DNA of 64,000 bases from assembly GCF_008247605.1 (NCBI RefSeq), contig NZ_CP043420.1, forward strand, positions 372,001-436,000, written 5' to 3'. Shown here piece after piece: positions 1 through 64,000 of this stretch; position 1 is the stretch's first letter; each line of letters begins with the position of its first letter. The DNA comes from Kushneria phosphatilytica (GTDB taxonomy: Bacteria; Pseudomonadota; Gammaproteobacteria; Pseudomonadales; Halomonadaceae). Under the pieces are notes generated by a model that saw only the letters and a program-made list of their open reading frames with translations, did not search any database and was not told the origin of the DNA. The position numbers and the translations under genes were made by a program.

Positions 1-1300
1 CCTCATCGGCGATAACCGCATAACGCCCCTCGGCGAGCTGCGGGCGCTTATCGAGCGCATCGAACAGCGCCGGGAAGGTCTGGATGGTCACGACGATGAT
101 GCGGGTATTGCCTGCCAGCGCCTCGGCAAGTTGTTCGGACTTGCTCTGGTTGCCCACGTCACGGGTGATGGGGCATACCACGCCGCGGGCGTGCTCGAAC
201 TGGTAGATGGTATCCTGCAACTGGCTGTCGAGCACCGTGCGGTCGGTCACCACGATGACCGAATTGAACAGCTTGTTGCCATCCTCGTCGTACAGATTGG
301 CGAGCTGGTGGGCAGTCCAGGCAATGGAGTTGGACTTGCCGGAACCCGCGCTGTGTTGGATCAGATAGCGCTGCCCTGTTCCTTCCCGGCGGGTGGTATC
401 CAGTAGCTGATTGACGACATCCCACTGATGAAAGCGGGGAAAGATTAGCGCTTCTCTGGTGTACCGTCGGCCATGGAAATCCTCTTTGACCTTCTGCTCC
501 AGATGCAGAAAACGCCCCAGAATTTTCAGCCAGGCGTCGGGCTGAAAGACGCGTTCCCACAGGTAGGCCGTGGCGTAAGTACTCTCGTCTGGTGCGGGCG
601 GGTTGCCGGCGCCGCCGTCTTCGGTGCCCAGGTTGAAAGGCAGGAAGAAGGTGTCCTTGCCGGCCAGCTTGGTGGTCATCGCCACCTCGTTCTGACTCAC
701 CGCGAAATGCACCAGCGCACCGCGCTTAAACGTCAACAGCGGCTCGGTCTTGCGCGTCATAGGGTCCTTGATCGGACGATCCTGACGGTACTGGCGCTTG
801 GCATTCTCTACCGACTGCTTGAACTCGCTCTTGAGTTCCAGCGTTGCTGTGGGAATACCATTGACGAACAACACCAGATCCAGGCGCGGATTGTAGTTGT
901 CACGTTGATGGGGAGAATAGGCGACCTCCGGCACAACTCGCAGACGATTCATCCCGTAGCGTGCCAGGGCTTCAGGATTCATGGCGTGATCAGGCTGGAA
1001 ACTGCACAGGTCGATTTTAACTCCCGGCACCTTGACGCCCCGGCGCAGCACTTCGAGCGTGCCGTGGCGCTCCAGCTCCCGCACCACAGACCTGATCAAC
1101 GTCGCTTCGGGGTTCTGAGGAGTGTTCTTGCAGAACTTCTCCCAGCGCTCCGGATACGCCTCACGGAAATAGCCGAGCAGATCCTCGGGATAGAGCGCGC
1201 TGATCCGATCGTAACCGCTTGCCTGACCGGCCAGCCAGCCACTCGCGGTCATGGCCTCAATGATGTCCTGCTGAAACTGGACCTCCCGATTGTCAGCCAT
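1..1300 (-). CDS. hsdR: Type I restriction enzyme R subunit HsdR (partial, 3' end outside window)
   Basis: This is the motor and nuclease subunit of a type I restriction system. I translated the minus strand from ATG at 1300 (MADNREVQFQQDII...) and found an open frame of about 433 codons to the window edge. The N-terminal HSDR_N nuclease domain shows the D...ELK core (LDLVLF, then ATLELKSEF). A Walker A motif follows (SAGSGKS), and the frame ends at the DEAH box (YAVIADE) exactly at the edge. The translocase and C-terminal helical parts are therefore missing. The start overlaps the stop of a 48-codon ORF (ATGGCTGA), which suggests translational coupling. It is the last gene of the hsdM-hsdS-nuclease-nuclease-ORF-hsdR operon. 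Confidence 0.93.
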   Translation of the reverse strand, partial: MADNREVQFQQDIIEAMTASGWLAGQASGYDRISALYPEDLLGYFREAYPERWEKFCKNTPQNPEATLIRSVVRELERHGTLEVLRRGVKVPGVKIDLCSFQPDHAMNPEALARYGMNRLRVVPEVAYSPHQRDNYNPRLDLVLFVNGIPTATLELKSEFKQSVENAKRQYRQDRPIKDPMTRKTEPLLTFKRGALVHFAVSQNEVAMTTKLAGKDTFFLPFNLGTEDGGAGNPPAPDESTYATAYLWERVFQPDAWLKILGRFLHLEQKVKEDFHGRRYTREALIFPRFHQWDVVNQLLDTTRREGTGQRYLIQHSAGSGKSNSIAWTAHQLANLYDEDGNKLFNSVIVVTDRTVLDSQLQDTIYQFEHARGVVCPITRDVGNQSKSEQLAEALAGNTRIIVVTIQTFPALFDALDKRPQLAEGRYAVIADE

Positions 1301-1439
1301 CCACGCCACCGTTCTTGTTTGGAAACGGGTAACGTATACGATCAATACCTACATAATCATTCAGTCTTTCTACAAAGACTGGCAAATCCCGGAACTCAGA
1401 GCCTAAAGCCTTCAGAACACTTTTTGCTTCGATAGCCAC
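1293..1439 (-). CDS. 48-codon ORF between DUF262 gene and hsdR, GTG start
   Basis: Unrecognised small protein of 48 residues, starting MAIEAKSVLKALG and ending NKNGGVDG. A GTG start at 1439 is preceded by a good ribosome-binding site (AAGGAGAG) about six bases upstream. Its stop overlaps the hsdR start (ATGGCTGA), as expected for a translated member of the operon. The sequence is mixed charged and hydrophobic with no membrane segment or cysteine motif. It could be a structural or regulatory partner of HsdR, or a leader peptide that couples HsdR translation. The position and Shine-Dalgarno support it as a gene; the function is unknown. Confidence 0.6.
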   Translation of the reverse strand: MAIEAKSVLKALGSEFRDLPVFVERLNDYVGIDRIRYPFPNKNGGVDG

Positions 1440-1470
1440 TACCCTCTCCTTTCAGCGTTATGGGTCTGCA

Positions 1471-3168
1471 TCAACCTGTCAGACCGGCTCGATTGGATAA
1501 GGGCGTTGAAAAATCCCAGATCGTGTTAGCAAGTACTGCGAGTCTTGACTGTCTATCCTCGATTTCCTGAATACCCCAATTTTCAACCTGGGTCAGCTCA
1601 CGGGCCATCGCAATTTTTGAATTGCTATAGAGCGCTTTTTTGTACGCGAAGGTCTGGTTGGAAGCGCTTACGTTCTTCTTGCCTCCCAGCAGCGTCAGAT
1701 TTCCCCAGCGATTAACATACAGCTCGTGCTGATCTGCTGCCTCTCCCAAATCTTCACGCCATGCTGCAGAAAGCGTCTGAGGCATAATGTGCTCAATATG
1801 CACATGCTGTGTACTCTCCAGCGTCTTCTCTTCAGGATCCAGGTAGTTCTCAATATGCCGAAAGATATAGTTGACGATGTACTGCCGCCCCATGGACTGA
1901 CTCCGAAAGGCCAGAACAAATTCTTCACTTTTCGGAGAAGCAGACTCAAGTATATGGCAGGCATCCATCAGTCCGGCAGCACCTTGCGTTGAAAGCGCCT
2001 TCGCAGCGCCGTGATAGAAGCGCTCGAGCTCTTTTGAATCCTTGCTGCAAATAGTGCTGTAACGGAACGTCAGAACTTCACATAGGCGTGCAAAATCGCG
2101 CAATGTAGAAAAGTCCAGCACTGCCGATGCGGCGAGTAGTGCTGAATAGCACATGGTGGCTCTTAGTGTGCTCAGGTTCTGATAAATCTCTCGGACCCCT
2201 TTATCTGCCACCAGCTCCGGCTTGATGAATTGACCATAGAAGCGTGACATCTGCTTCAGGTCTTTGATCATTCGATTAACGCCTCGACTGCTTACTTCCT
2301 TTTTGAACAGCGAAAAAACGTCGTCCTTTTGAACGGTGCTATACGTTGTGAGCAGATAATGTCGCAGGAAGCGGGTAATATCTCCACCTTCCAGATTGTC
2401 AATAACAATATCCCAATCTTCGGCGAGCGCCTCGACAGATTCTCGAGCTTTTGCAGCTTCCGACAGCAAATGGTTTTTAAGAAGGTCGCCTGCTGAAAGC
2501 GCCAGGCCACGATCATTGAGCGTCTCGAATATAATAAAGGCATTGGCAATGTCAGGCACATTGATTACCACGAATTCCAAGCCTTTCATAATGCTATGCT
2601 CAATTTGATCCAGAGCATTTAAAGGGTCAGTACATGCTTGCAGGTATTTATCTAGATACTCTTTCAGACGCTCTGTGTTTGCTATCAAACGGCTATTACG
2701 ATTCAGTTCATGGCCGTTCAACTCTTTAATTTCATCCCACTGTCGACGCGCAGGGCTATTCGGGTGATGCAGGACAAAATCGGTAAACACCCGCAGGTTG
2801 GCTTTACCTGGCTGAAACTTGAAACGCAGTTCAGGATCTGCATATGGGTTCTCGAGAAATTGCTGAACGCGTCCTACCAGGCCCGGACTGAGGATCTGGT
2901 AACGATCCCGGATGAGCGCCAATAGTAGAATGATCGTCGTCAAGCGCTGCTGGCCGTCGATTACTTCGGGGCGTTGCTCGTCCGAAGAACAAAGCACGAC
3001 CGAGCCCATGAAATGGCTTTCGTCCAATGAGTCGGTAATATCATGCCAAAGCTCATCAACCTGCTCGACTTCCCAGGCATAGGGACGTTGATAAGGAGGT
3101 ATCGTCAGCTGACGATTGGGTACCCCCAGCAGGTTATTGAGATTGGTCTTATCAACACTGATATTCAT
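1471..3168 (-). CDS. DUF262/DUF1524 (GmrSD-like) protein embedded in the type I RM operon
   Basis: 565 residues, the usual length for a fused GmrS-GmrD-type protein. The N-terminal DUF262 domain shows the PPYQRPYAW start (about residues 24-32) and the ParB/Srx-like DGQQR signature (71-75) thought to bind and hydrolyse nucleotide. The C-terminal DUF1524 domain carries an HNH-like H-x-x-x-H (HVHIEH, 455-460) and the NRWGNLTLL block. Known relatives such as GmrSD are type IV enzymes that cut modified DNA, and related DUF262 proteins act in phage defence. It starts 18 bases after the GIY-YIG gene stop, so it is probably co-transcribed with the RM genes. The substrate (for example glucosylated or methylated phage DNA) cannot be read from the sequence. 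Confidence 0.88.
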   Translation of the reverse strand: MNISVDKTNLNNLLGVPNRQLTIPPYQRPYAWEVEQVDELWHDITDSLDESHFMGSVVLCSSDEQRPEVIDGQQRLTTIILLLALIRDRYQILSPGLVGRVQQFLENPYADPELRFKFQPGKANLRVFTDFVLHHPNSPARRQWDEIKELNGHELNRNSRLIANTERLKEYLDKYLQACTDPLNALDQIEHSIMKGLEFVVINVPDIANAFIIFETLNDRGLALSAGDLLKNHLLSEAAKARESVEALAEDWDIVIDNLEGGDITRFLRHYLLTTYSTVQKDDVFSLFKKEVSSRGVNRMIKDLKQMSRFYGQFIKPELVADKGVREIYQNLSTLRATMCYSALLAASAVLDFSTLRDFARLCEVLTFRYSTICSKDSKELERFYHGAAKALSTQGAAGLMDACHILESASPKSEEFVLAFRSQSMGRQYIVNYIFRHIENYLDPEEKTLESTQHVHIEHIMPQTLSAAWREDLGEAADQHELYVNRWGNLTLLGGKKNVSASNQTFAYKKALYSNSKIAMARELTQVENWGIQEIEDRQSRLAVLANTIWDFSTPLSNRAGLTG

Positions 3169-3186
3169 AAAACAACCTTGAACTTA

Positions 3187-4137
3187 TTAACTGTTATAGT
3201 CCGGGCTGAACTCGTTACTTTCCGCGGCAGCGCTCACCTGTTGATCCTGCCACTCACCATAAGTGGTTTTGGTACCGTCAATCTTCCAATCGTTACGACC
3301 ATTGGCAGCACGTCCAACCACCATGGCTGCAGCCGCGCTGGGGCTGGAGAATGCATAATCCTTGATAAAACGGCGGAGGCCATTACCAGCTTCAACCAGC
3401 AATCCTTCATCACATAGTTGCTGATGCAGCTTCTGGTAGTTATGGGCAGGCCCTGCCCATTCCCTTCGTGCCAAGGAGCCTTTCAGAACAAAGAACTCCC
3501 CATCAACTTCCTGCCCCTGAGCACTGATACCGTGCCTCGGGACTTTCATGAAAAACTGAGGCGAAGACTCCAAAGAACCCGGTTTTTGTGGTTCATCACT
3601 TTTTGGCGGTCTGGTCGAGTCTCGCAGGAAGTCGAAACCAAGTACCGGTAGCACGATGCGAATCTGCTCAACAAAGAACGCCATATCGGCCCGGTCGGAT
3701 TCCGGCAGGTTGCCGTAATCATGCGACGTGCCGTTGATCAATTTGGCGCGTCCGACGTCCCCGGCATTTTTGATCAACAGGCTCTCGAGGTACTTTACAT
3801 GAGCTTTGGTAAGATTCTGATCCTTGCTGGTAATCAGGCAGACACGCTCCCAGAAGTCCTTGCCGCCCTTGTCTTCGGGGCGGTTGTGCTGCTTGAGGCG
3901 CGTGGCCACATCGTCGCTTTCGCCGATGTAGACCAGCGGGCGCAGGCTGTTGTCGGGATCCGGCCCGACCAGGAAGTAGATCCCGGTGCGGCCACACTCC
4001 GGGCGCTGCACCAGCTCGCTCAACTTGCTGCGCGGCCCGGTGAGCACATGCCCCGTCCAGTTCATGATCTCGGCGGTCAGCAGGCCGTTGGGCGTTCCGT
4101 CCACCAGAAAGAGTCGGATGCTGCGCCCCTGGGTCAT
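3187..4137 (-). CDS. GIY-YIG nuclease with C-terminal DUF4357
   Basis: 316 residues. The GIY-YIG core is visible: TGIYF (residues 51-55), VYIGES (69-74), conserved Arg at about 80 and the metal-binding Glu at about 118 (YLESLLI). A C-terminal DUF4357 domain follows, with the SAAAAMVVGRAANG helix. Proteins of this layout are often annotated as restriction-associated endonucleases and often sit beside RM genes. The start overlaps the hsdS stop by four bases (ATGA), so it is translated from the same mRNA as the specificity subunit. It may add a nicking or cleavage activity to the RM system, or act separately on invading DNA. Its target is unknown. Confidence 0.9.
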   Translation of the reverse strand: MTQGRSIRLFLVDGTPNGLLTAEIMNWTGHVLTGPRSKLSELVQRPECGRTGIYFLVGPDPDNSLRPLVYIGESDDVATRLKQHNRPEDKGGKDFWERVCLITSKDQNLTKAHVKYLESLLIKNAGDVGRAKLINGTSHDYGNLPESDRADMAFFVEQIRIVLPVLGFDFLRDSTRPPKSDEPQKPGSLESSPQFFMKVPRHGISAQGQEVDGEFFVLKGSLARREWAGPAHNYQKLHQQLCDEGLLVEAGNGLRRFIKDYAFSSPSAAAAMVVGRAANGRNDWKIDGTKTTYGEWQDQQVSAAAESNEFSPDYNS

Positions 4138-5510
4138 ACCGCCTCCATGCGGGTTTCCTGATCGGCTGGCGCCGAATCAGCCGGTGGCGTCCAGCCCCGC
4201 ACGTCGATCTTACCGGTGACGGCGGCGGAGATCAGGGCTGAGCGGCGCTCTTTAAGAAGCTTCATATTTTTACTTGCTTCTTCAACGAGCTGATCAAAAC
4301 CTGTGGATGCACGATCTATATAATCTGCGATGCTGGCCTGTTCATCCACCTGGGGCTCGAATAACCAGAACTCTACCGCATCCGAAATATTGAACTGCTT
4401 CTGCGCTGCCCCATACTGAACCATTTCCACTTGATTACGGATTAGGCGGCTGTTCATTACAGCACACAGCCATCTTGAGTCGTAGCCGCCTTTCTTAATA
4501 AGCATGACGGAGGCGCAGTTCCCACCTTCACACTCTGGTGGAACCACGGCTGTTACGCCTGGGTAGCCAACACGCATCGTCACAACATCACCTGCTTCTA
4601 GCATGGTTTTTCTGTTGCGATGGCTATCTCCTAACGAGATTTTTCGAGCTTTATCAACCTCAATATAACCTTCCCTGATCTCTCCTCCATAAATAAAGGG
4701 AAGTCCTTCTTCAGCAAGGTAGCTGCTAGGGTTAACGACAATGCCTACAGTGATAAATGGCGATACATTTTTCAGCCGCTTCCTCACCCAATGCGCCGGC
4801 ACCTCACCCAACCACTCTACACCGGAGTCCTTCATCGGCACGTCGGGGTCGAGGCCCTTGGTCACGGCATGAGAAATTACCGCCTGGCGCTTCTCCTTGA
4901 GCAGCGCGATCAGGCGCTGCTGCTCCTCCACCAGGGCGTCGATGCGGGCGGTCTCGTGGTCGAGGAAAGCGGCGATCAAATTTTGCTCAGATAAAGGTGG
5001 AAAGCACACCCTTAACTTGGGAATGTCCTTCATCCCTATGTTTAGCTGGGTGTTAGAATTAGATTTTTGAGTTATTTGGAATTGCACCTCTTCTGACTTA
5101 AGAGCGTACTCAAAGAATGTGGGTGAGGCTTTTATAGAATCAATCTTTATAAGGGCAAGCGGAGACCAAATGCTGAATTTAACTTCAGTTTTGACACGAG
5201 CTACTTTTCCAACAGAAGCAGCCTTCCCCATCAGAATGTCATCTTTCTCCGGGAGAGATTTTTTTGAAAACTCTTGATGATCTTTTTCTGAAACATACCG
5301 ACAGTTTTCAAAGACCAATTCACCGTTCTGTATACCATCCACGGAAAGGAAAGGTACTCCCTCACCTAGAAACTCTGGTGTAGAGTGGGGGCCGTCTGTT
5401 ACTGGGCACCTTAAATTGCGTGACAAAGCGCTTATTAGCCAATGCGCCGGCACCTCGCCCAGCCACTCGACGCCGGAGTTCTTGTATTCGGGGTATTGCG
5501 GAAAACTCAT
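4134..5510 (-). CDS. hsdS: Type I restriction-modification specificity subunit HsdS
   Basis: 458 residues, with two target-recognition domains that choose the bipartite recognition sequence and tether HsdM and HsdR. The internal duplication typical of HsdS is plain. SGVEWLGEVPAHW appears near the N-terminus and again mid-protein, and each half ends in a conserved helix (LIALLKEKRQAVISHAVTKG and LLKERRSALISAAVTGKI). The DNA for the two recognition domains (about 4260-4790 and 5000-5400) is clearly more AT-rich than the repeats around it, a common sign of domain exchange. The start overlaps the hsdM stop (ATGA) and the stop overlaps the GIY-YIG start. The sequence specificity cannot be predicted here. 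Confidence 0.95.
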   Translation of the reverse strand: MSFPQYPEYKNSGVEWLGEVPAHWLISALSRNLRCPVTDGPHSTPEFLGEGVPFLSVDGIQNGELVFENCRYVSEKDHQEFSKKSLPEKDDILMGKAASVGKVARVKTEVKFSIWSPLALIKIDSIKASPTFFEYALKSEEVQFQITQKSNSNTQLNIGMKDIPKLRVCFPPLSEQNLIAAFLDHETARIDALVEEQQRLIALLKEKRQAVISHAVTKGLDPDVPMKDSGVEWLGEVPAHWVRKRLKNVSPFITVGIVVNPSSYLAEEGLPFIYGGEIREGYIEVDKARKISLGDSHRNRKTMLEAGDVVTMRVGYPGVTAVVPPECEGGNCASVMLIKKGGYDSRWLCAVMNSRLIRNQVEMVQYGAAQKQFNISDAVEFWLFEPQVDEQASIADYIDRASTGFDQLVEEASKNMKLLKERRSALISAAVTGKIDVRGWTPPADSAPADQETRMEAV

Positions 5511-7498
5511 GCCGACAGCTCCTCGATCATCGCCTTGATCCGGTCGGTGCAGGCCTTGAGGTCGGCGTCGATGGCCTCCAGCGGGCGAGGCGGCTCGAAT
5601 TTATAGAAGTGCCGGTTGAAGGGGATCTCGAAGCCGACGATGCCGATGCGGCCGTCCAACTCGTCGCGCTTGTCCTCGTCGATCCAGGCGTCGGGGACGT
5701 GGGGCCTCACCTCGCGCGCGAAGTAGTCGAACACCGACTCGTCCAGCGGCACGTTTTCAAAGTCGCGCAGGCCGCTATCGGGCTCTGGGTTGCCCTTCTT
5801 GTCGGTGCAGATGTCGGCCTCGGGATCACGCTCGGAAAGCGCGTTGAGGATGGCCTTGAGGACCGGGGCGCCGACCTTGAGGCGCTCTTGTTTCAGTTCT
5901 GTCTTCAGCGCGGCCTTCAGGTCATCGGTGAAAGCGTCCCGGTTGGTGTAGCAGCGCTCGGCGTCCAGGCTGGCGCAGGCGGCGCTAATCGCTTCTTTGT
6001 CGGCCTCTGGGAGCTTCTGGATAGCCTTCTCGTCGTCGAGCTTGGCCAGCCGCTCGGGGCTCGCCTGGAAGTTCAGGCGCAGCGGGCGCTCGACGGTGAT
6101 GCGGCGGTAGCCGAAGGCCTCCACCGGGAAGATCTTGCTCTCCTCGGTCTCCTGGAAGGCGCCATAGCCGCGCACGATCTCGTCGATGTCGCGGTCGGTC
6201 ACGTACTGGCGCTTGCTGCCCAGCGACTTGCGCATCTTGGTGTAGCGCGCGGTGGCGTTGATCAGCTGGACCTTGCCACGGCGCTCGGCCGGCTTGTGGT
6301 TGGAGAGCACCCACACATAGGTGGCGATGCCGGTGTTGTAGAACATGTCCGTGGGCAGGGCGACGATCGCCTCGACCAGGTCGTGCTGCAGCAGGTAGCG
6401 GCGGATCTCGGACTCGCCGCTGCCGGCGCCGCCGGTGAACAGCGGCGAGCCGTTGAGGATGATGCCGATCCGCGAGCCGCCGTCCTTGGGGCTGCGCATC
6501 TTGCTGACCAAGTGCATCAGGAACAGCAGCGAGCCGTCGGAGACGCGCGGCAGGCCGGGTCCGAAGCGGCCGTCGTAGCCCTTCTGCTTGTGCTCATCGG
6601 TGACCTGCTTCTGGACCTTCTTCCACTCGACCCCGAACGGCGGGTTGGCGAGCATGAAATCGAATTTCTCGCCGGCCAGCTGGTCGTCGGAGAGCGTGTT
6701 GCCCAGCTTGATCTGCGAGACGTCCTGGCCCTTGATCAGCATGTCCGCCTTGCAGATGGCGTAGGACTCGGGATTCAGCTCCTGACCATGCAGCGAGACG
6801 GTGACGTTATCGCTGACCTGCTGGATGTACTCGTCGCTCTCGGAGAGGAAGCCGCCCGTTCCGGCGGTCGGGTCATAGACAGTGACGATGCGATGCGGAC
6901 TTAGCTTGTCATCGCGCCCGGTGAGGGCCAGCGAGGTGGTCAGATGCACCACGTCACGCGGGGTAAAGTGCTCCCCGGCCGTCTCGTTGGAGCTTTCGGC
7001 GAACTTGCGGATCAGCTCCTCGAAGATCACGCCCATGCCGTAGTTGCTGATGCGCTCGGGGCTCAGGTCGATACTGGCGACCCGCTGCACCACCTGGTAG
7101 AGCAGGTCGTTGGCGGCCAGCTGCTGGACGAAGTCCTCGAAGTGGAAGTGATCGAAGATCTCGCGGGCGTCCTGGCTGAACGCCTGGACGTAGCTCATCA
7201 GGTCGTCGGCGGTCTGGGTATCGGAGAGCGTCGCCAGGCTCAACGGTGAGGCGTTGAAGAACTGCTGGCTGGCGGCACGCAGCAACAGCTTCTCGCGTAC
7301 CGCATCGGGCTTGCTGGCGTGCTCCTGGGCGGCGTCCAGCACCTTGGCCTTGGTCGGCTCGAGCACGCACTCCAGACGCCGCAGTAGGGTGAACGGCAGG
7401 ATCACCCGCCCATACTGGGACTGCTTGAAATCGCCGCGCAGCAGGTCGGCGACGGACCAGATGAAGGCGGCCGTCTGGGAATGGCTTTCGGTATTCAC
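5507..7498 (-). CDS. hsdM: Type I restriction-modification methyltransferase HsdM
   Basis: 663-residue N6-adenine methyltransferase, the modification subunit and first gene of the RM operon. The HsdM N-terminal helical domain is followed by the S-adenosylmethionine motif (DPTAGTGGFL, about 209-218) and the catalytic NPPF (285-288). A long C-terminal extension carries coiled-coil-like segments and ends in KACTDRIKAMIEELSA. The start is ATG at 7498 (MNTESHSQTAAFIWSVADLL). The 400-base region upstream holds no gene and probably contains the operon promoter. The next gene upstream is on the same strand, so read-through from the replication module is possible. Confidence 0.96.
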   Translation of the reverse strand: MNTESHSQTAAFIWSVADLLRGDFKQSQYGRVILPFTLLRRLECVLEPTKAKVLDAAQEHASKPDAVREKLLLRAASQQFFNASPLSLATLSDTQTADDLMSYVQAFSQDAREIFDHFHFEDFVQQLAANDLLYQVVQRVASIDLSPERISNYGMGVIFEELIRKFAESSNETAGEHFTPRDVVHLTTSLALTGRDDKLSPHRIVTVYDPTAGTGGFLSESDEYIQQVSDNVTVSLHGQELNPESYAICKADMLIKGQDVSQIKLGNTLSDDQLAGEKFDFMLANPPFGVEWKKVQKQVTDEHKQKGYDGRFGPGLPRVSDGSLLFLMHLVSKMRSPKDGGSRIGIILNGSPLFTGGAGSGESEIRRYLLQHDLVEAIVALPTDMFYNTGIATYVWVLSNHKPAERRGKVQLINATARYTKMRKSLGSKRQYVTDRDIDEIVRGYGAFQETEESKIFPVEAFGYRRITVERPLRLNFQASPERLAKLDDEKAIQKLPEADKEAISAACASLDAERCYTNRDAFTDDLKAALKTELKQERLKVGAPVLKAILNALSERDPEADICTDKKGNPEPDSGLRDFENVPLDESVFDYFAREVRPHVPDAWIDEDKRDELDGRIGIVGFEIPFNRHFYKFEPPRPLEAIDADLKACTDRIKAMIEELSA

Positions 7499-7905
7499 GA
7501 AATGATGTCCTGAATGGTCCGGTGTGACTGCATCGGCTAAACATCATACATGCTGGAATCAGGAACCAAAGTGGGAAACAGAGAGCATGGAAGCTGTTTT
7601 CGCGCCCCCTTCCGAGGCAGAGTAAGATCTGCCCGGTACACTGACCGGGCCAGTCCTGCCGGGCTGTCTCAATGCAATCACGAACTCGCCAGCAGAGTCA
7701 GATTGGCATCGCGTCGCCCAGCGTTATCCTTGCGATGGGGTGATGGCTCGGCATCAGCAGCCTGTTCATGCGTTGAGATACCAGCGGGTAAAGGCTCCCC
7801 GATCCCTGGGAGGGCAGTCGCCGCCAGTCATTACCCGGTAAAACACATGTTTTTCAGCAGCACTGTGCAGCGATCCGCGATCCATGGACCCCACGCCTTG
7901 GAGCA
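7499..7905. other. Intergenic region upstream of hsdM
   Basis: 407 bases without a supported gene, between the last gene of the replication module and hsdM. It presumably carries the RM promoter. One perfect 7-bp inverted repeat is visible: GCCCGGT-ACACTG-ACCGGGC, about 7631-7650. It has no T tract on either side, so it is not an obvious intrinsic terminator and could be an operator. I see no controller-protein gene nearby. Confidence 0.5.
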
Positions 7906-8295
7906 TCATGGATCATTGATGGGTGAATCGGGTAGAAGCGCCAAGGCCTTCTGTCGGGCCTGAGCAACTGTTCCCGGTGCCTCGAAGGCATTGTCAACGG
8001 CGGCACACAGGTTGGCACGTGTCTCCCGGTCCAGCGGGCCCATGGCCCGCCGGATTGCTGTGATCAACTCATCTCCCAGATCCCGCCCCACGTCATCACG
8101 CAATGAGCCAATGATGATTTCGATCTCGTGAGCCGGGCCCGGCATTGGCCAGTCCGGTTCTGTGTCTTTGGCCGGGGAACAGGGGGAACACGGAGAACGC
8201 TCAGGAATCACGGGGCTTGCAGACGTTCCCGCGGTATCTGCCGGGGGAGAACAGAGGGAACGGTTGAGTCGTTCAAACAGATCGGCAATGGCCAT
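7906..8295 (-). CDS. Hypothetical protein downstream of the DUF927 helicase
   Basis: About 129 residues and unrecognised. The N-terminus (MAIADLFERLNRSL) and C-terminal half look helical; the middle is a Pro/Ser/Cys-rich linker (PERSPCSPCSPAKD). The start overlaps the end of the DUF927 gene by about 23 bases, so it is probably translated as the distal gene of the replication operon. Position and codon usage support a real gene, perhaps an accessory replication or regulatory protein of the element. No catalytic motif is visible. A start one codon earlier at 8298 is equally possible. Confidence 0.6.
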   Translation of the reverse strand: MAIADLFERLNRSLCSPPADTAGTSASPVIPERSPCSPCSPAKDTEPDWPMPGPAHEIEIIIGSLRDDVGRDLGDELITAIRRAMGPLDRETRANLCAAVDNAFEAPGTVAQARQKALALLPDSPINDP

Positions 8296-10216
8296 CACTC
8301 ACCCCCTGGGTCGGGCGGATGCAGTACAGGTTGTAGAGGCCACCGGATACGCGGATCTTCTTTGAACGTTTGTCCCGGTCTCGCTCGACTATCCAGCCGG
8401 CTTCATCCAGAGCCGTCAGTCCACGCTTGAAATCAAAGCCCTGCAGCGCTTCATGCAAACCATCTGCCGTAAACAGATAGACTCGGCCTTCAAGCGTATC
8501 ACGCCACCAGCCAGCCCGCTCCCGCACTACGCTCACACCGGTAACAGAAGGCTCGTTATTGATACCGGCAAACCGCGCATCCCCATGGCGAGTAATGAAA
8601 CTCTCGACAGCCTGCAGAATTTGCCGGGTCTCGGTCTGACCTTCACCGCGAAAATCCTTCCAGTTTGCATAGGCGGCCATGGCTGCGTTCAGGGCTTCGC
8701 CTGGTTCCCAGCCCGTCAGGCCGTAATCGGTCGCGGCTTCTCCGGCCATGCCTATCAGCGCCAGCGATGTAGCGGCTCGTCCTTCCAGACTATCCCTGGC
8801 CCTGAAGCCCTCCATCCGGCTGAAGTCATTCAGCCTGTCCGGCAGGTACGCCAGGCTCTTTTCATCGGCAAGCAGGTGTTTGATGAACTCCGGGCCGAGT
8901 AGACCATGATGTCGGCTGACGGCACCCTTCAGGTGGTCCGAGAAAGCGCGGCCATCCGGCAGATGGTGCAGGGTATCGAACACCCCATGCTGTCGGGAGA
9001 CAGGTATATCCAGCAGACGCACACCCTGGCCGGCCTTGGAACGCTTACCCCCTTCCGCCATATGCGCGACCAGCGAGCGTTCCCCACTGGATAGCAACGG
9101 GACACGCCAGCGGGCGGCCAGGCGGGCGCTTCCACTACGCGCAGCACGAGTCTTGCCAGTGCCATTACCCAGCGCATAGATGATATTGCCGACCTCATGA
9201 GGGGAGGCTTCACCGATTTCGTCGAGAATCAGGCAGGTGTCATTCAGACCAGCGGCAATGCCTTCAAGGCCATTGCCCGTGGCCCGCCAGGTCCGGATGA
9301 AGCCGGCGCCTCCCCAGACACTGCCAGCCACCTGCAGCAGGGTACTCTTGCCGGTGGAGGAATCCCCTACGAAGTGCAATCCGACACCGGCGCGGTTGGT
9401 CAGAGAGAGCAGTGGCCCCGTCAGAGCCGACGATACCGCCAGCACCAGTAGCGGATTGCCCGAGCACAAGGCCGCCACTTCGCTACGCCAGCCCGGTATG
9501 TCACCACGGGAGATGAATTCATCGTGAACCGCATGGCCACTCTGGAATATTACGTCATCGGCGCCCAGCGTCTGGCGCGGCATGACGAAAGCCCGCCCCT
9601 GCGGTGTGCTGTGCCAGCCGACACGGGCCGCGGCTATCAAACGGCGGCGAGGCTCACGACGGCTCAGCCAGATATGCAGTAGCTTGTGGGCACCGGGATC
9701 AATACGTACGCCCATCGCCAGCAATTCTCCGCGCAGTTCTTCCCCATTGCCTTTCAGCAGATGCATCGGCATCGCCCACTCACGCCACTGGCCGTAGGGA
9801 TTGCGAAATCTCAGCATCAGACCGAAGTTTTCAGCGCGTTCGTCACTGGTCAGTGCCTGCACATGAATCGGACTGCACAACCACTGATCGTATTCCGTCG
9901 CCTCACTATCACCTCGAGCTCGTTTGAGACCGTGGTAGTACAAGCCGGGGCGTCCTGTACCACCATCGCAGGTGGTGATGTAATCATCGTGGGTCATGAA
10001 GGCAGGACGATGCTTGATCCGAGGGCGCAGCGGTTTCGGAGGGGGGGCGGTCAACGGGTCGATCGCCTCGCCCACCAGAGAAGTTCCCGCTGTTCCCTCT
10101 GACCTTTCATCGAGGGAACGGCTGGAGGCCACGTCATGACCGGATGTTCTCCCTGTTCCCTCCAGTTTTTCAGTATCCGGCAAGGCATCAGGGATGGTTC
10201 GAGGATCATCGCTCAT
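8273..10216 (-). CDS. DUF927 superfamily helicase/ATPase of the element's replication module
   Basis: 647 residues from the chosen start (MSDDPRTIPDAL). The start at 10216 overlaps the primase stop as ATGA; an in-frame ATG nine codons upstream is less likely. The central DUF927 domain has a clear Walker A (GDSSTGKST) and Walker B (CLILDEIGEAS), typical of P4-like and satellite replicative helicases. A C-terminal winged-helix-like region follows (GRVYLFTADGLHEALQGFDFKRGL). It probably unwinds DNA at an element-encoded origin or at primase-loaded sites, working with the Toprim protein encoded just upstream. Confidence in the family is high; the replication role is inferred from the family. Confidence 0.9.
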   Translation of the reverse strand: MSDDPRTIPDALPDTEKLEGTGRTSGHDVASSRSLDERSEGTAGTSLVGEAIDPLTAPPPKPLRPRIKHRPAFMTHDDYITTCDGGTGRPGLYYHGLKRARGDSEATEYDQWLCSPIHVQALTSDERAENFGLMLRFRNPYGQWREWAMPMHLLKGNGEELRGELLAMGVRIDPGAHKLLHIWLSRREPRRRLIAAARVGWHSTPQGRAFVMPRQTLGADDVIFQSGHAVHDEFISRGDIPGWRSEVAALCSGNPLLVLAVSSALTGPLLSLTNRAGVGLHFVGDSSTGKSTLLQVAGSVWGGAGFIRTWRATGNGLEGIAAGLNDTCLILDEIGEASPHEVGNIIYALGNGTGKTRAARSGSARLAARWRVPLLSSGERSLVAHMAEGGKRSKAGQGVRLLDIPVSRQHGVFDTLHHLPDGRAFSDHLKGAVSRHHGLLGPEFIKHLLADEKSLAYLPDRLNDFSRMEGFRARDSLEGRAATSLALIGMAGEAATDYGLTGWEPGEALNAAMAAYANWKDFRGEGQTETRQILQAVESFITRHGDARFAGINNEPSVTGVSVVRERAGWWRDTLEGRVYLFTADGLHEALQGFDFKRGLTALDEAGWIVERDRDKRSKKIRVSGGLYNLYCIRPTQGVSDGHCRSV

Positions 10217-11166
10217 GCGACCACCTCCCCAAGTGCACAGCACTGCCGGTCATTGAAGTCGGAACATGCGCATTCAGCGCAGGGGAACTCGGGCCAGACG
10301 ATCCGGGCACCAATCGCCAGCGCTGCTTCCCGGCCTTTGGTCAGTCCGGCATTGCCGGACTTGTAGCGGTCGTTATCGGCGGCAACGATGATTGCCACGC
10401 TGGCGGGCAGGCGGCTACGCAGGGACCGGGCCATGGGCAGAAGATTGCCGCAATTCATGGCAGCGACCACCGGCTGACCCACTGCCTCGTGGAGCGTGGC
10501 AGCGGTCGCCCAGCCTTCGCACAGATAAACAGTGTCAGCGCCGGCAATGCGCCCGAGTAGTGACGCTGCTCCCCTGATACGTCCGCCAGCCATGAAGCGT
10601 TTACTGCCATCGGGTAAGATGCGCTGAAGATTCACCAGCTCACCACCAAGAAACAGCGGTACCAACAGCATGTCGCCGCGCTGACGCAGGCCATGGGGAG
10701 CCAGTCGCTTCTTCAGCAGGTAGGGGTGATGGGGGTCGGCAGATTCGGCAGCGGCCCACCAGCGGCGGGCCTGCTCGGCAGTTCTGGTCCATTGCTGGCG
10801 CTGTTCGGCTTCGCGCTGCTCCTTCGCCCGCTGATAGGCCAGTCGGGTCTCGAGCGTGGTGGTGGGATCAACCCTGCCGCCAGTGATGACGGTGTGCTGC
10901 TCTCCAGTATGCCAGAAGCCGAACACGGCCACGTCCAGCGATGGGCAGACGTACCAGCCGCAGCGGTTGCCGCGCTTCTTGTCCGATGCGTCGAAGCGGT
11001 GAATCACACCATCAGCATGAACCGTGAGCCCGGTGACGCCACATTCGGCCAGTGCTTCGAGCAGTGCGGGCTCGATGGTGGTATGCCTGGGAGGCGCTTT
11101 CGGCGGCGCTTCGGTACGGGGCCGACCTCTTTCGAGAGGCCAGTCCTTTTGCGTCGTGTGGGTCAT
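10213..11166 (-). CDS. Toprim-domain primase-like protein
   Basis: 317 residues from ATG at 11166, chosen because it is preceded by GGGAGGGAGAGG and overlaps the upstream stop (ATGA). The C-terminal Toprim fold is visible: TVYLCEGWATA carries the catalytic Glu, and VAIIVAADNDRY carries the DxD pair. The N-terminal half contains RCGWYVC and a charged helix (RAKEQREAEQRQQW) ahead of the Toprim region. Proteins of this type prime DNA in P4-like elements and conjugative islands, and they commonly sit beside DUF927 helicases as here. Four Cys residues near the end (CAECACSDF) might bind metal. Confidence 0.88.
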   Translation of the reverse strand: MTHTTQKDWPLERGRPRTEAPPKAPPRHTTIEPALLEALAECGVTGLTVHADGVIHRFDASDKKRGNRCGWYVCPSLDVAVFGFWHTGEQHTVITGGRVDPTTTLETRLAYQRAKEQREAEQRQQWTRTAEQARRWWAAAESADPHHPYLLKKRLAPHGLRQRGDMLLVPLFLGGELVNLQRILPDGSKRFMAGGRIRGAASLLGRIAGADTVYLCEGWATAATLHEAVGQPVVAAMNCGNLLPMARSLRSRLPASVAIIVAADNDRYKSGNAGLTKGREAALAIGARIVWPEFPCAECACSDFNDRQCCALGEVVA

Positions 11167-11345
11167 GCCTCTCCCTCCCCATCCAGCAGCCCGCATTGGT
11201 GCAGGCCATTACGGGCTGGAGTTTGCCGCTCTTCGTTTTGCGCGGGATCGTTCAGCATGCGCTCGGCAGGAAGCCAGACAGTGCCAACACGGACGTGGGC
11301 GGCATAGGTGCGCAGGTCGATATGGAGCGCGGCTGTATCAGTCAT
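11163..11345 (-). CDS. Small hypothetical protein of the replication operon
   Basis: 60 residues from ATG at 11345 (MTDTAALHIDLRTYAAHVRVG). The start overlaps the upstream gene stop and its own stop overlaps the primase start, so the reading frame is locked into a chain of ATGA junctions. No domain is recognised. An alternative in-frame ATG 11 codons upstream lies inside the neighbouring gene and lacks the overlap logic. It is probably a small accessory or regulatory protein of the element. Confidence 0.6.
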   Translation of the reverse strand: MTDTAALHIDLRTYAAHVRVGTVWLPAERMLNDPAQNEERQTPARNGLHQCGLLDGEGEA

Positions 11346-11586
11346 CGCCAAACTCCTTATCAAGCCGGCCCAGGGCAAAGGATGAGCGGCTGCTCAGGCT
11401 GTCGGCCAGCAGGTTTAGAGCAGTCAGCAGACCGTCGCGGTGAAAACCATTCAGCTCGATTTCTTCATTCAGGTCGGCTTGTAACAGCGAGACGATGGCG
11501 CAGGTTGCATGGGCGCTGTCGTGCAGTTCATCAGCACAGCCCTTCAGGCAGGCGCGGGAAAGCTGGTAGCAGTCAGTCAGGGTCAT
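11338..11586 (-). CDS. Small helical hypothetical protein of the replication operon
   Basis: 82 residues, predicted mostly helical (CYQLSRACLKGCADELHDSAHATCAIVSLLQADLNEE). It contains four Cys residues but no regular zinc-binding spacing. Its ATG overlaps the stop of the HTH protein gene, and its stop overlaps the next start. Small proteins of this style are common between AlpA-like regulators and primases in satellite elements, but I do not recognise a family. The tight operon position is the main support. Confidence 0.6.
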   Translation of the reverse strand: MTLTDCYQLSRACLKGCADELHDSAHATCAIVSLLQADLNEEIELNGFHRDGLLTALNLLADSLSSRSSFALGRLDKEFGDD

Positions 11587-11891
11587 GCCGACGCCCTCCC
11601 GGCCACGTGGGCCTCAGCCGTACTGCCGTAGGCATCGCCATCGGCCAGCCAGTCCAGCACGTCCTTAAGTCGGTAGCGTACGGCGCGGCCACGCTTTACG
11701 AAACGCGGGGCAGGGCGACCTAACAGGCTACCGGTGGTGCGGGCCTTGCGGGCGGTCGCAGGCTGGGCGGGTATCAGGTGGGGGAAAATAGCGGTTTCGG
11801 GCAGCTCAATCAGTGCCGGGTCGAAGCCGTCGCGATAGCGGGCTAGAGCGCTGGCGAGAATGTCGCCGGGGGATTGTGTCTTGGTGGGCAT
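11583..11891 (-). CDS. Helix-turn-helix (AlpA/excisionase-like) DNA-binding protein
   Basis: 102 residues. The segment LLGRPAPRFVKRGRAVRYRLKDVLDWLAD matches the MerR/AlpA-type winged helix of excisionases and P4 AlpA regulators (the 'R..RGR.VRYR..DV..WL' pattern). It is the first gene of the overlapping replication operon and so probably regulates the operon or the integrase, or acts as the recombination directionality factor. The N-terminal 50 residues, with TAIFPHLIPAQPATARKAR, are less conserved. Family assignment rests on the pattern only. Confidence 0.75.
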   Translation of the reverse strand: MPTKTQSPGDILASALARYRDGFDPALIELPETAIFPHLIPAQPATARKARTTGSLLGRPAPRFVKRGRAVRYRLKDVLDWLADGDAYGSTAEAHVAGRASA

Positions 11892-11980
11892 CGAAGCGTC
11901 TCCACGTTGCTGGTTGACGCTTCAATGGTGACCACGGTCGGGGCTGCCGTGGTTTAGTTGAACTCGCCCTCGGTCCAGTT

Positions 11981-12628
11981 TCAGTCCAGCGGGGCTTTTT
12001 GGACTCGGGGAAGTTGCTTGAATCGCTCGCCTAGTGTATTGCGCGACGCGGGCGCCTTCATGTCCTGGGCTTGGCAGTCGTCTAGCACCTGGTCAGCAAG
12101 CCGGAAAGGCTCCTCCAGCTCCTTGGCTCCGTACTGCACTGCCAGCAGCGTAGCGATGATGCGCTGATAGGTGCCTTCAAGCCGAGGGTTTAGCTCCTCG
12201 CTTTGCTGCTGACGTTTGGCCGGCATGACGCGCAGCGCCTCGGGTATGTCATCGTCAGCAATGCCTGATGCCTTCAGCCAGCGGTAGACCTCTTGGCGCT
12301 CAAAGGTTAAGTGTATTTCGGTGTAGGGGAGTCGACGCCACGAGTCATCAAGGCTAGGCGGCCAGTTCGTAATGAAGATTCTGCCATAATCATTGTATGG
12401 ATCTTTTGTGTGTTCCTGCACTAGATCTCGCGTGTACACCTGCACGAAACAGGGGCTCAGCTCTCCGTCCCTCGCCGCATCAGTGATGACTCGGCGCCAC
12501 TCCTCAAATTCCTTCTCATGGTCGTGAACATCTCCTGTTTCGGCTAAAGAAATATCGAAACCAGCCAGTAATGCCGCAACATCCTCACTGCTCATACGGC
12601 TGGCAACGTGCCAGGGTGAAAGTGCCAT
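11981..12628 (-). CDS. Hypothetical protein between integrase/TA genes and replication operon
   Basis: 215 residues and unrecognised. The N-terminal part is acidic (SLAETGDVHDHEKEFEEWRR). The middle contains IHLTFERQEVYRWLKASGI, which may form a short HTH-like helix pair. The C-terminus (TYQRIIATLLAVQYG, then NTLGERFKQLPRVQKAP) resembles the end of many island-encoded proteins next to tyrosine integrases, where it may be a DNA-contacting helix. It stands alone on the minus strand, 89 bases before the HTH gene. A role as an element regulator is a guess. Confidence 0.6.
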   Translation of the reverse strand: MALSPWHVASRMSSEDVAALLAGFDISLAETGDVHDHEKEFEEWRRVITDAARDGELSPCFVQVYTRDLVQEHTKDPYNDYGRIFITNWPPSLDDSWRRLPYTEIHLTFERQEVYRWLKASGIADDDIPEALRVMPAKRQQQSEELNPRLEGTYQRIIATLLAVQYGAKELEEPFRLADQVLDDCQAQDMKAPASRNTLGERFKQLPRVQKAPLD

Positions 12629-12741
12629 GCGCTACTCCTCACGCACTCCAAGTAAAGGATGGCTGGCGGACGTGGTGGAGTTACCACGCTTTCGGATGTA
12701 CGGCCCTAGCCAGCCAAAGGGAGCGGCGGTTGCCGCATTGT

Positions 12742-13089
12742 TCAGTCGTCGTCGAGCGTGAGTTGACGAACATGAATGCCCATGGCGCCGGCCAGTCTCT
12801 TCAAGGTGGCGTAACGGGGCTTGGCGTCGGTCTGTTCCCACTGCGCTATCTGTGCCTGTGACACGTCCAGACGAGTCGCCAGCCCGGCTTGAGTCATGCC
12901 CAGGTATTCGCGCCAGCAGCGTACCAGCGGCACGTCGTCGACCAGGTGGCGGCTAACGATCTCGTGGGGCAAGGTCAGGGCGTCGGTTTCGCCGGCACGC
13001 TCGACCAGTTCGGTAAACTGCTCTAGGGGAACCACGGCGAAGCGGCGGCCAGCCTCCTCGCTGATACGGTAATCAATAGGTGCGCTCAT
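12742..13089 (-). CDS. Xre/HigA-type antitoxin
   Basis: 115 residues. The C-terminal half has a classic Xre/Cro helix-turn-helix (LGMTQAGLATRLDVSQAQIAQWEQ). The N-terminal half (VVPLEQFTELVERAGETDAL) resembles antitoxin segments that wrap the toxin. It overlaps the toxin gene by 17 bases and lies downstream of it, the toxin-first order of higBA-type modules. It should neutralise the toxin and repress the module promoter. Located next to the integrase, the pair probably stabilises the element. Confidence 0.88.
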   Translation of the reverse strand: MSAPIDYRISEEAGRRFAVVPLEQFTELVERAGETDALTLPHEIVSRHLVDDVPLVRCWREYLGMTQAGLATRLDVSQAQIAQWEQTDAKPRYATLKRLAGAMGIHVRQLTLDDD

Positions 13090-13339
13090 CGCGTTTTTTC
13101 ACCTCCTCGATGGAGACCACTTGAACCTCTGTTTCCACGTCAAACAACACTCGATAGCGCCCCACGCGCAGGCGGTATTGGTACTGGTGGCGGGTAAGTG
13201 GCTTGATGTCGTGGGTCTCTTTACATTCCGGCCATACTGCCAAGCCGCTCACGCTTTCGATAACCGTGGCGCGGTCTGAAGCGTGCAGCTTTTTGGCCTG
13301 CTTGGTGGCTTTAAGCGTCCAGTGGACTTGATGAGTCAT
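13073..13339 (-). CDS. RelE/ParE-superfamily toxin
   Basis: 88 residues with the RelE/ParE fold pattern: an N-terminal helix pair (LKATKQAKKLHASDRATVIE), then YQYRLRVGRYRVLFDVE, the conserved RVGRYRVLF strand, and a short C-terminal tail (VKKRDERTY). RelE members cut ribosome-bound mRNA while ParE members poison gyrase. The visible sequence does not decide between them, though the C-terminal KKR...Y is more RelE-like. It is read first in the pair and overlaps the antitoxin gene. The ATG at 13339 is the first in frame. Confidence 0.87.
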   Translation of the reverse strand: MTHQVHWTLKATKQAKKLHASDRATVIESVSGLAVWPECKETHDIKPLTRHQYQYRLRVGRYRVLFDVETEVQVVSIEEVKKRDERTY

Positions 13340-13353
13340 AAGTTTTTATAAGT

Positions 13354-14736
13354 TTAAGCGTTGGTTGAGACAACGGCAAGCGCTGGCGCTTCTTCGTGGC
13401 TGGCGGCCTCCTCCTCGGCTGGCCCTTTGGGCACTGCCTTGGCGAACGCCTCGACGGCATCGCGGGCATGGTCCGGCCGCAGGTGGGCATAGAACTTGAT
13501 CGTGGTCTGAATGTCAGTGTGGGCCATCAGCTTGGAAACGGTCAGCAGGTCAACGCCGGCCATCACCAGTTGGCTGGCGAAGTTGTGCCGCAGGCTGTAC
13601 AGCAGCAGGTCATCGGGCAACCCGGCCAGCTTGCGGACGGCCACCCACGGCTTTTGCAGCGCGGTGGCGCTCATGCGTTTGCCGTTGCGTGGTGACGGGA
13701 AAACCAGCCCAGTGGTCGGCTCACCCTGCTGGCGGTGCCAGGCCTTGAGCACGTCCACAGCCTCGGTGGACAGTGGGAAGGTCTGGGGCTCCTCGCGGTG
13801 GTGAGCGGTCTTCTCAATCGTCTTGCGAATGGTGCGGAATTTCAGATTGACGTGATCCCAGCGCAGCCCGAACAGGTCGCCCGGCCGGAAGCCGGTGTAG
13901 TACATCGTCAGAATCCAGGGCGCGACGTGATCCACGTAGGCGACGTCATCCAGGCTGGGCAGATGCGCCTTGCCATGGGCGCGGCTGCTACGCCGCTGCT
14001 CTCGCTTGGCCTCTTGATACGCCGCTAACCCAGAAAACAACGCCTTCACCTCCTCGGGCTCAAGGTGGCGCCGTTGCGATGCCTGTTCGGCCATCCTCTC
14101 CTCGGTCATGGCTGGCCGTTGCAGCTTCACGCCTTTCAACGGGTGAGCCGGTATCACCTTGCGCTCGGCAGCGTGGGCCAGCAGGCCACACAAGGCGTCA
14201 TAGGACCGCTTCAGGGTGCCAAAGGCGCGGGGCTTTTCGGAGGCCTCTTGTTGGGCCTGCCAGCGCTCAACGTCGGCGCGGGTCAGGCTGCCCATGGGCC
14301 TATCCAGCCAGTCGGCAAAGTCATTCTCGATACGACGCAGGTTGGCGGCACCATCCTTCTTACGATTCTGGAAGGCGGCATAGGGGCCGGACAGGTAGGC
14401 AGCAAGCGTCTGCTGCTGCTGGCGCTCCTCCTCGGCCTTGGCCTCTTCCAGTACCGCACGGGGGTCGCCGCCCTGGGCGACAATGGCCAACGCATCCTTG
14501 GCCTGGGTGCGCGCCTCGGCAACGGTACGGGTGCCGTAGCGGCCAATGGTCAGGATGCGCTGCCGGCCTGTCCTGGTGCGGTAGTAAAGCCGAAAGGTCA
14601 AGCCGCGCTTGCTGGGGCGCACATGGAAGCCAGGTAGCTCGGTATCGAATACGCTATCGGCCGGGGGTGCCTTGGAAAGCCGCTCCAGCGCCTTGGTTGT
14701 CAGCTTCAGCTTGTTTTCGCCCGCCATGCCCGGCAC
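13354..14736 (-). CDS. int: Tyrosine-type integrase (P4-like)
   Basis: Up to 460 residues; the start may be MAGENKLKL at 14727 rather than 14736. An N-terminal arm-binding DUF4102 domain (LPGFHVRPSKRGLTFRLYYR) is followed by a core-binding domain and the catalytic domain. Catalytic residues visible are Arg284 (TGFRPGDLFGLRW), Arg383 (YSLRH), His406 (LMAHTD) and nucleophile Tyr416 (TIKFYAH). The first position of the usual HxxR motif is Tyr380 instead of His. The gene reads away from the tRNA fragment 150 bases upstream. It should catalyse integration and excision at tRNA-Thr. Confidence 0.95.
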   Translation of the reverse strand: MPGMAGENKLKLTTKALERLSKAPPADSVFDTELPGFHVRPSKRGLTFRLYYRTRTGRQRILTIGRYGTRTVAEARTQAKDALAIVAQGGDPRAVLEEAKAEEERQQQQTLAAYLSGPYAAFQNRKKDGAANLRRIENDFADWLDRPMGSLTRADVERWQAQQEASEKPRAFGTLKRSYDALCGLLAHAAERKVIPAHPLKGVKLQRPAMTEERMAEQASQRRHLEPEEVKALFSGLAAYQEAKREQRRSSRAHGKAHLPSLDDVAYVDHVAPWILTMYYTGFRPGDLFGLRWDHVNLKFRTIRKTIEKTAHHREEPQTFPLSTEAVDVLKAWHRQQGEPTTGLVFPSPRNGKRMSATALQKPWVAVRKLAGLPDDLLLYSLRHNFASQLVMAGVDLLTVSKLMAHTDIQTTIKFYAHLRPDHARDAVEAFAKAVPKGPAEEEAASHEEAPALAVVSTNA

Positions 14737-14889
14737 CTTTTTCCAGGTAGCAAATAGGTAGCAGAAGCAGGGTATAACGGGCCTACATGAGCAACAAGAG
14801 GAAAACAGGCGATCATCCGTAGTAGATTGTTTTTTATGGGATGGTTGGTGAATCTTGTTTCTGGCTGTTGATGCTAAAATACGTTGTTA

Positions 14890-14939
14890 ACGCATTCGTA
14901 ATGCGTAGGTCGGAGGTTCGAATCCTCTCACCGGCACCA
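14890..14939 (+). pseudogene. 3' fragment of tRNA-Thr(CGU): element attachment site
   Basis: The sequence contains a complete anticodon arm (stem ACGCA/TGCGT, loop TTCGTAA, anticodon CGT), variable region AGGTC, T arm (GGAGG-TTCGAAT-CCTCT), 3' acceptor strand CACCGGC, discriminator A and CCA. The 5' acceptor and D arm are not genuine: the upstream bases lack the GG of the D loop and pair poorly. It is thus a tRNA 3' half, equivalent to the thrW attachment site used by several phages and islands. CCA points away from the integrase, so the intact tRNA gene should lie at the other, unseen end of the element. Confidence 0.85.
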
Positions 14940-15160
14940 TTTTTACCTTCTATATCAAGCAGTTATGGCTTGCTCAAAGGTCGTAATTTGCCCTCTGACA
15001 TGATTTTCGCGCCAAGTGTCAACGCCTTTACCGGGTTAAGTCTTTGTGCTCCGAGTACAGAAATTCTGCATCGGCAATGGCACTACTTGTCGGAAAGAGG
15101 CGATTGTGTTCATGTTTGATTGACCATCTCTTGTCATTTGTTTCGGGCTGAAGCCAAAAG

Positions 15161-15181
15161 CCCCGGCTACTGAAGCCGGGG
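15161..15181 (-). terminator. Hairpin downstream of the tailspike-like gene
   Basis: Perfect 8-bp stem CCCCGGCT/AGCCGGGG with a 5-base loop. On the minus strand it is followed by CTTTTGG, a short T tract. It lies about 20 bases after the stop of the 630-residue tailspike-like gene and probably ends its transcript. A 60-codon ORF that spans this hairpin is therefore unlikely to be real. Confidence 0.6.
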
Positions 15182-15202
15182 AAGATGTTATTAAAATCCA
15201 TA

Positions 15203-17095
15203 TTACTCATGTGTACTTAGACGCATGCAGAAGCTTATAGGTGTCTGAGCTTCTCCCGTAGCTCTATTCACAAAATAAACAGTCAAGTAATTACGCCAGC
15301 GTGATTCTCCATTGTTACCAGTATCTCCGGATTCGGAACTCAGTAACCAACCATCACAAATGATCCCCCGATCCTCTACTGTAATAGTGATAATGGGATT
15401 CTGAATATCAAAAGGAGCTTCAAAAATCACCTGCCCTTCGGTTGAACGATCAATGCTATTAAAGGCTTCCTGACCGCGTTGCAAACCATCATCTCGGCAG
15501 CAAACATCCATGGGGATGGAGGTTATTGCTTGTCTGCCATTGGGTAGTGGCGACATACCAACCAACCCGGGAGCCATCTGGGAACTCTCATCCCAGTGGA
15601 GACGCAACTCCTCGTAGAGCCCTTCTCCATAGCTTTTGGTACCTTGATCATCAGTAGTGACCTGAGCATCCTTGAGAAAGCGGAAAGGATGATTGAATAC
15701 GGTGGCATCCCCTGTTTCAACGTCACTCCTGCCAGTCAATTCAATGGCGCCAGCTCCTCGCAGCTGTAATGCCGGAGCACCATGCTCATTATGGCCACTT
15801 TCCAGCCTCAGGGGTTCATAGCCTGACCAGGCATCCAGCCGCTGAGTGATACCATTGTTGTCAAGCAGAGTGCTATTACCTGTGCCACTATTAATCTGAA
15901 TTCCCCCGTAATCAAAAGATACGCCACCAAAGAGACCACTCGTTTGGCTATACCCTTCTTCTGTAAGAGGAGGTTCAAAAGGATTGGTGTAGATATTGCC
16001 AGCATGAAAGCTATTACTACCTGCCCAATTGCTTTTCGTCTGTTGACTATCACGGACGACTAAAAGCCTTGTTGGATTTCCATCGGCATCATAACCGCCA
16101 CAGTCTTCAAACCAGTTACCATAAAAGGCAATACTATACATGGTTGCCGAACTTACTAATGGGCCAGGGCCGCAATGCTCCCATATGTTGTCGGCAATAG
16201 TTGCTCCGACCAGCTCGCCTGTATAATGTAAGCAAGTGTCGCAAAATTGCATGCTGTTTTTCTGAAAGCTTACGGTAGTCGCCAGACTTGCTACACTATA
16301 AGCTACAAAATTACAATAAGTGAATGTGCATTCTGAGACCCTGGAAGCAGCGGTAAGCTGCCCAAGTGCGGCATAAAAATTATGGAAAGAGCACCGTTGA
16401 ATGCGATGTACGTAACCATTGGTCCTGAGGCAGGTTGAACCTGTTGATTCGCGTGAATCCCCAAAGAAGGAAAGATCGGTGGCTTCCATTACATGAAAGA
16501 ACATCCAGCCTGCTTCGCTAAAACCAATGGTTTGGCCGTCTGCGTTGGGTGGGTCAACAGATACATCGCTATCCGGATCATCATGAGATGGGTCGTGTTT
16601 CAGATTAGGGCCCGCAAAAATACCAACATTGTCTTCATTAACTGCGAACCAGTCAAATGCACTGCCTTTTAAAATAATCTGGACAGGATTTTCATTTCCA
16701 TTTTCATCTACTTCAGTATGTTTTACCATCGTATCAATCATGAAACGATGGTTGGGGAAATAGAGAGTTCTAAGCCCCGAGGCTAGCATGGTACGGCATA
16801 TAGGACCTGTGTCGGTCTGGCCAAATGGATCAGCTCCCCAATCCAGCACGTTGGTGCCGTCGGAATCTCCCCACTCACGCTTGAACCTTGCTCCGTTTGA
16901 AGTTACCAGGATACTTCCGCCATTATCCTCACTCTCAGTGTCTGAAGCATCATAATAATAAATTCCGCCGCCAAACCCTTGGTAAGTATGATAGTTGGTT
17001 TTTACTCTCTCGCCGTTTTCAGAAGGAGTGTAATCTCTCAGATCGTCAACGTTGACGAGTAGTGTAGGCATGGCCGCATAGATTGAATCACTCAT
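15203..17095 (-). CDS. Phage tailspike-like right-handed beta-helix protein (orphan)
   Basis: 630 residues. The N-terminus (LLVNVDDLRDYTPSENGERV, then GGGIYYYDASDTESEDNGGS and FKREWG) matches the head-binding and linker style of phage tailspikes. It is followed by VLDWGADPFGQTDT, the usual entry to a pectate-lyase-like beta-helix. The middle contains runs of short Asn/Cys-rich strands (FHNFYAALGQLTAASRVSECTF). No lyase or glycosidase active site can be assigned by eye. The DNA is visibly AT-richer than its neighbours. The RBS is AAGGAGT. No capsid, tail or integrase genes adjoin it on the right, so it looks like a horizontally acquired orphan or prophage remnant. Confidence 0.72.
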   Translation of the reverse strand: MSDSIYAAMPTLLVNVDDLRDYTPSENGERVKTNYHTYQGFGGGIYYYDASDTESEDNGGSILVTSNGARFKREWGDSDGTNVLDWGADPFGQTDTGPICRTMLASGLRTLYFPNHRFMIDTMVKHTEVDENGNENPVQIILKGSAFDWFAVNEDNVGIFAGPNLKHDPSHDDPDSDVSVDPPNADGQTIGFSEAGWMFFHVMEATDLSFFGDSRESTGSTCLRTNGYVHRIQRCSFHNFYAALGQLTAASRVSECTFTYCNFVAYSVASLATTVSFQKNSMQFCDTCLHYTGELVGATIADNIWEHCGPGPLVSSATMYSIAFYGNWFEDCGGYDADGNPTRLLVVRDSQQTKSNWAGSNSFHAGNIYTNPFEPPLTEEGYSQTSGLFGGVSFDYGGIQINSGTGNSTLLDNNGITQRLDAWSGYEPLRLESGHNEHGAPALQLRGAGAIELTGRSDVETGDATVFNHPFRFLKDAQVTTDDQGTKSYGEGLYEELRLHWDESSQMAPGLVGMSPLPNGRQAITSIPMDVCCRDDGLQRGQEAFNSIDRSTEGQVIFEAPFDIQNPIITITVEDRGIICDGWLLSSESGDTGNNGESRWRNYLTVYFVNRATGEAQTPISFCMRLSTHE

Positions 17096-17494
17096 GACAG
17101 ACTCCTTGGGTAATTAAATGCAATAAAAAAGCAATTGCATGACTTAGCTTACCAAGCTCCTGGAGTTGGGTGTATTTGTCCTGAGTGTCTTGTAATAGCT
17201 TACACTGGCCAAGTTGTTAAGGTGTAAGATCTGACATTTATTCTTTAAATGCCAAGGGCGTGCTTGCAGATAGAATATCTTGGCAACGGGATCTGCCAGT
17301 ATTCATGAGGCAGCCAGACTTATTTGGATAAGCTGCTCTCTGGTAATTTCACTTTCGATTGAGCTGGTTAAAATAAATCATTGGTATTAGGGAATAATGG
17401 CCTTTAGCCAGGTTTGGATTTTTTCTGCTGCTTTGGATAGCAAGGCCTGACGAAGAAATATCCGGTCCTGTTGCTTACCAGTCGCCATACCCCT
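17096..17494. other. AT-rich intergenic region upstream of the tailspike-like gene
   Basis: About 400 bases without a supported gene. Just upstream of the tailspike gene is a 7-bp inverted repeat, ATGCAAT (17118-17124) and ATTGCAT (17134-17140), separated by nine bases. It could be an operator for that gene. Nothing else stands out; the base composition resembles the tailspike gene rather than the backbone. Confidence 0.4.
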
Positions 17495-18020
17495 TCAGGC
17501 CGGTATGGCATCGGTCACGAAATCCATGAAGATTCTGACCCGGGCAATGCGCCTGAGGTCGGCGTGTGTCAGGAGCCATGGATCGGTACCCAGCTCCGGG
17601 AGGGGAGTACCGACGCTGCAGCGTGCTGGACCGGAATCACCGAGATAGCAAGGCAGAACACCCTGTCCGATGCCCGAACATATGGCGGCCTTCATGCCCA
17701 GCATAGTGTCGACCCGGTAGTGACAACGCGCCTCCGGATGTTGCGTTGCTATCCAGGCTTTCAGCGCCGGATAACCGAGTTGCTAGTCCGGCCCTGCCCA
17801 TGGTGGAAGTGTTGAGGATGCGTTAGTTTCCGAGACAGTGTCGCACTGTTGGTAGACCGCCTGCTCGATTCGAATGACCCTCCGACCTACCAGACTCTTG
17901 GGTGGCTGTGCTCAGGGCCGGATGGCGATGTCCGCTTCGTGGCGAGAAGACTGAAGAAACGAGTGGAAATCACTAGATCTACTGACGGGCTCTTTCACAC
18001 TGATGTGGTTGTTGGCGGGT
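17495..18020 (-). pseudogene. LysR-family regulator pseudogene (C-terminal part)
   Basis: One minus-strand frame reads as the effector domain of a LysR regulator: FHSFLQSSRHEADIAIRP, then KSLVGRRVI, AVYQQCD, LKAWIATQHPEA, AAICSGIGQGVLPCYLGD and finally LWLL-like PWLLTHADLRRIARVRIFMDF. Two in-frame stops interrupt it, one right after AIRP (about 17919) and one after PPWAGPD (about 17779). The N-terminal HTH cannot be found upstream. The gene is dead, and only the last 69 codons remain open. It lies in the scarred region between the tailspike-like gene and gltS. Confidence 0.78.
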
Positions 18021-18214
18021 GGACGGCGTTAATGGTGGTTTACGCAGGTCGCTATGAACCGGAAGCGGCGTAATGAGTCTGCCGAGTGTCGTCCTCGGCG
18101 AAGTCCGAGCAGGTCGCTTGTCAGGGAGGAAAGAGAGGGTATTGCTGTTCATGATCCTATCAGCCGGCCATCCCATCAGCGAGTAGCCGGCTGCCCGGTT
18201 CCGGGAAGACCCCA

Positions 18215-19576
18215 TTAGCGGCTTGTCCGGGCCTCGGCTGGGTCTGCCGATGGAAGCTGCAGCCATCCGGCTCGTGTCGCAATTGCGGCAATGACGGCCA
18301 CAATTCCCAGTGTAATCGCCACATAGAGCCAGGAGTAGCCCGCGATCAGCAGGATGGGGGAGAAGGTCACCAACATGATTTCGACCGGGGCCCCAAAGAT
18401 GTAGGCCAGTGCAAAATCGTCGAGGGTCCGGCTCTTCAGTCGGGGGTCGACAATCCTGAGCAGAGCGATGCCCATCGCCACGGTGCCCGTGAACCAACCC
18501 CAGCCGAACAGACCCTTTTCGAACCAGTACTCCCTGAACAGGCAGGGAGCGACGTAACGGAAGAAGCAGTAGCTGAAGATGACACCGAATATCATCAGTA
18601 CCAACAATGGCATGAAGTAGGCGGCTACTACCGAGAGGTTGATGGAGGCAATGCCGAAAGCTACCAGCACGTCAGTGGCACCACCGCCGATGCGGTTGAT
18701 GACGGGCGCGCTGACATAGTGGTGGGCACCGCCCACCCGCATCAGTGCATTGAGACCCAGCCCTACCAGAAAGGCCAGAGCAAAGGCCGGCGCCGAGAAG
18801 TCGAACAGTGTCGCGATCCACCCCTTGAGCCAGAAGCTGGCACCGGCGACTGCGATGACCAGCAGCAGGTGAAACAGCAGCGGCTCGATTGTCATCGACG
18901 AGATCGTTTCCACGCTCTCGCTCTCCCGCTTGTCGGCAGGTATCAGGCCGGTACGCATTTCAGCGGGCAGCGATCCGAACTCGCTGATGAAACTGGTTCT
19001 CCCACGCCGTGAATTGTGCCGAATGATGGCGATGCCGCCGATGATCGAGCAGAGTACCCCGACCGTCGCCGAGGTCATCGCCAGCGAAGTGGCTTCCGGC
19101 CAGCCGTGCGCTGCGAACACCTCACCGATCGCGGCGGCTGTACCATGCCCGCCGACAAAGCCCGTGGCCAACAACAAGCCAAAGCCTTCCGGCATCGACG
19201 ACCAGAAGGGGGCGAAGAAGACCAGCGCGAACAATACGCCAGCCCCATACATGCCGATCAGGGCCATGTTGCCGAAGGACCACATGCTGCCGACCCGGCC
19301 AGCAATACGCCTAAGCGGCACGCGTTGCGCGGCAAGGCCCAGCGAGCCGAAAATAAAAGCAATCAAAATGCCCGGGTAGCTGGCCATGTGGGCTGAAAAG
19401 CCCAGCCAGTTTATGCCATTCGGGCCCAGTAGCAGGCCCAGCAAACCGGCCGTAATACTGGCCGGCAGGAAAAGCTTCTGTAGCCAGAGGAGACGAGCAC
19501 GCAATGCCACGCCGGCCAGCAGCAGTATCGCCATGAGAGCGGCGTCGCTCATCAGGGTATCCAGGGAAAATGTCAT
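18215..19576 (-). CDS. GltS-type sodium/glutamate symporter family protein
   Basis: 453 residues with about eleven hydrophobic segments. Duplicated GltS (ESS family) features are visible: FGNMALIGMYGAG and GFVGGHGTAAAIGEVFAAHGW in the first half, FGWGWFTGTVAMGIALLRIVDP in the second. GltS proteins import glutamate with Na+. This member is more distant from E. coli GltS and could carry another amino or dicarboxylic acid. The gene starts 102 bases after the stop of the FAD oxidoreductase gene on the same strand, suggesting an operon in which the transporter supplies the oxidase substrate. Family assignment is good; substrate unproven. Confidence 0.82.
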   Translation of the reverse strand: MTFSLDTLMSDAALMAILLLAGVALRARLLWLQKLFLPASITAGLLGLLLGPNGINWLGFSAHMASYPGILIAFIFGSLGLAAQRVPLRRIAGRVGSMWSFGNMALIGMYGAGVLFALVFFAPFWSSMPEGFGLLLATGFVGGHGTAAAIGEVFAAHGWPEATSLAMTSATVGVLCSIIGGIAIIRHNSRRGRTSFISEFGSLPAEMRTGLIPADKRESESVETISSMTIEPLLFHLLLVIAVAGASFWLKGWIATLFDFSAPAFALAFLVGLGLNALMRVGGAHHYVSAPVINRIGGGATDVLVAFGIASINLSVVAAYFMPLLVLMIFGVIFSYCFFRYVAPCLFREYWFEKGLFGWGWFTGTVAMGIALLRIVDPRLKSRTLDDFALAYIFGAPVEIMLVTFSPILLIAGYSWLYVAITLGIVAVIAAIATRAGWLQLPSADPAEARTSR

Positions 19577-19678
19577 CTCATGCTCCTGTCTTGCCTTGTT
19601 GTTGTGGGAAGAGTCGGTATCAGCAGCGGGTAGAATTCCTGGGTGGATTGATAGGGTGGCCGAGAGCGATCAGTTCGC

Positions 19679-20995
19679 TCACACCTTTGAACCTGTCTTG
19701 CCGAAGCGACTGAAGCGGTAGGGTTCGGGATCCACAAGAGGAGTACTGCCCGTGACCAGATCCGCCATCAGCTGACCCGCGCCGGGGGCAGTGCCGAAGC
19801 CGTGACCGGAGAAACCGGTCGCCAGATAAAATCCCGGGAGGGTATTGATCGAATCGATGACGGGTACCGAGTCCGGGGTGACATCGATCAGTCCGCCCCA
19901 GCGCTGGGCGATCTCGATATTCCGGAAAAAGGGCACCGCGTCACTGATCTGGCGCATGGCCTCCTTCAGTACTCGGGAGGATGGCATGGGATCGAGCACG
20001 CGCTCCCGCTCGAAGGGCGAGATGTCGTCATTTGACCAGCGGCGGTGATGCCATGCCTCCTGCCACAGCCGTGCATCAAGGCGCAGGCGGAACTCCTCAC
20101 GGCTGGTACGCATCATGGGCAGGAAGTCGCGCAGATAGCGGAAGCTGTCGGGCACGATCGGTGCCAGCGTGCCGCCCCGGTGCGCAATGGTATAGCCGCC
20201 ATCCGCGCGCTTGCGAAACGAGAAGCCGCTGGTGCCCAGAGCCGCTTCGGGGCCGCCTGTCATGGGGGGCGTGCGCATCACCGAGCCCAGTACCTTAAGC
20301 TGCGGCAGGCGAATACCAAGATGCCGGCAGAACAGCGACGACCAGGCACCACCTGCCAGCACCACCGCTTGCGTACGCACCCGGCCGCGCTCGGTCACTA
20401 CGGCATGCACCCGCCCGGACTGAGTTTCGATGCCGCGCACGGCGCACTGTTGCAAGAGGGTCGCCCCAAGGCGCATGGCGCTGCGGGCCATGGCGGGAGC
20501 AACAACATCCGGCTCGGCCCGGCCATCATCGGGAGTGTAGAGCGCACCCACGAAGGCCCCGGGTTCGATTCCGGGCATGTAGCGGGCAAGCTCTGCGGCA
20601 TCCAGCAATCGTGAACTGACGCCGTAATGGCTGGCCCGTGCCAGCCAGTCTCGTTGTTGGGTCAGCTCAGTCTCGTCGCGACAGGCATATAGGATACCGG
20701 TGCGTTTGAAGCCGATTTCTTCCGATAGCTCTGCTGCCAGCTCGGGCCAGCGGGCCAGGCTGGCCATCGCTAAGGGGATCTCGCGCTCGTCGCGCCCCAT
20801 GGTGCGACACCATCCCCAGTTGCGGGAGGACTGCTCGCCGGCGATCACGCCTTTCTCCAGTAGGGTAGTCCGGACCCCGGCACGCGAGAGTGCCCAGGCC
20901 GTGGAGACCCCGATGATGCCGCCACCGATGACAGTGACATCGGTTTCTTCAGGCAGCTTTGGGGAAGAGTCGACCGTCTGGATATGCGGATACAT
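19679..20995 (-). CDS. FAD-dependent amine/D-amino-acid oxidoreductase (DAO family)
   Basis: 438 residues from MYPHIQTVDSS; an in-frame ATG 12 codons earlier is possible. The N-terminal Rossmann motif VTVIGGGIIGVSTAWALSRAG binds FAD and is followed by LLEKG. The C-terminal block RWGGLIDVTPDSVPVID...YLATGFSGHGFGTAPGAG is typical of the DAO family (DadA, SoxB, glycine oxidase relatives). It likely oxidises a D- or N-substituted amino acid to an imine or oxo acid. It forms a probable operon with the GltS-type transporter, and the divergent IclR gene 148 bases away is the likely regulator. Confidence 0.85.
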   Translation of the reverse strand: MYPHIQTVDSSPKLPEETDVTVIGGGIIGVSTAWALSRAGVRTTLLEKGVIAGEQSSRNWGWCRTMGRDEREIPLAMASLARWPELAAELSEEIGFKRTGILYACRDETELTQQRDWLARASHYGVSSRLLDAAELARYMPGIEPGAFVGALYTPDDGRAEPDVVAPAMARSAMRLGATLLQQCAVRGIETQSGRVHAVVTERGRVRTQAVVLAGGAWSSLFCRHLGIRLPQLKVLGSVMRTPPMTGGPEAALGTSGFSFRKRADGGYTIAHRGGTLAPIVPDSFRYLRDFLPMMRTSREEFRLRLDARLWQEAWHHRRWSNDDISPFERERVLDPMPSSRVLKEAMRQISDAVPFFRNIEIAQRWGGLIDVTPDSVPVIDSINTLPGFYLATGFSGHGFGTAPGAGQLMADLVTGSTPLVDPEPYRFSRFGKTGSKV

Positions 20996-21096
20996 GGCGA
21001 GCCTGTTGTTATTGACTGATGATCCCGACATCTATCACTGCGCGGGAAACGCGAACAATCGAAACCACCGGCGGTGCTTCCCGAGGGTAAGTTTTA

Positions 21097-21109
21097 CTCA
21101 TATAGTGAG
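21097..21109. promoter_or_regulatory. Possible IclR operator (CTCA-N5-TGAG)
   Basis: In the 148-base divergent gap between the oxidoreductase and the IclR gene lies the short inverted repeat CTCA-TATAG-TGAG. Divergent placement fits an autoregulating IclR protein. The arms are short, so chance is not excluded. Confidence 0.3.
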
Positions 21110-21143
21110 ACGACGCTCAGATGTCTACGGCCGGGAGCCCCTC

Positions 21144-21962
21144 ATGCCGCAACCTGCTCATCTGCCCCTTGAAACGGACCGCCCGGATGTCGCCGGTACC
21201 CAGACTCTGGAGAGGGCTATGCAGCTGCTGCGTGCGGTGGCCGCTCAGGGGGATCGTGGCGCCACGGTCGAGATGCTGCGCCAACACTCCAGCCTGTCAC
21301 GCGCAACGCTCTATCGGCTGCTGCTGAGCCTGCGCCGTCAGGGGCTGCTGCGGCAGCCCTATCCCCGAGGCGCCTACTTTCTGGGGTACGAATTGCTCTC
21401 GCTCGGCGCCCAGGCGGGTAATGCCAGCGGCCTTCGGGAGCTGGCACGTCCGGCACTTTTGCAACTGGCCGCCCGCTTCGGGGACAGCTTCTTTCTGCTG
21501 GTCCCGGATGGCTACTTTGCACTCTGTCTGGAAATGCAGGATGGGAATCGGCCAATACGCTGTTTTTCCCAGGCAGTCGGCGGCCGCATACTGATGGGAG
21601 TCGGGCAGGCCAGCATTGCACTGCTGGCCGGTATGCCTACTCAGCAGCGCCAGATGATTCTTGCGCACAACACGCCACGGTTGACGCGCGAGTATCAGCT
21701 CGACATGCGTCGCGTACGCCGGCAGGTCTCCCGGGCAAAGCAGCGGGGCCACGCCTACAGCGCCGGTGGGATCGGTCTGGACGGTTATACCGGGGTAGCG
21801 GTACCCGTACGAACTGCGCAAGGGAGTGTGGCAGGTGCCCTCAGCTGTGCTATTGAAATCTCCAACATGACTCGCTCCCACCGGCATGCGCTGGTGACAG
21901 CTCTGAAGCATCATGCCGCAGAAGTCGGCGAGCGAACGGGTCAGTTGTTGCGATTGGCATAA
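21144..21962 (+). CDS. IclR-family transcriptional regulator
   Basis: 272 residues. The start at 21144 follows GGGAGC, and the open frame upstream is non-coding in style. The N-terminal winged helix (TLERAMQLLRAVAAQG, then SLSRATLYRLLLSLRRQGLL) and the C-terminal effector domain (LRELARPALLQLAARFGDSFFLLV, then GHAYSAGGIGLDGYTGVAVPV) are typical IclR. It is read away from the oxidoreductase-GltS pair and probably controls that pair in response to the substrate or its oxidation product. Confidence 0.9.
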   Translation: MPQPAHLPLETDRPDVAGTQTLERAMQLLRAVAAQGDRGATVEMLRQHSSLSRATLYRLLLSLRRQGLLRQPYPRGAYFLGYELLSLGAQAGNASGLRELARPALLQLAARFGDSFFLLVPDGYFALCLEMQDGNRPIRCFSQAVGGRILMGVGQASIALLAGMPTQQRQMILAHNTPRLTREYQLDMRRVRRQVSRAKQRGHAYSAGGIGLDGYTGVAVPVRTAQGSVAGALSCAIEISNMTRSHRHALVTALKHHAAEVGERTGQLLRLA

Positions 21963-22113
21963 TCCACCGGCTGCAGAAAGATTCCATCAACCGGCTCGAT
22001 AATGATCTTCACGTCGTTCGATTCGTGCTTCTGCCGTCCCGGGCCGACACTGCATTCATCAGGAAGATGCAGTGCCCTTCGGCACGCCTTTGAGGATGAA
22101 CAGGAGTACGATC

Positions 22114-22518
22114 ATGAAAACCCGCAACCGTCTGAATACCCTGGCCGCCATTACTTTTGCTGCCCTGTTGCCAACTGCAGCACTGGCCAACCCCGTTGAT
22201 ATCAGCTCGGGCGAAAGCGCTGCTGTCGCCGAGCATGCTGCAGGACTCTCCCAGCCTCTCAATCGCCATGATGTGGCACTCGGTGGCCCGACCGTTCAGG
22301 TACCGCAGCTGGCCGCCGATCAGCAGGGTGAGAGTGCTGCCCTGAGCGCGCTCCAGCAGCGCAATGACCAGCCGCTCAACCTCGGTCATGGCCGCATACT
22401 GACCACTCGTTTCAGTCCTGCTGTCAATCCCGATCTGGTGGGTGGCGTGAGTGCGGCCATGGCCCAGACCGCTCCCTATCAGGCTGCTGCCCCTGTGCAG
22501 AATGTAGCCATCGACTGA
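22114..22518 (+). CDS. Secreted hypothetical protein
   Basis: 134 residues with a clear signal peptide (MKTRNRLNTLAAITFAALLPTAALA, cleavage after ALA). The mature part is Ala/Gln-rich and lacks cysteines or a recognised domain. The start at 22114 is preceded by CAGGAGTACGATC; the earlier in-frame ATG would put charged residues ahead of the signal. A strong hairpin follows the stop, so the gene looks monocistronic. It is probably a small periplasmic protein of unknown role. Confidence 0.7.
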   Translation: MKTRNRLNTLAAITFAALLPTAALANPVDISSGESAAVAEHAAGLSQPLNRHDVALGGPTVQVPQLAADQQGESAALSALQQRNDQPLNLGHGRILTTRFSPAVNPDLVGGVSAAMAQTAPYQAAAPVQNVAID

Positions 22519-22534
22519 GTGAGCATGAAACAGG

Positions 22535-22581
22535 CACCCCGAGCGCTTCGAGTCCCCCTCGAAGGCCGGGGTGAGGCTTTT
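22535..22581 (+). terminator. Terminator after the secreted protein gene
   Basis: A long two-part stem, CACCCCG...CGGGGTG enclosing CTTCGAG-TCCCC-CTCGAAG, is followed by AGGCTTTT. It lies 17 bases past the stop codon and is the likely end of the 22114-22518 transcript. Confidence 0.65.
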
Positions 22582-22754
22582 GGCCCATACGCACTGATGC
22601 GTGGTGTTTTTCAGACCCGTTTGATCCAGGGGGAGACAGCCTGAACCGGCCTGCGGATAACAAATGTTAACTCGAAGATGCTGTCAGGTTCCCCAGACCC
22701 GCTACACTTTCATCGATTCCATATCATGTGAGGTCTGCAAAAACAGGAGGAGAT

Positions 22755-22961
22755 ATGTACAGCAATATGCCACGCGATCTGGACCAGTGCCCGAGTTGCG
22801 GTGGTACCGAGGTCAGGATCAGGAGAAGCATGGCGCCGGATTCGATAGTGAACTGTGCTCACTGCGAGTCAGCTTTATGCAAGCTCTATGAACTCCAGAC
22901 ATCGATTGCTGAGACAGCTCACCTGAAGATGGCCGAGGCGATGAGCATGCCGAAGTCATGA
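22755..22961 (+). CDS. Small zinc-ribbon protein
   Basis: 68 residues. Two CxxC pairs (CPSC at 12-15 and CAHC at 34-37) form a likely zinc ribbon, followed by a helical tail (LQTSIAETAHLKMAEAMS). The start at 22755 is set by a strong GGAGGAG five bases upstream; earlier in-frame ATGs lack one. A perfect intrinsic terminator follows. Zinc ribbons of this size often act as transcriptional or RNA-binding adaptors, but no function is assigned. Confidence 0.72.
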   Translation: MYSNMPRDLDQCPSCGGTEVRIRRSMAPDSIVNCAHCESALCKLYELQTSIAETAHLKMAEAMSMPKS

Positions 22962-22985
22962 GCCGGCTCCATGCTGATGGATGAG

Positions 22986-23015
22986 GGGCCGCCCGATTCG
23001 GGCGGCCCTTTTTTT
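22986..23015 (+). terminator. Intrinsic terminator after zinc-ribbon gene
   Basis: GGGCCGCCCGA and TCGGGCGGCCC flank a very short loop, and seven or more Ts follow. It ends the small zinc-ribbon gene and insulates the TRAP operon downstream. Confidence 0.9.
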
Positions 23016-23221
23016 ATTCAACGCCAACCTGAATCAGTCTCTTTCGATATACCTTTCCCATGCAGATCTCTTCCTGCGATAGGAAGACGGTAGTGCTGGT
23101 GCGTGGTGCCTGCGCTTGCCAGTATCCGCTGGTCATCCTGTTTTCAGGTCTCCGGAGGCTCTGATTTTCAGGAATACTTTTCTGATTTAGACAAAAGTCA
23201 GGCTATACGTCGCTTCCTTGA

Positions 23222-23231
23222 ATACTAGTAT
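23222..23231. promoter_or_regulatory. Palindromic operator candidate upstream of the TRAP operon
   Basis: The perfect 10-bp palindrome ATACTAGTAT lies within a longer dyad (TGA-ATACTAGTAT-A-TCA), 76 bases before the dctP start. The size and symmetry suit the GntR/FCD regulator encoded at the end of the cluster. No second copy was noticed upstream of the regulator gene itself. Confidence 0.45.
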
Positions 23232-23306
23232 ATCAGTTCCGGGTGCCTGCCCATTGCCAGGTTGATCAAAGTGGGTGCCTGACTCAATCACAAGGGAGTG
23301 CAAACA

Positions 23307-24317
23307 ATGAAATCATTTCTCTCCAAAGGGGCAGGTCGCCTGCTGGCAGGCTCCATCTGTATGGGGGCCGTGCTGATAACCGGTCAGGCTTATGCTCAGA
23401 GTTCTGCCACCATCAAGGTCGCCAGCTACTTTGCTGAAGAGCATCCTCAGAACGTGGCTATCCGGGAAAAGTTCAAGCCTTATGTCGAGAGTCATTCCGA
23501 CATGAAGGTGAAGATCTATCCCAACAGCTCGCTTGGAGATGAGCGGCAATATACCAATGGTGTGCGCACCGGCAGTATCGAAATGGCGATCTCCGGGATG
23601 GGGTTGCAGACAGCCGATCCCCGGATCGGTTTTCCGGAATGGCCCTTTCTTTTCGAAAACTATGATCAGGCCCAGTCCATGCTCAATGGACCGGTGGGAG
23701 AGAAGATCGATCCGGCCTTTCGCAAGCTGGGGGTTGAGCCACTGGCATGGACAGCCAATGGATTCCGGGTGTTCTCCAGTAATCGCAGGATCGCCAGCAT
23801 GGAGGACTTTCAGGGATTCAAGCTCAGGATGCCCAACCTGAAACTGTATGTGCGTGTCGGGCAGGCCCTGGGGGCCAATGTGCAGACCATGGGGATGTCT
23901 GAAGTGTATCCGGCACTGGAGCAGGGCGTGGTCGATGGTCAGGACAATCCGCTGGCCACCCTTTACCGCTCCGGCTGGTATGAAGTGCAGAGCAATGTGC
24001 TGGAAAGCCGGCACATGTTCAGCCCCAATGTCTATCTGATGAACAAGCGATTTTACGACAATCTGAGTGAACAGGATCAAAAGGTCATTCAGGAAGCATC
24101 GCATCAGGCCATGGAAATGGAGTGGCAGTTGATGCGTGATTCTGCAGAAGATATCAAGCAGAAACTCAAGGCAGCGGGACTGGAAGTGACCGAGCCCGGC
24201 CAGCAGTTTCATGATCAGATGGTGAGTGCCATGCAGCCCATCTATGACGATTTCGAACAACAGTACGATTGGGCCAATGAGTGGCTTGAAATGGTACGGA
24301 ATCAAACGGAAAGCTGA
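23307..24317 (+). CDS. TRAP transporter solute-binding protein (DctP family)
   Basis: 336 residues: signal peptide (cleavage after QAYA), then a DctP fold with IKVASYFAEEHPQ, GSIEMAISGMG, GFRVFSSNRRIASMEDFQGFKLRMPN and the VVDGQDNPL hinge. The Arg in KLRMP usually contacts the substrate carboxylate, so an organic acid is the expected ligand. The start at 23307 is preceded by AAGGGAGTG. It is the first gene of the TRAP/alpha-hydroxy-acid dehydrogenase cluster. The dehydrogenase downstream suggests a 2-hydroxy acid as substrate. Confidence 0.93.
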   Translation: MKSFLSKGAGRLLAGSICMGAVLITGQAYAQSSATIKVASYFAEEHPQNVAIREKFKPYVESHSDMKVKIYPNSSLGDERQYTNGVRTGSIEMAISGMGLQTADPRIGFPEWPFLFENYDQAQSMLNGPVGEKIDPAFRKLGVEPLAWTANGFRVFSSNRRIASMEDFQGFKLRMPNLKLYVRVGQALGANVQTMGMSEVYPALEQGVVDGQDNPLATLYRSGWYEVQSNVLESRHMFSPNVYLMNKRFYDNLSEQDQKVIQEASHQAMEMEWQLMRDSAEDIKQKLKAAGLEVTEPGQQFHDQMVSAMQPIYDDFEQQYDWANEWLEMVRNQTES

Positions 24318-24329
24318 AGGGTAAGGATC

Positions 24330-24355
24330 GCCATGCGGCCCTGATTCCGCATGGC
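24330..24355 (+). promoter_or_regulatory. mRNA hairpin between dctP and dctQ
   Basis: A perfect 9-bp stem (GCCATGCGG and CCGCATGGC) with an 8-base loop lies just after the binding-protein stop and has no T tract. It probably stabilises or partly terminates the message so that binding protein is made in excess over the permeases. Confidence 0.55.
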
Positions 24356-24384
24356 TTCATGCTCGGATTGTCATGGAGTTGACC

Positions 24385-24903
24385 ATGTCTCTTGCCGGTC
24401 TTTTCAGTCTGCTGGACAAGCTGATCAAGCTCGCCATTGCCATTGCACTGGTGCTGATGGTCGGTTTTGTGTTTACCAATGTCGTACTGCGCTACGCCTT
24501 TGACAGTGGGCTGACCTGGTCCAGTGAAGTTGCTCGGTATCTGTTTGTCTGGGTGGTCTTTCTGGGCTCGATCCTGGCAGTGGCCGATCATAGTCATCTG
24601 GGTGTGGATATTCTGGTCAGCCGGGTGCCGCTCTGGCTGCAGAAAGTACTGTTTGTCCTGTCGGTTATTCTGATTACCGGTGTCATGACCCTGGTGGTGC
24701 GAGGGCTTCTGATGCTCATCGAGCTGAATGTCGGCATTACCGGTCCGGCCACCGAACTGCCCATCAACAACTATTACTACGCCGGTATGGTATCGGCCGT
24801 GCTCATGTCACTGGTGCTGATCTTCCAGGCCGTCAGCTTCGCGCTGACCGGGCGTCACGGGCCTCAGTGGAGCCAGCCTCGGGATGGGAGCGCTGAACCA
24901 TGA
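24385..24903 (+). CDS. TRAP transporter small permease (DctQ family)
   Basis: 172 residues from ATG at 24385, which has GGAG seven bases upstream; an in-frame ATG at 24373 is possible. Four membrane segments are visible, with the DctQ signature LTWSSEVARYLFVWVVFLGS and the following VADHSHLGVDI. The stop overlaps the DctM start by four bases. With the large permease it forms the Na+-driven membrane complex that receives ligand from the binding protein. Confidence 0.9.
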   Translation: MSLAGLFSLLDKLIKLAIAIALVLMVGFVFTNVVLRYAFDSGLTWSSEVARYLFVWVVFLGSILAVADHSHLGVDILVSRVPLWLQKVLFVLSVILITGVMTLVVRGLLMLIELNVGITGPATELPINNYYYAGMVSAVLMSLVLIFQAVSFALTGRHGPQWSQPRDGSAEP

Positions 24904-26180
24904 TGGTTGTTATCTTCCTGGCCGTGCTGTTCTCACTGATGCTGATCGGCATGCCGATCGCTTTTGCGATGCTCTGCTCGGCCGTGGTGATGATGTGGTC
25001 GCAGGACATGTTCAATGTTACGACCCTGGCCGAACACTTCATTACCGGCGCCAACAGCTTTGCCCTGATGGCCATTCCCTTTTTTATCCTCACCGGTGAA
25101 ATCATGAACGCCGGGGGCATTTCGAAACGCATTGTCGAGTTTGCCTCCTCGCTGGTCGGGCATGTGAAGGGTGGCCTGGGGTATGTCGCCATTATTGCCG
25201 GCGTCATTTTCGCCGGGCTCTCCGGCTCGGCCGTGGCCGATACGGCCGCACTGGGATCGATTCTGATTCCCATGATGGTGGCCCAGGGGTATGAAAAGCG
25301 GCGTTCGACAGGGCTGGTCGCTTCGGTAGGGATTGTCGGCACCGTTTTCCCGCCCAGCATCCCGCTGATTCTCTATGGGGTGGTAGGTGGCGTGTCGATT
25401 ACGGGATTGTTCATGGGCGGCATTGTCCCCGGTATCCTGATGGCCATCGGCATGACCATTACCTGGTGGTTCGTGGCACGCCGGGCGGATACCCAACAGC
25501 TGGAAAAGGCCGACTGGTCACAGCGCCGTCGCGCTTTTCGACGCGCCTTCTGGGCACTGATGCTGCCACTGATCATTATCATCGGCCTGCGTGGCGGGGT
25601 GTTTACGCCTACTGAAGCCGGCGTAGTGGCGGCGGTTTATGCCTTCGTGATCAGCCTGTGTCACCGTGAGCTGAAAATGACCCAGCTGTTCGAGGTGCTG
25701 GCCGGTACGGCAAAGACCACGGCCATCGTCATGCTGATTGCCTCGGCGGCGATCGTGACAGCTTATGCCATTACCGTGGCTCAGGTGCCGGCACAGATTG
25801 CAGCGGGCCTGACCAGCATTACCGACAGCCCCACGCTGATGATGCTGATCATCATGGTAATTCTGCTGCTGTTCGGCTGTGTCATGGACATGACCCCGGC
25901 CGTGCTGATCTTTGCGCCGGTGCTGATCCCTGTGGTTCAGCAGCTGGGGATCGACCCCATCTATTTCGGGGTGGTCATGATCATCAATCTGTCGATCGGT
26001 CTGATTACACCTCCCGTGGGCACCGTACTGTATGTCGGTTGCAGCATCAGCCGGATCAGCATTATCGATATTACGCGCGGTATCTGGCCGATGCTGGTGA
26101 TGTATGTCGCCATTCTGTTCGCCCTGATCCTGTTTCCCTCGATTGTCACGGTGCCGCTGAGTATTCTGCACGGTGGCTGA
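24900..26180 (+). CDS. TRAP transporter large permease (DctM family)
   Basis: 426 residues with about twelve membrane segments. DctM hallmarks are present: ALMAIPFFILTGEIMNAGGIS, FAGLSGSAVADTAALGSILIP, GTVFPPSIPLILYGVVGG and LIMVILLLFGCVMDMTPAVLI. It is the transport channel of the tripartite system. ATGA overlap with dctQ gives translational coupling, and the dehydrogenase gene starts 14 bases after its stop, so uptake and oxidation are likely co-expressed. Confidence 0.95.
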   Translation: MMVVIFLAVLFSLMLIGMPIAFAMLCSAVVMMWSQDMFNVTTLAEHFITGANSFALMAIPFFILTGEIMNAGGISKRIVEFASSLVGHVKGGLGYVAIIAGVIFAGLSGSAVADTAALGSILIPMMVAQGYEKRRSTGLVASVGIVGTVFPPSIPLILYGVVGGVSITGLFMGGIVPGILMAIGMTITWWFVARRADTQQLEKADWSQRRRAFRRAFWALMLPLIIIIGLRGGVFTPTEAGVVAAVYAFVISLCHRELKMTQLFEVLAGTAKTTAIVMLIASAAIVTAYAITVAQVPAQIAAGLTSITDSPTLMMLIIMVILLLFGCVMDMTPAVLIFAPVLIPVVQQLGIDPIYFGVVMIINLSIGLITPPVGTVLYVGCSISRISIIDITRGIWPMLVMYVAILFALILFPSIVTVPLSILHGG

Positions 26181-26194
26181 GTTCTGGAGTTGGC

Positions 26195-27373
26195 ATGAAA
26201 AGATCCCTGTCCCGCTGGCGGCGTTTTGATCAGGCGCGAAGCATTGCAGAGCTGGCTGAAATCGCGCGTCGGCGCCTGCCCAACTTTGTCTACGAATATA
26301 TTCACGGGGGCTCGGATGACGAGGTCACTCTTGCCAATAATCGCGCCGTGTTTGATCGCTATCGGTTCACGCCCAGAACGCTGACCGATGTCAGCCATCG
26401 CGATCTCGGATGTACGCTGTTCGGGCGCCGGGTCGCCATGCCGATCGTGATCGGGCCGACCGGGTTCAATGGCATGGTGACCAAAAACGGCGATACGAAG
26501 CTGGCTCGTGCAGCAGCCGGACGAGGCATCCCCTTTACCCTCAGCAACGTGTCCACGGTGCCACTGGAGGAGATCGCCACTACACCCGGCGGTTGGCAGT
26601 GGATGCAGATCTATTTCTATCGTGACCGGGATTATGTGGAGCAACTGGTCAGCCGCTGTCGCGAATCGGGCTACGACACCATTGTTGTCACCACCGATAG
26701 TGCCATCTACGGCAACCGGGAATGGGATGCCCGCAATTATGCGCGCCCCTTCGTGCTCAACTGGCGCAACAAGCTGCATACACTGAGCCGGCCGCGCTGG
26801 ATCCGGGATGTGCTCTATCCGGAGGGGATCCCGACCTTTAAAAACCTCGGCGATCTGCTGCCGCCCGAGGATGCTTCCGTGAAGGGGGCGGCGGCCGAAA
26901 TCGGCAAGCATCTCATGCCGTCTTTGAGCTGGGAGGACATCCGCTGGCTGCGCGACCGGTGGTCCGGCAACCTGGTCATCAAGGGGATACTATCGGTTGA
27001 AGAGGCGCGTACGGCGGTCGAGTACGGCATCGATGGGATAGTGCTGTCCAACCATGGTGGCCGGCAGCTCGACAGTTCGGTCTCTCCGGTGGAAATCCTG
27101 CGTGAGGTGCGCGAGGCCGTAGGGGATCGGCTGACCCTGCTGCTCGATGGCGGGTTCAGGCGCGGCAGCGATATTCTCAAGGCGCGTTTGCTGGGGGCCG
27201 ATGCCGTGCTGTTGGGGCGCACCACGCTTTACGGGCTGGGCGCCGGCGGTGAGGCCGGGGTTGATCATGCGCTTGGGCTGTTGCAGGGCGAGCTGGATCG
27301 CACGCTCGGGCTGCTGGGATGCAGTACTCTGGATGAGCTGGATGACGCTCTGATGAGATACACCGGGGGGTGA
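26195..27373 (+). CDS. FMN-dependent alpha-hydroxy-acid dehydrogenase (LldD/mandelate dehydrogenase family)
   Basis: 392 residues from ATG at 26195 (CTGGAGTTGGC upstream). Family motifs are present: YEYIHGGSDDEVTL near the start, PIVIGPTGFNGM, LVIKGILSVEEA, the catalytic SNHGGRQLD, and DGGFRRGSDILKARLLGADAVLLGR for FMN phosphate binding. Members oxidise L-lactate, glycolate or mandelate to the 2-oxo acid and feed electrons to the quinone pool or oxygen. An insertion of about 70 residues around the KNLGDLLPPEDAS region may be the membrane-associating loop. The TRAP genes upstream imply an imported 2-hydroxy acid. Confidence 0.9.
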   Translation: MKRSLSRWRRFDQARSIAELAEIARRRLPNFVYEYIHGGSDDEVTLANNRAVFDRYRFTPRTLTDVSHRDLGCTLFGRRVAMPIVIGPTGFNGMVTKNGDTKLARAAAGRGIPFTLSNVSTVPLEEIATTPGGWQWMQIYFYRDRDYVEQLVSRCRESGYDTIVVTTDSAIYGNREWDARNYARPFVLNWRNKLHTLSRPRWIRDVLYPEGIPTFKNLGDLLPPEDASVKGAAAEIGKHLMPSLSWEDIRWLRDRWSGNLVIKGILSVEEARTAVEYGIDGIVLSNHGGRQLDSSVSPVEILREVREAVGDRLTLLLDGGFRRGSDILKARLLGADAVLLGRTTLYGLGAGGEAGVDHALGLLQGELDRTLGLLGCSTLDELDDALMRYTGG

Positions 27374-27470
27374 TCAGCCCCGTGATGGCCATGTTCCAAA
27401 TGGATAGCGGGCCGTTTTGTTATACCTTCGGGGGGCAGGGTAAAGTGGCTCGAAACCAGGCGTTGCGGGG

Positions 27471-28151
27471 ATGACCGGCATGATGAACCGATCTCGGGAG
27501 AGATCTTCAAGCGATCACGCTTATATCGAAATTCGTGACAAGATCATTACGACGGTCCTGAAACCCGGCGAAAGGATCTCCGAAAAGGCGCTGTCCGAAG
27601 AGTTCGGTATCAGTCGCACGCCGATTCGCGAAGCCCTGATGAGATTGCGCTACGACGGTTTCGTGGACATCTTCGCCCAGCGCGGAACCTACGTAACGCC
27701 TATTCATCTGGAGGTAGTGCGGGCCGCCCATTACACCCGTTCGGTGCTCGAGTGTGCCCTGGTCAGAGACGCCGCTGCACACTGTAGCGAAAACGATGCT
27801 CGGGAACTTCAGGAGAATCTGGAACAGCAACGGCTGGTCTATCGGCAGAAAAGCCAGTTATACCGGATCGAAGAACTGGATGAAGCCTTGCATCAGAAGA
27901 TAGCCGATATTGCCGGTCGGCCTTCTGTATGGCAGGTCATCTATCACGTTCAGCTGCACATCAATCGGGTCAGAACGCTTTTTCTCAACACGGCCAGAGT
28001 GCCGGCCATCATTGAGGAACATGAGCGAATCATTGGTGCTGTCTCCCGGCATGATGTTGCTGCCGCAGAAGCCGCCATGCAGGCGCATCTGGAATATATG
28101 GAAAACAATATTGAAAGATTGGCGAATGAATATTCGGAATATCTTTCATGA
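27471..28151 (+). CDS. GntR-family regulator (FCD/FadR subfamily)
   Basis: 226 residues. The N-terminal winged helix (YIEIRDKIITTVLKPGERISEKALSEEFGISRTPIREALMRL) is followed by an all-helical FCD effector domain with a likely metal-binding His (YHVQLHINRVR). Regulators of this type govern acid-utilisation genes, so it most likely represses the TRAP/dehydrogenase cluster until the substrate is present. The ATG at 27471 or 27480 may be used. The palindrome ATACTAGTAT upstream of dctP is its best visible target. Confidence 0.9.
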   Translation: MTGMMNRSRERSSSDHAYIEIRDKIITTVLKPGERISEKALSEEFGISRTPIREALMRLRYDGFVDIFAQRGTYVTPIHLEVVRAAHYTRSVLECALVRDAAAHCSENDARELQENLEQQRLVYRQKSQLYRIEELDEALHQKIADIAGRPSVWQVIYHVQLHINRVRTLFLNTARVPAIIEEHERIIGAVSRHDVAAAEAAMQAHLEYMENNIERLANEYSEYLS

Positions 28152-28533
28152 CCCTGGCTGTTGAATTGTCGAAAAAACACCGGTTATGCCTGCCTGTTTT
28201 AGTGTGTTTCGGGGTTCGGTGACCTTGTCTGAATTGTTCAGTGCTGACTCCTGATGCGCCGAGCAGTGGCTGAAAAACCTGCCTGTCCTGACCTCTGCAC
28301 TGCCACACCAATCCTGCCATTGCTTCGTTTCTTCTGCGTTTTCTGTAGATCGTCATTTGGTCTTTTTACCTATTGTCCCGGCTTTATTAAAACCATCCGA
28401 AATGGCTTTGATACTGGTTGACGACGAAGATAAAGCCATTTTACCAGGTCGTTGCTGGTTCGAATTGCTTTCTGAATGAAAAATGTCTGACAGTCTTTTT
28501 TGCGAATCGATATTTTTTCAAATGTCGAGCAAG

Positions 28534-28573
28534 AGAATATTTATTCATGCAGATAATAATGAATAAATATTCT
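28534..28573. promoter_or_regulatory. Paired operator motifs GAATATTTATTC / GAATAAATATTC
   Basis: Two 12-base copies of the same motif in opposite orientation: 28535-28546 and 28561-28572, separated by 14 bases. Each is itself a near-palindrome of arms GAATA and TATTC around two bases. A third copy lies at the ribosome-binding site of the first operon gene. The layout suits a tetrameric SorC-family regulator, here encoded inside the operon. Confidence 0.6.
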
Positions 28574-28713
28574 TTGTTTTTATGGTCTGATTTTTGCTGC
28601 AAGCGACTGATTTTATTGATTTTAATTTAATTAAAAGACCAATGTCTAATGCCATTTATTATCTTTTTAATTGACCGGAATAAACGTTGAGAGCAATCAT
28701 TTTTCCACGCCAA

Positions 28714-28743
28714 TGAAATATTCACTGTGTGAATAAATATTCA
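28714..28743. promoter_or_regulatory. Operator motif TGAATAAATATTCA overlapping the operon 5' end
   Basis: The full 14-base form TGAATAAATATTCA (28730-28743) ends one base before the AGGAGTGGGAG ribosome-binding region of the transketolase gene. A shorter relative, TGAAATATTCA, lies at 28714-28724. Binding here would block transcription or ribosome access. It matches the upstream pair exactly over 12 bases. Confidence 0.62.
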
Positions 28744-28753
28744 GGAGTGGGAG

Positions 28754-29587
28754 ATGGTTGATCGGAAATCCTTACCTCCAGTGGAGGTTGCCCGCCATTG
28801 TCACAGCATGCGCAAGCTGATCATTCAAACGATCGGGACTGCTGGAATGGGCCATATCGGCGGTGACCTGTCGGTGACCGATATTCTGGGCAGCCTCTAT
28901 TTTCATGTGCTGCAGTACGATCCCGAACAGCCGCATCATCCGGAACGTGATCGTTTCATCATGAGCAAGGGTCACTGTGCCGTAGCGCTTTACACCGTGA
29001 TGGCCAGTGCCGGTTATTTTCCCGTTGATGAACTGTCGACCTTTATCCAGCCCCGCTCGCGTCTTAATGGTCATCCCTGCAACGTCAAACTGCCCGGCGT
29101 TGAAACCAGTACCGGCCCATTGGGTCATGGATTACCGGTGGGCGTTGGCGCCGCTATCGGCGCGAAACTTCAGCAAAAGAGCTGGCAGGTATTTGTCGTA
29201 GTGGGTGATGGCGAATTGCAGGAAGGCAGTAATTGGGAAGCGGCCATGACGGCTGCCTACAAGCAACTCGACAACCTGACCCTGATCATCGATCGCAATC
29301 GCATGCAGCAGGGGGATCACACGCAGGATGTCACCTCCATGGAACCGCTGGCCGACCGCTTTACGGCCTTTGGCTGGGAAACGCATGAGGTTGATGGCCA
29401 TGATCATGCCGCACTGATCAACGCCCTGACCGCCCCACGTACCCCCGGAATGCCGCGTTGCCTGGTCGCTCACACCATCAAGGGCAATGGTATTTCCTTC
29501 ATCCGTGACCGCGTTGAGTGGCATCACAAGGTGCCAACGCCGGAACAGATCGAACAGGCCCTTGCCGAGCTGGAGAGCACTCCATGA
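28754..29587 (+). CDS. Transketolase-like N-terminal (TPP-binding) subunit
   Basis: 277 residues, only the pyrophosphate-binding half of a transketolase. Motifs: GHIGGDLSVTDILGSLYF, SKGHCAVALYTVMA, STGPLGHGLPVGVGAAIGAKLQ and the TPP/Mg motif GDGELQEGSNWEA...IDRN. Split transketolases of this type act in sugar and polyol side pathways, for example apulose-4-phosphate transketolase. The stop overlaps the second-subunit start by four bases. As first gene of the operon behind the operator motifs, it sets the pathway: a phosphorylated ketose made by the kinase and dehydrogenases is presumably cleaved here. Confidence 0.92.
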   Translation: MVDRKSLPPVEVARHCHSMRKLIIQTIGTAGMGHIGGDLSVTDILGSLYFHVLQYDPEQPHHPERDRFIMSKGHCAVALYTVMASAGYFPVDELSTFIQPRSRLNGHPCNVKLPGVETSTGPLGHGLPVGVGAAIGAKLQQKSWQVFVVVGDGELQEGSNWEAAMTAAYKQLDNLTLIIDRNRMQQGDHTQDVTSMEPLADRFTAFGWETHEVDGHDHAALINALTAPRTPGMPRCLVAHTIKGNGISFIRDRVEWHHKVPTPEQIEQALAELESTP

Positions 29588-30534
29588 GTACCGCTACCGA
29601 GAACCAGGTCATGCTTCACGATTGCCGTGATGCCTTCGCTGCCACGCTTGAACAACTGGCCCGAGCCGATGAACGCATCGTCACCGTTGCCAATGATTCG
29701 GTGGGCTCCAGCAAGCTGGGTTCCTTTCGCAAGCAGTGGCCCGAGCGGCTGGTCAATGTAGGTATTGCCGAACAGTCCCTGGTCGGTGTCGGCGCAGGTC
29801 TGGCCAACTCGGGTCTGATTCCGTTCGTCTGTGCGGCGTCCTGCTTTCTTACCGGCCGCGCCCTGGAGCAGATCAAGGCCGATATCGCCTACTCACAGGC
29901 CAACGTCAAACTCTGCGGCATCAGCAGCGGCGTGGCCTACGGGCAGCTGGGGCCCACTCACCACTCCATCGAAGACCTGGCATGGACCCGCGTTCTCGAT
30001 GGGCTGGAAATATTTGTCCCGGTCGATGATGTCGAGACCGCTCAGGTCATTCGCTACGTCGCTGACAGCGATCGCCCCGCCTTTGTTCGTCTGAGTCGAA
30101 TGGGCGTACCCACGCTGATGAGCGAGGACTACCAGTTCAGGCCGGGCCAGGCACCGGTGTTGCGTCAGGGGAACGACATCACCCTGATCGGATGTGGTGT
30201 CACTGTCTGTCGGGCATTGGAGGCCGCCGAGCAGCTGGCGCAGTCAGGCATTGAGGCGCGCGTGATCAGTTGCACGAGCATTGCGCCACTGGATCGCAAC
30301 ACCCTGCTAAGCGCGGCGCGCGAGACCGGCCATCTGCTGACCCTCGAGGAGCACAGTGTCCGTGGCGGTATGGGCAGTGCGGTGGCCGAGCTGGTAGCGC
30401 AGGAAGCGCCCTGTCGCATGAAACTGCTGGGCTTCGAGTCATTTGCTCCGACCGGTGCTGCCGGCTGGTTGCTGGATGATGCCGGCATGTCGGTTGAGGG
30501 CATCGTAACGTCAGCCCATGCGCTGCTGAAGTAA
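29584..30534 (+). CDS. Transketolase-like C-terminal subunit
   Basis: 316 residues from ATG at 29584 (ATGA overlap). It carries the pyrimidine-binding domain with the catalytic Glu in NVGIAEQSLVGVGAGLANSG, followed by KLCGISSGVAYGQLGPTHHSIED and a C-terminal transketolase domain (EARVISCTSIAPLDRNTL). It pairs with the subunit upstream to form a working heteromeric enzyme. The kinase gene begins 12 bases later. Confidence 0.93.
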   Translation: MSTATENQVMLHDCRDAFAATLEQLARADERIVTVANDSVGSSKLGSFRKQWPERLVNVGIAEQSLVGVGAGLANSGLIPFVCAASCFLTGRALEQIKADIAYSQANVKLCGISSGVAYGQLGPTHHSIEDLAWTRVLDGLEIFVPVDDVETAQVIRYVADSDRPAFVRLSRMGVPTLMSEDYQFRPGQAPVLRQGNDITLIGCGVTVCRALEAAEQLAQSGIEARVISCTSIAPLDRNTLLSAARETGHLLTLEEHSVRGGMGSAVAELVAQEAPCRMKLLGFESFAPTGAAGWLLDDAGMSVEGIVTSAHALLK

Positions 30535-30545
30535 GGAGCTTCGGT

Positions 30546-32057
30546 ATGGCTACGTCTGCAATTCTGGCCATTGATCAGGGCACCACCAATTCCAAGGCGC
30601 TACTGCTGGATATGGCAGGCAGACCCATTGCCCGCGGACAGTGCGCCATCGAGTGCCACTATCCGCGCAGTGGCTGGGTCGAACAGAGCGGTGAGGCGCT
30701 TTTTCAGAGTGTACTGAGCGCGATCGATCACTGCCTGGACGGGCATGACGATGTCGACATCCTGGCATTGGGCATTTCGTCGCAGCGCGAGTCGGCAATG
30801 GCATGGAGTGCGAGAGATGGACGTCCGCTCGGGCCCTGCATCAGCTGGCAATGTCGCCGGAGCCAGCCACAGTGTGACGCGCTCGAAAAGGCCGGCGTCT
30901 CTTCACGTGTTCGCGAGCTGAGTGGTCTACCGCTCGACCCGCTCTTTTCGGCCGCCAAGTTCCGCTGGCTGCTCGAGCACGTCAGTGATGAGTGTGCTGT
31001 CGCGGATATCCGCCTGGGGACGGTGGACAGCTGGCTGCTGTGGAAACTGACCGGCCATCGCCTTCATCTGACCGATCTGTCGAATGCCTCAAGAACCCAG
31101 CTTTGCGACATTCATCGCGGTAGCTGGTCTGCAGAGCTGACCGAGCTGTTTGGGGTTCCTATCCGGCACCTGCCGGAAATCCGTCACTCGGCGGATGACT
31201 TCGGGACAACCGCCAGCGGTCTCGGCAAGTTGCCGGCGGGTATCCCGATCCTCTCGATGGTGGGGGATTCGCATGCCGCCCTGTTGGCACAGGGGGGCCA
31301 TGACAGCCGGATCGTCAAGGCGACTTACGGGACAGGCTCATCGGTGATGACCACGACCGGAGATCAGCCGGTCGAGGGGCGCGGTCTTGCGACCACTGTC
31401 GCCTGGGAAACGGACCAGGGGCGCGTCTATGCACTTGAAGGCAACGTGACCGTCAGCGCTGCAGTACTGCCGTGGGTGGCGCGATTGCTGGGACTGGAAG
31501 GGTCGGTAGAGCGGCTGGGGGAACTGGCCCGAGCGGCTGACCCACAAGGCAGTGAAATACTGGTGCCGGCCATGGTAGGGCTGGGGGCGCCGCGCTGGGT
31601 GGGTGGACTGAGTGCTCTGATGGATGGTCTGACCTTCAGTACCGGCCCCGCCGAGATTGCCCTGGCGGCCTTCGACTCGATCGTGTTCCAGATCCGTGAT
31701 GTCGTCGATGCCATGCAGGCCGCAGGCCGTGCTCGGGATCTGCCTCCGCTGTCGGCCCTGAAGGCCGATGGGGGGGCCAGTTGTAATGACTGGCTGATGC
31801 AACGTCAGGCAGAGGCACTGGATCTTCATGTTCAGCGGGCCCGCTTTGCCGAGCTCTCGGCACTCGGCGCGGCATTGCTGGCCGGCCATCAGCACGGCTG
31901 CTGGCGCGCCCCTGATGCCTTTGCCGCAGTACTGCCCGAGCATGATGACTTCTCGCCCCGGGATGCCGCTGCCTTCAAGCCTCGCCACGATCAGTGGCTG
32001 CGGGCTGTGGCGCGTACCCTGCACGGCACGCCTGCTGCAGTCGAGGAGGTGTCATGA
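30546..32057 (+). CDS. FGGY-family carbohydrate kinase
   Basis: 503 residues. The N-terminal ATPase/substrate domain has AIDQGTTNSKALLLD and SQRESAMAWSARDGRPLGPCISWQCRR. The C-terminal domain has TYGTGSSVMTTTG and LKADGGASCNDWLMQ. It resembles glycerol and xylulose kinases in length. In this operon it probably phosphorylates a ketose or polyol formed by one of the SDRs to give the transketolase substrate. The stop overlaps the regulator start by four bases (ATGA), giving coupled translation. The exact sugar is not determined. Confidence 0.9.
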   Translation: MATSAILAIDQGTTNSKALLLDMAGRPIARGQCAIECHYPRSGWVEQSGEALFQSVLSAIDHCLDGHDDVDILALGISSQRESAMAWSARDGRPLGPCISWQCRRSQPQCDALEKAGVSSRVRELSGLPLDPLFSAAKFRWLLEHVSDECAVADIRLGTVDSWLLWKLTGHRLHLTDLSNASRTQLCDIHRGSWSAELTELFGVPIRHLPEIRHSADDFGTTASGLGKLPAGIPILSMVGDSHAALLAQGGHDSRIVKATYGTGSSVMTTTGDQPVEGRGLATTVAWETDQGRVYALEGNVTVSAAVLPWVARLLGLEGSVERLGELARAADPQGSEILVPAMVGLGAPRWVGGLSALMDGLTFSTGPAEIALAAFDSIVFQIRDVVDAMQAAGRARDLPPLSALKADGGASCNDWLMQRQAEALDLHVQRARFAELSALGAALLAGHQHGCWRAPDAFAAVLPEHDDFSPRDAAAFKPRHDQWLRAVARTLHGTPAAVEEVS

Positions 32058-33052
32058 GACCGGAGTACGAATTGCGGCTGGCGACGCGTGCCGCTCACCT
32101 GTACTGGGTCGAGAACATGCGTCAGGCCGATATTGCCGCACGTATCAACGTGTCCCAGGCGGGGGTCTCACGGCTGCTCAAGCGCGCTCAGCGCGAGGGC
32201 ATCGTCACTGTATCGATCACGCCCCCGCGCGGTAGCCATCACCAGCTCGAGGCACAGCTTGCGCAGTCACTGGGGCTGGAAGAGGTGATCATCACCGACG
32301 CCCCGGATGATAGTGAAGCCGCCATTATCGCCAGTGTCGGTGATGCGGCAGCGCAGTATCTGGAAGCCACCCTGCAAAGCGGCGACCACATCGGCATCTC
32401 CTCATGGAGTTCGTTTCTGCTGTCGATGTCGGACCAGCTGCGTGAGAGCCGCCAGCTCAGTGCCGAACGGGTCGTCCAACTGATGGGCGGGATGTCCAAT
32501 GGCGGTGTCGAGCATCTTGCCGAGAGCCTGACATTGCAGCTGGCTCGGCAGCTGCATGCGCATCCCGCCTTCATGCATGTCGCCGGCATTGCCAGTTCTG
32601 CTGCGGCCTGTCAGGTCATGTGCGAAGAGCCTTATGTCCGGGACACGATTCAGCTTTTTGACCACCTGACCGTTGCCCTGCTGGGTATCGGCACGCTGGA
32701 GCCCTCCCGCTTCCTGGCCCGCAGCGGCAATACCTTCTCGGATACCGAGCTTGCTGACCTGGCTGCTTCGGGTGCGGTGGGCGATGTCTGTCTGCGCTTT
32801 TTCGATGCCCAAGGCCGACTGGTCGATCATCCCCTCAATCAACGCGTTGTCGCGATCTCCCCCGAGACCCTGCAGCGCGTGCCGCGACTGATCGGGGTGG
32901 CCGGTGGTGCACAGAAGATCGAGGCCATTCGTGCCGCTGCCCTGGGAGGATGGGTTCGGGTGCTGGTGACCGACACCTTCACGGCCGAACGGCTGGCAGC
33001 ACAAACGGTGACGGAGCCCATCGTGCCGTCTGCCACGTCACTTGCCCCCTGA
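32054..33052 (+). CDS. SorC/DeoR-type sugar-responsive regulator
   Basis: 332 residues. The N-terminal HTH (AAHLYWVENMRQADIAARINVSQAGVSRLLKRAQREGIV) is followed by a SorC sugar-phosphate-binding domain (GISSWSSFLLSMSDQL, VALLGIGTLEPS, GDVCLRFFDAQGR, and the C-terminal IGVAGGAQKIEAIRAAALGGWVRVLVTD). SorC regulators such as DeoR, LsrR and EryD sense a phosphorylated intermediate. Its place after the kinase fits that. It is the best candidate to bind the TGAATA-N2-TATTCA sites. The start at 32054 follows GAGGAGGTGTC. Confidence 0.92.
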   Translation: MRPEYELRLATRAAHLYWVENMRQADIAARINVSQAGVSRLLKRAQREGIVTVSITPPRGSHHQLEAQLAQSLGLEEVIITDAPDDSEAAIIASVGDAAAQYLEATLQSGDHIGISSWSSFLLSMSDQLRESRQLSAERVVQLMGGMSNGGVEHLAESLTLQLARQLHAHPAFMHVAGIASSAAACQVMCEEPYVRDTIQLFDHLTVALLGIGTLEPSRFLARSGNTFSDTELADLAASGAVGDVCLRFFDAQGRLVDHPLNQRVVAISPETLQRVPRLIGVAGGAQKIEAIRAAALGGWVRVLVTDTFTAERLAAQTVTEPIVPSATSLAP

Positions 33053-33071
33053 CGCAACAGGAGAAACCAAC

Positions 33072-33869
33072 ATGAGACGTTTCGAGGGACAGACCGCAGT
33101 GTTGACCGGTGCCGATCGAGGCATAGGGCTTGCGATCGCCACACGTTTTGTCGAAGAGGGTGCCAGCGTGGCGCTGGCCTCCAATCGTCCCGAGGTACAC
33201 GAGGCTGCTGCTGCCCTCGAAAGCCTCATCGAGGAGCAGTCCCTGCCAGGCCGGGTGATGGCCGTCAGACTGGATGTCACGAGCGCCGAGGAGGTCAACG
33301 CGTTCTATGCCGGCGTGATCGAGCGTTTCGGGCGTATTGATATCTCCGTTCAAAACGCCGGAATTATCACCATCGCCCCGCTTGAGGAACTCTCCGAAGA
33401 GGCGTGGCGGCGCGTACTCGATGTCAATACCACCGGTGTCTTCCTCTGTTGCAAGGCGGCACTGCATTACATGAAAAGCGCCGGCCATGGCCGCCTGATC
33501 AACATGGCTTCGGGGCAGGCGCGACAAGGCTTTATCTACACCCCGCATTACGCCGCCAGCAAGTTCGGCGTGCTGGGACTGACCCAGAGTCTGGCACGGG
33601 AGTTTGCCTCTGCCGGGATCACCGTCAACGCCATCTGTCCGGGCATCGTGGAAACCGATATGTGGCAGTACAACGATCACCACTGGGGTCAGCTGCTGGG
33701 TGATTACGGCCCCGGAGAACTGATTCGTGAATGGGTGGCCGGTGTGCCCATGAAACGCGCGGCACAGCCGCGAGAGATTGCCGGTACCGCCGCCTTTCTG
33801 GCATCGCGGGATGCCGACTACATCACCGGACAGGCCATCAATGTGGATGGCGGTCTGATCATGTCCTGA
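33072..33869 (+). CDS. Short-chain dehydrogenase/reductase, polyol type (first of two)
   Basis: 265 residues. Cofactor motif TGADRGIG (12-19), NAG (95-97), catalytic Ser147, Tyr160 and Lys164 (YAASK), and C-terminal INVDGG. Asn38-Arg39 after the second strand (LASNRPEV) might accept NADP, but the choice is uncertain. The VETDMW loop resembles ribitol, sorbitol and related polyol dehydrogenases. It probably oxidises the imported polyol to a ketose, or interconverts two ketose/polyol forms with the second SDR. ATG at 33072 follows ACAGGAGAAACCAAC. Confidence 0.9.
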   Translation: MRRFEGQTAVLTGADRGIGLAIATRFVEEGASVALASNRPEVHEAAAALESLIEEQSLPGRVMAVRLDVTSAEEVNAFYAGVIERFGRIDISVQNAGIITIAPLEELSEEAWRRVLDVNTTGVFLCCKAALHYMKSAGHGRLINMASGQARQGFIYTPHYAASKFGVLGLTQSLAREFASAGITVNAICPGIVETDMWQYNDHHWGQLLGDYGPGELIREWVAGVPMKRAAQPREIAGTAAFLASRDADYITGQAINVDGGLIMS

Positions 33870-33898
33870 GTGCTGAGCACGATAAAAAGAGGTTCACC

Positions 33899-34696
33899 AT
33901 GGCAACAGAGTACGACATGTCATTGCGCTACGGCGTCGATCCCGATCAGTCGCTGACCGGCAGGGTGGCGCTGGTGACCGGCGGCCTCGGCGGCATTGCC
34001 ACCGCCGCCAACGAGGCAATGCTGGCGAAGGGCGCCAACATCGCCATCTTCTATCCCGAGTTCGAATCCGATCGGGTCGATGAAGTCATGGCGCACTATC
34101 CCGCCGAGCGTGTAAAGGCGTGGTGCTGTGATGTCACCAGCGAGCAGGAAGTTGCCCGCGGCGTCAGGGAAGTGATCGAGTACTTCGGGGATCTGCATAT
34201 CCTGGTCAATGCGGCCGGTACCATCACCCTGACTCCGGCGGAAGATATTTCTCTTGCGGAGTGGCAGCGCCAGATCGATGTCTGCCTGACCGCCCCATTC
34301 ATCTGTGCCCGTGAGGTCGGTCGCCATCTGCTGTCCAGTCAGCATGGCGGCAAGATCATCAATATCGCTTCTCAGGCGGCCACGGTCGCCATTGATCATC
34401 ACTGCGCCTACACCTCGGCCAAGGCCGGTCTGATCGGCATGACCAAAACCCTGGCCAAGGAGTGGGGGCCGCATGGCATCAACGTCAATACCATTTCTCC
34501 CACGGTGGTCCTGACCCCCATGGGGGCCGCCGCCTGGCAGGGTGAAAAGGGCGAGCGCATGAAGTCGATGATTCCCACCGGACGCTTCGCCTACACCGAC
34601 GAGATCGCCGCCAGCATCGTGTTTCTGGCCTCCAACAGCAGCGACATGATCAACGGCGCCGATCTGCTGATCGATGGTGGCTACACCATCTGGTGA
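33899..34696 (+). CDS. Short-chain dehydrogenase/reductase, polyol type (second of two)
   Basis: 265 residues from ATG at 33899 (AAAGAGGTTCACC upstream). Motifs: VTGGLGGIA (26-34), NAAGT, Ser158, Tyr171 and Lys175 (YTSAK), then the NTISPTVVLTPMG loop and LLIDGGYTIW end. The loop and C-terminus resemble threitol, xylitol and arabinitol dehydrogenases. It is only distantly similar to the SDR just upstream, so the pair is probably not a recent duplication. Two dehydrogenases suggest two-step stereochemical inversion through a ketone, or use of two related polyols. Confidence 0.9.
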   Translation: MATEYDMSLRYGVDPDQSLTGRVALVTGGLGGIATAANEAMLAKGANIAIFYPEFESDRVDEVMAHYPAERVKAWCCDVTSEQEVARGVREVIEYFGDLHILVNAAGTITLTPAEDISLAEWQRQIDVCLTAPFICAREVGRHLLSSQHGGKIINIASQAATVAIDHHCAYTSAKAGLIGMTKTLAKEWGPHGINVNTISPTVVLTPMGAAAWQGEKGERMKSMIPTGRFAYTDEIAASIVFLASNSSDMINGADLLIDGGYTIW

Positions 34697-34767
34697 GGCA
34701 GCTGAAGGTTGGCAAAAGCGCTGCATTTGCAGCACATGACGACAACAATTTCTCCAAGGAGAACCTC

Positions 34768-35745
34768 ATGAAAATGTCACGCCCCTTTCCACTGAAGGTC
34801 ACCCTGGGTGCGGCCCTGTTATCCGTAACAGCGCTGGCGCTTTCGCCGCTGGCACTTGCCGCCGAGGGCAAGAGTAGTGATCGAAGCATTGTGATTCTGG
34901 TCAACTCGCTGGACAACCCCTATTACGCCGCTGAAGCCAACGCCGCCAGGGAACAGGCGCAGGAGCTGGGCTATCAGGCTCGAGTGCTCTCTCATCAGGA
35001 AGACGTCAATCGCCAGCGTGAGCTGATCAGCTCGGTGGTCGCCCAGGGTGCTGATGGCATCGTACTCGACAACGCCGATTCTTCGGCCAGCGTTGCGGCA
35101 GTGCGCTACGCCACTGAAAAGGATGTCCCGGTAGTACTGATCAATCGCGAGATCCCCGAGGATGGCATCGCCATTGCCCAGCTCAGCCATAACAACGTTC
35201 AGGCTGCCTCTCAGGTGGCCCAGCGCTTTGTCGAGAAGGTGGGCGAGAAGGGCGAGTATGTCGAGCTGACCTGCAACCTGGCCGACAACAACTGCGTGAC
35301 CCGTTCCCAGGCCTTTCACCGGGTGCTGGACCAGTATCCCGACCTTCAGATGGTGGCGCGACAGGATGCCGGTGGTGAACTGCTGCGTGCCAAGCAGGCC
35401 ATGGATTCGATCCTGCAGGAGCGCCCCGACATCAATGGTGTTGTCTCCGGTAACGGTCCGGTGGCACTGGGCGCCATTGCTTCGCTCAAGGCCGCCAACA
35501 AGCAGGGCGTCACCGTGGTCGGTATCGACGGCAGCAATGACGAGCGCAATGCCGTGCGCAGTGGCGATCTCTATGCCACCTCGATGCTGCAGGCTCAGGA
35601 GCTTGCCCGCCAGGGGGTCAGGGAGCTCGATCAGTATCTCGAAACCGGCAGTACCGGCCAGCCCGAGCGTCAGCTCTTTCGCGGCATCCTGATCACCAGT
35701 GATAACGCGAAGTGTGTGCAGGATTTCGAGTATCAGTGCCAGTGA
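34768..35745 (+). CDS. Sugar ABC transporter periplasmic binding protein (RbsB-like)
   Basis: 325 residues. Signal peptide ends at PLALA. The mature protein shows the RbsB fold: IVILVNSLDNPYYAAEANAAREQAQELGY, GADGIVLDNADSS, PVVLINREIPEDG, GAIASLKAANKQGVTVVGIDGSNDE. A hairpin follows the stop. A start at 34768 with AAGGAGAACCTC is clear. It delivers a pentose-like sugar or polyol to the ABC complex encoded downstream; the neighbouring polyol dehydrogenases favour a sugar alcohol. Confidence 0.93.
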   Translation: MKMSRPFPLKVTLGAALLSVTALALSPLALAAEGKSSDRSIVILVNSLDNPYYAAEANAAREQAQELGYQARVLSHQEDVNRQRELISSVVAQGADGIVLDNADSSASVAAVRYATEKDVPVVLINREIPEDGIAIAQLSHNNVQAASQVAQRFVEKVGEKGEYVELTCNLADNNCVTRSQAFHRVLDQYPDLQMVARQDAGGELLRAKQAMDSILQERPDINGVVSGNGPVALGAIASLKAANKQGVTVVGIDGSNDERNAVRSGDLYATSMLQAQELARQGVRELDQYLETGSTGQPERQLFRGILITSDNAKCVQDFEYQCQ

Positions 35746-35759
35746 AGCGGCAAACCAGG

Positions 35760-35780
35760 GGGAGCGCCCATGGCGCTCCC
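35760..35780 (+). promoter_or_regulatory. mRNA hairpin after the binding-protein gene
   Basis: A perfect 9-bp stem (GGGAGCGCC and GGCGCTCCC) with a 3-base loop and no T tract lies 15 bases past the stop. It mirrors the hairpin after dctP and probably raises the ratio of binding protein to membrane components. Confidence 0.6.
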
Positions 35781-35804
35781 GGCTTCCCGAACGGGAGTTG
35801 AAAT

Positions 35805-36455
35805 ATGTATATATCGCGCAGGCGTGGCCAGTTATCGCTGGTGGTGGTCGCCATGCTACTGCTGGGTATGACGACCACCGGCTTTCGACTGGTCTCCGAT
35901 CAGGAACTCGAAAAAATTCGTTCGGCCGATCAGGGGCCGGCGATCGATCCCGCGCAGGTATTCGAGCAGCAGCTGGTCCCCTGGGCAACACAGCGTGCCA
36001 CGCCGCTTGCGAAGGTCCTGGCTGCCATTGATGAAAAAGGCTTTACGGCTGCCTGTCAGGCGTATGGCGTGCAGACCAGTCAGGCATTTCCCTGCACCTT
36101 CTGGGTGAAGGTGGCCGGGACCGTGAAGCAGGTAGCGCGTGGGTCGCGGGTGGGTCGGGTCAGTATCGAGACCAATGCCAGTCGCCAGGTGAATCTGATG
36201 GTCGGCCCGGTGATCCCCGGAACCGCCATCCGCGATGGCTTCCCGGAGATCAAATACAGCGATTTCAGCAATCAGAACAGTTTCGCCGACTTCGCTGACG
36301 GTCTGAATCAGCAGGTTGAGCAAGTGATCGAGCGTCATGGCGAACTGTCTGCCGGCCAGTCGCTTGAGGCAGTTGGTGCCTATGCCACCTGGGATGGCAT
36401 GGATCGAAGCATCGATATCGTGCCTGTCGCGCTGCATCACCAGGAGGGGCACTGA
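35805..36455 (+). CDS. DUF2291 family protein
   Basis: 216 residues with an N-terminal membrane anchor (LSLVVVAMLLLGMTTTGF) and a periplasmic domain containing ACQAYGVQTSQAFPCTFWVKVAGTV, KYSDFSNQNSFADFADGLNQQV and WDGMDRSIDIVPV. DUF2291 proteins are found almost only in sugar and polyol ABC operons, between binding protein and ATPase as here. Their role is unknown; possibly they help assemble the transporter or handle a bulky substrate. Some members are lipoproteins, but no lipobox Cys is visible in this one. Confidence 0.88.
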   Translation: MYISRRRGQLSLVVVAMLLLGMTTTGFRLVSDQELEKIRSADQGPAIDPAQVFEQQLVPWATQRATPLAKVLAAIDEKGFTAACQAYGVQTSQAFPCTFWVKVAGTVKQVARGSRVGRVSIETNASRQVNLMVGPVIPGTAIRDGFPEIKYSDFSNQNSFADFADGLNQQVEQVIERHGELSAGQSLEAVGAYATWDGMDRSIDIVPVALHHQEGH

Positions 36456-36456
36456 G

Positions 36457-38091
36457 ATGACTACCTACCCGGTTCAACGAGAGCAGGCACCCGGCACTGT
36501 TGCCGAATCCGCCAATGAGCGTGAGGCTGGTTTGCAAAAGAAGGGTGAGCCGCTTGTCAGACTCCGGAATGTCAGCAAGCGCTACCCCGGCACACTGGCG
36601 CTGGATGATGTCAGCTACGCGGTCTATCCGGGCAGCGTTAATGTGCTGATCGGTGAAAATGGTGCGGGCAAGTCGACGCTGATGAAGATTCTCGCCGGTG
36701 CCGAACGCCCCAGTGACGGCGAGATTCTGGTCGATGATCACGCGGTGTCCTTCGGCGGCGTACGCGATGCCGAAAAGGCGGGCATTGGCATTATCTTTCA
36801 GGAACTCAATCTGTTCCCCGACCTGACCATTACCGAAAACCTGTTTATTGGCAGTGAAAAGCGTCGCCTCGGCCTGATTGATGTCGGCAGCCAGCAGCGT
36901 GATGCCAAAAAGCTGCTGGAACGCGTAGGGCTGCACCTGAACCCCGCGACCCGGCTGGGCGACCTGCATGTTGGTCAGCAGCAGCTGGTCGAAATTGCCC
37001 GTGTGCTGGGGCGCAATGTGCGGGTTTTGATCATGGATGAACCGACCTCGGCACTGAGCCAGACCGAAGTCGAGGTGCTGTTTTCGATCATCGAGAATCT
37101 GCGCCGCGAAGGGGTCGCGATTATCTACATTTCGCATCGCCTCGAAGAGATCATGCGTATCGGCGATCACATTACGGTACTGCGGAACGGTCGCGTAGTG
37201 GGGGTGGATCAGATTGCCCGAATCGATATCCCGTGGATTGTTCAGCAGATGGTCGGGGACGAAAAAAAGGCCTTCGATTACAGCCCTCGGGAAACAGGAG
37301 AGACGCTGCTGGCGGTCAGGAATCTGTGGCTGCGCCGCAGTAATGGCACGCTGGCGCTCGATAACATCAGCTTCACTGCCGGACGCGGCGAGATCATTGG
37401 CATCTACGGGCTGATGGGCGCCGGTCGTACCGAGCTCATGGAGGTACTGCTGGGGCTGCATGGTAGTGCGCGAGGTGACATCGAGCTGGACGGAAAGTCG
37501 CTGGCTCATGGCCAGCCTGCGCGCCATATCGGCGCGGGGATCGCGCTGGTACCGGAGGATCGTCAGAGTCACGGCATGTTTCAGCCGTTGTCAGTGCGCG
37601 ACAACATGACCCTTTCAAGTCTGAGGCGGTACTGCGGTGGGCTGCCCGGCCTCAATCTCATTATGTCACGCCGGGAACAACACCACTCCCGGCGGATGAT
37701 CGAATCACTGGGCATCAAGACGGCGGATGATACGCTGCCGATCACCTCGCTCAGCGGGGGGAACATGCAGAAGGTCGTCATTGCCCGTGCGCTTCTCACG
37801 CAGCCCCGGATCCTCCTGTTCGACGAGCCTACCCGCGGTGTCGATGTCGGGGCCAAGGCCGATATCTACCGCGCCATGAGCGATATTGCAGCCCAGGGCG
37901 TCACTATTCTCTACACCACTTCGGAACTGGACGAGGCGCTGGCAGTATCCGATCGGGTACTGGTCATGGCCGCCGGTCGCATCACGGCAGATCTACGCCG
38001 TGAAGAGGCCGATCGCAATCACATCATGCAGAAATCAGCGCCCACCGTCGTTTCCGACGAGGATGGCAGTACACAAGGAGTCTCGCAGTGA
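36457..38091 (+). CDS. Sugar ABC transporter ATPase (RbsA-like, duplicated)
   Basis: 544 residues from ATG at 36457 (AGGAGGGGC upstream). Two nucleotide-binding domains. The first has GENGAGKST, signature LHVGQQQLVEIAR and LIMDEPTSAL. The second has the degenerate Walker A GLMGAGRTE normal for this family, signature LSGGNMQKVVIAR and LLFDEPTRGVDVGAK. The N-terminal 30 residues are an unusual polar extension compared with RbsA. It energises the permease encoded by the overlapping next gene. Confidence 0.95.
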   Translation: MTTYPVQREQAPGTVAESANEREAGLQKKGEPLVRLRNVSKRYPGTLALDDVSYAVYPGSVNVLIGENGAGKSTLMKILAGAERPSDGEILVDDHAVSFGGVRDAEKAGIGIIFQELNLFPDLTITENLFIGSEKRRLGLIDVGSQQRDAKKLLERVGLHLNPATRLGDLHVGQQQLVEIARVLGRNVRVLIMDEPTSALSQTEVEVLFSIIENLRREGVAIIYISHRLEEIMRIGDHITVLRNGRVVGVDQIARIDIPWIVQQMVGDEKKAFDYSPRETGETLLAVRNLWLRRSNGTLALDNISFTAGRGEIIGIYGLMGAGRTELMEVLLGLHGSARGDIELDGKSLAHGQPARHIGAGIALVPEDRQSHGMFQPLSVRDNMTLSSLRRYCGGLPGLNLIMSRREQHHSRRMIESLGIKTADDTLPITSLSGGNMQKVVIARALLTQPRILLFDEPTRGVDVGAKADIYRAMSDIAAQGVTILYTTSELDEALAVSDRVLVMAAGRITADLRREEADRNHIMQKSAPTVVSDEDGSTQGVSQ

Positions 38092-39146
38092 CTACCATGA
38101 CCGGTACTCCCGATACCCATGGCAAGCGCCATGGCCGGCCTCTCTCACGTCTCATGCTGCAGTTTCTGAAGCTGAGAATTTTTGTTGCCCTGGTCGCCGT
38201 CGTCCTTTATTTCGCTCTGACTGCGAACAACTTCCTGACCACCGGCAACCTGCTGATCATGGCGCAGCACATTACCGTGATCGGTATTCTGTCGATTGGC
38301 ATGAGTCTTGTGATACTCACAGGGGGCATTGATCTTTCGGTAGGCTCGACCGTCGGCTTCAGCGGCATGTTTGCCGGCTATCTGATCATGCAGGGGATCC
38401 CGATCGGCGACCAGACGCTGTTTCTGAGCGTGCCGGGCGTTATTCTCGCTACCTGCCTGATCGGAGCACTTATCGGTCTGATCAACGGCGTACTGATCAC
38501 CCGACTCAATGTCGCGCCCTTTATTGCCACCCTGGGCATGCTCTACGTGGTACGTGGGGCGGCGCTGCTGTTCAATGACGGGGCAACCTTCTCCAGCCTG
38601 GGTGGCTATGAGGCACTGGATAACACCGGCTTTGCCATGCTGGGTAATGGTGAGTTGCTGGGGATCGGTGTCCCTGTCTGGATACTGGCCGTGCTGACAC
38701 TCGGGACATGGCTGGTCAGCCTCCGCACCCCGCTGGGACGACATATCTATGCCATTGGTGGCAACGAGCATGCCGCTCTCTTTTCAGGATTGCAGGTCAA
38801 GCGCGTCAAGATGTTCGTCTATGTGTTCTCGGGCTTCTGTGCGGCAATCGTGGGGCTGGTGGTGACCTCTCAGCTGCAGACTGCCCATCCAATGACCGGT
38901 GACACTTATGAACTTCGCGCGATCGCTGCCGTGGTACTGGGAGGAACCGCACTGGCGGGCGGCCGAGGTTCGGTGCTGGGCTCGGTGGTGGGAGCCTGTG
39001 TGATCAGTATCCTCAATGACGGCATGGTGATGTCAGGGGTCAGTAATTTCTGGCAGATGGTCATCATGGGGATCGTGATTATCTTCGCCGTGGTGATCGA
39101 CCAGCTGCAGCAGCGCCTGCAAAAGCGCGTCATGGTGGCCGGCTAG
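38088..39146 (+). CDS. Sugar ABC transporter permease (RbsC-like)
   Basis: 352 residues. A GTG start at 38088 overlaps the ATPase stop (GTGA) and has AAGGAG eight bases upstream; an ATG three codons later is the alternative. About ten membrane segments are visible, with family blocks TGGIDLSVGSTVGFSGMFAG, LNVAPFIATLGMLYVVRG and ELRAIAAVVLGGTALAGGRGS. It is the last gene of the polyol operon and forms the membrane channel with the DUF2291 and RbsA-like partners. Confidence 0.95.
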   Translation: MTTMTGTPDTHGKRHGRPLSRLMLQFLKLRIFVALVAVVLYFALTANNFLTTGNLLIMAQHITVIGILSIGMSLVILTGGIDLSVGSTVGFSGMFAGYLIMQGIPIGDQTLFLSVPGVILATCLIGALIGLINGVLITRLNVAPFIATLGMLYVVRGAALLFNDGATFSSLGGYEALDNTGFAMLGNGELLGIGVPVWILAVLTLGTWLVSLRTPLGRHIYAIGGNEHAALFSGLQVKRVKMFVYVFSGFCAAIVGLVVTSQLQTAHPMTGDTYELRAIAAVVLGGTALAGGRGSVLGSVVGACVISILNDGMVMSGVSNFWQMVIMGIVIIFAVVIDQLQQRLQKRVMVAG

Positions 39147-39169
39147 CGCCTCGACCGGGACGACACCGT

Positions 39170-39394
39170 TCAGCCTCGTTGGCTACCGGCGTCGTCGTGG
39201 TCATCAGAGCTGTGCGATGACGAAGCTTGTACGGGCTGATGTGCGTCGGCGCGGCTGCTCGGCGCCCGGGGGGCTGTCCGGGGCTTGTCGGGCATCGGAC
39301 GTCGGCTGCGTCGATGAAGCATCAGGAACCAGCCTCCCCAGGCCAGCAGCAGAAGGGTGATGGCAGTGATCAGTTTGCCCAGCAGTGGGGTCAT
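39170..39394 (-). CDS. Small single-pass membrane protein
   Basis: 74 residues: one N-terminal membrane helix (LITAITLLLLAWGGWFLML), then a basic and Ser/Asp-rich cytoplasmic tail (HRRSRRPMPDKPR...). GGAGGCGC precedes the ATG at 39394. No family recognised. It converges with the polyol operon. Confidence 0.5.
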   Translation of the reverse strand: MTPLLGKLITAITLLLLAWGGWFLMLHRRSRRPMPDKPRTAPRAPSSRADAHQPVQASSSHSSDDHDDAGSQRG

Positions 39395-39709
39395 GTGCGC
39401 CTCCGAAATAGTCCTGATAACTGTAGTTCAGATGTCGTCTGAACAAGTGAAGGAGGGCGAGCCCATCAGCGGTTCATTGCAACATGCAGCAATGGGGGCT
39501 TTCGGCATAACAGTATGAAGCCGGTAGGCTCCAGGTCAGGCAGAAATGCAGGGCCTGTCAGTCCGACGCCCTGGATGCCAACATGAAAAAGCCCGCGCGA
39601 AGGCGGGCGAAACAGCAGAGCAAAATGACAGGATTCACCCTGCACTATCACTGTGACGGTTTGTTGAACCCTTGAAGGTCAATAAAAGACACAGCCATCA
39701 CATCAATGG
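39395..39709. other. Intergenic region between two minus-strand membrane-protein genes
   Basis: About 315 bases. A rho-independent terminator for the upstream minus-strand gene is recorded at 39586-39608. No gene with a ribosome-binding site is visible. Confidence 0.5.
39586..39608 (-). terminator. Terminator for the 39710-39958 gene
   Basis: On the minus strand GCCCGC-CTTCGC-GCGGGC is followed by five Ts. It lies about 100 bases after the stop of the small membrane-protein gene. Confidence 0.7.
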
Positions 39710-39958
39710 CTAGCTGCCGTGCAGCTGAGCCTTGCGGCGCCGCGCGGGGGCTTCCACCCGGGCGTTCGGCACGGTACGGACTTCGCCCACCTGCTCGGTG
39801 GTAGGCATTTCAGCCACCTTGTTGTCCGCCAGTGACACTCGTCTATTGTGCTCCCAGCTCTGTGCCTGATCGTCTGCACGGCGTGACAGCATGAAGGCGC
39901 CAATGAAAAAAGCCACCAGCAGAAAATAGCCGGCACCCAGTAGTAGCATTGTCGTCAT
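39710..39958 (-). CDS. Small membrane protein with C-terminal basic tail
   Basis: 82 residues from ATG at 39958, set by GGGGGGAAAC just upstream; a longer frame upstream has no good start. One membrane helix (LLLGAGYFLLVAFFIGAFML) is followed by a polar tail ending in PARRRKAQLHGS. No family recognised. The nearest upstream feature is the structured repeat at 40381-40453 on the same strand. Confidence 0.6.
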   Translation of the reverse strand: MTTMLLLGAGYFLLVAFFIGAFMLSRRADDQAQSWEHNRRVSLADNKVAEMPTTEQVGEVRTVPNARVEAPARRRKAQLHGS

Positions 39959-39959
39959 G

Positions 39960-40665
39960 ATGTTTCCCCCCTTCGGAGGTGCAGCCCTCTTTGATTCGCC
40001 AGCCTCTGGAGTGCCGGCGGTGCGATTTGCGCACTTCACTCATACTCATTAACGGCAGTCTCGGTAGTTACTGTATCAGAGTGTTAATTTATGAAAGCAT
40101 TCGAGGCTTAAGAAATGGCTACTTCTTTGGTATGAGGTGTTTCTTCCGGGTTGGAGATACCTGAAAATCTCTTGCCATGACAGACGAAACAATGAGCCAT
40201 CAGGAACAGGAAAGCCCCTGACCCGAAGAGGCGTCAGATCAGGTTCCACAGCAAGCGGTGATGCTGTTGCCTGTAGGGTCTGATCCGCTGAAAAATAAAC
40301 AAGGGAAGAGTAGAAAGATGCTCGACCCGGTCGATCAGGCATCTGTTGCAAGATCTGGCCGGGCCGGCGCATCGGAAAGGGCCTCGAATCCTTCCGTGGA
40401 ACCCGTCGAGGCCCGTAAGACTCGGACGACTGGGCAACCTGCCCTTCGAGGCGTGAGGCCACGGTAAAAGCCGTCTCGCCGCGCGGGAGATTACATTGGT
40501 TAAGTTGTCGACATGGCTAACGCTCTTGATGATTTATTTTAATCATTGCTGCGATGTGAGCATTTTCACTGATGCGAATTTCGAGTACGGGGCATCGCAA
40601 CGATGATAGAGAGGGGGCTGCCCATGTCGGGTATGCCTGTCCACATGTCCGAATCAGGTGCGTCG
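39960..40665. other. 700-base intergenic region with structured repeat copy A
   Basis: No supported gene lies here. The region contains repeat copy A (recorded separately). Frames on the minus strand (to 128 codons) run through the repeat and have no ribosome-binding sites, and their sequence does not resemble a protein family. Confidence 0.6.
40381..40453 (-). repeat. Structured intergenic repeat, copy A
   Basis: Read on the minus strand: CCTCGAAGGGCA, a GGGCA-GGT-TGCCC hairpin, AGTCGT, a second short hairpin (CCG/CGG), then CGACGGGTTCCACGGAAGG and ATTCGAGGC. Here the ends also pair (GGGCCTCGA with TCGAGGCCC). The order of blocks is shared with copies at 45060-45132 and 47977-48060, while loops and stems differ in sequence. 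It is not a coding region or an intrinsic terminator. It could be an interspersed element or the core of a small RNA. Confidence 0.6.
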
Positions 40666-40914
40666 TTATTGCGAACTGTGGTGCGGCGTCATGTAACTCT
40701 TGAGTATGAGCTGGCTCTGGAAAACCAGAAAACCCACCAGCATGATCAGAGCGCCTGCTTTCAGGAATATCCAGAAAGCATGATCTTCCGGATACCGCAT
40801 GTTGATGGCCTGAAAGATTTGCAGGTCGGTCAGCAACTGGTGGGCGAACATGCCGATCAGAACACTGAGCGGGAAGATGGAGAGCCAGCGACACGCAAAA
40901 AGCATCTTTTTCAT
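40666..40914 (-). CDS. Small two-helix membrane protein
   Basis: 82 residues from ATG at 40914, after GAGGTTCCG. Two hydrophobic helices (WLSIFPLSVLIGMFAHQLL and FWIFLKAGALIMLVGFLVF) are joined by INMRYPEDHA. No family is recognised; the last residues (SYMTPHHSSQ) are polar. Probably an inner-membrane protein of unknown role. Confidence 0.6.
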   Translation of the reverse strand: MKKMLFACRWLSIFPLSVLIGMFAHQLLTDLQIFQAINMRYPEDHAFWIFLKAGALIMLVGFLVFQSQLILKSYMTPHHSSQ

Positions 40915-41142
40915 CGGAACCTCGCCATAATTTGGAAGGCAACCCAATGGGCAGGTTAATTCATGTTATCCGATGCTGGCTTCGGGGGATAGGCGCTATT
41001 GTCCCATGGACTTTTCGGTCTGAAGAGAGTAATGCCCCTTCCGGGGCAATATTTATCCATCATGTCACTGCGGTGTTCGATGGGGATTCTGCCAATGGGG
41101 AACGGCCCATCGCTGAAGCGATGGGGCCATGAAGAAGGTAGT

Positions 41143-41352
41143 TTACTCGCCGGCTTCCTGGTTCATGCGCTGGCAGTCTTCTTCTGCTTCCTCCCTGATG
41201 TCGTACTCATTGCCCACATATTGTTGTTGCTGCTGGTCATAGATACGAAAGCTCTCCAGCGGCATATCATTCGGGCCCTGGTTCTGCTCCCTGTTGGGAT
41301 CACCCTGAATATGTGATGTGGTGTGCTCGATAACTTCGAATCGCTTGGACAT
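41143..41352 (-). CDS. Small acidic/glutamine-rich hypothetical protein
   Basis: 69 residues, hydrophilic, with a QQQQQ run and an acidic end (DIREEAEEDCQRMNQEAGE). The ribosome-binding site is weak (GGAAAAA). It is probably soluble and disordered in part. Support is the codon usage and the clean start; no family recognised. Confidence 0.5.
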   Translation of the reverse strand: MSKRFEVIEHTTSHIQGDPNREQNQGPNDMPLESFRIYDQQQQQYVGNEYDIREEAEEDCQRMNQEAGE

Positions 41353-41744
41353 GGCTGTTTTTCCGTTTCATGACTTCATCAGCCAGTGTGGTTCCGCCAT
41401 GTCGTGAATGCCACTGTAGGCCGGTTTTTGATAAAAAAGCCTGCTGGGAAGCGAGCGATAAAACGAAGTGAAACGACAGAGTGATTCTACATGTCGCTTG
41501 TGACCATTTATTGAGTACAAACGCGCGACTCTCTCCGGCGGCTTCTTTCACTTCACCGGAGACTCTCTCCGGTATACGGGTCTGCAATTCAGTGAACCGT
41601 GCGAGATGTGCCCTGCGGCATGACAGGCAATCGTTTTTGAAGGTAGGAGCTGATCCGGCACAGTATCTGATGGTTTCGGTCGATAGCCGACAGTTGTGAA
41701 AGAAAGTAACTTTCCCTGGTTTTAGTAACAGGGCGTGTTCACCC
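41353..41744. other. Intergenic region with short direct repeat
   Basis: About 390 bases without a supported gene. A 12-base direct repeat, GACTCTCTCCGG, occurs twice about 35 bases apart (near 41527 and 41562), and the second copy forms a hairpin CCGGAGA-CTC-TCTCCGG. Its meaning is unknown. Confidence 0.4.
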
Positions 41745-41924
41745 GTGACCGATCAGTCCCCTCCAACGCTACCCCTGACGCCAAGATGCTATCTATGCGG
41801 TTGTCATCTGCTTGCCATCGAGTCTCAGGAGCAGGAGAAAGAGTCCGCGATCGTGAAATGTGGACGTTGCAAGAGTTATCTGGGCCGGGCAGAAGATCTG
41901 GTCGCCGGTATACACGATGAGTAA
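41745..41924 (+). CDS. 59-codon Com-like zinc-ribbon protein, GTG start
   Basis: 59 residues read from GTG at 41745. Cys15 and Cys18 (RCYLCGCHLL) and Cys39 and Cys42 (VKCGRCKSYL) form a zinc ribbon of the same spacing style as phage Mu Com, with the typical HLL and SYL after each pair. Mu Com controls translation of a DNA modification gene. No modification gene is adjacent here. The ribosome-binding site is weak, and a stop lies just upstream in frame, so the start must be near this GTG. Confidence 0.6.
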   Translation: MTDQSPPTLPLTPRCYLCGCHLLAIESQEQEKESAIVKCGRCKSYLGRAEDLVAGIHDE

Positions 41925-42121
41925 GGAGCGGCAATAGAAAACCTGCTCTCTGTTCAGGCAAAAAGCACATGATCCCCATCGTAAGGTGATGCCACTTCCA
42001 TCGACTGATCAGGTATGAGGCCGAATGGTCCCCTCATGCTTGCTACACTTCGGGCCGATATCGAAAGTGACATGCATTGCTGCACTTCCCGGAACCGAAC
42101 AGTCAAAGGGGCACGGTCCTC

Positions 42122-43531
42122 ATGCGCTCTGAACATTCGCCGGATCAGGATGAGCTGCTGATCGGGTTGCATCATCTGCTGATTGATCATTTTGATGATC
42201 TGCCCTCGTTCATCCCGGCCTGCCTTGAAACCGGGCGACAGTTGCTGGGTCTATCGACCGGTATTTTCAGCCGAATCACTGGTAGTGATTATGAGGTCGT
42301 GGATGTCCTGACCCCCCTGGAGGGGGTCCACCGTGGCGATCATTTTTCGCTTGTGGATACCTATTGTAATGCGGTCATCCAGGCTGGAGCGCCTACCGCC
42401 TATCATGCGGTCGGTGAGATGGCGGATATGCAGCAGCATCCGGTCTATATCGGTTTGCGGCTGGAGTCCTATATCGGCGTGCCGGTCTATACGACCGATG
42501 GGGTTTTCGGCACTCTCAATTTCAGTGATCTGGCGCCTCGCAGTACGCCCTTTGGCAAGCGCGAGATTCGAATCCTCGAAGTCATGGCGTCGATGCTGGG
42601 CCGATTGATCGAACGCGAGCAGGCGCAGAGTCTGCTGTTCGAGCGCGAAGAGATGTTTGAAAAGGGATTTCGTCATGCCATCGTGGCCAAGGCCATTGCG
42701 CGCCCCGATGGTCTGATCATTGACGTCAATGATGCCTTCTGCCGGCTGTTCGGCTACCCGCGCGATCAGTTGCTGGGGCTGACGCCGGCTGACCTGACGC
42801 ATCCTGAAGATCAGCATCTTACGGATCAGCAGTATCGTGAACTGTTCAGTGGCACACGCGACTACTTTGTTGCCGAGAAGCGCTATGTCACTCGCCAGGG
42901 CACAACCATCGAAACGCAGATTTCAGTGGCTCTGGTACGCAATGAGGAAGGCGCGCCCGGTTATATCGTTTTCGAAGGTATCGATCTGACCGAGAAAAAC
43001 CGCACCGTACGGGAGCTTGAACAGGCCAATCAGCGGCTGCAGCTGTTTGCGCGAACCGATGCGCTGACCGGACTGCCCAACCGCCGGGCATTCGATGAAG
43101 CGCTGGAGCGCGAGTGCGCGCGAACCCAGCGCACCGGGGAAACGCTTTCAATCATCATTATCGATCTGGATTACTTCAAGCGCATCAATGATCGCTATGG
43201 CCATGGTATTGGCGATGAAGTGCTGGTGAAGCTGGCCGATGTACTGCGCTCCGTTGTTCGCCGTTCGGATCTGGCAGCGCGTCTGGGGGGGGAAGAGTTC
43301 GTCGTGTTGCTGCCTGAAACGACCGCTGCGGCGGGGACCAGACTGGCCGAACGACTGCGTCTGGCGCTGCATGCCGTCACCTGGCCGGGCGAGCCGGTGA
43401 CAGCCAGTTTCGGTGTGGCCGAGTACGATCATGAGTCGATGAGTCCGAAAATCCTGCTGAATCTGGCTGATGAAGCTCTCTATGCAGCCAAGGCGGCAGG
43501 GCGCGATCAGGTGATGAAGGCCGAGCAGTAG
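42122..43531 (+). CDS. GAF-PAS-GGDEF diguanylate cyclase
   Basis: 469 residues from ATG at 42122 (MRSEHSPDQ); an in-frame ATG at 42077 is possible. A GAF domain (LETGRQLLGLSTGIFSRI...SYIGVPVYTTDGVFGTLNF) is followed by a PAS domain (IVAKAIARPDGLIIDVNDAFCRLFGYPRDQLLG...) and a GGDEF domain with intact active site (ARLGGEEFVVLLPET) and LTGLPNRRAF. It should make cyclic di-GMP in response to a small ligand or redox state. No membrane segment, so it is cytoplasmic. A bidirectional hairpin follows the stop. Confidence 0.93.
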   Translation: MRSEHSPDQDELLIGLHHLLIDHFDDLPSFIPACLETGRQLLGLSTGIFSRITGSDYEVVDVLTPLEGVHRGDHFSLVDTYCNAVIQAGAPTAYHAVGEMADMQQHPVYIGLRLESYIGVPVYTTDGVFGTLNFSDLAPRSTPFGKREIRILEVMASMLGRLIEREQAQSLLFEREEMFEKGFRHAIVAKAIARPDGLIIDVNDAFCRLFGYPRDQLLGLTPADLTHPEDQHLTDQQYRELFSGTRDYFVAEKRYVTRQGTTIETQISVALVRNEEGAPGYIVFEGIDLTEKNRTVRELEQANQRLQLFARTDALTGLPNRRAFDEALERECARTQRTGETLSIIIIDLDYFKRINDRYGHGIGDEVLVKLADVLRSVVRRSDLAARLGGEEFVVLLPETTAAAGTRLAERLRLALHAVTWPGEPVTASFGVAEYDHESMSPKILLNLADEALYAAKAAGRDQVMKAEQ

Positions 43532-43561
43532 GATGTCGAGGTCATGGTAGGGCAGTCAGCT

Positions 43562-43583
43562 GAGCCCGCAATAATGCGGGCTC
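43562..43583. terminator. Bidirectional terminator
   Basis: Perfect stem GAGCCCGCA/TGCGGGCTC with an ATAA loop, placed between two converging genes (ending at 43531 and 43593). T tracts are short. Confidence 0.55.
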
Positions 43584-43592
43584 CGGCAAACG

Positions 43593-43913
43593 TTATGCCT
43601 GACGAACTTCCAGATGGGTGATCTCAACGCCATTGCGAGCAAAGCACATGGCGACATCGGCACCGGTCATCAGGTTGTCCGAGTCATCGAGTATCAGCTG
43701 ACAGCTGGCGCCATTCAGCTGTAACAGACGAATGGCACCCTGATAGGCCGTTTCCGGGCTGTCGTAAGTCTGTCCCACCGGGCTGTACCACCCGTCCACG
43801 CCGATGAACAGGCGGGTGCCGAAATCGGTCTCGTTCATTTCCAGCATGATCCGATGCGTGCCCTGTGGCTGCACGATTCTGGCCTGCTGTACCGCGATGG
43901 TTGCATAGCCCAT
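43593..43913 (-). CDS. Hypothetical protein
   Basis: 106 residues from ATG at 43913, after GCGAGGTGCTC; the frame extends 15 codons further but with no better start. Soluble, beta-rich sequence (IVQPQGTHRIMLEMNETDFGTRLFIGVDGWYSPVGQTYDSPETAYQGAIRLLQL). No family recognised. Confidence 0.55.
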   Translation of the reverse strand: MGYATIAVQQARIVQPQGTHRIMLEMNETDFGTRLFIGVDGWYSPVGQTYDSPETAYQGAIRLLQLNGASCQLILDDSDNLMTGADVAMCFARNGVEITHLEVRQA

Positions 43914-44142
43914 GAGCACCTCGCCTTTCCAACCGGATATGTCCTTTTCTATGTACAACAGTGTATCGGGTACGTATTTATGACTTTCGTCGGCCGCGCC
44001 TCGGATGGCTTTATTCGATACCTGGATGGTGACGGTGTGCGTGCCCCGAAGTCAGATTGCACTGGAAATGGTTGATGCCTTTGAACGCTGATAAGCCATT
44101 ATGTCAGGCAAAATCTGTTGTTTAATGCTTAAGTATGATGAT

Positions 44143-44241
44143 CAGTCTTTGAAGACTGAAGCAGGTTCTACTAATAATGGAGGTGACAACCGAATGTTGT
44201 CACTCCAATCCCTTCCCCCCGGCTTCTGCCGGGTTTTTTTT
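44143..44241 (+). ncRNA. Candidate small RNA with three hairpins and terminator
   Basis: In an intergenic region with no plus-strand gene upstream to terminate, three hairpins follow in series: CAGTCT-TTGA-AGACTG (44143-44158), GTGACAAC-CGAAT-GTTGTCAC (44183-44203) and an intrinsic terminator CCCGGC-TTCT-GCCGGG with eight Ts (44218-44241). An orphan terminator behind two perfect stems is the usual mark of a small RNA. The 5' end is not defined. A purine-rich GGAGG lies at the base of the second hairpin. Confidence 0.55.
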
Positions 44242-44318
44242 GTCCGGTATTCGCATTGAAGCAGGGAGGGCAGGCACTGTTGGTGGAAAAGAATTGTTGG
44301 GCCGACAAAAGGGTATAA

Positions 44319-44339
44319 GGCCTGACAGGTCGTCAGGCC
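44319..44339. terminator. Hairpin downstream of 44364-44633 gene
   Basis: Stem GGCCTGAC/GTCAGGCC with a 5-base loop lies 25 bases past the minus-strand gene stop. The T tract is poor, so termination may be weak. Confidence 0.4.
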
Positions 44340-44363
44340 AGGGTGACAGGAAGATTGGATCCG

Positions 44364-44633
44364 TTACTTGTGACGTGTACGCCCGGCTCGTCGTACCAGA
44401 TAGAGATGAAGACCGGCGACAAGGTTCATCACGGCCAGAATGATGACGATCAGTGTCCCGAGGGGGCGGGGCATCGAGACGGCCTGAAAGACAACCGGCA
44501 ATCCGATCAGAAGTGCCATCAGCAGCCAGATGCCATCGAACACGGGTTTGGCAGTCGAGCCATCATCTTCAGGTGGCTGGCGAAACAGGCGATCCAGAGT
44601 TTGCTGAATCAGGTGATAGAGAGTCCTTTTCAT
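44364..44633 (-). CDS. Small two-helix membrane protein
   Basis: 89 residues. A charged N-terminal segment (LIQQTLDRLFRQPPEDDGST) is followed by two membrane helices (IWLLMALLIGLPVVFQAVSM, then LIVIILAVMNLVAGLHLYLV) and a basic end (RRAGRTRHK). Family not recognised. A start after GGAGGCA is clear. Confidence 0.65.
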   Translation of the reverse strand: MKRTLYHLIQQTLDRLFRQPPEDDGSTAKPVFDGIWLLMALLIGLPVVFQAVSMPRPLGTLIVIILAVMNLVAGLHLYLVRRAGRTRHK

Positions 44634-45715
44634 GTCATTGCCTCCTTGTAGAACCGGCTACACATATGCCGGTGATCCCTATAGTGCCTGTTTGGGTGGC
44701 CTCTGAAACTCTTTTGAAGGCGTCGCATGGAGGGCTTAAACGCAGGCACGGCATGACAGGAAAGGCGCACGTGGTATCAGCCGTCTGCTCAGCAGGCGTG
44801 ACGCGGCATTGGGTTGTGGTTTACCGCCATACCCGGCAGCACAATGAAGGATCGCCTGGTGATCGGCGCAGGAAGAGAGGGGAGGTTTTCTGACCACGGA
44901 AAGCGGAAACCGCCTGAGGCTGGCACTGGTATGGGCGCCACGAAACGGTATCCGCTGCACCCTGGCGCCTCGGTAATGAAGCTGATGCGATGAAAGGAAA
45001 AAACGGCAATACAAGGTGAGGGCGCTGGTGATCTGCCACCGGGGCCTGAATAAAGAGGTGCCTCGAATCCTTCCCTGGAACCCGTTCAAGTCCATTGAAC
45101 CCAAACGGCTGGACGCCATGCCCTCCGAGGCTAAGCACAGGGTAGGAGGGAGTAGATGGTGCAACAAGGTCTTTGTCCAAAGATTGCATCATTTTTTCGC
45201 GTTCAAATGTGTAAAGGTTACTTTCCATAACATAGGTAATTAAAGGAAGTGATTTTTGCTCGTTATCAGTTGTCATGGCATCAGCTTTCTTCAAGCAGAC
45301 AGCATCTTTATTACCTGGAATAATGAAATCCCTCACCTTCCCTGTGCTGGCGTTAAGCAGGCTCGCTGTAGCCTTGCGCCTGAAGCTGTCTTCCCATGGA
45401 TGGGGGTACTTGCCGCATTGAATGACCTCGCCAACGCCTTGCGTGGCGGGCACTTGAGTCTTGTCCATGACCCTTTGTCGATCTGAAGCATCATGAGAAG
45501 GTGCTCTGTTTCCGGTCAAAAGGAGCGGGGATAAATCTCTGCCATCGCAGGAGAAATGGCCGGCCGTCATGCTCCGGTTTTTTTCTGGTGTATTGCATCA
45601 AATTCTGAAGTGGCTTTTATGGCCGTTTGCATTGTCCGGTGATCGTGAACTAGCTTTTTTCAGACTTAAATGAAAGCGGGCTTTTCCGATCACGCACAAC
45701 AGATGAGGTGGTGCC
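44634..45715. other. 1.1-kb intergenic region with structured repeat copy B
   Basis: No supported gene. Repeat copy B lies at 45060-45132. A 249-codon open frame on the minus strand (44821-45570) runs straight through the repeat, lacks a ribosome-binding site and resembles no family, so I treat it as chance. The stretch 45140-45300 is AT-richer and may be acquired DNA. Confidence 0.5.
45060..45132 (-). repeat. Structured intergenic repeat, copy B
   Basis: Minus strand: CCTCGGAGGGCATGG, CGTCC closing the first hairpin, AGCCGT, second hairpin GTTCAA-TGGAC-TTGAAC, then GGGTTCCAGGGAAGG and ATTCGAGGC. It matches copy A almost base for base in the GGGTTCCA-GGAAGGATTCGAGGC block, while the second hairpin has changed on both sides and still pairs. 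That compensation suggests selection for RNA structure. Confidence 0.6.
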
Positions 45716-47134
45716 GTGAGTGATACCGATCTGGGCACAATGGATGCCGGTCAGCTGAGCGAATTGTTCAGAACCGGCAAGGCGTCCCCCCTGGAGGCAA
45801 CACGCGCTGCGCTCGAGCGTATCGAGCGCTTCAATGACAAGGTGAATGCCTTTGTCCATGTGGATCGGGAAGGGGCGGAAAAGGCTGCCCGTGCTTCTGC
45901 CCGCCGCTGGGGCCAGGGGCAGCAGCTGAGCCCCATTGATGGTGTTCCGGCTTCTCTCAAGGATCTGACCGAGGTGGCAGGCATGCCGGCTCGTGAGGGC
46001 TCGCTGACCACCTCCGATGATCTGTGCGAACAGGATGCGCCACCGGCGCAACGTCTTCGTGAAGCCGGCGCTGTATTACTTGGTAAAACCAACACGCCCG
46101 AATTCGGCTGGAAGGGGGTGACCGACAACCGCGTATTCGGTGCGACCTGCAACCCCTGGGATACTCAGCTGACACCTGGGGGGTCTTCTGGTGGTGCGGC
46201 AGCGGCGGCTGCCCTCAACATGGGCGTGCTGCACCAGGGCGGTGATTCCGGTGGGTCGATCCGGATTCCGGCGGCCTTTACGGGCGTGTTCGGTTTCAAG
46301 CCGACCTTTGGCTGGACCCCGCAGTGGCCGCCGGCCAAGATGCCGTCGCTTTCGCATATCGGGCCGCTGACGCGCAATGTGCGTGATGCAGCCCGCATGC
46401 TCAATGTGATCGGTCGCTACCACTATCGCGACCCCTATGCCGTGCGCGGTGAGCCGGAAGATTGGGGTGTGGACCTCGACAAGGACTTGCGTGGGCTGCG
46501 TATCGCCTATTCGCCTGACCTGGGCTATGCGAAGGTGGACCCTCAGGTAGCCCAGCGGGTACGCGAAGCGGCGCAAAAGCTGGAAGCGCTGGGTGCCGAA
46601 GTCGAAGAGATCCACCCGGGTTTTGAATCGCCGATCAATATCTTTCAAACCATCTGGTTCACTGCCTCACTGGAGCTCTACTCGCAGTGTGATGAGCGTC
46701 AGCGCCAGTTGCTCGATCCCGGCCTGGTTGCGAAAGCGCATCGCGCCGAGAACTGGAGTGCCGTGGAGCTTTTCCATGCCGAGGCCGAACGGGCACGATT
46801 GACCATGGCGCTCGAGAAGTTCAACCAGGACTACCATCTGGTGATGACACCTTCGGTGCCTATCGAGCCCTTTGCCATCAATCAGGAAGTGCCGCCTGGC
46901 AGCGGGATGCAGGATTGGGAAGAGTGGTCGCCCTTCTCCTATCCCTTCAACCTCAGTCAGCAGCCGGCAGCCTCCGTGCCGTGTGGCTTTACCGACAAGG
47001 GATTGCCGGTCGGCTTTCAGCTGGCAGGGGGCAAATATGATGATGTGCGAGTGCTGCGTGCCTGCAATGCGTTCATGGAAGCCCATCCCGCGCGCTACCC
47101 CACGGTTCCCGATCCGGCCGAGTATGCCGGCTGA
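45716..47134 (+). CDS. Amidase-signature family hydrolase
   Basis: 472 residues. GTG start at 45716, after GAGGTGGTGCC. The amidase-signature triad is visible: Lys82 (GVPASLKD), the cis-Ser of TPGGSSGGAAAAAA (155-166) and nucleophile Ser181 (GGDSGGSIRIPAAFTG). The C-terminal ASVPCGFTDKGLPVGFQLAG block is typical. It hydrolyses an amide or carbamoyl compound to acid and amine. The gene 113 bases downstream encodes an EctC-like protein, which hints at a diamine or N-acyl amino-acid substrate, but this is inference. It may equally be a general amidase. Confidence 0.92.
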   Translation: MSDTDLGTMDAGQLSELFRTGKASPLEATRAALERIERFNDKVNAFVHVDREGAEKAARASARRWGQGQQLSPIDGVPASLKDLTEVAGMPAREGSLTTSDDLCEQDAPPAQRLREAGAVLLGKTNTPEFGWKGVTDNRVFGATCNPWDTQLTPGGSSGGAAAAAALNMGVLHQGGDSGGSIRIPAAFTGVFGFKPTFGWTPQWPPAKMPSLSHIGPLTRNVRDAARMLNVIGRYHYRDPYAVRGEPEDWGVDLDKDLRGLRIAYSPDLGYAKVDPQVAQRVREAAQKLEALGAEVEEIHPGFESPINIFQTIWFTASLELYSQCDERQRQLLDPGLVAKAHRAENWSAVELFHAEAERARLTMALEKFNQDYHLVMTPSVPIEPFAINQEVPPGSGMQDWEEWSPFSYPFNLSQQPAASVPCGFTDKGLPVGFQLAGGKYDDVRVLRACNAFMEAHPARYPTVPDPAEYAG

Positions 47135-47247
47135 GTCCGGCATCAAGTGAATTCCCTGGTTGGGCGCAGTACCGATCAGTGGAAGTGGAGCACCGTCAGG
47201 GAGCGGTGCATTTCAGACTGAAAATCGAAAGCAAGGAGTCGCATTCG

Positions 47248-47649
47248 ATGATCGTTAGAAGTCATGAAGACGCCAGGAAGACCGAAGTCGACGAAGACAA
47301 GTTCATCAGTCGGCGTTATACCCTGCGTGCTGATGGCATGGGTCATTCCTTTCACGAGACCTATATCAAACCCGGCCAGTCACTTCACATGTGGTACAAG
47401 CACCACAAGGAAACCGTGATCTGTGTCGAGGGCAAGGGCCAGATCGAGGATCTGACCGAAGGCGGCAAGTGGGATCTCGAGCCTGGTACGCTATATGCGC
47501 TGGACAAGCATCAGAAGCATATCCTCAGCAGTGAAAATGGTATGCGAGTGCTCTGCTGCTTCTCGCCCTCGCTGGTGGGTCCCGAGGATCACGACGAAGA
47601 GGGCAGCTATCCCCTTTATGATGATGATGGCAGTGTCATCAAACGCTGA
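47248..47649 (+). CDS. Solitary EctC-like (ectoine synthase family) protein
   Basis: 133 residues from ATG at 47248 (AAGGAGTCGCATTCG upstream). The cupin fold of ectoine synthase is recognisable: MIVRSHEDARKT at the start, WYKHHKETVICVEGKG, TLYALDKHQKHIL and CCFSPSLVGPEDHDEEGSYPLYDD. The iron ligands of EctC align (Glu55, Tyr83, His91). It departs from canonical EctC in the N-terminal third and around residue 45 (SLHMWYKHH for ETHIHYKHH). ectA and ectB are not here, so it is an orphan paralog. It may cyclise N-acetyl-diaminobutyrate or a related compound. A strong terminator follows. Confidence 0.83.
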   Translation: MIVRSHEDARKTEVDEDKFISRRYTLRADGMGHSFHETYIKPGQSLHMWYKHHKETVICVEGKGQIEDLTEGGKWDLEPGTLYALDKHQKHILSSENGMRVLCCFSPSLVGPEDHDEEGSYPLYDDDGSVIKR

Positions 47650-47703
47650 TGAGTGAGCGGAGCCCTTTTTACGGGCGTCCGCCATGACCAGTGTCGATCC
47701 TTG

Positions 47704-47730
47704 CGCCCGACCGCTCCGGTCGGGCGTTTT
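47704..47730 (+). terminator. Intrinsic terminator after the EctC-like gene
   Basis: Perfect 10-bp stem CGCCCGACCG/CGGTCGGGCG with a CTC loop and TTTT. Confidence 0.85.
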
Positions 47731-47748
47731 GCGTTCGATCCATCCTGT

Positions 47749-47774
47749 AAAAAAGCCGCCCCGTGAGGGGCGGC
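47749..47774 (-). terminator. Terminator for minus-strand transcription
   Basis: On the minus strand GCCGCCCC-TCAC-GGGGCGGC is followed by six Ts. The nearest minus-strand units upstream are repeat copy C and the lysis cassette, so one of these transcripts probably ends here. Confidence 0.8.
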
Positions 47775-47976
47775 GATATGGATCGTTACACAGCTTGTTC
47801 AGAATAGCGCGCCGGACGAGCTGAACCATTCCCCATTGGAGGCAGAGGTTGTAGTTCCAGAACAGAGGGCCTGGCGGAAGTTCGATGAAAACGATGGAAG
47901 ACAGGGGTGCTATAAGCGGAGCGGGTGCATTCCGAATCTGTAAAAATTCTGTTAATGGTTGACAATAGGGAGGGGT

Positions 47977-48060
47977 TGCCCTGACTCCATCCCTGGAGCC
48001 CGTGCAATCCGCTTAAAACGGATGATCAGCGACGGCTGGGCTTGCTGCCCTTCAAGGCGG
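47977..48060 (-). repeat. Structured intergenic repeat, copy C
   Basis: Minus strand: CCTTGAAGGGCAGC, closing AAGCCCAG, AGCCGT, second hairpin ATCCG-TTTTAAG-CGGAT, then CACGGGCTCCAGGGATGG and AGTCAGGGC. It keeps the block order of copies A and B, but with a new second stem that still pairs. A minus-strand terminator lies about 200 bases downstream. Confidence 0.58.
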
Positions 48061-48144
48061 AAAAGAGTGTATAGCGCATTCAATTCTTCTACAAGGTTGT
48101 GCTGAAAAGAGGTGCTGTTTTTTCTATTGAATAAATCGGAGGGT

Positions 48145-48237
48145 GACAGGTTCCGTAACATGGACTAAACAGAAAGAGTCGATATACCCCTGTCGTCAAC
48201 AGTGTTGGGACCCGGCCTTTCGAGGCCGGGTTTTTTT
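48145..48237 (+). ncRNA. Candidate small RNA ending in a UUCG terminator
   Basis: An orphan intrinsic terminator on the plus strand (CCCGGCCT-TTCG-AGGCCGGG plus seven Ts, 48211-48237) has no plus-strand gene before it; the EctC-like gene has its own terminator 500 bases earlier. Upstream are a long-range stem (GACAGG 48145-48150 with CCTGTC 48189-48194) and CAACA-G-TGTTG (48197-48207). A GGAGGG precedes the first stem. The 5' end and promoter are not defined. Confidence 0.5.
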
Positions 48238-48269
48238 ATGCCGGCTGTCTATGGTGGGGGCAATCGGCA

Positions 48270-48620
48270 TTACGGTGTCGGCTCGGACAAGGTATCGTCA
48301 TTATGGTCCGCCTTCTGAAGCCGGTTTGGTAAACCATCTTCCGGTGCACCCTCGTCCAGTGGCGCGTTTGTCGCCCCATGACAGGCAATGATGGCATCCA
48401 CTTCTGCCGCGCAGCGCGCCCAGGCCGCTTCGGTCCGCTCCAGCTGAAGATGCAGCTCACCGTTGGTCGTCGGATGGCTGGCTGGTAGCGTGCAGGGGCT
48501 TGGAGTCGCGCAGCGATTGACGATAAGCGTCGGCGCCGGTGACGGCATCTCGCTGGCGCAGCCGGATAATCCCACCAGGCAGGCGCTGATCAGCCCACTG
48601 CTGAATTTTGACATTTTCAT
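48270..48620 (-). CDS. Rz1-like outer-membrane spanin lipoprotein
   Basis: 116 residues from ATG at 48620, read in a different frame from Rz and starting inside it. A lipoprotein signal is clear (MKMSKFSSGLISACLVGLSGCAS, lipobox LSGC). The mature part includes Pro-rich PSPAPTL and a helical QLERTEAAWARCAAEVDAII. Nested overlap with Rz is the classic Rz/Rz1 arrangement. With Rz it would fuse inner and outer membranes at the final step of lysis. It extends further beyond Rz than in lambda. Confidence 0.82.
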   Translation of the reverse strand: MKMSKFSSGLISACLVGLSGCASEMPSPAPTLIVNRCATPSPCTLPASHPTTNGELHLQLERTEAAWARCAAEVDAIIACHGATNAPLDEGAPEDGLPNRLQKADHNDDTLSEPTP

Positions 48621-48897
48621 GCTGTAACTCCCGGATATGTTCAAGGCGGTCGGAGGCGACGCGTGCCAGTTGGGCACGACGCTCGGCCAGCTGCTGTCGC
48701 TGTTTCTCGAGTCGTCTGGCGTTGTGCCAGAGGGCATCGATGACCAACTCGCGACGCTGGGATTCGACCTGTTCGCGAATGAGTTGCTGACGTACCTGGT
48801 CAACCTGTGCGGCGGCCGCGGCACTGCGTTCCCAGAGCGCCCAGCAGCTCAGCGCAAGCGTCAGGATCACGACGCCAATAGCGAGATAGCGGGTCAT
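48457..48897 (-). CDS. Rz-like inner-membrane spanin (i-spanin)
   Basis: 146 residues: N-terminal membrane anchor (YLAIGVVILTLALSCWALW) followed by a long coiled coil (RSAAAAAQVDQVRQQLIREQVESQRRELVI...RLEKQRQQLAERRAQLARVAS). It overlaps the endolysin stop by four bases and contains the start of the Rz1-like gene. This is the standard i-spanin layout. Confidence 0.87.
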   Translation of the reverse strand: MTRYLAIGVVILTLALSCWALWERSAAAAAQVDQVRQQLIREQVESQRRELVIDALWHNARRLEKQRQQLAERRAQLARVASDRLEHIRELQHENVKIQQWADQRLPGGIIRLRQRDAVTGADAYRQSLRDSKPLHATSQPSDDQR

Positions 48898-49382
48898 GGC
48901 TCAAGCTCCTTCAGGCAGAGGGCGCGTTCGGTCCGCCGGCGCCTGACCAGGCCTGGCAGGGTCCTGCCCCCGGCGTGCACCCAGCGCGTCAGCTCATTAC
49001 AAGCCGCACGGGGTTTGCCGGCGTTGAGCTTGCGCAGCAGGGTGGAGTTGCGAAAATTGCCTTCTCCCACGTTGAAAATGAATGAAGCCAGTGCGGCACG
49101 CCGACTCTCCGGCATACGTCGATACACGGCCGGGTCGACCTGGCGTTTGAGTGCTGTGAAGGCTTCGCCAAGATCCTCTTTCAGCAGCGCATCACAGCGT
49201 TCGTCACTGAGGCGCTCGCCCGCTCTGACCTCGGCGCCGGTATGGCCGGTGCATACGGTAGGTATCCCGACCGGATCGAGATAAGCCGTATTTTCGGTGC
49301 CCTCGAAATAACCAACCACCGCGGCTGCAATCGAGAGCGCGCCGGCCGAGCCGGTAGCGAGCAGTCGTCGGGGGATTTTCAT
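48894..49382 (-). CDS. SAR-type phage endolysin (glycoside hydrolase 24)
   Basis: 162 residues from ATG at 49382, set by GGGAGGAAAC. The catalytic triad has the GH24 spacing E-8-D-5-T (Glu27, Asp36, Thr42). The N-terminus is a weakly hydrophobic Gly/Ala-rich segment (ATGSAGALSIAAAVVGY) typical of signal-arrest-release endolysins, which are exported by Sec and released from the membrane to become active. It overlaps the holin stop (ATGA) and the Rz start. It cleaves peptidoglycan in the periplasm. Confidence 0.9.
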   Translation of the reverse strand: MKIPRRLLATGSAGALSIAAAVVGYFEGTENTAYLDPVGIPTVCTGHTGAEVRAGERLSDERCDALLKEDLGEAFTALKRQVDPAVYRRMPESRRAALASFIFNVGEGNFRNSTLLRKLNAGKPRAACNELTRWVHAGGRTLPGLVRRRRTERALCLKELEP

Positions 49383-49600
49383 GTTTCCTCCCGGCGATGA
49401 TGGCGTCGCCCTCTCTGCACTCGCCATTGCTGAAAGCGATGCACGTATTTGGTGAGAATCAGGCCGATCTGGAGCGTCAGGTAGCACAGCGTCAGTACGC
49501 TCACCCAGTCGGCCGGCGTCATCCCCCCTGCATGCAGCAGGGAAACAAGTCCCGGTGGGATGGCCCGGGTGGTTTCGGTAACCAGTGTCGTCAACGGCAT
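49379..49600 (-). CDS. Small phage-type holin
   Basis: 73 residues with one central membrane helix (WVSVLTLCYLTLQIGLILTKYV) and a strongly basic C-terminus (RVQRGRRHHRREET), as in small pinholin or HP1-like holins. It is the first gene of the cassette and overlaps the endolysin start by four bases. It would depolarise or permeabilise the inner membrane and release the SAR endolysin. Confidence 0.78.
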   Translation of the reverse strand: MPLTTLVTETTRAIPPGLVSLLHAGGMTPADWVSVLTLCYLTLQIGLILTKYVHRFQQWRVQRGRRHHRREET

Positions 49601-49885
49601 TTTTCCTCCCGCTTTGGCGCTGATGGTGCCGAAGTGTCAGTCGAAGGTATTAGATTCGGCGCCCGACAGACTTACGCTACCGTTGGCCCGTATATGCCTG
49701 CCATGGGAAGCGGGTGTCGCAGGAGGTTCGTAATCGCCTGTTGCGACAAGGAGTTATGTTGATAGGCGGCAGGAATTCGGCATATCGCCGGTTGATCAGG
49801 AGTTGTGCCGACAGGTTGGTTGTTTTTTCTGCCACGGCCCACCAGGGTAATGAGTCGGCAATCATCGGTTGGTCGGGAGGTGAAC

Positions 49886-50872
49886 ATGTTTCGGGCAGTG
49901 CTGATCGAGCGTGATGAAGCAGGTTATCGCAGTCAGCTGAAGGAGCTGGATGAGGCGCAACTGCCGCCGGGTGATGTCACCGTGCGGATTACGCACTCGA
50001 CGCTCAATTACAAGGACGCACTGGCGATTACCGGCCGTGGTCGGATTGTGCGTGATTTCCCGATGGTGCCCGGGATCGATTTTGCTGGCACTGTCGAGAG
50101 CAGTGACCATCCCGATTACCGCCTCGGCGATGCCGTGCTGCTCAATGGCTGGGGCGTCGGTGAGTCGCACTGGGGTGGCCTTGCGGAAAAGGCTCGGGTT
50201 GACGGGGATTGGCTGCTACCGCTGCCACAGGCGTTCAGTCCGCATCAGTCAATGGCCATCGGTACGGCCGGTTATACAGCGATGCTCTCGATCATGGCGC
50301 TGGAGCGTCAGGGGGTTACTCCGGAGCGTGGCGATATCCTGGTCACCGGAGCCAGTGGTGGCGTCGGAAGTTTCGCCATCATGTTGCTGGCGACGCTGGG
50401 CTATCGGGTGATTGCGTCCACCGGGCGGGTGGACGAGCGTGAGTATCTGCAGCGGCTGGGGGCTGCTGACGTCATTGACCGTCAGACACTTGCCGAACCC
50501 GGGCGTCCGCTGGAAAAGGCCCGTTGGGCGGGGGCCATCGACTCCGTGGGCAGCCATACGCTGGCAGGTGTCTGCGCCGGCATGCAGCGCGATGGTGTCG
50601 TGGCCGCCTGTGGGCTCGCGCAGGGGATGGATTTCCCTGCCACGGTGGCGCCCTTCATTCTCAGGGGGGTGACGCTGGTGGGTATCGATAGTGCCATGCG
50701 AGCGCGTGAGGACCGGATAACGGCATGGCAGCGCCTTGCCACGACGATTGATCCGCAACGGCTGAATGAGGTCAGTCAGGAAATCGGCCTCACCGAGGTC
50801 ATCGATACGGCAACCGACCTGATTGACGGGCGAGTCCGCGGCCGCAGGGTCGTGCGCATTGACGAGCAGTGA
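49886..50872 (+). CDS. YhdH/AcuI-family NADPH-dependent quinone oxidoreductase (acrylyl-CoA reductase-like)
   Basis: 328 residues from ATG at 49886 (GGGAGGTGAAC). Medium-chain reductase family: THSTLNYKDALAITGRG, VPGIDFAGTVESS, LNGWGVGESHWGGLAEKARV, IGTAGYTAMLSIMALE and the nucleotide-binding VTGASGGVGSFAI. Members reduce acrylyl-CoA or quinones. AcuI matters in marine and halophilic bacteria for acrylate from dimethylsulfoniopropionate, but no other dmd or acu genes are adjacent. The first in-frame ATG upstream lacks a ribosome-binding site. Confidence 0.92.
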   Translation: MFRAVLIERDEAGYRSQLKELDEAQLPPGDVTVRITHSTLNYKDALAITGRGRIVRDFPMVPGIDFAGTVESSDHPDYRLGDAVLLNGWGVGESHWGGLAEKARVDGDWLLPLPQAFSPHQSMAIGTAGYTAMLSIMALERQGVTPERGDILVTGASGGVGSFAIMLLATLGYRVIASTGRVDEREYLQRLGAADVIDRQTLAEPGRPLEKARWAGAIDSVGSHTLAGVCAGMQRDGVVAACGLAQGMDFPATVAPFILRGVTLVGIDSAMRAREDRITAWQRLATTIDPQRLNEVSQEIGLTEVIDTATDLIDGRVRGRRVVRIDEQ

Positions 50873-50913
50873 AACGGCTACGGCCGGAGGCGGGCGTGTC
50901 CCGGCCGTGGTCT

Positions 50914-51189
50914 TCAGATATTGAGTTTGTGCATGGCAATCGCCTTGGCAGCGCGGAGCGCGGCAGGCTGATCGAAATCCGCGCCCAGGTCGGCCAGCGT
51001 CGTCAGCTGTTCGGTCAGCCTGCTTTCGCTCAAATGGCCGGCAGCCAACGAGGCTTCATAAGCGAAGTGAGCCGCGACTTCATAAGGCTCATGGGTGGGG
51101 GTGCCGCCCTGATTGATGATTTCGGCCACTCGCTCGAGGCTGAGCGTCTGTCTCAGCGTCTCGCATGATGAAGTGTTAAAAGCTTCCAT
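50914..51189 (-). CDS. Hypothetical helical protein
   Basis: 91 residues from the third codon of the frame (MEAFNTSSCETLRQTL), which lies closer to GAGGTGTGCAC. Helical and Ala-rich (AAHFAYEASLAAGHLSESRLTEQLTTLADLGAD). No family recognised. It is convergent with the YhdH-like gene. Confidence 0.55.
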   Translation of the reverse strand: MEAFNTSSCETLRQTLSLERVAEIINQGGTPTHEPYEVAAHFAYEASLAAGHLSESRLTEQLTTLADLGADFDQPAALRAAKAIAMHKLNI

Positions 51190-51195
51190 GTGCAC

Positions 51196-51541
51196 ACCTC
51201 GTACTCTTCCATGAGTCGACCACAGGGTCGGTTGAACTGACAGCCTGCGTCTCCCGGCCGTTCAGTGAAATGACATGGGTTAGAAAGTCAAAAAAGTAGC
51301 GGTGACGGCCGTCAGTTGGCTTGTGCCGTTGAAGAGCCCGGCAGGTGTCCCAATGCTCGTACTGCACAGCGCGCACTGGATATTTCCGGGCGCTCCATGG
51401 TCGGTCGATATTTTCGATTGGGCGGCATACGGTGCGACGGCCGGAAAAATCCGGTAACTGGCAGAGTGAATCCAGGTTATGGCGGTGTGCGAAGCTCGGA
51501 TAGACAATGCAGCGTCATGACCCATCGGGAGATCACACATC
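51196..51541. other. Intergenic region
   Basis: About 345 bases with nothing I can support as gene, terminator or repeat. It presumably holds promoters for the two divergent flanking genes. Confidence 0.5.
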
Positions 51542-51739
51542 ATGTCGAGCGAATCCAGAAAACCGCTCAAGAAAAAACTGACCGGTCGCGTCCTTGAAGA
51601 GATCGGTGTCGTACTCAACAGCGATACGGTCTATGACAAGGGCAAACGAGAAGAAATCATCGCCCGCCTCCGCAAGGAGAAGGGGCTCAGTCAGGAGGAA
51701 GCCGAGCAGGAAGTGGATCGCTTTCTGGATAGCGTTTAA
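51542..51739 (+). CDS. Small hypothetical protein
   Basis: 65 residues, hydrophilic, with a charged C-terminal helix (KREEIIARLRKEKGLSQEEAEQEVDRFLDSV) and a basic N-terminus (SRKPLKKKLTGRV). Could be a nucleic-acid or ribosome-associated protein. No family recognised. Confidence 0.6.
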   Translation: MSSESRKPLKKKLTGRVLEEIGVVLNSDTVYDKGKREEIIARLRKEKGLSQEEAEQEVDRFLDSV

Positions 51740-51846
51740 CGCCTGCTCATTCGGTACTTTTGAAATGACCCATTGCCCGTGCCGGGGCCTCGTGGCTTCC
51801 GATGGGCGCGGCGGGCGATGTTCGTGCCGAACAGGGCATAAAAAGC

Positions 51847-51868
51847 GAGCCCGCCATCAGGCGGGCTC
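51847..51868 (-). terminator. Terminator for the CsbD/DUF883-like gene
   Basis: Stem GAGCCCGCC/GGCGGGCTC; on the minus strand it is followed by GCTTTTTAT. It lies 35 bases past the stop at 51903. Confidence 0.8.
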
Positions 51869-51902
51869 CTTGTCTATCGGAAACCTTTCGGCTTCCGGGG
51901 CT

Positions 51903-52154
51903 TCAGCTGCGGCCAACCAGCAGGCCGAACACGAAACCGACTCCGGCGGCAATGGCCAGCGCGTTGAAAGGACGATCGGCGGTATACTCGCGCGCACTTT
52001 CCATGGCTTCGCCATACTGGGACTGAGCGCGACCGGCTGCGCTACGCACTCGACCTTCCGCTTCCACGGAGTGGTCATCGGTGGCTTCGCCATAGGCCTG
52101 TTGGGCCCGCCCGGCGAGGTTCCGGGATTCACCTTCGAGCTGATCCGTGTTCAT
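51903..52154 (-). CDS. CsbD-like / DUF883-like stress protein with C-terminal membrane anchor
   Basis: 83 residues. Two CsbD-style repeats (GESRNLAGRAQQAYGEAT and VRSAAGRAQSQYGEAM) are followed by YTADRPFNALAIAAGVGFVFGLLVGRS, the inner-membrane C-terminus of the ElaB/YqjD DUF883 family. CsbD proteins respond to general stress, and DUF883 proteins tether ribosomes at the membrane in stationary phase. The combination in one small protein suggests a membrane-anchored stress protein. Confidence 0.8.
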   Translation of the reverse strand: MNTDQLEGESRNLAGRAQQAYGEATDDHSVEAEGRVRSAAGRAQSQYGEAMESAREYTADRPFNALAIAAGVGFVFGLLVGRS

Positions 52155-52336
52155 GGTGTCTCCTGACAGTGAATGGATGAATGACCACGTCTACATCCCC
52201 CAGGTTATGACAAAATTGCGTATTTTGCCTGAATATTTTCGGCGCACCCTGGTTTGATCTGTGTCGTTGACCTGCCAGTGTTGATGAAAAGGGGCGCCGA
52301 TGGTCGGTTGTCCCGTACGCTGCGGGAGTTTTCATC

Positions 52337-52990
52337 ATGTCAGACAAGCAGCAACGCATTGTCTCTGCGCTGATGGATCGCCACGGACGGACCTTTGCCG
52401 CCGAACTGGGGGTCGACCTGAAGCGCAATACGCCATCGCCGCTGTTTCGGTTGTTGTGCTTTTCATTGCTGACCAGTGCCCCGGTGCAGGCCGATATCGC
52501 CATGAGAGGCGCCATTGCGCTGGGGCGTGCCGGCTGGACCACACCGCAGAAGCTGGCCGAGAGCCGCTGGTCAGAGCGAGCCAGGACCCTCAATAATGCC
52601 GGTTACGCCCGGGTAGATGAGAAGACGGCCACTCAGCTCGACGAGATGAATCGCCAGCTGCTGGAGGAGTATGGCGGTGATCTGCGCAAGCTGCGTGAGC
52701 ACGCTGATGGCGATGTTCAACAGGTGCAGAAGGCGCTCAAGCGTTTCAAGGGCATTGGCGATACCGGCGCCGGGATCTTTCTGCGCGAGGTGCAGGGTGT
52801 CTGGCAGGAGTTTTATCCCTTTGCCGACAAGGCTGCGCTGAAAGCCGCCGAGAAACTCGAGTTGCCTGCCAGTGCTGACAGGCTGGCCCGACTGGTCGAT
52901 CAGCAGGACTATCCCTGCCTGGTGGCGGCGCTGGTACGCGCTCAGCTGGCAAAGGATACGGACGCCATACGCAAGGTGACATCCTCCTGA
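52337..52990 (+). CDS. HhH-GPD (endonuclease III-like) protein lacking the catalytic Lys
   Basis: 217 residues. Helix-hairpin-helix LKRFKGIGDTGAGIFLREVQ resembles the endonuclease III family, and FADK near residue 165 may supply the Asp. The catalytic Lys of glycosylase/lyases (GxGxKTA) is replaced (GIGDTGAG), and the four Cys of the iron-sulfur loop are absent. So it is probably not a standard lyase. It could be a binding protein or a divergent monofunctional glycosylase. It precedes the FAN1-like gene by 70 bases on the same strand. Confidence 0.75.
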   Translation: MSDKQQRIVSALMDRHGRTFAAELGVDLKRNTPSPLFRLLCFSLLTSAPVQADIAMRGAIALGRAGWTTPQKLAESRWSERARTLNNAGYARVDEKTATQLDEMNRQLLEEYGGDLRKLREHADGDVQQVQKALKRFKGIGDTGAGIFLREVQGVWQEFYPFADKAALKAAEKLELPASADRLARLVDQQDYPCLVAALVRAQLAKDTDAIRKVTSS

Positions 52991-53060
52991 ATCCCCGGAC
53001 CGCCACACAAGCCCGGGAAATACCGTTTCCGGCAACGGATACCATCACTATCATGAGCTC

Positions 53061-54746
53061 ATGGAATCGCACGCGCTGCCAGCCAATACGTCCTCCGGGT
53101 TCGTCATTGCCGATGCCCTGAATGACCCGTTTTATTATCTGGTCAACTTTGAAAGCGTGCTCGACTGGGTGCGCCGGCATCACCATGATTTGCTGACTAC
53201 AGAAGAGCTGACCTTTCTGGCCACCTTCCCCGAGCTTCCGCTTGCCTCCCGGGCACTGCTGGTGCGCATGGTAATGCGCAAGGGCGAACTGTTTCGCCGC
53301 TCGAAGCTGGTGTATACCGAGATCGGTGATAGCGAGGCCGCGTGCGCATCGCTGATAGCGCATGGCTGGGTCGAGCGTGAACCGGCCATTGAGCTGACCG
53401 CCCTGTTTGAACTGACCACTCGTGCCGAGTTGACGCGTGCCTTTCGGCCCTGGCTTGAACGTTCGGGCGTACGCAAGGCAGCGCTGCTCGAGCAGCTCGA
53501 GGCGCATTTTGTCGAGCCCCGTTCACTGGGCGAGTGGCTACCGGACGAAGGGGACCGGCTCTATCGTTTGACGATCATGCCTCTGTGCGAGCGCCTGCGG
53601 CTGATGTTCTTTGGCAATCTGCGCCAGAGCTGGTCGGAGTTCATTCTCGCCGATCTTGGCATCTACCGCTTCGAGACGGTCGAACTGACAGCTGCGTCAC
53701 GCGCCTTTCATTCGCGCGCGGCGGTGGATGGTTATCTCGAGCTGCATCGTTGTCGTGAGCGACTGGAAAACGGCGAAGCACCGCATCTCATTGCCGATGA
53801 TGTGCCGCCGGTGCCGGATGATAACGTCTGGCTGCAGGGACGACGCGACCGGCTGCTTTACCGGCTGGCCCGGGAGAGCGAGCGCGCCGGTGATTACACC
53901 ACGGCTGCCTCGCTCTATGCCGAGAGCGGTTATCCTGATGCACGGCTGCGCCGCATTCGCACCCTGGAACGGCTGAAGGCCTTTGAGCAGGCCCATCGGC
54001 TGGGTGAGCAGGCCGAAGCCGAGCCGGAAAGCGACAGTGAGATTCAACAGCTTGCCCGAATCATGCCTCGCCTGCGGCGTCAGCTGGGCATGCCGAAGCT
54101 GCCCATCGCTGAAACCGGACCTATCGATGCCTTCGAACTGACGCTGCCACGACCAACCCATGGCTCGGTGGAGCTGGCGGTGCGCGATCATCTCCATATC
54201 GATCAGGCCCCCGTATACTATGTCGAAAACAGCCTGGTCAACTCGCTGTTCGGTCTGCTCTGCTGGGAGGCGATCTTTGCGCCTGTCCCCGGTGCCTTCT
54301 TCCATCCCTTTCACGCCGGACCGGCGGATCTGCATCAGCCGGGGTTCCGGGCACGCCGGGCGGCGCTGTTCGAACGCTGTCTCGCTCGACTGGACAACGG
54401 TGAATGGGGCGAGGTCATTCGTGCCAACCTGGCCGGCAAGTGGGGGCTACAGTCTCCCTTCGTGCACTGGAGTGCATTGAGTGAACCTCTGCTGGAGCGA
54501 GCGCTTGCGCACCTGCCGCCGGCGCACCTGCGACTCTGGTTCGAACGGCTGCTGCAGGATATTCGGCCCAATCGGGCCGGGTTTCCCGATCTCATTCGCT
54601 TCACACATGAAACACCCGGCTACGAGATGATCGAGGTCAAGGGGCCGGGTGATCGGTTGCAGGATAACCAACGGCGCTGGATCGATTTCTGCCGCCGACA
54701 CGCCATGCCGGTGCGCGTCTGTCATGTTCGCTGGGTAAACGCGTGA
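53061..54746 (+). CDS. FAN1-like VRR-NUC structure-specific nuclease
   Basis: 561 residues. The C-terminal VRR-NUC domain shows PNRAGFPDLIRF (D of PD), YEMIEVKGPGDRLQDNQRRW (ExK and Q) at about 510-545. The N-terminal two thirds match the FAN1-related part: a winged-helix (RSKLVYTEIGDSEAACASLIAHGWV), SAP-like helices and TPR-like helices (ESERAGDYTTAASLYAESGYPDARL). FAN1 enzymes cut 5' flaps and incise interstrand crosslinks. It overlaps the helicase gene by four bases (GTGA). Confidence 0.9.
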   Translation: MESHALPANTSSGFVIADALNDPFYYLVNFESVLDWVRRHHHDLLTTEELTFLATFPELPLASRALLVRMVMRKGELFRRSKLVYTEIGDSEAACASLIAHGWVEREPAIELTALFELTTRAELTRAFRPWLERSGVRKAALLEQLEAHFVEPRSLGEWLPDEGDRLYRLTIMPLCERLRLMFFGNLRQSWSEFILADLGIYRFETVELTAASRAFHSRAAVDGYLELHRCRERLENGEAPHLIADDVPPVPDDNVWLQGRRDRLLYRLARESERAGDYTTAASLYAESGYPDARLRRIRTLERLKAFEQAHRLGEQAEAEPESDSEIQQLARIMPRLRRQLGMPKLPIAETGPIDAFELTLPRPTHGSVELAVRDHLHIDQAPVYYVENSLVNSLFGLLCWEAIFAPVPGAFFHPFHAGPADLHQPGFRARRAALFERCLARLDNGEWGEVIRANLAGKWGLQSPFVHWSALSEPLLERALAHLPPAHLRLWFERLLQDIRPNRAGFPDLIRFTHETPGYEMIEVKGPGDRLQDNQRRWIDFCRRHAMPVRVCHVRWVNA

Positions 54747-57031
54747 GCGAGGTCGAGACACCTCTTTATCGGGTCGCCGTGCGGGCGCTCTGTGCCTTTA
54801 CCGCTCGTGGTGGCGATCTTGATTTGCGTTTCACACCATCGCCTACCGCCCAGGAGGGCATTGCCGGTCATGGCGTGGTCGCCGCTCGTCGGGGGGAGAG
54901 CTACGAGCGCGAAATCACCCTGGAGGGGCAGTTCGAGTCGCTGTTGGTACGCGGTCGGGCCGATGGGTTCGACGCTGAAGCGAACCGGCTGGAGGAGGTC
55001 AAGACCTATCGGGGTGATCTCGAGCACCAGCCGGAGAATCATCGCCGACTGCACTGGGCGCAGGCGAAGGTCTATGGGGCACTGATGTGCCAAACCCGCG
55101 GCCTGCCACACATCGAGCTGGCACTGGTCTACTTCGATGTGACCAGCCAGCGCGAAACGGTGATCAGTGAAACATTCGAGGCTGCAACACTGGCGGCATT
55201 TCTGAGCGAGCAATGTCGAGCGTTTCATGCCTGGGCAGCACAGGAACTGGCGCATCGCCAGGCGCGAGAGACGTGGCTTGCTCAGCTCGCTTTTCCTCAC
55301 GATACCTTCCGCCACGGGCAGCGTGCGCTGGCGGAGAGTGTCTACAAGGCCGTTTCTACCGGGCGGGCGCTGATGGCACAGGCGCCGACCGGCATCGGCA
55401 AGACGCTGGGGACCCTCTTTCCCATGCTCAAGGCAATGCCGGGCCAGCAGCTGGATCGGCTCTGTTTTCTCACCTCGAGAACGACCGGGCGCCAGCTGGC
55501 ACTCGATGCCCTGACCACGCTTGGCGCATCGGTGCCGGCCACGCCACTGCGTACCCTGGAGCTGATTGCGCGCGACAAGGCCTGCGAAAACCCGCATCTT
55601 GCCTGTCATGGTGAGTCATGCCCGCTCGCCAGTGGCTTTTACGATCGCCTGCCGGCGGCGCGACAGGCAGCGGTCGAAGCCGGCTTTCTGGATCACACCA
55701 CGCTGCGCCGGGTCGCGCTGGCCCATGAGGTGTGTCCGTACTATCTCGGCCAGGAGATGGCGCGCTGGTCGGATATGCTGATCGGTGACGTCAATTACTG
55801 GTTCGATGCCAGCGCCATGCTCTATGCGCTGAGTGTGGAGCAGCAGTGGCAGGTCGGGTTGATGGTCGATGAGGCACACAATCTGGTAGAGCGCGGGCGC
55901 GGGATGTACAGCGCAGAGATGGATCAGACGCGCTTTCTGACGATGCGTCGCCAGGCGCCGCCGATGCTGAAAAAACCGCTGGACCGAGTGGCGCGGCGCT
56001 GGCGGGAACTCAACGCAGAGGTGTTCGATGATCACCATGACAGCGATTACCAGGTACTGGAAACGCCGCCTGGCCGGTTGATGGATGCCCTGGCCCGGGC
56101 GGTCTCGGCGATCAACGACCACATGGTCGAACAGCCGGTGGGGCTCGACAGTGCACTGCTTGAATTCTATTTCGATGCATTGGCCATGGCGCGGGTATAC
56201 GAGCTTTTCGATGAGCATTTTCTCTGCGATCTCACTCGTATACCGGGGCGCACGGGACGGGTCGCCTCGCGACTCTGCCTGCGCAATGTGGTGCCCGGGC
56301 CACTGCTGGCACCACGCTTTGCTGCGACTCGGTCGAGCGTACTGTTCTCTGCCACGCTAAGCCCGGCACACTATTATCGTGACCTGCTGGGGCTGCCCGG
56401 GGAGACTCCCTGGCTGGAAATGGCCTCGCCCTTTGCCAGCGACCAGCTCGAACTTCATATCGATGCACATATCTCGACCCGTTACCGCGACCGAGCAGCG
56501 TCACTGGTCCCGATTGCCGAGCTTGTTGCGGCGCAGTATCGGCAGCGCCCGGGCAACTATCTCGCTTTCTTCAGCAGTTTCGATTATCTCGAACAGGTGG
56601 TGGCGACGCTGCGTGATCGAGCGCCGGAGCTGCCGCTGCACGTTCAGTCGCGGCGCATGAGTGAAGAGGCGCGACGTGACTTTCTGAACCGTTTCGGCGA
56701 GCAGAGCGGCATGATCGGTTTCGCGGTACTGGGCGGTATCTTCGGTGAGGGGATCGATCTGCCCGGCGAACGGCTGATCGGCGCCTTTATTGCCACGCTT
56801 GGCCTGCCGCAGGTGAATGCCGTCAATGAGCAGATGAAGGCGCGCATGGCTGCGCTATTCGGGGATGGCTATCGCTATACCTATCTCTATCCGGGCATGA
56901 CCCGCGTCATCCAGGCGGCCGGGCGGGTGATTCGTACCCAGGAGGATCGAGGCGTGATTCATCTGATCGATGACCGCTTTGGCCGCCCCGAAATTCGAAC
57001 GCTGCTACCGGGCTGGTGGTCACGATCATGA
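54743..57031 (+). CDS. Rad3/DinG-type helicase fused to a PD-(D/E)xK nuclease domain
   Basis: 762 residues, GTG start overlapping the FAN1-like stop. The N-terminus is a Cas4/RecB-like nuclease: Asp74 (GRADGF), Glu85-Val-Lys87 and Gln107...Tyr111 (QAKVY). The helicase follows: Walker A APTGIGKT (214-221), four Fe-S cysteines (281, 288, 293, 331) and DEAH (376-379), with the C-terminal AGRVIRTQEDRGV motif VI. It is expected to unwind and cut DNA in partnership with the FAN1-like protein. Similar pairs are known in pseudomonads and other gammaproteobacteria. Confidence 0.92.
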   Translation: MSEVETPLYRVAVRALCAFTARGGDLDLRFTPSPTAQEGIAGHGVVAARRGESYEREITLEGQFESLLVRGRADGFDAEANRLEEVKTYRGDLEHQPENHRRLHWAQAKVYGALMCQTRGLPHIELALVYFDVTSQRETVISETFEAATLAAFLSEQCRAFHAWAAQELAHRQARETWLAQLAFPHDTFRHGQRALAESVYKAVSTGRALMAQAPTGIGKTLGTLFPMLKAMPGQQLDRLCFLTSRTTGRQLALDALTTLGASVPATPLRTLELIARDKACENPHLACHGESCPLASGFYDRLPAARQAAVEAGFLDHTTLRRVALAHEVCPYYLGQEMARWSDMLIGDVNYWFDASAMLYALSVEQQWQVGLMVDEAHNLVERGRGMYSAEMDQTRFLTMRRQAPPMLKKPLDRVARRWRELNAEVFDDHHDSDYQVLETPPGRLMDALARAVSAINDHMVEQPVGLDSALLEFYFDALAMARVYELFDEHFLCDLTRIPGRTGRVASRLCLRNVVPGPLLAPRFAATRSSVLFSATLSPAHYYRDLLGLPGETPWLEMASPFASDQLELHIDAHISTRYRDRAASLVPIAELVAAQYRQRPGNYLAFFSSFDYLEQVVATLRDRAPELPLHVQSRRMSEEARRDFLNRFGEQSGMIGFAVLGGIFGEGIDLPGERLIGAFIATLGLPQVNAVNEQMKARMAALFGDGYRYTYLYPGMTRVIQAAGRVIRTQEDRGVIHLIDDRFGRPEIRTLLPGWWSRS

Positions 57032-58167
57032 GTGCCACGAAGACACCACGGATATCAGGCAAGTTCCGCGCCATCCCGAGTGTCGATGTGGTGGTCATCG
57101 GTGGCGGCCAGGCCGGGCTGGCCTGTGGCTACTTCCTGCGCCGTTACAACCTGCGCTTCGTGATTCTCGACAGTGAAATCGCAGGCGGCGGTGCCTGGCA
57201 GCATATGTGGGCCTCGCTGCGCACCTTTTCGCCGGCGCGCTGGAGTTCACTGCCGGGTTGGCGGATGCCGGAACAGGGCTCACAGTGGCCGCATCGTGAC
57301 GAAGTCATCGATTATCTGCGCCACTATGAGCAGCGCTACCAACTGCCCGTCAGACGACCGGTCACGGTACGTAATGTCACTGCCGGGCCGCGACGGTTGC
57401 ACCTGGAAACCGATCACGGGGAAATTCGCGCCCGGGCCATCATCAACGCCACCGGCAGCTGGCGTCATCCATATATTCCCGCTTATCCCGGCCAGAGTGT
57501 ATTTCACGGTTGCCAGTGGCATACCGTCGATTATGACCGCCCTGAACGGTTCCGCGATCGGCGGGTGCTGGTGGTCGGTGGCGGTAATTCCGGTGCCCAG
57601 CTCATGGCGGAGCTGGCCCCGGTGGCACGGGCCAGTTGGGTCACGTTCGAGCCGCCGCGATTTCTGCCCGAATCAGTCGATGGACGCGTCCTCTTCGAAC
57701 GCGCCAGTCGCCTCTGGCGTGCCCGCCAGGCCGGGGAGGCGAACGATGAAACGGCTTATGGACTGGGGGATATCGTACAGACGCCGGCTGTCCGCGAAGC
57801 GTTGAAAAGGGGATGGCTCTACAGCGTACGTCCGTTTTGCGCCTTCACGGCCAATGGCGTGGTCTGGCCGGATGGTCGTGAGGAGGCGATCGACGATGTC
57901 ATCTGGTGTACCGGGTTTCGCCCGGCGCTGGGCCATCTCGCGGGTCTGGGAGTGCAGGATGCCGAGGGCCGAGTGGCCGTCGAGGGTAACCGGTCGTGTG
58001 TTGAGCCCCGGCTCTGGCTGGTCGGGCATGGCAACTGGACCGGATTTGCCTCGGCCACGCTGATGGGCGTCATGCGTAATGCGCGTCAGGCAAGCGAAGG
58101 CGTGGCACGGCTGCTCGAGGCCAGGCGTGTGCGCTCTCGCACCCAGCATCTGACTGACGCTCGCTGA
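57028..58167 (+). CDS. Flavin-containing monooxygenase-like oxidoreductase
   Basis: 379 residues from ATG at 57028, overlapping the helicase stop (ATGA). FAD motif VVIGGGQAGLACGYFLRR, NADPH motif VLVVGGGNSGAQLMAEL, and IIWCTGFRP-like DDVIWCTGFRPAL. The family includes monooxygenases such as the ArsO and CzcO-like proteins, but the substrate is unknown. The CzcO-type proteins are annotated for metal resistance without clear biochemical proof. Translational coupling to the repair genes is unusual. Confidence 0.87.
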   Translation: MSATKTPRISGKFRAIPSVDVVVIGGGQAGLACGYFLRRYNLRFVILDSEIAGGGAWQHMWASLRTFSPARWSSLPGWRMPEQGSQWPHRDEVIDYLRHYEQRYQLPVRRPVTVRNVTAGPRRLHLETDHGEIRARAIINATGSWRHPYIPAYPGQSVFHGCQWHTVDYDRPERFRDRRVLVVGGGNSGAQLMAELAPVARASWVTFEPPRFLPESVDGRVLFERASRLWRARQAGEANDETAYGLGDIVQTPAVREALKRGWLYSVRPFCAFTANGVVWPDGREEAIDDVIWCTGFRPALGHLAGLGVQDAEGRVAVEGNRSCVEPRLWLVGHGNWTGFASATLMGVMRNARQASEGVARLLEARRVRSRTQHLTDAR

Positions 58168-58568
58168 AGGCTTGTATCTCTCTGAAGGTGAGGGCGCTTT
58201 CGGTTAAAGACAGGGGCTCTGGTGCCGATCAATAACGCAGTGGTGATCCTCTCTGGAAAACCCGCAAGCTCGGCCGTCGTGACTTCTGCATGTGCCCATG
58301 CGCCTCGTAGATAGCGGGTGCGAAAGGCATCGCCCGACGACTGCCTGTGTGTGATTCGCTGTCGAACCTGCGAGACATTCATCATGGTCACGGTCAAGTG
58401 TCCTGCCCTGTTACTTCCCCTCCTGGGGTCGGGCCTGTTGGCTATCGTGTCGAACCTGGCTGCCATGATGATCGGCCATCAGGTGTATGCCCTGTCATTG
58501 GCCTCTGTTGGGCACGCCACAAAGGTGCGCCCTTTTTGGCAGGTGCTGTCTGATCGGATGGCATTCTG
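58168..58568. other. Intergenic region with possible degenerate repeat copy D
   Basis: About 400 bases. A stretch at 58242-58310 read on the minus strand (GAGGCGCATG, GCATG-GGCACA-TGC, then GCGGGTTTTCCAGAGAGG and ATCAC) loosely follows the order of repeat copies A to C. A short frame (58384-58569) that ends in a TGATG overlap with the next gene has a hydrophobic stretch but no good ribosome-binding site, and I do not call it. Confidence 0.4.
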
Positions 58569-60911
58569 ATGTCATTCCGCCGCCGTCTGCTACTGACCAT
58601 GCTGAGCGTGGTCATCGTGGCTCAGCTGATGATGGCCATTGCCACACTGGATGCCATCCGCCGGGATGAATTGATCAGGGGTAAACGAGAGCTCGATGTC
58701 GGCCTGGCGGTCACGCGTCAGCTGATCGAGGAGCGAAGCAGACAGCTGCGCGATCAACTGGCCATGCTCTCAAGTGACGCCGGCTTTCGCAGGGCGCTGG
58801 AGAACAGTGATACCGCTGCGCTGACTGGCATGCTGGCAGACCGGGGCGAGCGTGTGGGTGCCGACAGGGCCGTGCTGATCAACGCTGTTGGCAAGATCAT
58901 GGCGGGCAGTCATCTGGCACCGGGTACGGCACTGCTCTCTACGCCGCTTTGGCAACAGGCCTGGCAGCATGGGCAGGCGGAAGGAATTTTGCTGCAGGAT
59001 GGGGCGCCGTATCAGTTCATCCTGTTGCCGGTAAGGACCCCCAGCCCGATCGGTTGGGTAGGCATGGGCTTTTTGCTCGACGATCAGCTGGCAAGCAGGA
59101 TCGCCCACCTGACCCGGCTGTCAGTGAGTTTCGTGACGAGTGCTTCCAGCCCGCAGATGGCTTTTGTATCGGGGGCACTGAAAGCGGCTGGCGCTGACCG
59201 GCTCGAACAGCTGCATCGGGCACTGAGCAGCGGCCGCGATCCGGGACGCCAGCAGCTCGATACAGGAGACGACTGGCTAACGGGTGCGACGCTGCTGGAG
59301 ACTGCTCCCGGTGGTCAGGTGCATGCGGTGGTCCAGCGTCCGCGCGGTGAACTGCTGGCCATGTTCCATCAGCTGGGTTGGCAACTGCTGGTGATTTCAA
59401 TACTGAGCCTGATATTGATCGTGATTGCTGTCGCGCTTAGTGCGCGCAGCCTGGCGCGATCGCTGGTGAAACTGGCCGATGCGGCCCGGCGCATCGGTCA
59501 GGGAGAGCGGTTTCGCGGCATGCCGATCCGTGAACGGGGGAGCATTGGTCTGCTGGCCGCCACTCTGGAAGGGATGCAGGATGATCTCGATGCGCGTGAA
59601 AACTCCCTGCTCTACCGGGCGCGTCACGATGAGCTGACCCATCTCGCCAATCGAACCTGTGCACAACAGGATATTGATACCTTCGTGTGTCAGAAGCACG
59701 CCTTCACCCTGCTGCGGCTGGCTATCAGCGGCTTTCGTCATATCAACGATACCTTCGGCTTCGATATGGGGGATCGGGTGTTGCTGGCACTGTCGCAACG
59801 GCTGCAGGCGTTGCCGCCACCGTTGCATCAGGCCTATCGCATCGGGGGCGATGAGTTCCTGCTGATACTGAATGCCGAGCATGTCGAAGCGCTTTGGCTT
59901 GCCGATCTGGTCGGCGCGCTTTCCCAACCGATCGACCTCGATGGTTCACCCATTCGTCCGGTGTTTGCGATCGGTGAGGTGAATGCACCGCGCCATGGGG
60001 ATGATGCGTGGCTGCTGCTGCGCCGTGCCGAAATCGCCATGTCGATGGCGCATCGCTCCCACCGTCATCACCTGCGTTATGTCGAGGGGCAGGATGAACT
60101 GCAACAGCGACAGTTGAAGCTGGTGCGTGATCTGCAGGGTGCCGTGACCGAGCAGCAGCTGTTCATGGTCTATCAGCCACAGATTGCCGCGCATTCCGGT
60201 CGGCTGACCGGTTTCGAGGCGCTGATGCGCTGGCAGCATCCGGAATTCGGTTTTGTTCCACCGGATGAGTTCATTTCCCTGGCCGAGCAGTTCGGTCACA
60301 TGACGATGCTGTCGCAGTGGATGATCGAAACGGTATGTCATCAGCTGGCCGAGTGGAATGCTCTGGGCCACCGAGTGAGAGTGGCTATCAATCTGTCTGC
60401 CCGCGATGTGGTCGATCCAGCCCTCTCCGAGCGCCTGACAAGAGCACTGACCACGCATGATGTCGCCGCCGACCAACTGACGCTGGAGGTGACCGAGAGC
60501 ACCATCATTCAGGATCCGGTGCTGGCCGTTTCCGTGCTTGAGCGGCTACGCCTGGCCGGTGTCCGTATCGCCATTGACGATTACGGTACCGGCTACTCCT
60601 CGCTCTCCCAGCTGCGCACCCTGCCGGTGCGGGAACTCAAGATTGATAAATCCTTTGTGCTCAAACTCGATGAGCGTGAAGAGGATCGCATCATCGTCCG
60701 TTCGACCATCGAGCTCGGCCATAACCTGGGCCTGGAGGTCGTCGCCGAGGGCGTGGAAACAGCGGCTTCCAGAACCCTGCTCAGTCAGCTGGGATGCAAT
60801 TATCTGCAGGGGTATCTGATCTCGCGACCGCTGGCAGCGGCAGCCGTCCCCGGCTGGATCGAACATAATCAGAATCATCCGGTGATACTGTCCGATCAGA
60901 CCGTGACATGA
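58569..60911 (+). CDS. Membrane GGDEF-EAL cyclic-di-GMP protein
   Basis: 780 residues. N-terminal membrane helix (LLLTMLSVVIVAQLMMAIATL), a periplasmic sensor to about 270, a second membrane helix (LLVISILSLILIVIAVALS), HAMP-like linker, then GGDEF (YRIGGDEFLLIL, intact) and EAL (GFEALMRW, INLSARD, IDDYGTGYSSL, KIDKSFV and VAEGVET). Both active sites look complete, so it could make or break cyclic di-GMP; such hybrids often act mainly as phosphodiesterases. The sensor ligand is unknown. Confidence 0.93.
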   Translation: MSFRRRLLLTMLSVVIVAQLMMAIATLDAIRRDELIRGKRELDVGLAVTRQLIEERSRQLRDQLAMLSSDAGFRRALENSDTAALTGMLADRGERVGADRAVLINAVGKIMAGSHLAPGTALLSTPLWQQAWQHGQAEGILLQDGAPYQFILLPVRTPSPIGWVGMGFLLDDQLASRIAHLTRLSVSFVTSASSPQMAFVSGALKAAGADRLEQLHRALSSGRDPGRQQLDTGDDWLTGATLLETAPGGQVHAVVQRPRGELLAMFHQLGWQLLVISILSLILIVIAVALSARSLARSLVKLADAARRIGQGERFRGMPIRERGSIGLLAATLEGMQDDLDARENSLLYRARHDELTHLANRTCAQQDIDTFVCQKHAFTLLRLAISGFRHINDTFGFDMGDRVLLALSQRLQALPPPLHQAYRIGGDEFLLILNAEHVEALWLADLVGALSQPIDLDGSPIRPVFAIGEVNAPRHGDDAWLLLRRAEIAMSMAHRSHRHHLRYVEGQDELQQRQLKLVRDLQGAVTEQQLFMVYQPQIAAHSGRLTGFEALMRWQHPEFGFVPPDEFISLAEQFGHMTMLSQWMIETVCHQLAEWNALGHRVRVAINLSARDVVDPALSERLTRALTTHDVAADQLTLEVTESTIIQDPVLAVSVLERLRLAGVRIAIDDYGTGYSSLSQLRTLPVRELKIDKSFVLKLDEREEDRIIVRSTIELGHNLGLEVVAEGVETAASRTLLSQLGCNYLQGYLISRPLAAAAVPGWIEHNQNHPVILSDQTVT

Positions 60912-60977
60912 GCCAGTGCTTTCAGTGAACTCCGGCTACCGTGCACACGTGACGCGGACGCGATGGAACGATATCCG

Positions 60978-61010
60978 TTGTCAACTTTTATATTTATTTG
61001 AAGTTAACCA
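60978..61010. promoter_or_regulatory. BirA operator candidate upstream of bioB
   Basis: TTGTCAACT (60978-60986) and AGTTAACCA (61002-61010) are separated by 15 bases, the spacing and arm style of BirA (biotin protein ligase) operators. Two mismatches break perfect symmetry. The spacer contains TATTTA, a possible -10. A further half-site TGGTTAAC lies at 61051-61058, six bases before the bioB start. Binding by biotinoyl-AMP-loaded BirA would repress the operon. Confidence 0.65.
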
Positions 61011-61063
61011 ATGGCGATGGCACGCTACTGGCAACCCATCGACCCGTAAATGGTTAACAGATA

Positions 61064-62134
61064 ATGTTCGAGCCTGGCACCGAAGTTGACGATACCTGCC
61101 GTCATGACTGGCGACGCGATGAGATCGAGTCGCTACTGAACCTGCCATTCAACGACCTGCTGTTTCGCGCTCAGTCAGTGCATCGCCGCCATTTCGATCC
61201 CAACGCTGTCCAGATCTCCACACTGCTGTCGATCAAGACCGGCGCCTGTCCCGAGGACTGCAAATATTGTCCGCAGTCGGCTCACTACAACACCGGTCTC
61301 GACCGGGAGAAGCTGATGCAGGTCGAGGCGGTGATGGAAGAGGCCCGCAAGGCGAAAGCGGTCGGCGCGACCCGCTTCTGCATGGGCGCCGCCTGGCGCC
61401 ATCCACATCAGCGCGATATGCCGTATGTGCTGGCAATGGTGCGCGGCGTAAGGGCGATGGGGCTGGAGACATGCATGACGCTGGGCATGCTCAGCCATGA
61501 GCAGGCCGAGCAGCTCGCCGACGCCGGGCTCGATTACTACAACCACAATCTTGATACCTCGCCGGAGTACTATGGCGAGATCATCACCACCCGCACCTAT
61601 GCCGAGCGGCTCGATACGCTGGATCATGTCCGCCGCGCCGGCATGAAGATCTGCTCGGGAGGCATTCTCGGCATGGGTGAGTCGGTCGCCGACCGTGCCG
61701 GACTGCTGCAGCAGCTCGCCAATCTGCCGGTACATCCCGAAAGTGTGCCGATCAACATGCTGATCCGTATCGAAGGTACGCCGCTGGCAGAGGTCGAGGC
61801 ACTCGATCCGCTGGCGTTCGTGCGTACCGTGGCGGTGGCCCGCATTCTGATGCCCGGGTCACACGTGCGGCTGGCCGCCGGTCGCGAGCTGATGAGCGAC
61901 GAAACCCAGGCGCTGACCTTCTTCGCTGGCGCCAACTCGATTTTCTACGGGGAGCGGCTGCTGACGGCGCAGAACCCGCAGGCGGCCCATGATCAGCATC
62001 TGTTCGAACGCCTCGGGCTCTACCCGGAGCGGCGCGAAGATGTCGACGATGCCACCCACGAGGCTGCCATCGGTGAGCAACTCGAGCGGGCGCGCATCCG
62101 GGCGATGACGACCGACGCCATGGCTCGGGCATGA
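61064..62134 (+). CDS. bioB: Biotin synthase
   Basis: 356 residues, the normal length. Radical-SAM cluster CPEDCKYC (Cys62, 66, 69) and the family blocks [34 protein letters not shown] and [12 protein letters not shown] are present. It inserts sulfur into dethiobiotin as the last step of biotin synthesis. It is the first gene of a bioB-bioF-bioH operon; its stop overlaps bioF (ATGA). Likely repressed by BirA through the operator upstream. Confidence 0.98.
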
Positions 62135-63339
62135 GGGAGAGCGGCAATACCGACCTGGACGCCGCATTGGCGCCCCGGCTGGCCGAGCGTCATGCGCAGG
62201 CGCGCTACCGGCAGCGGCGCACGGCGGATCGAGCCGGTGCGCATGTTCGCGTGGACGGCCGCGACGTTGTGAACTTCTGCAGCAATGACTATCTCGGTCT
62301 GGCCCATGATCCGCGTCTGGGGGAAGCACTGGCCGAGAACGCCCGGCGTTTCGGTACGGGCGGCGGCGCCTCGCATCTGGTCAGCGGCCATCTGACGCCG
62401 CACGAAATGCTTGAGCAGCGGCTGGCGTGGTGGACAGGCCGTGAGCGGGCGCTGCTGTTCTCAAGCGGCTATCAGGCCAATATCGGCACCATCGCGGCGC
62501 TCATGGGGCGGGGCGATCATGTGGTGCACGATCGCCTCAATCACGCTTCGCTGCTCGATGGTACCCGGCTGGCCGGCGCCCGGCTGCATCGCTTTGACCA
62601 CAATGATCCGGCACACGCCGGGCGGGTGCTGGCCGAACTCGACCCGTCGCGCGCCCGGCTGGTGGTCAGCGACGGAGTCTTCAGCATGGAGGGCGATTGC
62701 GCCGATGTGATGGCGCTGGCCGGGCAATGTCGCGCCCGGGGTGGCTGGCTGATGATCGATGATGCGCACGGACTGGGCGTACTGGGCGCGCGAGGTGCCG
62801 GCACGCTTGAGGCGCAGGGAGTGTCGGCCGATGAGGTGCCGGTGCTGGTGGGCACGCTCGGCAAGGCGCTGGGCACCCAGGGTGCCTTTGTGGCCGGCAG
62901 CCAGACCCTGGTCGAGGCGCTGATCCAGTTCGCCCGCCCATATGTGTATACCACCAGCCTGTCACCGGCGCTGGCCGGGGCCACCCTGACCGCGCTCGAT
63001 ATCGTGGGCGACGAGCCCGAACGCCGCGCCCATCTGCAAACGCTGATTGGCGCGTTTCGCCGCGCCGCCGAATGCCTGCCGGGGATTCGGCTGATGCCTT
63101 CCGACACACCGATTCAGCCGCTGCTGGTTGGCCGGGGCGGTGAAGCCGAAGTGCTGACACTGGCCCGCCGGCTGGCAGACGAGGGGGTGTGGTGTACCGC
63201 GATTCGCCCGCCCACAGTACCCCGGGGCAGTGCCCGGCTGCGGATTACTCTCTCGGCCGCGCACACCCACGCCGATCTTGATCGACTACTGTCAGCACTG
63301 GAATGCCACTGTCGAACCCGGGAGCTGACCCATGGCTGA
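62131..63339 (+). CDS. bioF: 8-amino-7-oxononanoate synthase
   Basis: 402 residues. PLP-dependent alpha-oxoamine synthase: [44 protein letters not shown] and the Lys in [14 protein letters not shown] (Schiff base). Joins pimeloyl-ACP or -CoA with alanine. The start overlaps bioB and the stop overlaps bioH (ATGGCTGA). Confidence 0.97.
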
Positions 63340-64000
63340 ACCTGAGCGCAATCACGAGAAACTCATTCTGCTGCCCGGCTGGGCCCTCGGCCCGGACCCC
63401 CTGATGCCGCTGGCACGTGCCATCAAGCAGCACGCCCCCGGGCTGACGGTCGAGTGCGCCCGCTACCCGGCGCTCACCAGCCGCCGCCGTGAGGTGTGGC
63501 TGGAGGCACTCGATGCCGAGCTGCCCGATCACACCTGGCTGGCGGGCTGGTCCCTGGGCGGCATGCTGGCGACCGCGCTGGCCGATCGGCGCGGCGCGCG
63601 TGCGCGGGGGCTGATCACGCTCGGCAGCAATGTCAGCTTCATCACCCGCCCGGGCTGGTCGGCGGCGATGGCGCGCCACACCTTCGAGGACTTCCGTGCC
63701 CGGCTGGCCGCGTCGCCGGGGGAGGCCTTCGAGCGCTTCGCCGCCCTGAGCGCCAGGGGCAGTCATGATGCCCGCCATCTCGGACGCGAGCTGCTTAACG
63801 CGCTACGGCGTACGCCGAGCGATGAAGCCGCAGCGGGACTGGCGCTGTTGCAACAGCTCGATCTGCGCGATGTGCCGGCACGACTGAAGGTCCCTCAGCT
63901 GCACCTGTTCGGCGAGCACGACGTGCTGGTCCCCGAGGCGGCCCGGGTGCTGCTGGCTGAGCGTCTGCCGCCGACAGGGGAGACCCGGCTGCTGGCCGAG
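63332..64000 (+). CDS. bioH: Pimeloyl-ACP methyl ester esterase (partial, cut by window end)
   Basis: First 223 residues. Alpha/beta hydrolase with nucleophile Ser74 in AGWSLGGM, the HG-like LLPGWALG oxyanion region and the acid Asp in LFGEHDVLVP. The catalytic His and last helices lie outside the window. BioH releases pimeloyl-ACP from its methyl ester, after which BioF acts. The position in a bio operon supports BioH over a general esterase. Confidence 0.9.
   Translation, partial: MAEPERNHEKLILLPGWALGPDPLMPLARAIKQHAPGLTVECARYPALTSRRREVWLEALDAELPDHTWLAGWSLGGMLATALADRRGARARGLITLGSNVSFITRPGWSAAMARHTFEDFRARLAASPGEAFERFAALSARGSHDARHLGRELLNALRRTPSDEAAAGLALLQQLDLRDVPARLKVPQLHLFGEHDVLVPEAARVLLAERLPPTGETRLLAE

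Follow-up and report, generated by a model that had tools for sequence, protein, structure and literature searches.

A family of minus-strand cloverleaf elements in Kushneria phosphatilytica, candidate sibling small RNAs

Three intergenic elements of one family

The window analysed here is a 64,000-nt stretch of Kushneria phosphatilytica DNA (contig NZ_CP043420.1, positions 372,001 to 436,000). Three elements, A, B and C, lie between genes on its minus strand, all inside 7.7 kb. DNA matches to the sister species G103 are collinear along a GGDEF gene, an 89-aa ORF, B, an amidase gene, C and a lysis cassette, and B and C have orthologues (B' and C') at the orthologous places of that genome. A lies in a region of about 13 kb (28156-41149) for which the G103 DNA compared has no match. 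The five copies, with bit scores from R1, a covariance model made from A, B and C, are:

40381-40452, minus strand: copy A, 72 nt, 90.8 bits
45060-45131, minus strand: copy B, 72 nt, 93.6 bits
47977-48058, minus strand: copy C, 82 nt, 79.8 bits
9919-9990 of G103 locus L227: B', orthologue of B
12202-12284 of G103 locus L227: C', orthologue of C

A and B are identical at 54 of 72 positions without a gap (75%). They were recovered as a pair at E 2.6e-7 when window positions 35001-52000 were compared with themselves, and the homology between them is confined to the 72-nt element. Since R1 was built from the copies themselves, we used sequence profiles that leave copies out as an independent test. 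A profile made from A, B and B' only recovered C with E 1.5e-6 and C' with E 3.6e-6, the next match in 82 kb being at E 1.5. Conversely, a profile made from C and C' only found B (E 1.3e-5), B' (E 2.7e-5) and A (E 5e-5), the best other match in 82 kb having E 0.4. A, B and C are one family of common origin. A preliminary description of this DNA had reported three same-strand copies with a common block order, which the profiles and the self-comparison confirm. A weaker fourth candidate that it had listed, at 58242-58310, is rejected: its folding energy is worse than that of shuffled sequences (z +0.90), and it gave no model match up to E 1 when the whole window was searched.

At gathering thresholds, Rfam gave one match in the whole window, a tRNA, and none at the copies. 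A permissive search returned sub-threshold overlaps on the plus strand at A (MEG8_2, 16.3 bits) and C (CRISPR-DR12, 17.4 bits) and no overlap at B.

A common cloverleaf under selection as minus-strand RNA

All five copies fit one cloverleaf, in which four helices meet at a four-way junction:

P1: outer helix, 8 pairs, GCCTYGAA/TTCGAGGC
P2: 4 pairs
P3: 5 common pairs and a variable extension
P4: 3 pairs and a hexaloop

Across the five copies 99 of the 100 pair cells are standard, the lone exception being an A-G in C. Both sides have changed in four pairs (seven cells), and three of these four pairs belong to P1. No shuffle among 500 equalled the real alignment in covariation score, in how many cells had changed or in the percentage of paired cells; the count of pairs changed on both sides was reached by 15 of the 500, and that of pair types by 182. 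When partners were slid by one to three columns, pairing dropped to 25-51%, a control biased towards a structure derived from the same sequences. RNAalifold, run unguided, predicted 25 pairs that included 19 of the 20 modelled ones.

The changes between orthologues are cleaner structural evidence than the shuffle and sliding controls. From B to B', a C-G pair in P1 became U-A, a G-U became A-U and a C-G became U-G. From C to C', C-G became U-G twice, U-G became C-G and U-A became U-G; furthermore, the A-G of C became A-U, restoring the pair. Not one modelled pair is broken in either comparison. The structure of the elements is under selection, as judged on a small covariation sample of five sequences from two species. 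The four pairs changed on both sides bear out the earlier proposal that structure is kept by compensatory changes. The hairpins then described fared unevenly. The outer helix P1 had been missed, although most of the pairs changed on both sides are there. The so-called second hairpin stands in C (ATCCG/CGGAT, equivalent to GTCTC/GAGAC in C') and does not exist as described in A and B: the GTTCAA/TTGAAC of B is broken in B' by a C to A change, B' keeping a longer stem that continues from CCGT/ACGG, and the stem predicted at this place in A is CGAG/CTCG.

The pairs also identify the strand. The 100 pair cells comprise 90 Watson-Crick pairs, nine G-U, no A-C and one other. As G-U would be a mismatch on the other strand, nine G-U with no A-C indicate that selection sees the minus-strand RNA; this RNA is the selected form. 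Conservation is concentrated in the elements: B and B' are identical at 67 of 72 positions, against 32 and 26 of 50 in the adjoining 50-nt blocks, and C and C' at 65 of 82 positions, against 30 and 8 of 50. The block 101-150 nt upstream of C, part of a plus-strand unit, is conserved above the C element itself (44 of 50).

In cores of 76-86 nt (76 nt for A) the four-helix cloverleaf is the minimum-energy fold of all five copies. Forcing the standard common pairs costs nothing in A, 7.6 kcal/mol in both B and B', 0.4 in C and 1.9 in C', the cost in B and B' being due to P3, which pairs there in a different register. With guessed transcript ends (145-313 nt), the mean probability of P1 is 0.84 in A, 0.02 in B, 0.30 in B', 0.69 in C and 0.00 in C', so that in these models the cloverleaf is predicted to be likely in A and C and not in B, B' and C'. 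With short flanks A has a different minimum-energy fold. Folding energies relative to shuffles are not striking (z -0.60 for A, -1.94 for B and -1.64 for C).

Distribution among relatives

The 3.62-Mb genome itself contains three strong R1 matches; its fourth match reaches 14.8 bits, and the fold of that locus (L034) is not a cloverleaf. Among ten genomes of the genus, matches occur in this genome and in G103 only. In the other eight, the GGDEF protein has no match at E 1e-100 or less and the 89-aa protein none at E 0.001 or less.

Beyond the genus, five of 275 family genomes match at E 0.01 or less, this genome and G103 included. Each of the remaining three carries a single match of 25.6 to 27.1 bits, which lies within an open frame of at least 150 aa. 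Apart from this genome and G103, no family genome gave a convincing copy among the candidates scored. Of 390 genomes of the order, three match: the present one and two others with single matches (31.9 and 26.4 bits). Two other-genome matches at E 0.01 or less in 390 genomes are no more than the E-values predict. Weak genome matches fall mostly within open frames of at least 150 aa (26 of 28 loci, among them the best one, L255, with 31.9 bits), which is weak evidence in itself since the DNA is GC-rich. The 26.4-bit match, L256 of genome G344, lies between ORFs, has no frame of at least 150 aa and adopts the same cloverleaf as its minimum-energy fold. We nevertheless regard L256 as unsupported, because a search up to E 1 gave no match in the other four genomes of its family, one of which belongs to its own genus, and the number of matches does not exceed what the E-values predict. 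With 12 to 24 candidates scored per genome, these family and order searches may have missed divergent relatives; at the depth of the family searches (17 to 24 candidates per genome), the many matches in family genomes that the preliminary description expected were not found.

Loose pattern scans yielded at least 118 stretches from genome contigs and 48 from viral contigs, and over these 166 loci (80 + 86) nothing scored above 20.0 bits in R1. Four viral loci reached 20.0 bits, all at identical model positions; the match in one of them, L194, lies within a 496-aa ORF. Tighter viral scans gave one and five stretches, of which the best reached 21.4 bits in a covariance model R2 and lacks pairing in P4 and in part of P1. 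The locus L257, which matched a P4/P1 pattern, scored 15.4 bits and is not a cloverleaf.

Transcription signals, the P4 hexaloop and their interpretation

Promoter-like boxes precede B and C with equal spacing, and a terminator-like structure follows C:

45139-45167, minus strand: promoter-like boxes TTGTTG-17-TACCCT, 7 nt ahead of B
48066-48094, minus strand: promoter-like boxes TTGTAG-17-TACACT, 7 nt ahead of C
47755-47774, minus strand: intrinsic terminator after C, 8 G-C pairs followed by TTTTTT, about 200 nt downstream

Corresponding boxes occur in G103, 8 nt ahead of B' (TTGTCG-17-TAATCT) and 7 nt ahead of C' (TTGTAC-17-TACACT). The boxes are weak, and consensus promoter scans flagged neither those of B nor those of C; A has no promoter-like boxes at the corresponding place. 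A terminator also follows C' (L227 12021-12004), and the region around the C terminator (47749-47842) is conserved at 78%. The two regions scanned contain 14 and 7 terminator-like sites, versus 7.7 and 3.5 in shuffles. A clear terminator follows only C, and none was found for B. From these sequence signals we infer where transcription of B and C would start and end. Near the presumed end of the C transcript lies a 16-codon ORF that has equal length in both species and in which, on comparison by eye, most codons differ in the amino acid encoded.

The loops of P2 and P3 vary among the copies. P4, in contrast, carries the loop A[C/G]GGA[A/U], closed by C-G, in all five:

40392-40397, minus strand: P4 hexaloop of A, ACGGAA
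45071-45076, minus strand: P4 hexaloop of B, AGGGAA
47989-47994, minus strand: P4 hexaloop of C, AGGGAT, closed by C-G

In the available text of PMC4005645, RsmE is described as binding with high affinity to an ANGGAX hexaloop placed directly on a stem; N and X are variable, and C-G pairs close the stems of RsmZ. The P4 loop varies at just these two positions. Moreover, C and C' contain CARGGAUG, the core of the SELEX consensus RUACARGGAUGU given in the available text of PMC6849547. Sites of this type are not rare, which counts against the CsrA reading: the window holds 22 C-ANGGAW-G sites, nine of them with three pairable stem bases, and three of these nine are in the elements. Each of the ten genus genomes has one match to csrA. 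P4 might bind CsrA/RsmA through its ANGGAX hexaloop, a suggestion that we put forward tentatively and at less than an even chance.

We favour, with reasonable but far from full confidence, the view that the minus strand carries A, B and C as paralogous genes for sibling small RNAs, whose transcripts begin with the cloverleaf; local duplication is the probable origin of the copies. Transcription would start no more than a few nucleotides from the compact 72-82 nt cloverleaf in each case, and the transcript of C would run on to the terminator about 200 nt further. If P4 does bind CsrA/RsmA, which is the weaker part of this view, the RNAs may compete for CsrA or use it while their differing 3' parts do something else. 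Covariation, the polarity of the G-U pairs, the island-like conservation and the promoter-like boxes agree with the preliminary description's proposal of selection on RNA structure and of a new small-RNA family. A more specific proposal is doubtful at present: a new RNA family in which sibling RNAs with different 3' parts share a 5'-terminal cloverleaf whose four-way junction presents a single CsrA hexaloop of high affinity. If true, it would join CsrA control and target-specific action in one RNA, within a single small lineage of bacteria.

The elements could instead be leader domains, cis-regulatory and riboswitch-like, of longer minus-strand transcripts; a compact junction RNA where a transcript begins is a typical feature of leaders. 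The next minus-strand ORFs would be 39710-40039 after A and, after B, the 89-aa ORF (44364-44633), which is kept in G103 with 63% identity. However, the elements are separated from these ORFs by about 340 nt (A) and 430 nt (B), the sequence between B and its ORF is poorly conserved (26, 30, 18, 15 and 15 identities of 50 in successive blocks), and C leads to a terminator with no kept minus-strand gene. We regard the leader explanation as unlikely, if less so than those that follow. A mobile non-coding repeat, one of the possibilities raised in the preliminary description, or recombination sites of an integrated element would fit the restriction of A/B homology to the 72-nt element and the position of A in a stretch of some 13 kb that is not syntenic with G103. 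Yet such an origin is improbable, given the presence of three copies in 3.62 Mb, the orthologous places kept by B and C, selection acting on the RNA of one strand, and the failure of B with its flanks to match anything in plasmid and phage collections. For the processing signal, also suggested there, we found nothing in its favour.

The copies had further been described as noncoding, and codon tests agree. A conserved protein frame could in principle underlie the similarity, as frame 0 runs without a stop across the five copies. However, the differences between A and B in this frame fall at codon positions one, two and three in the numbers 4, 8 and 6 and make 12 codons nonsynonymous and one synonymous. 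B and B' differ by three nonsynonymous codons and one synonymous codon. Between C and C' a 1-nt indel splits the frame, and between B and B' there is another just upstream of the element. A protein origin of the similarity is, on these grounds, very improbable.

Among known systems, dispersed palindromic repeats and integron attC sites resemble the elements in being structured, same-orientation repeats between genes. The present family differs from those in numbering three copies, in holding fixed positions in two species and in selection that acts on the RNA of a single strand. Integron attC sites carry end motifs, and none was seen by eye in the alignment of the copies. Among the records listed, titles and opening lines of abstracts on Halomonas and Kushneria small RNAs, and on cloverleaf or four-way-junction small RNAs, describe no such element; one of these studies, PMC12889724, includes a Halomonas CsrA. 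No Rfam family matches at threshold. The sibling RNAs would add a lineage-specific structured RNA, and would let its birth by local duplication be followed in two species.

NmsRA and NmsRB of Neisseria are, in the accessible part of their description, two structurally near-identical RNAs of 70% identity (PMC5362039), comparable to the 75% between A and B. Those two are encoded at the same locus, whereas the putative RNAs here are encoded kilobases apart with genes between them and differ downstream of the cloverleaf. The Csr/Rsm RNAs (RsmZ, RsmX, RsmY and CsrB) share with the elements the ANGGAX hexaloop on a C-G-closed stem, and csrA is present in the bacterium. Known Csr RNAs carry several GGA loops, and RsmZ, as far as its available description goes (PMC4005645), consists of stem-loops in a row that together hold eight GGA motifs; here, within the element, which was the part scored, there is one conserved GGA loop, set at a four-way junction. 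As the element does not show the multiple GGA loops of such RNAs, we do not class the family as a sponge of the CsrB/RsmZ type. For displaying a Csr/Rsm site, the cloverleaf would be a compact arrangement, in contrast to the hairpin row of RsmZ.

A possible cloverleaf in another family

At L256, a locus from G344, a genome of another family in the same order, an intergenic segment (1501-1556, minus strand) has a minimum-energy fold with the same cloverleaf as copies A, B and C, and its fourth helix, P4, reads UCC[AGGGAA]GGA. The segment was unmatched in the other four genomes of that family, so its cloverleaf may be due to chance.

Surroundings of A and C

The approximately 13-kb stretch that holds copy A (28156-41149) has no match in the corresponding DNA of the sister species G103 (its contig C1, 515054-522163). 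The following features lie near C.

47179-47649, plus strand: second ectoine-synthase-like gene (PF06339)
48143-48240, plus strand: small-RNA-like unit beside C, with promoter-type boxes GTGACA-17-TAAACA read by eye
48457-49487, minus strand: lone lysis cassette
48457-48897, minus strand: ORF of the cassette, presumably Rz-like
48894-49487, minus strand: Phage_lysozyme protein of the cassette (domain match)

In the small-RNA-like unit, about 70 nt separate the boxes from a terminator-like hairpin (GGGACCCGGCC/GGCCGGG) with a T run. Conservation in G103 is high (44/50 in one block), and a terminator scan flagged the terminator in the counterpart there. Rfam returned only sub-threshold matches for the unit, the top one being anti-hemB (21.7 bits versus 49.5).

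Neighbouring genes

The other ectoine-synthase-like match in the Kushneria phosphatilytica genome is at C1:1784354-1784764. The single match in G103, 44% identical, is on its contig C3; thus, the 47179-47649 gene is absent there between the amidase gene and C. Pfam matched nothing in the smaller ORF of the lysis cassette. Ahead of the cassette in G103 is an ORF (13609-13872 of the G103 stretch L227) that we take to be holin-like.
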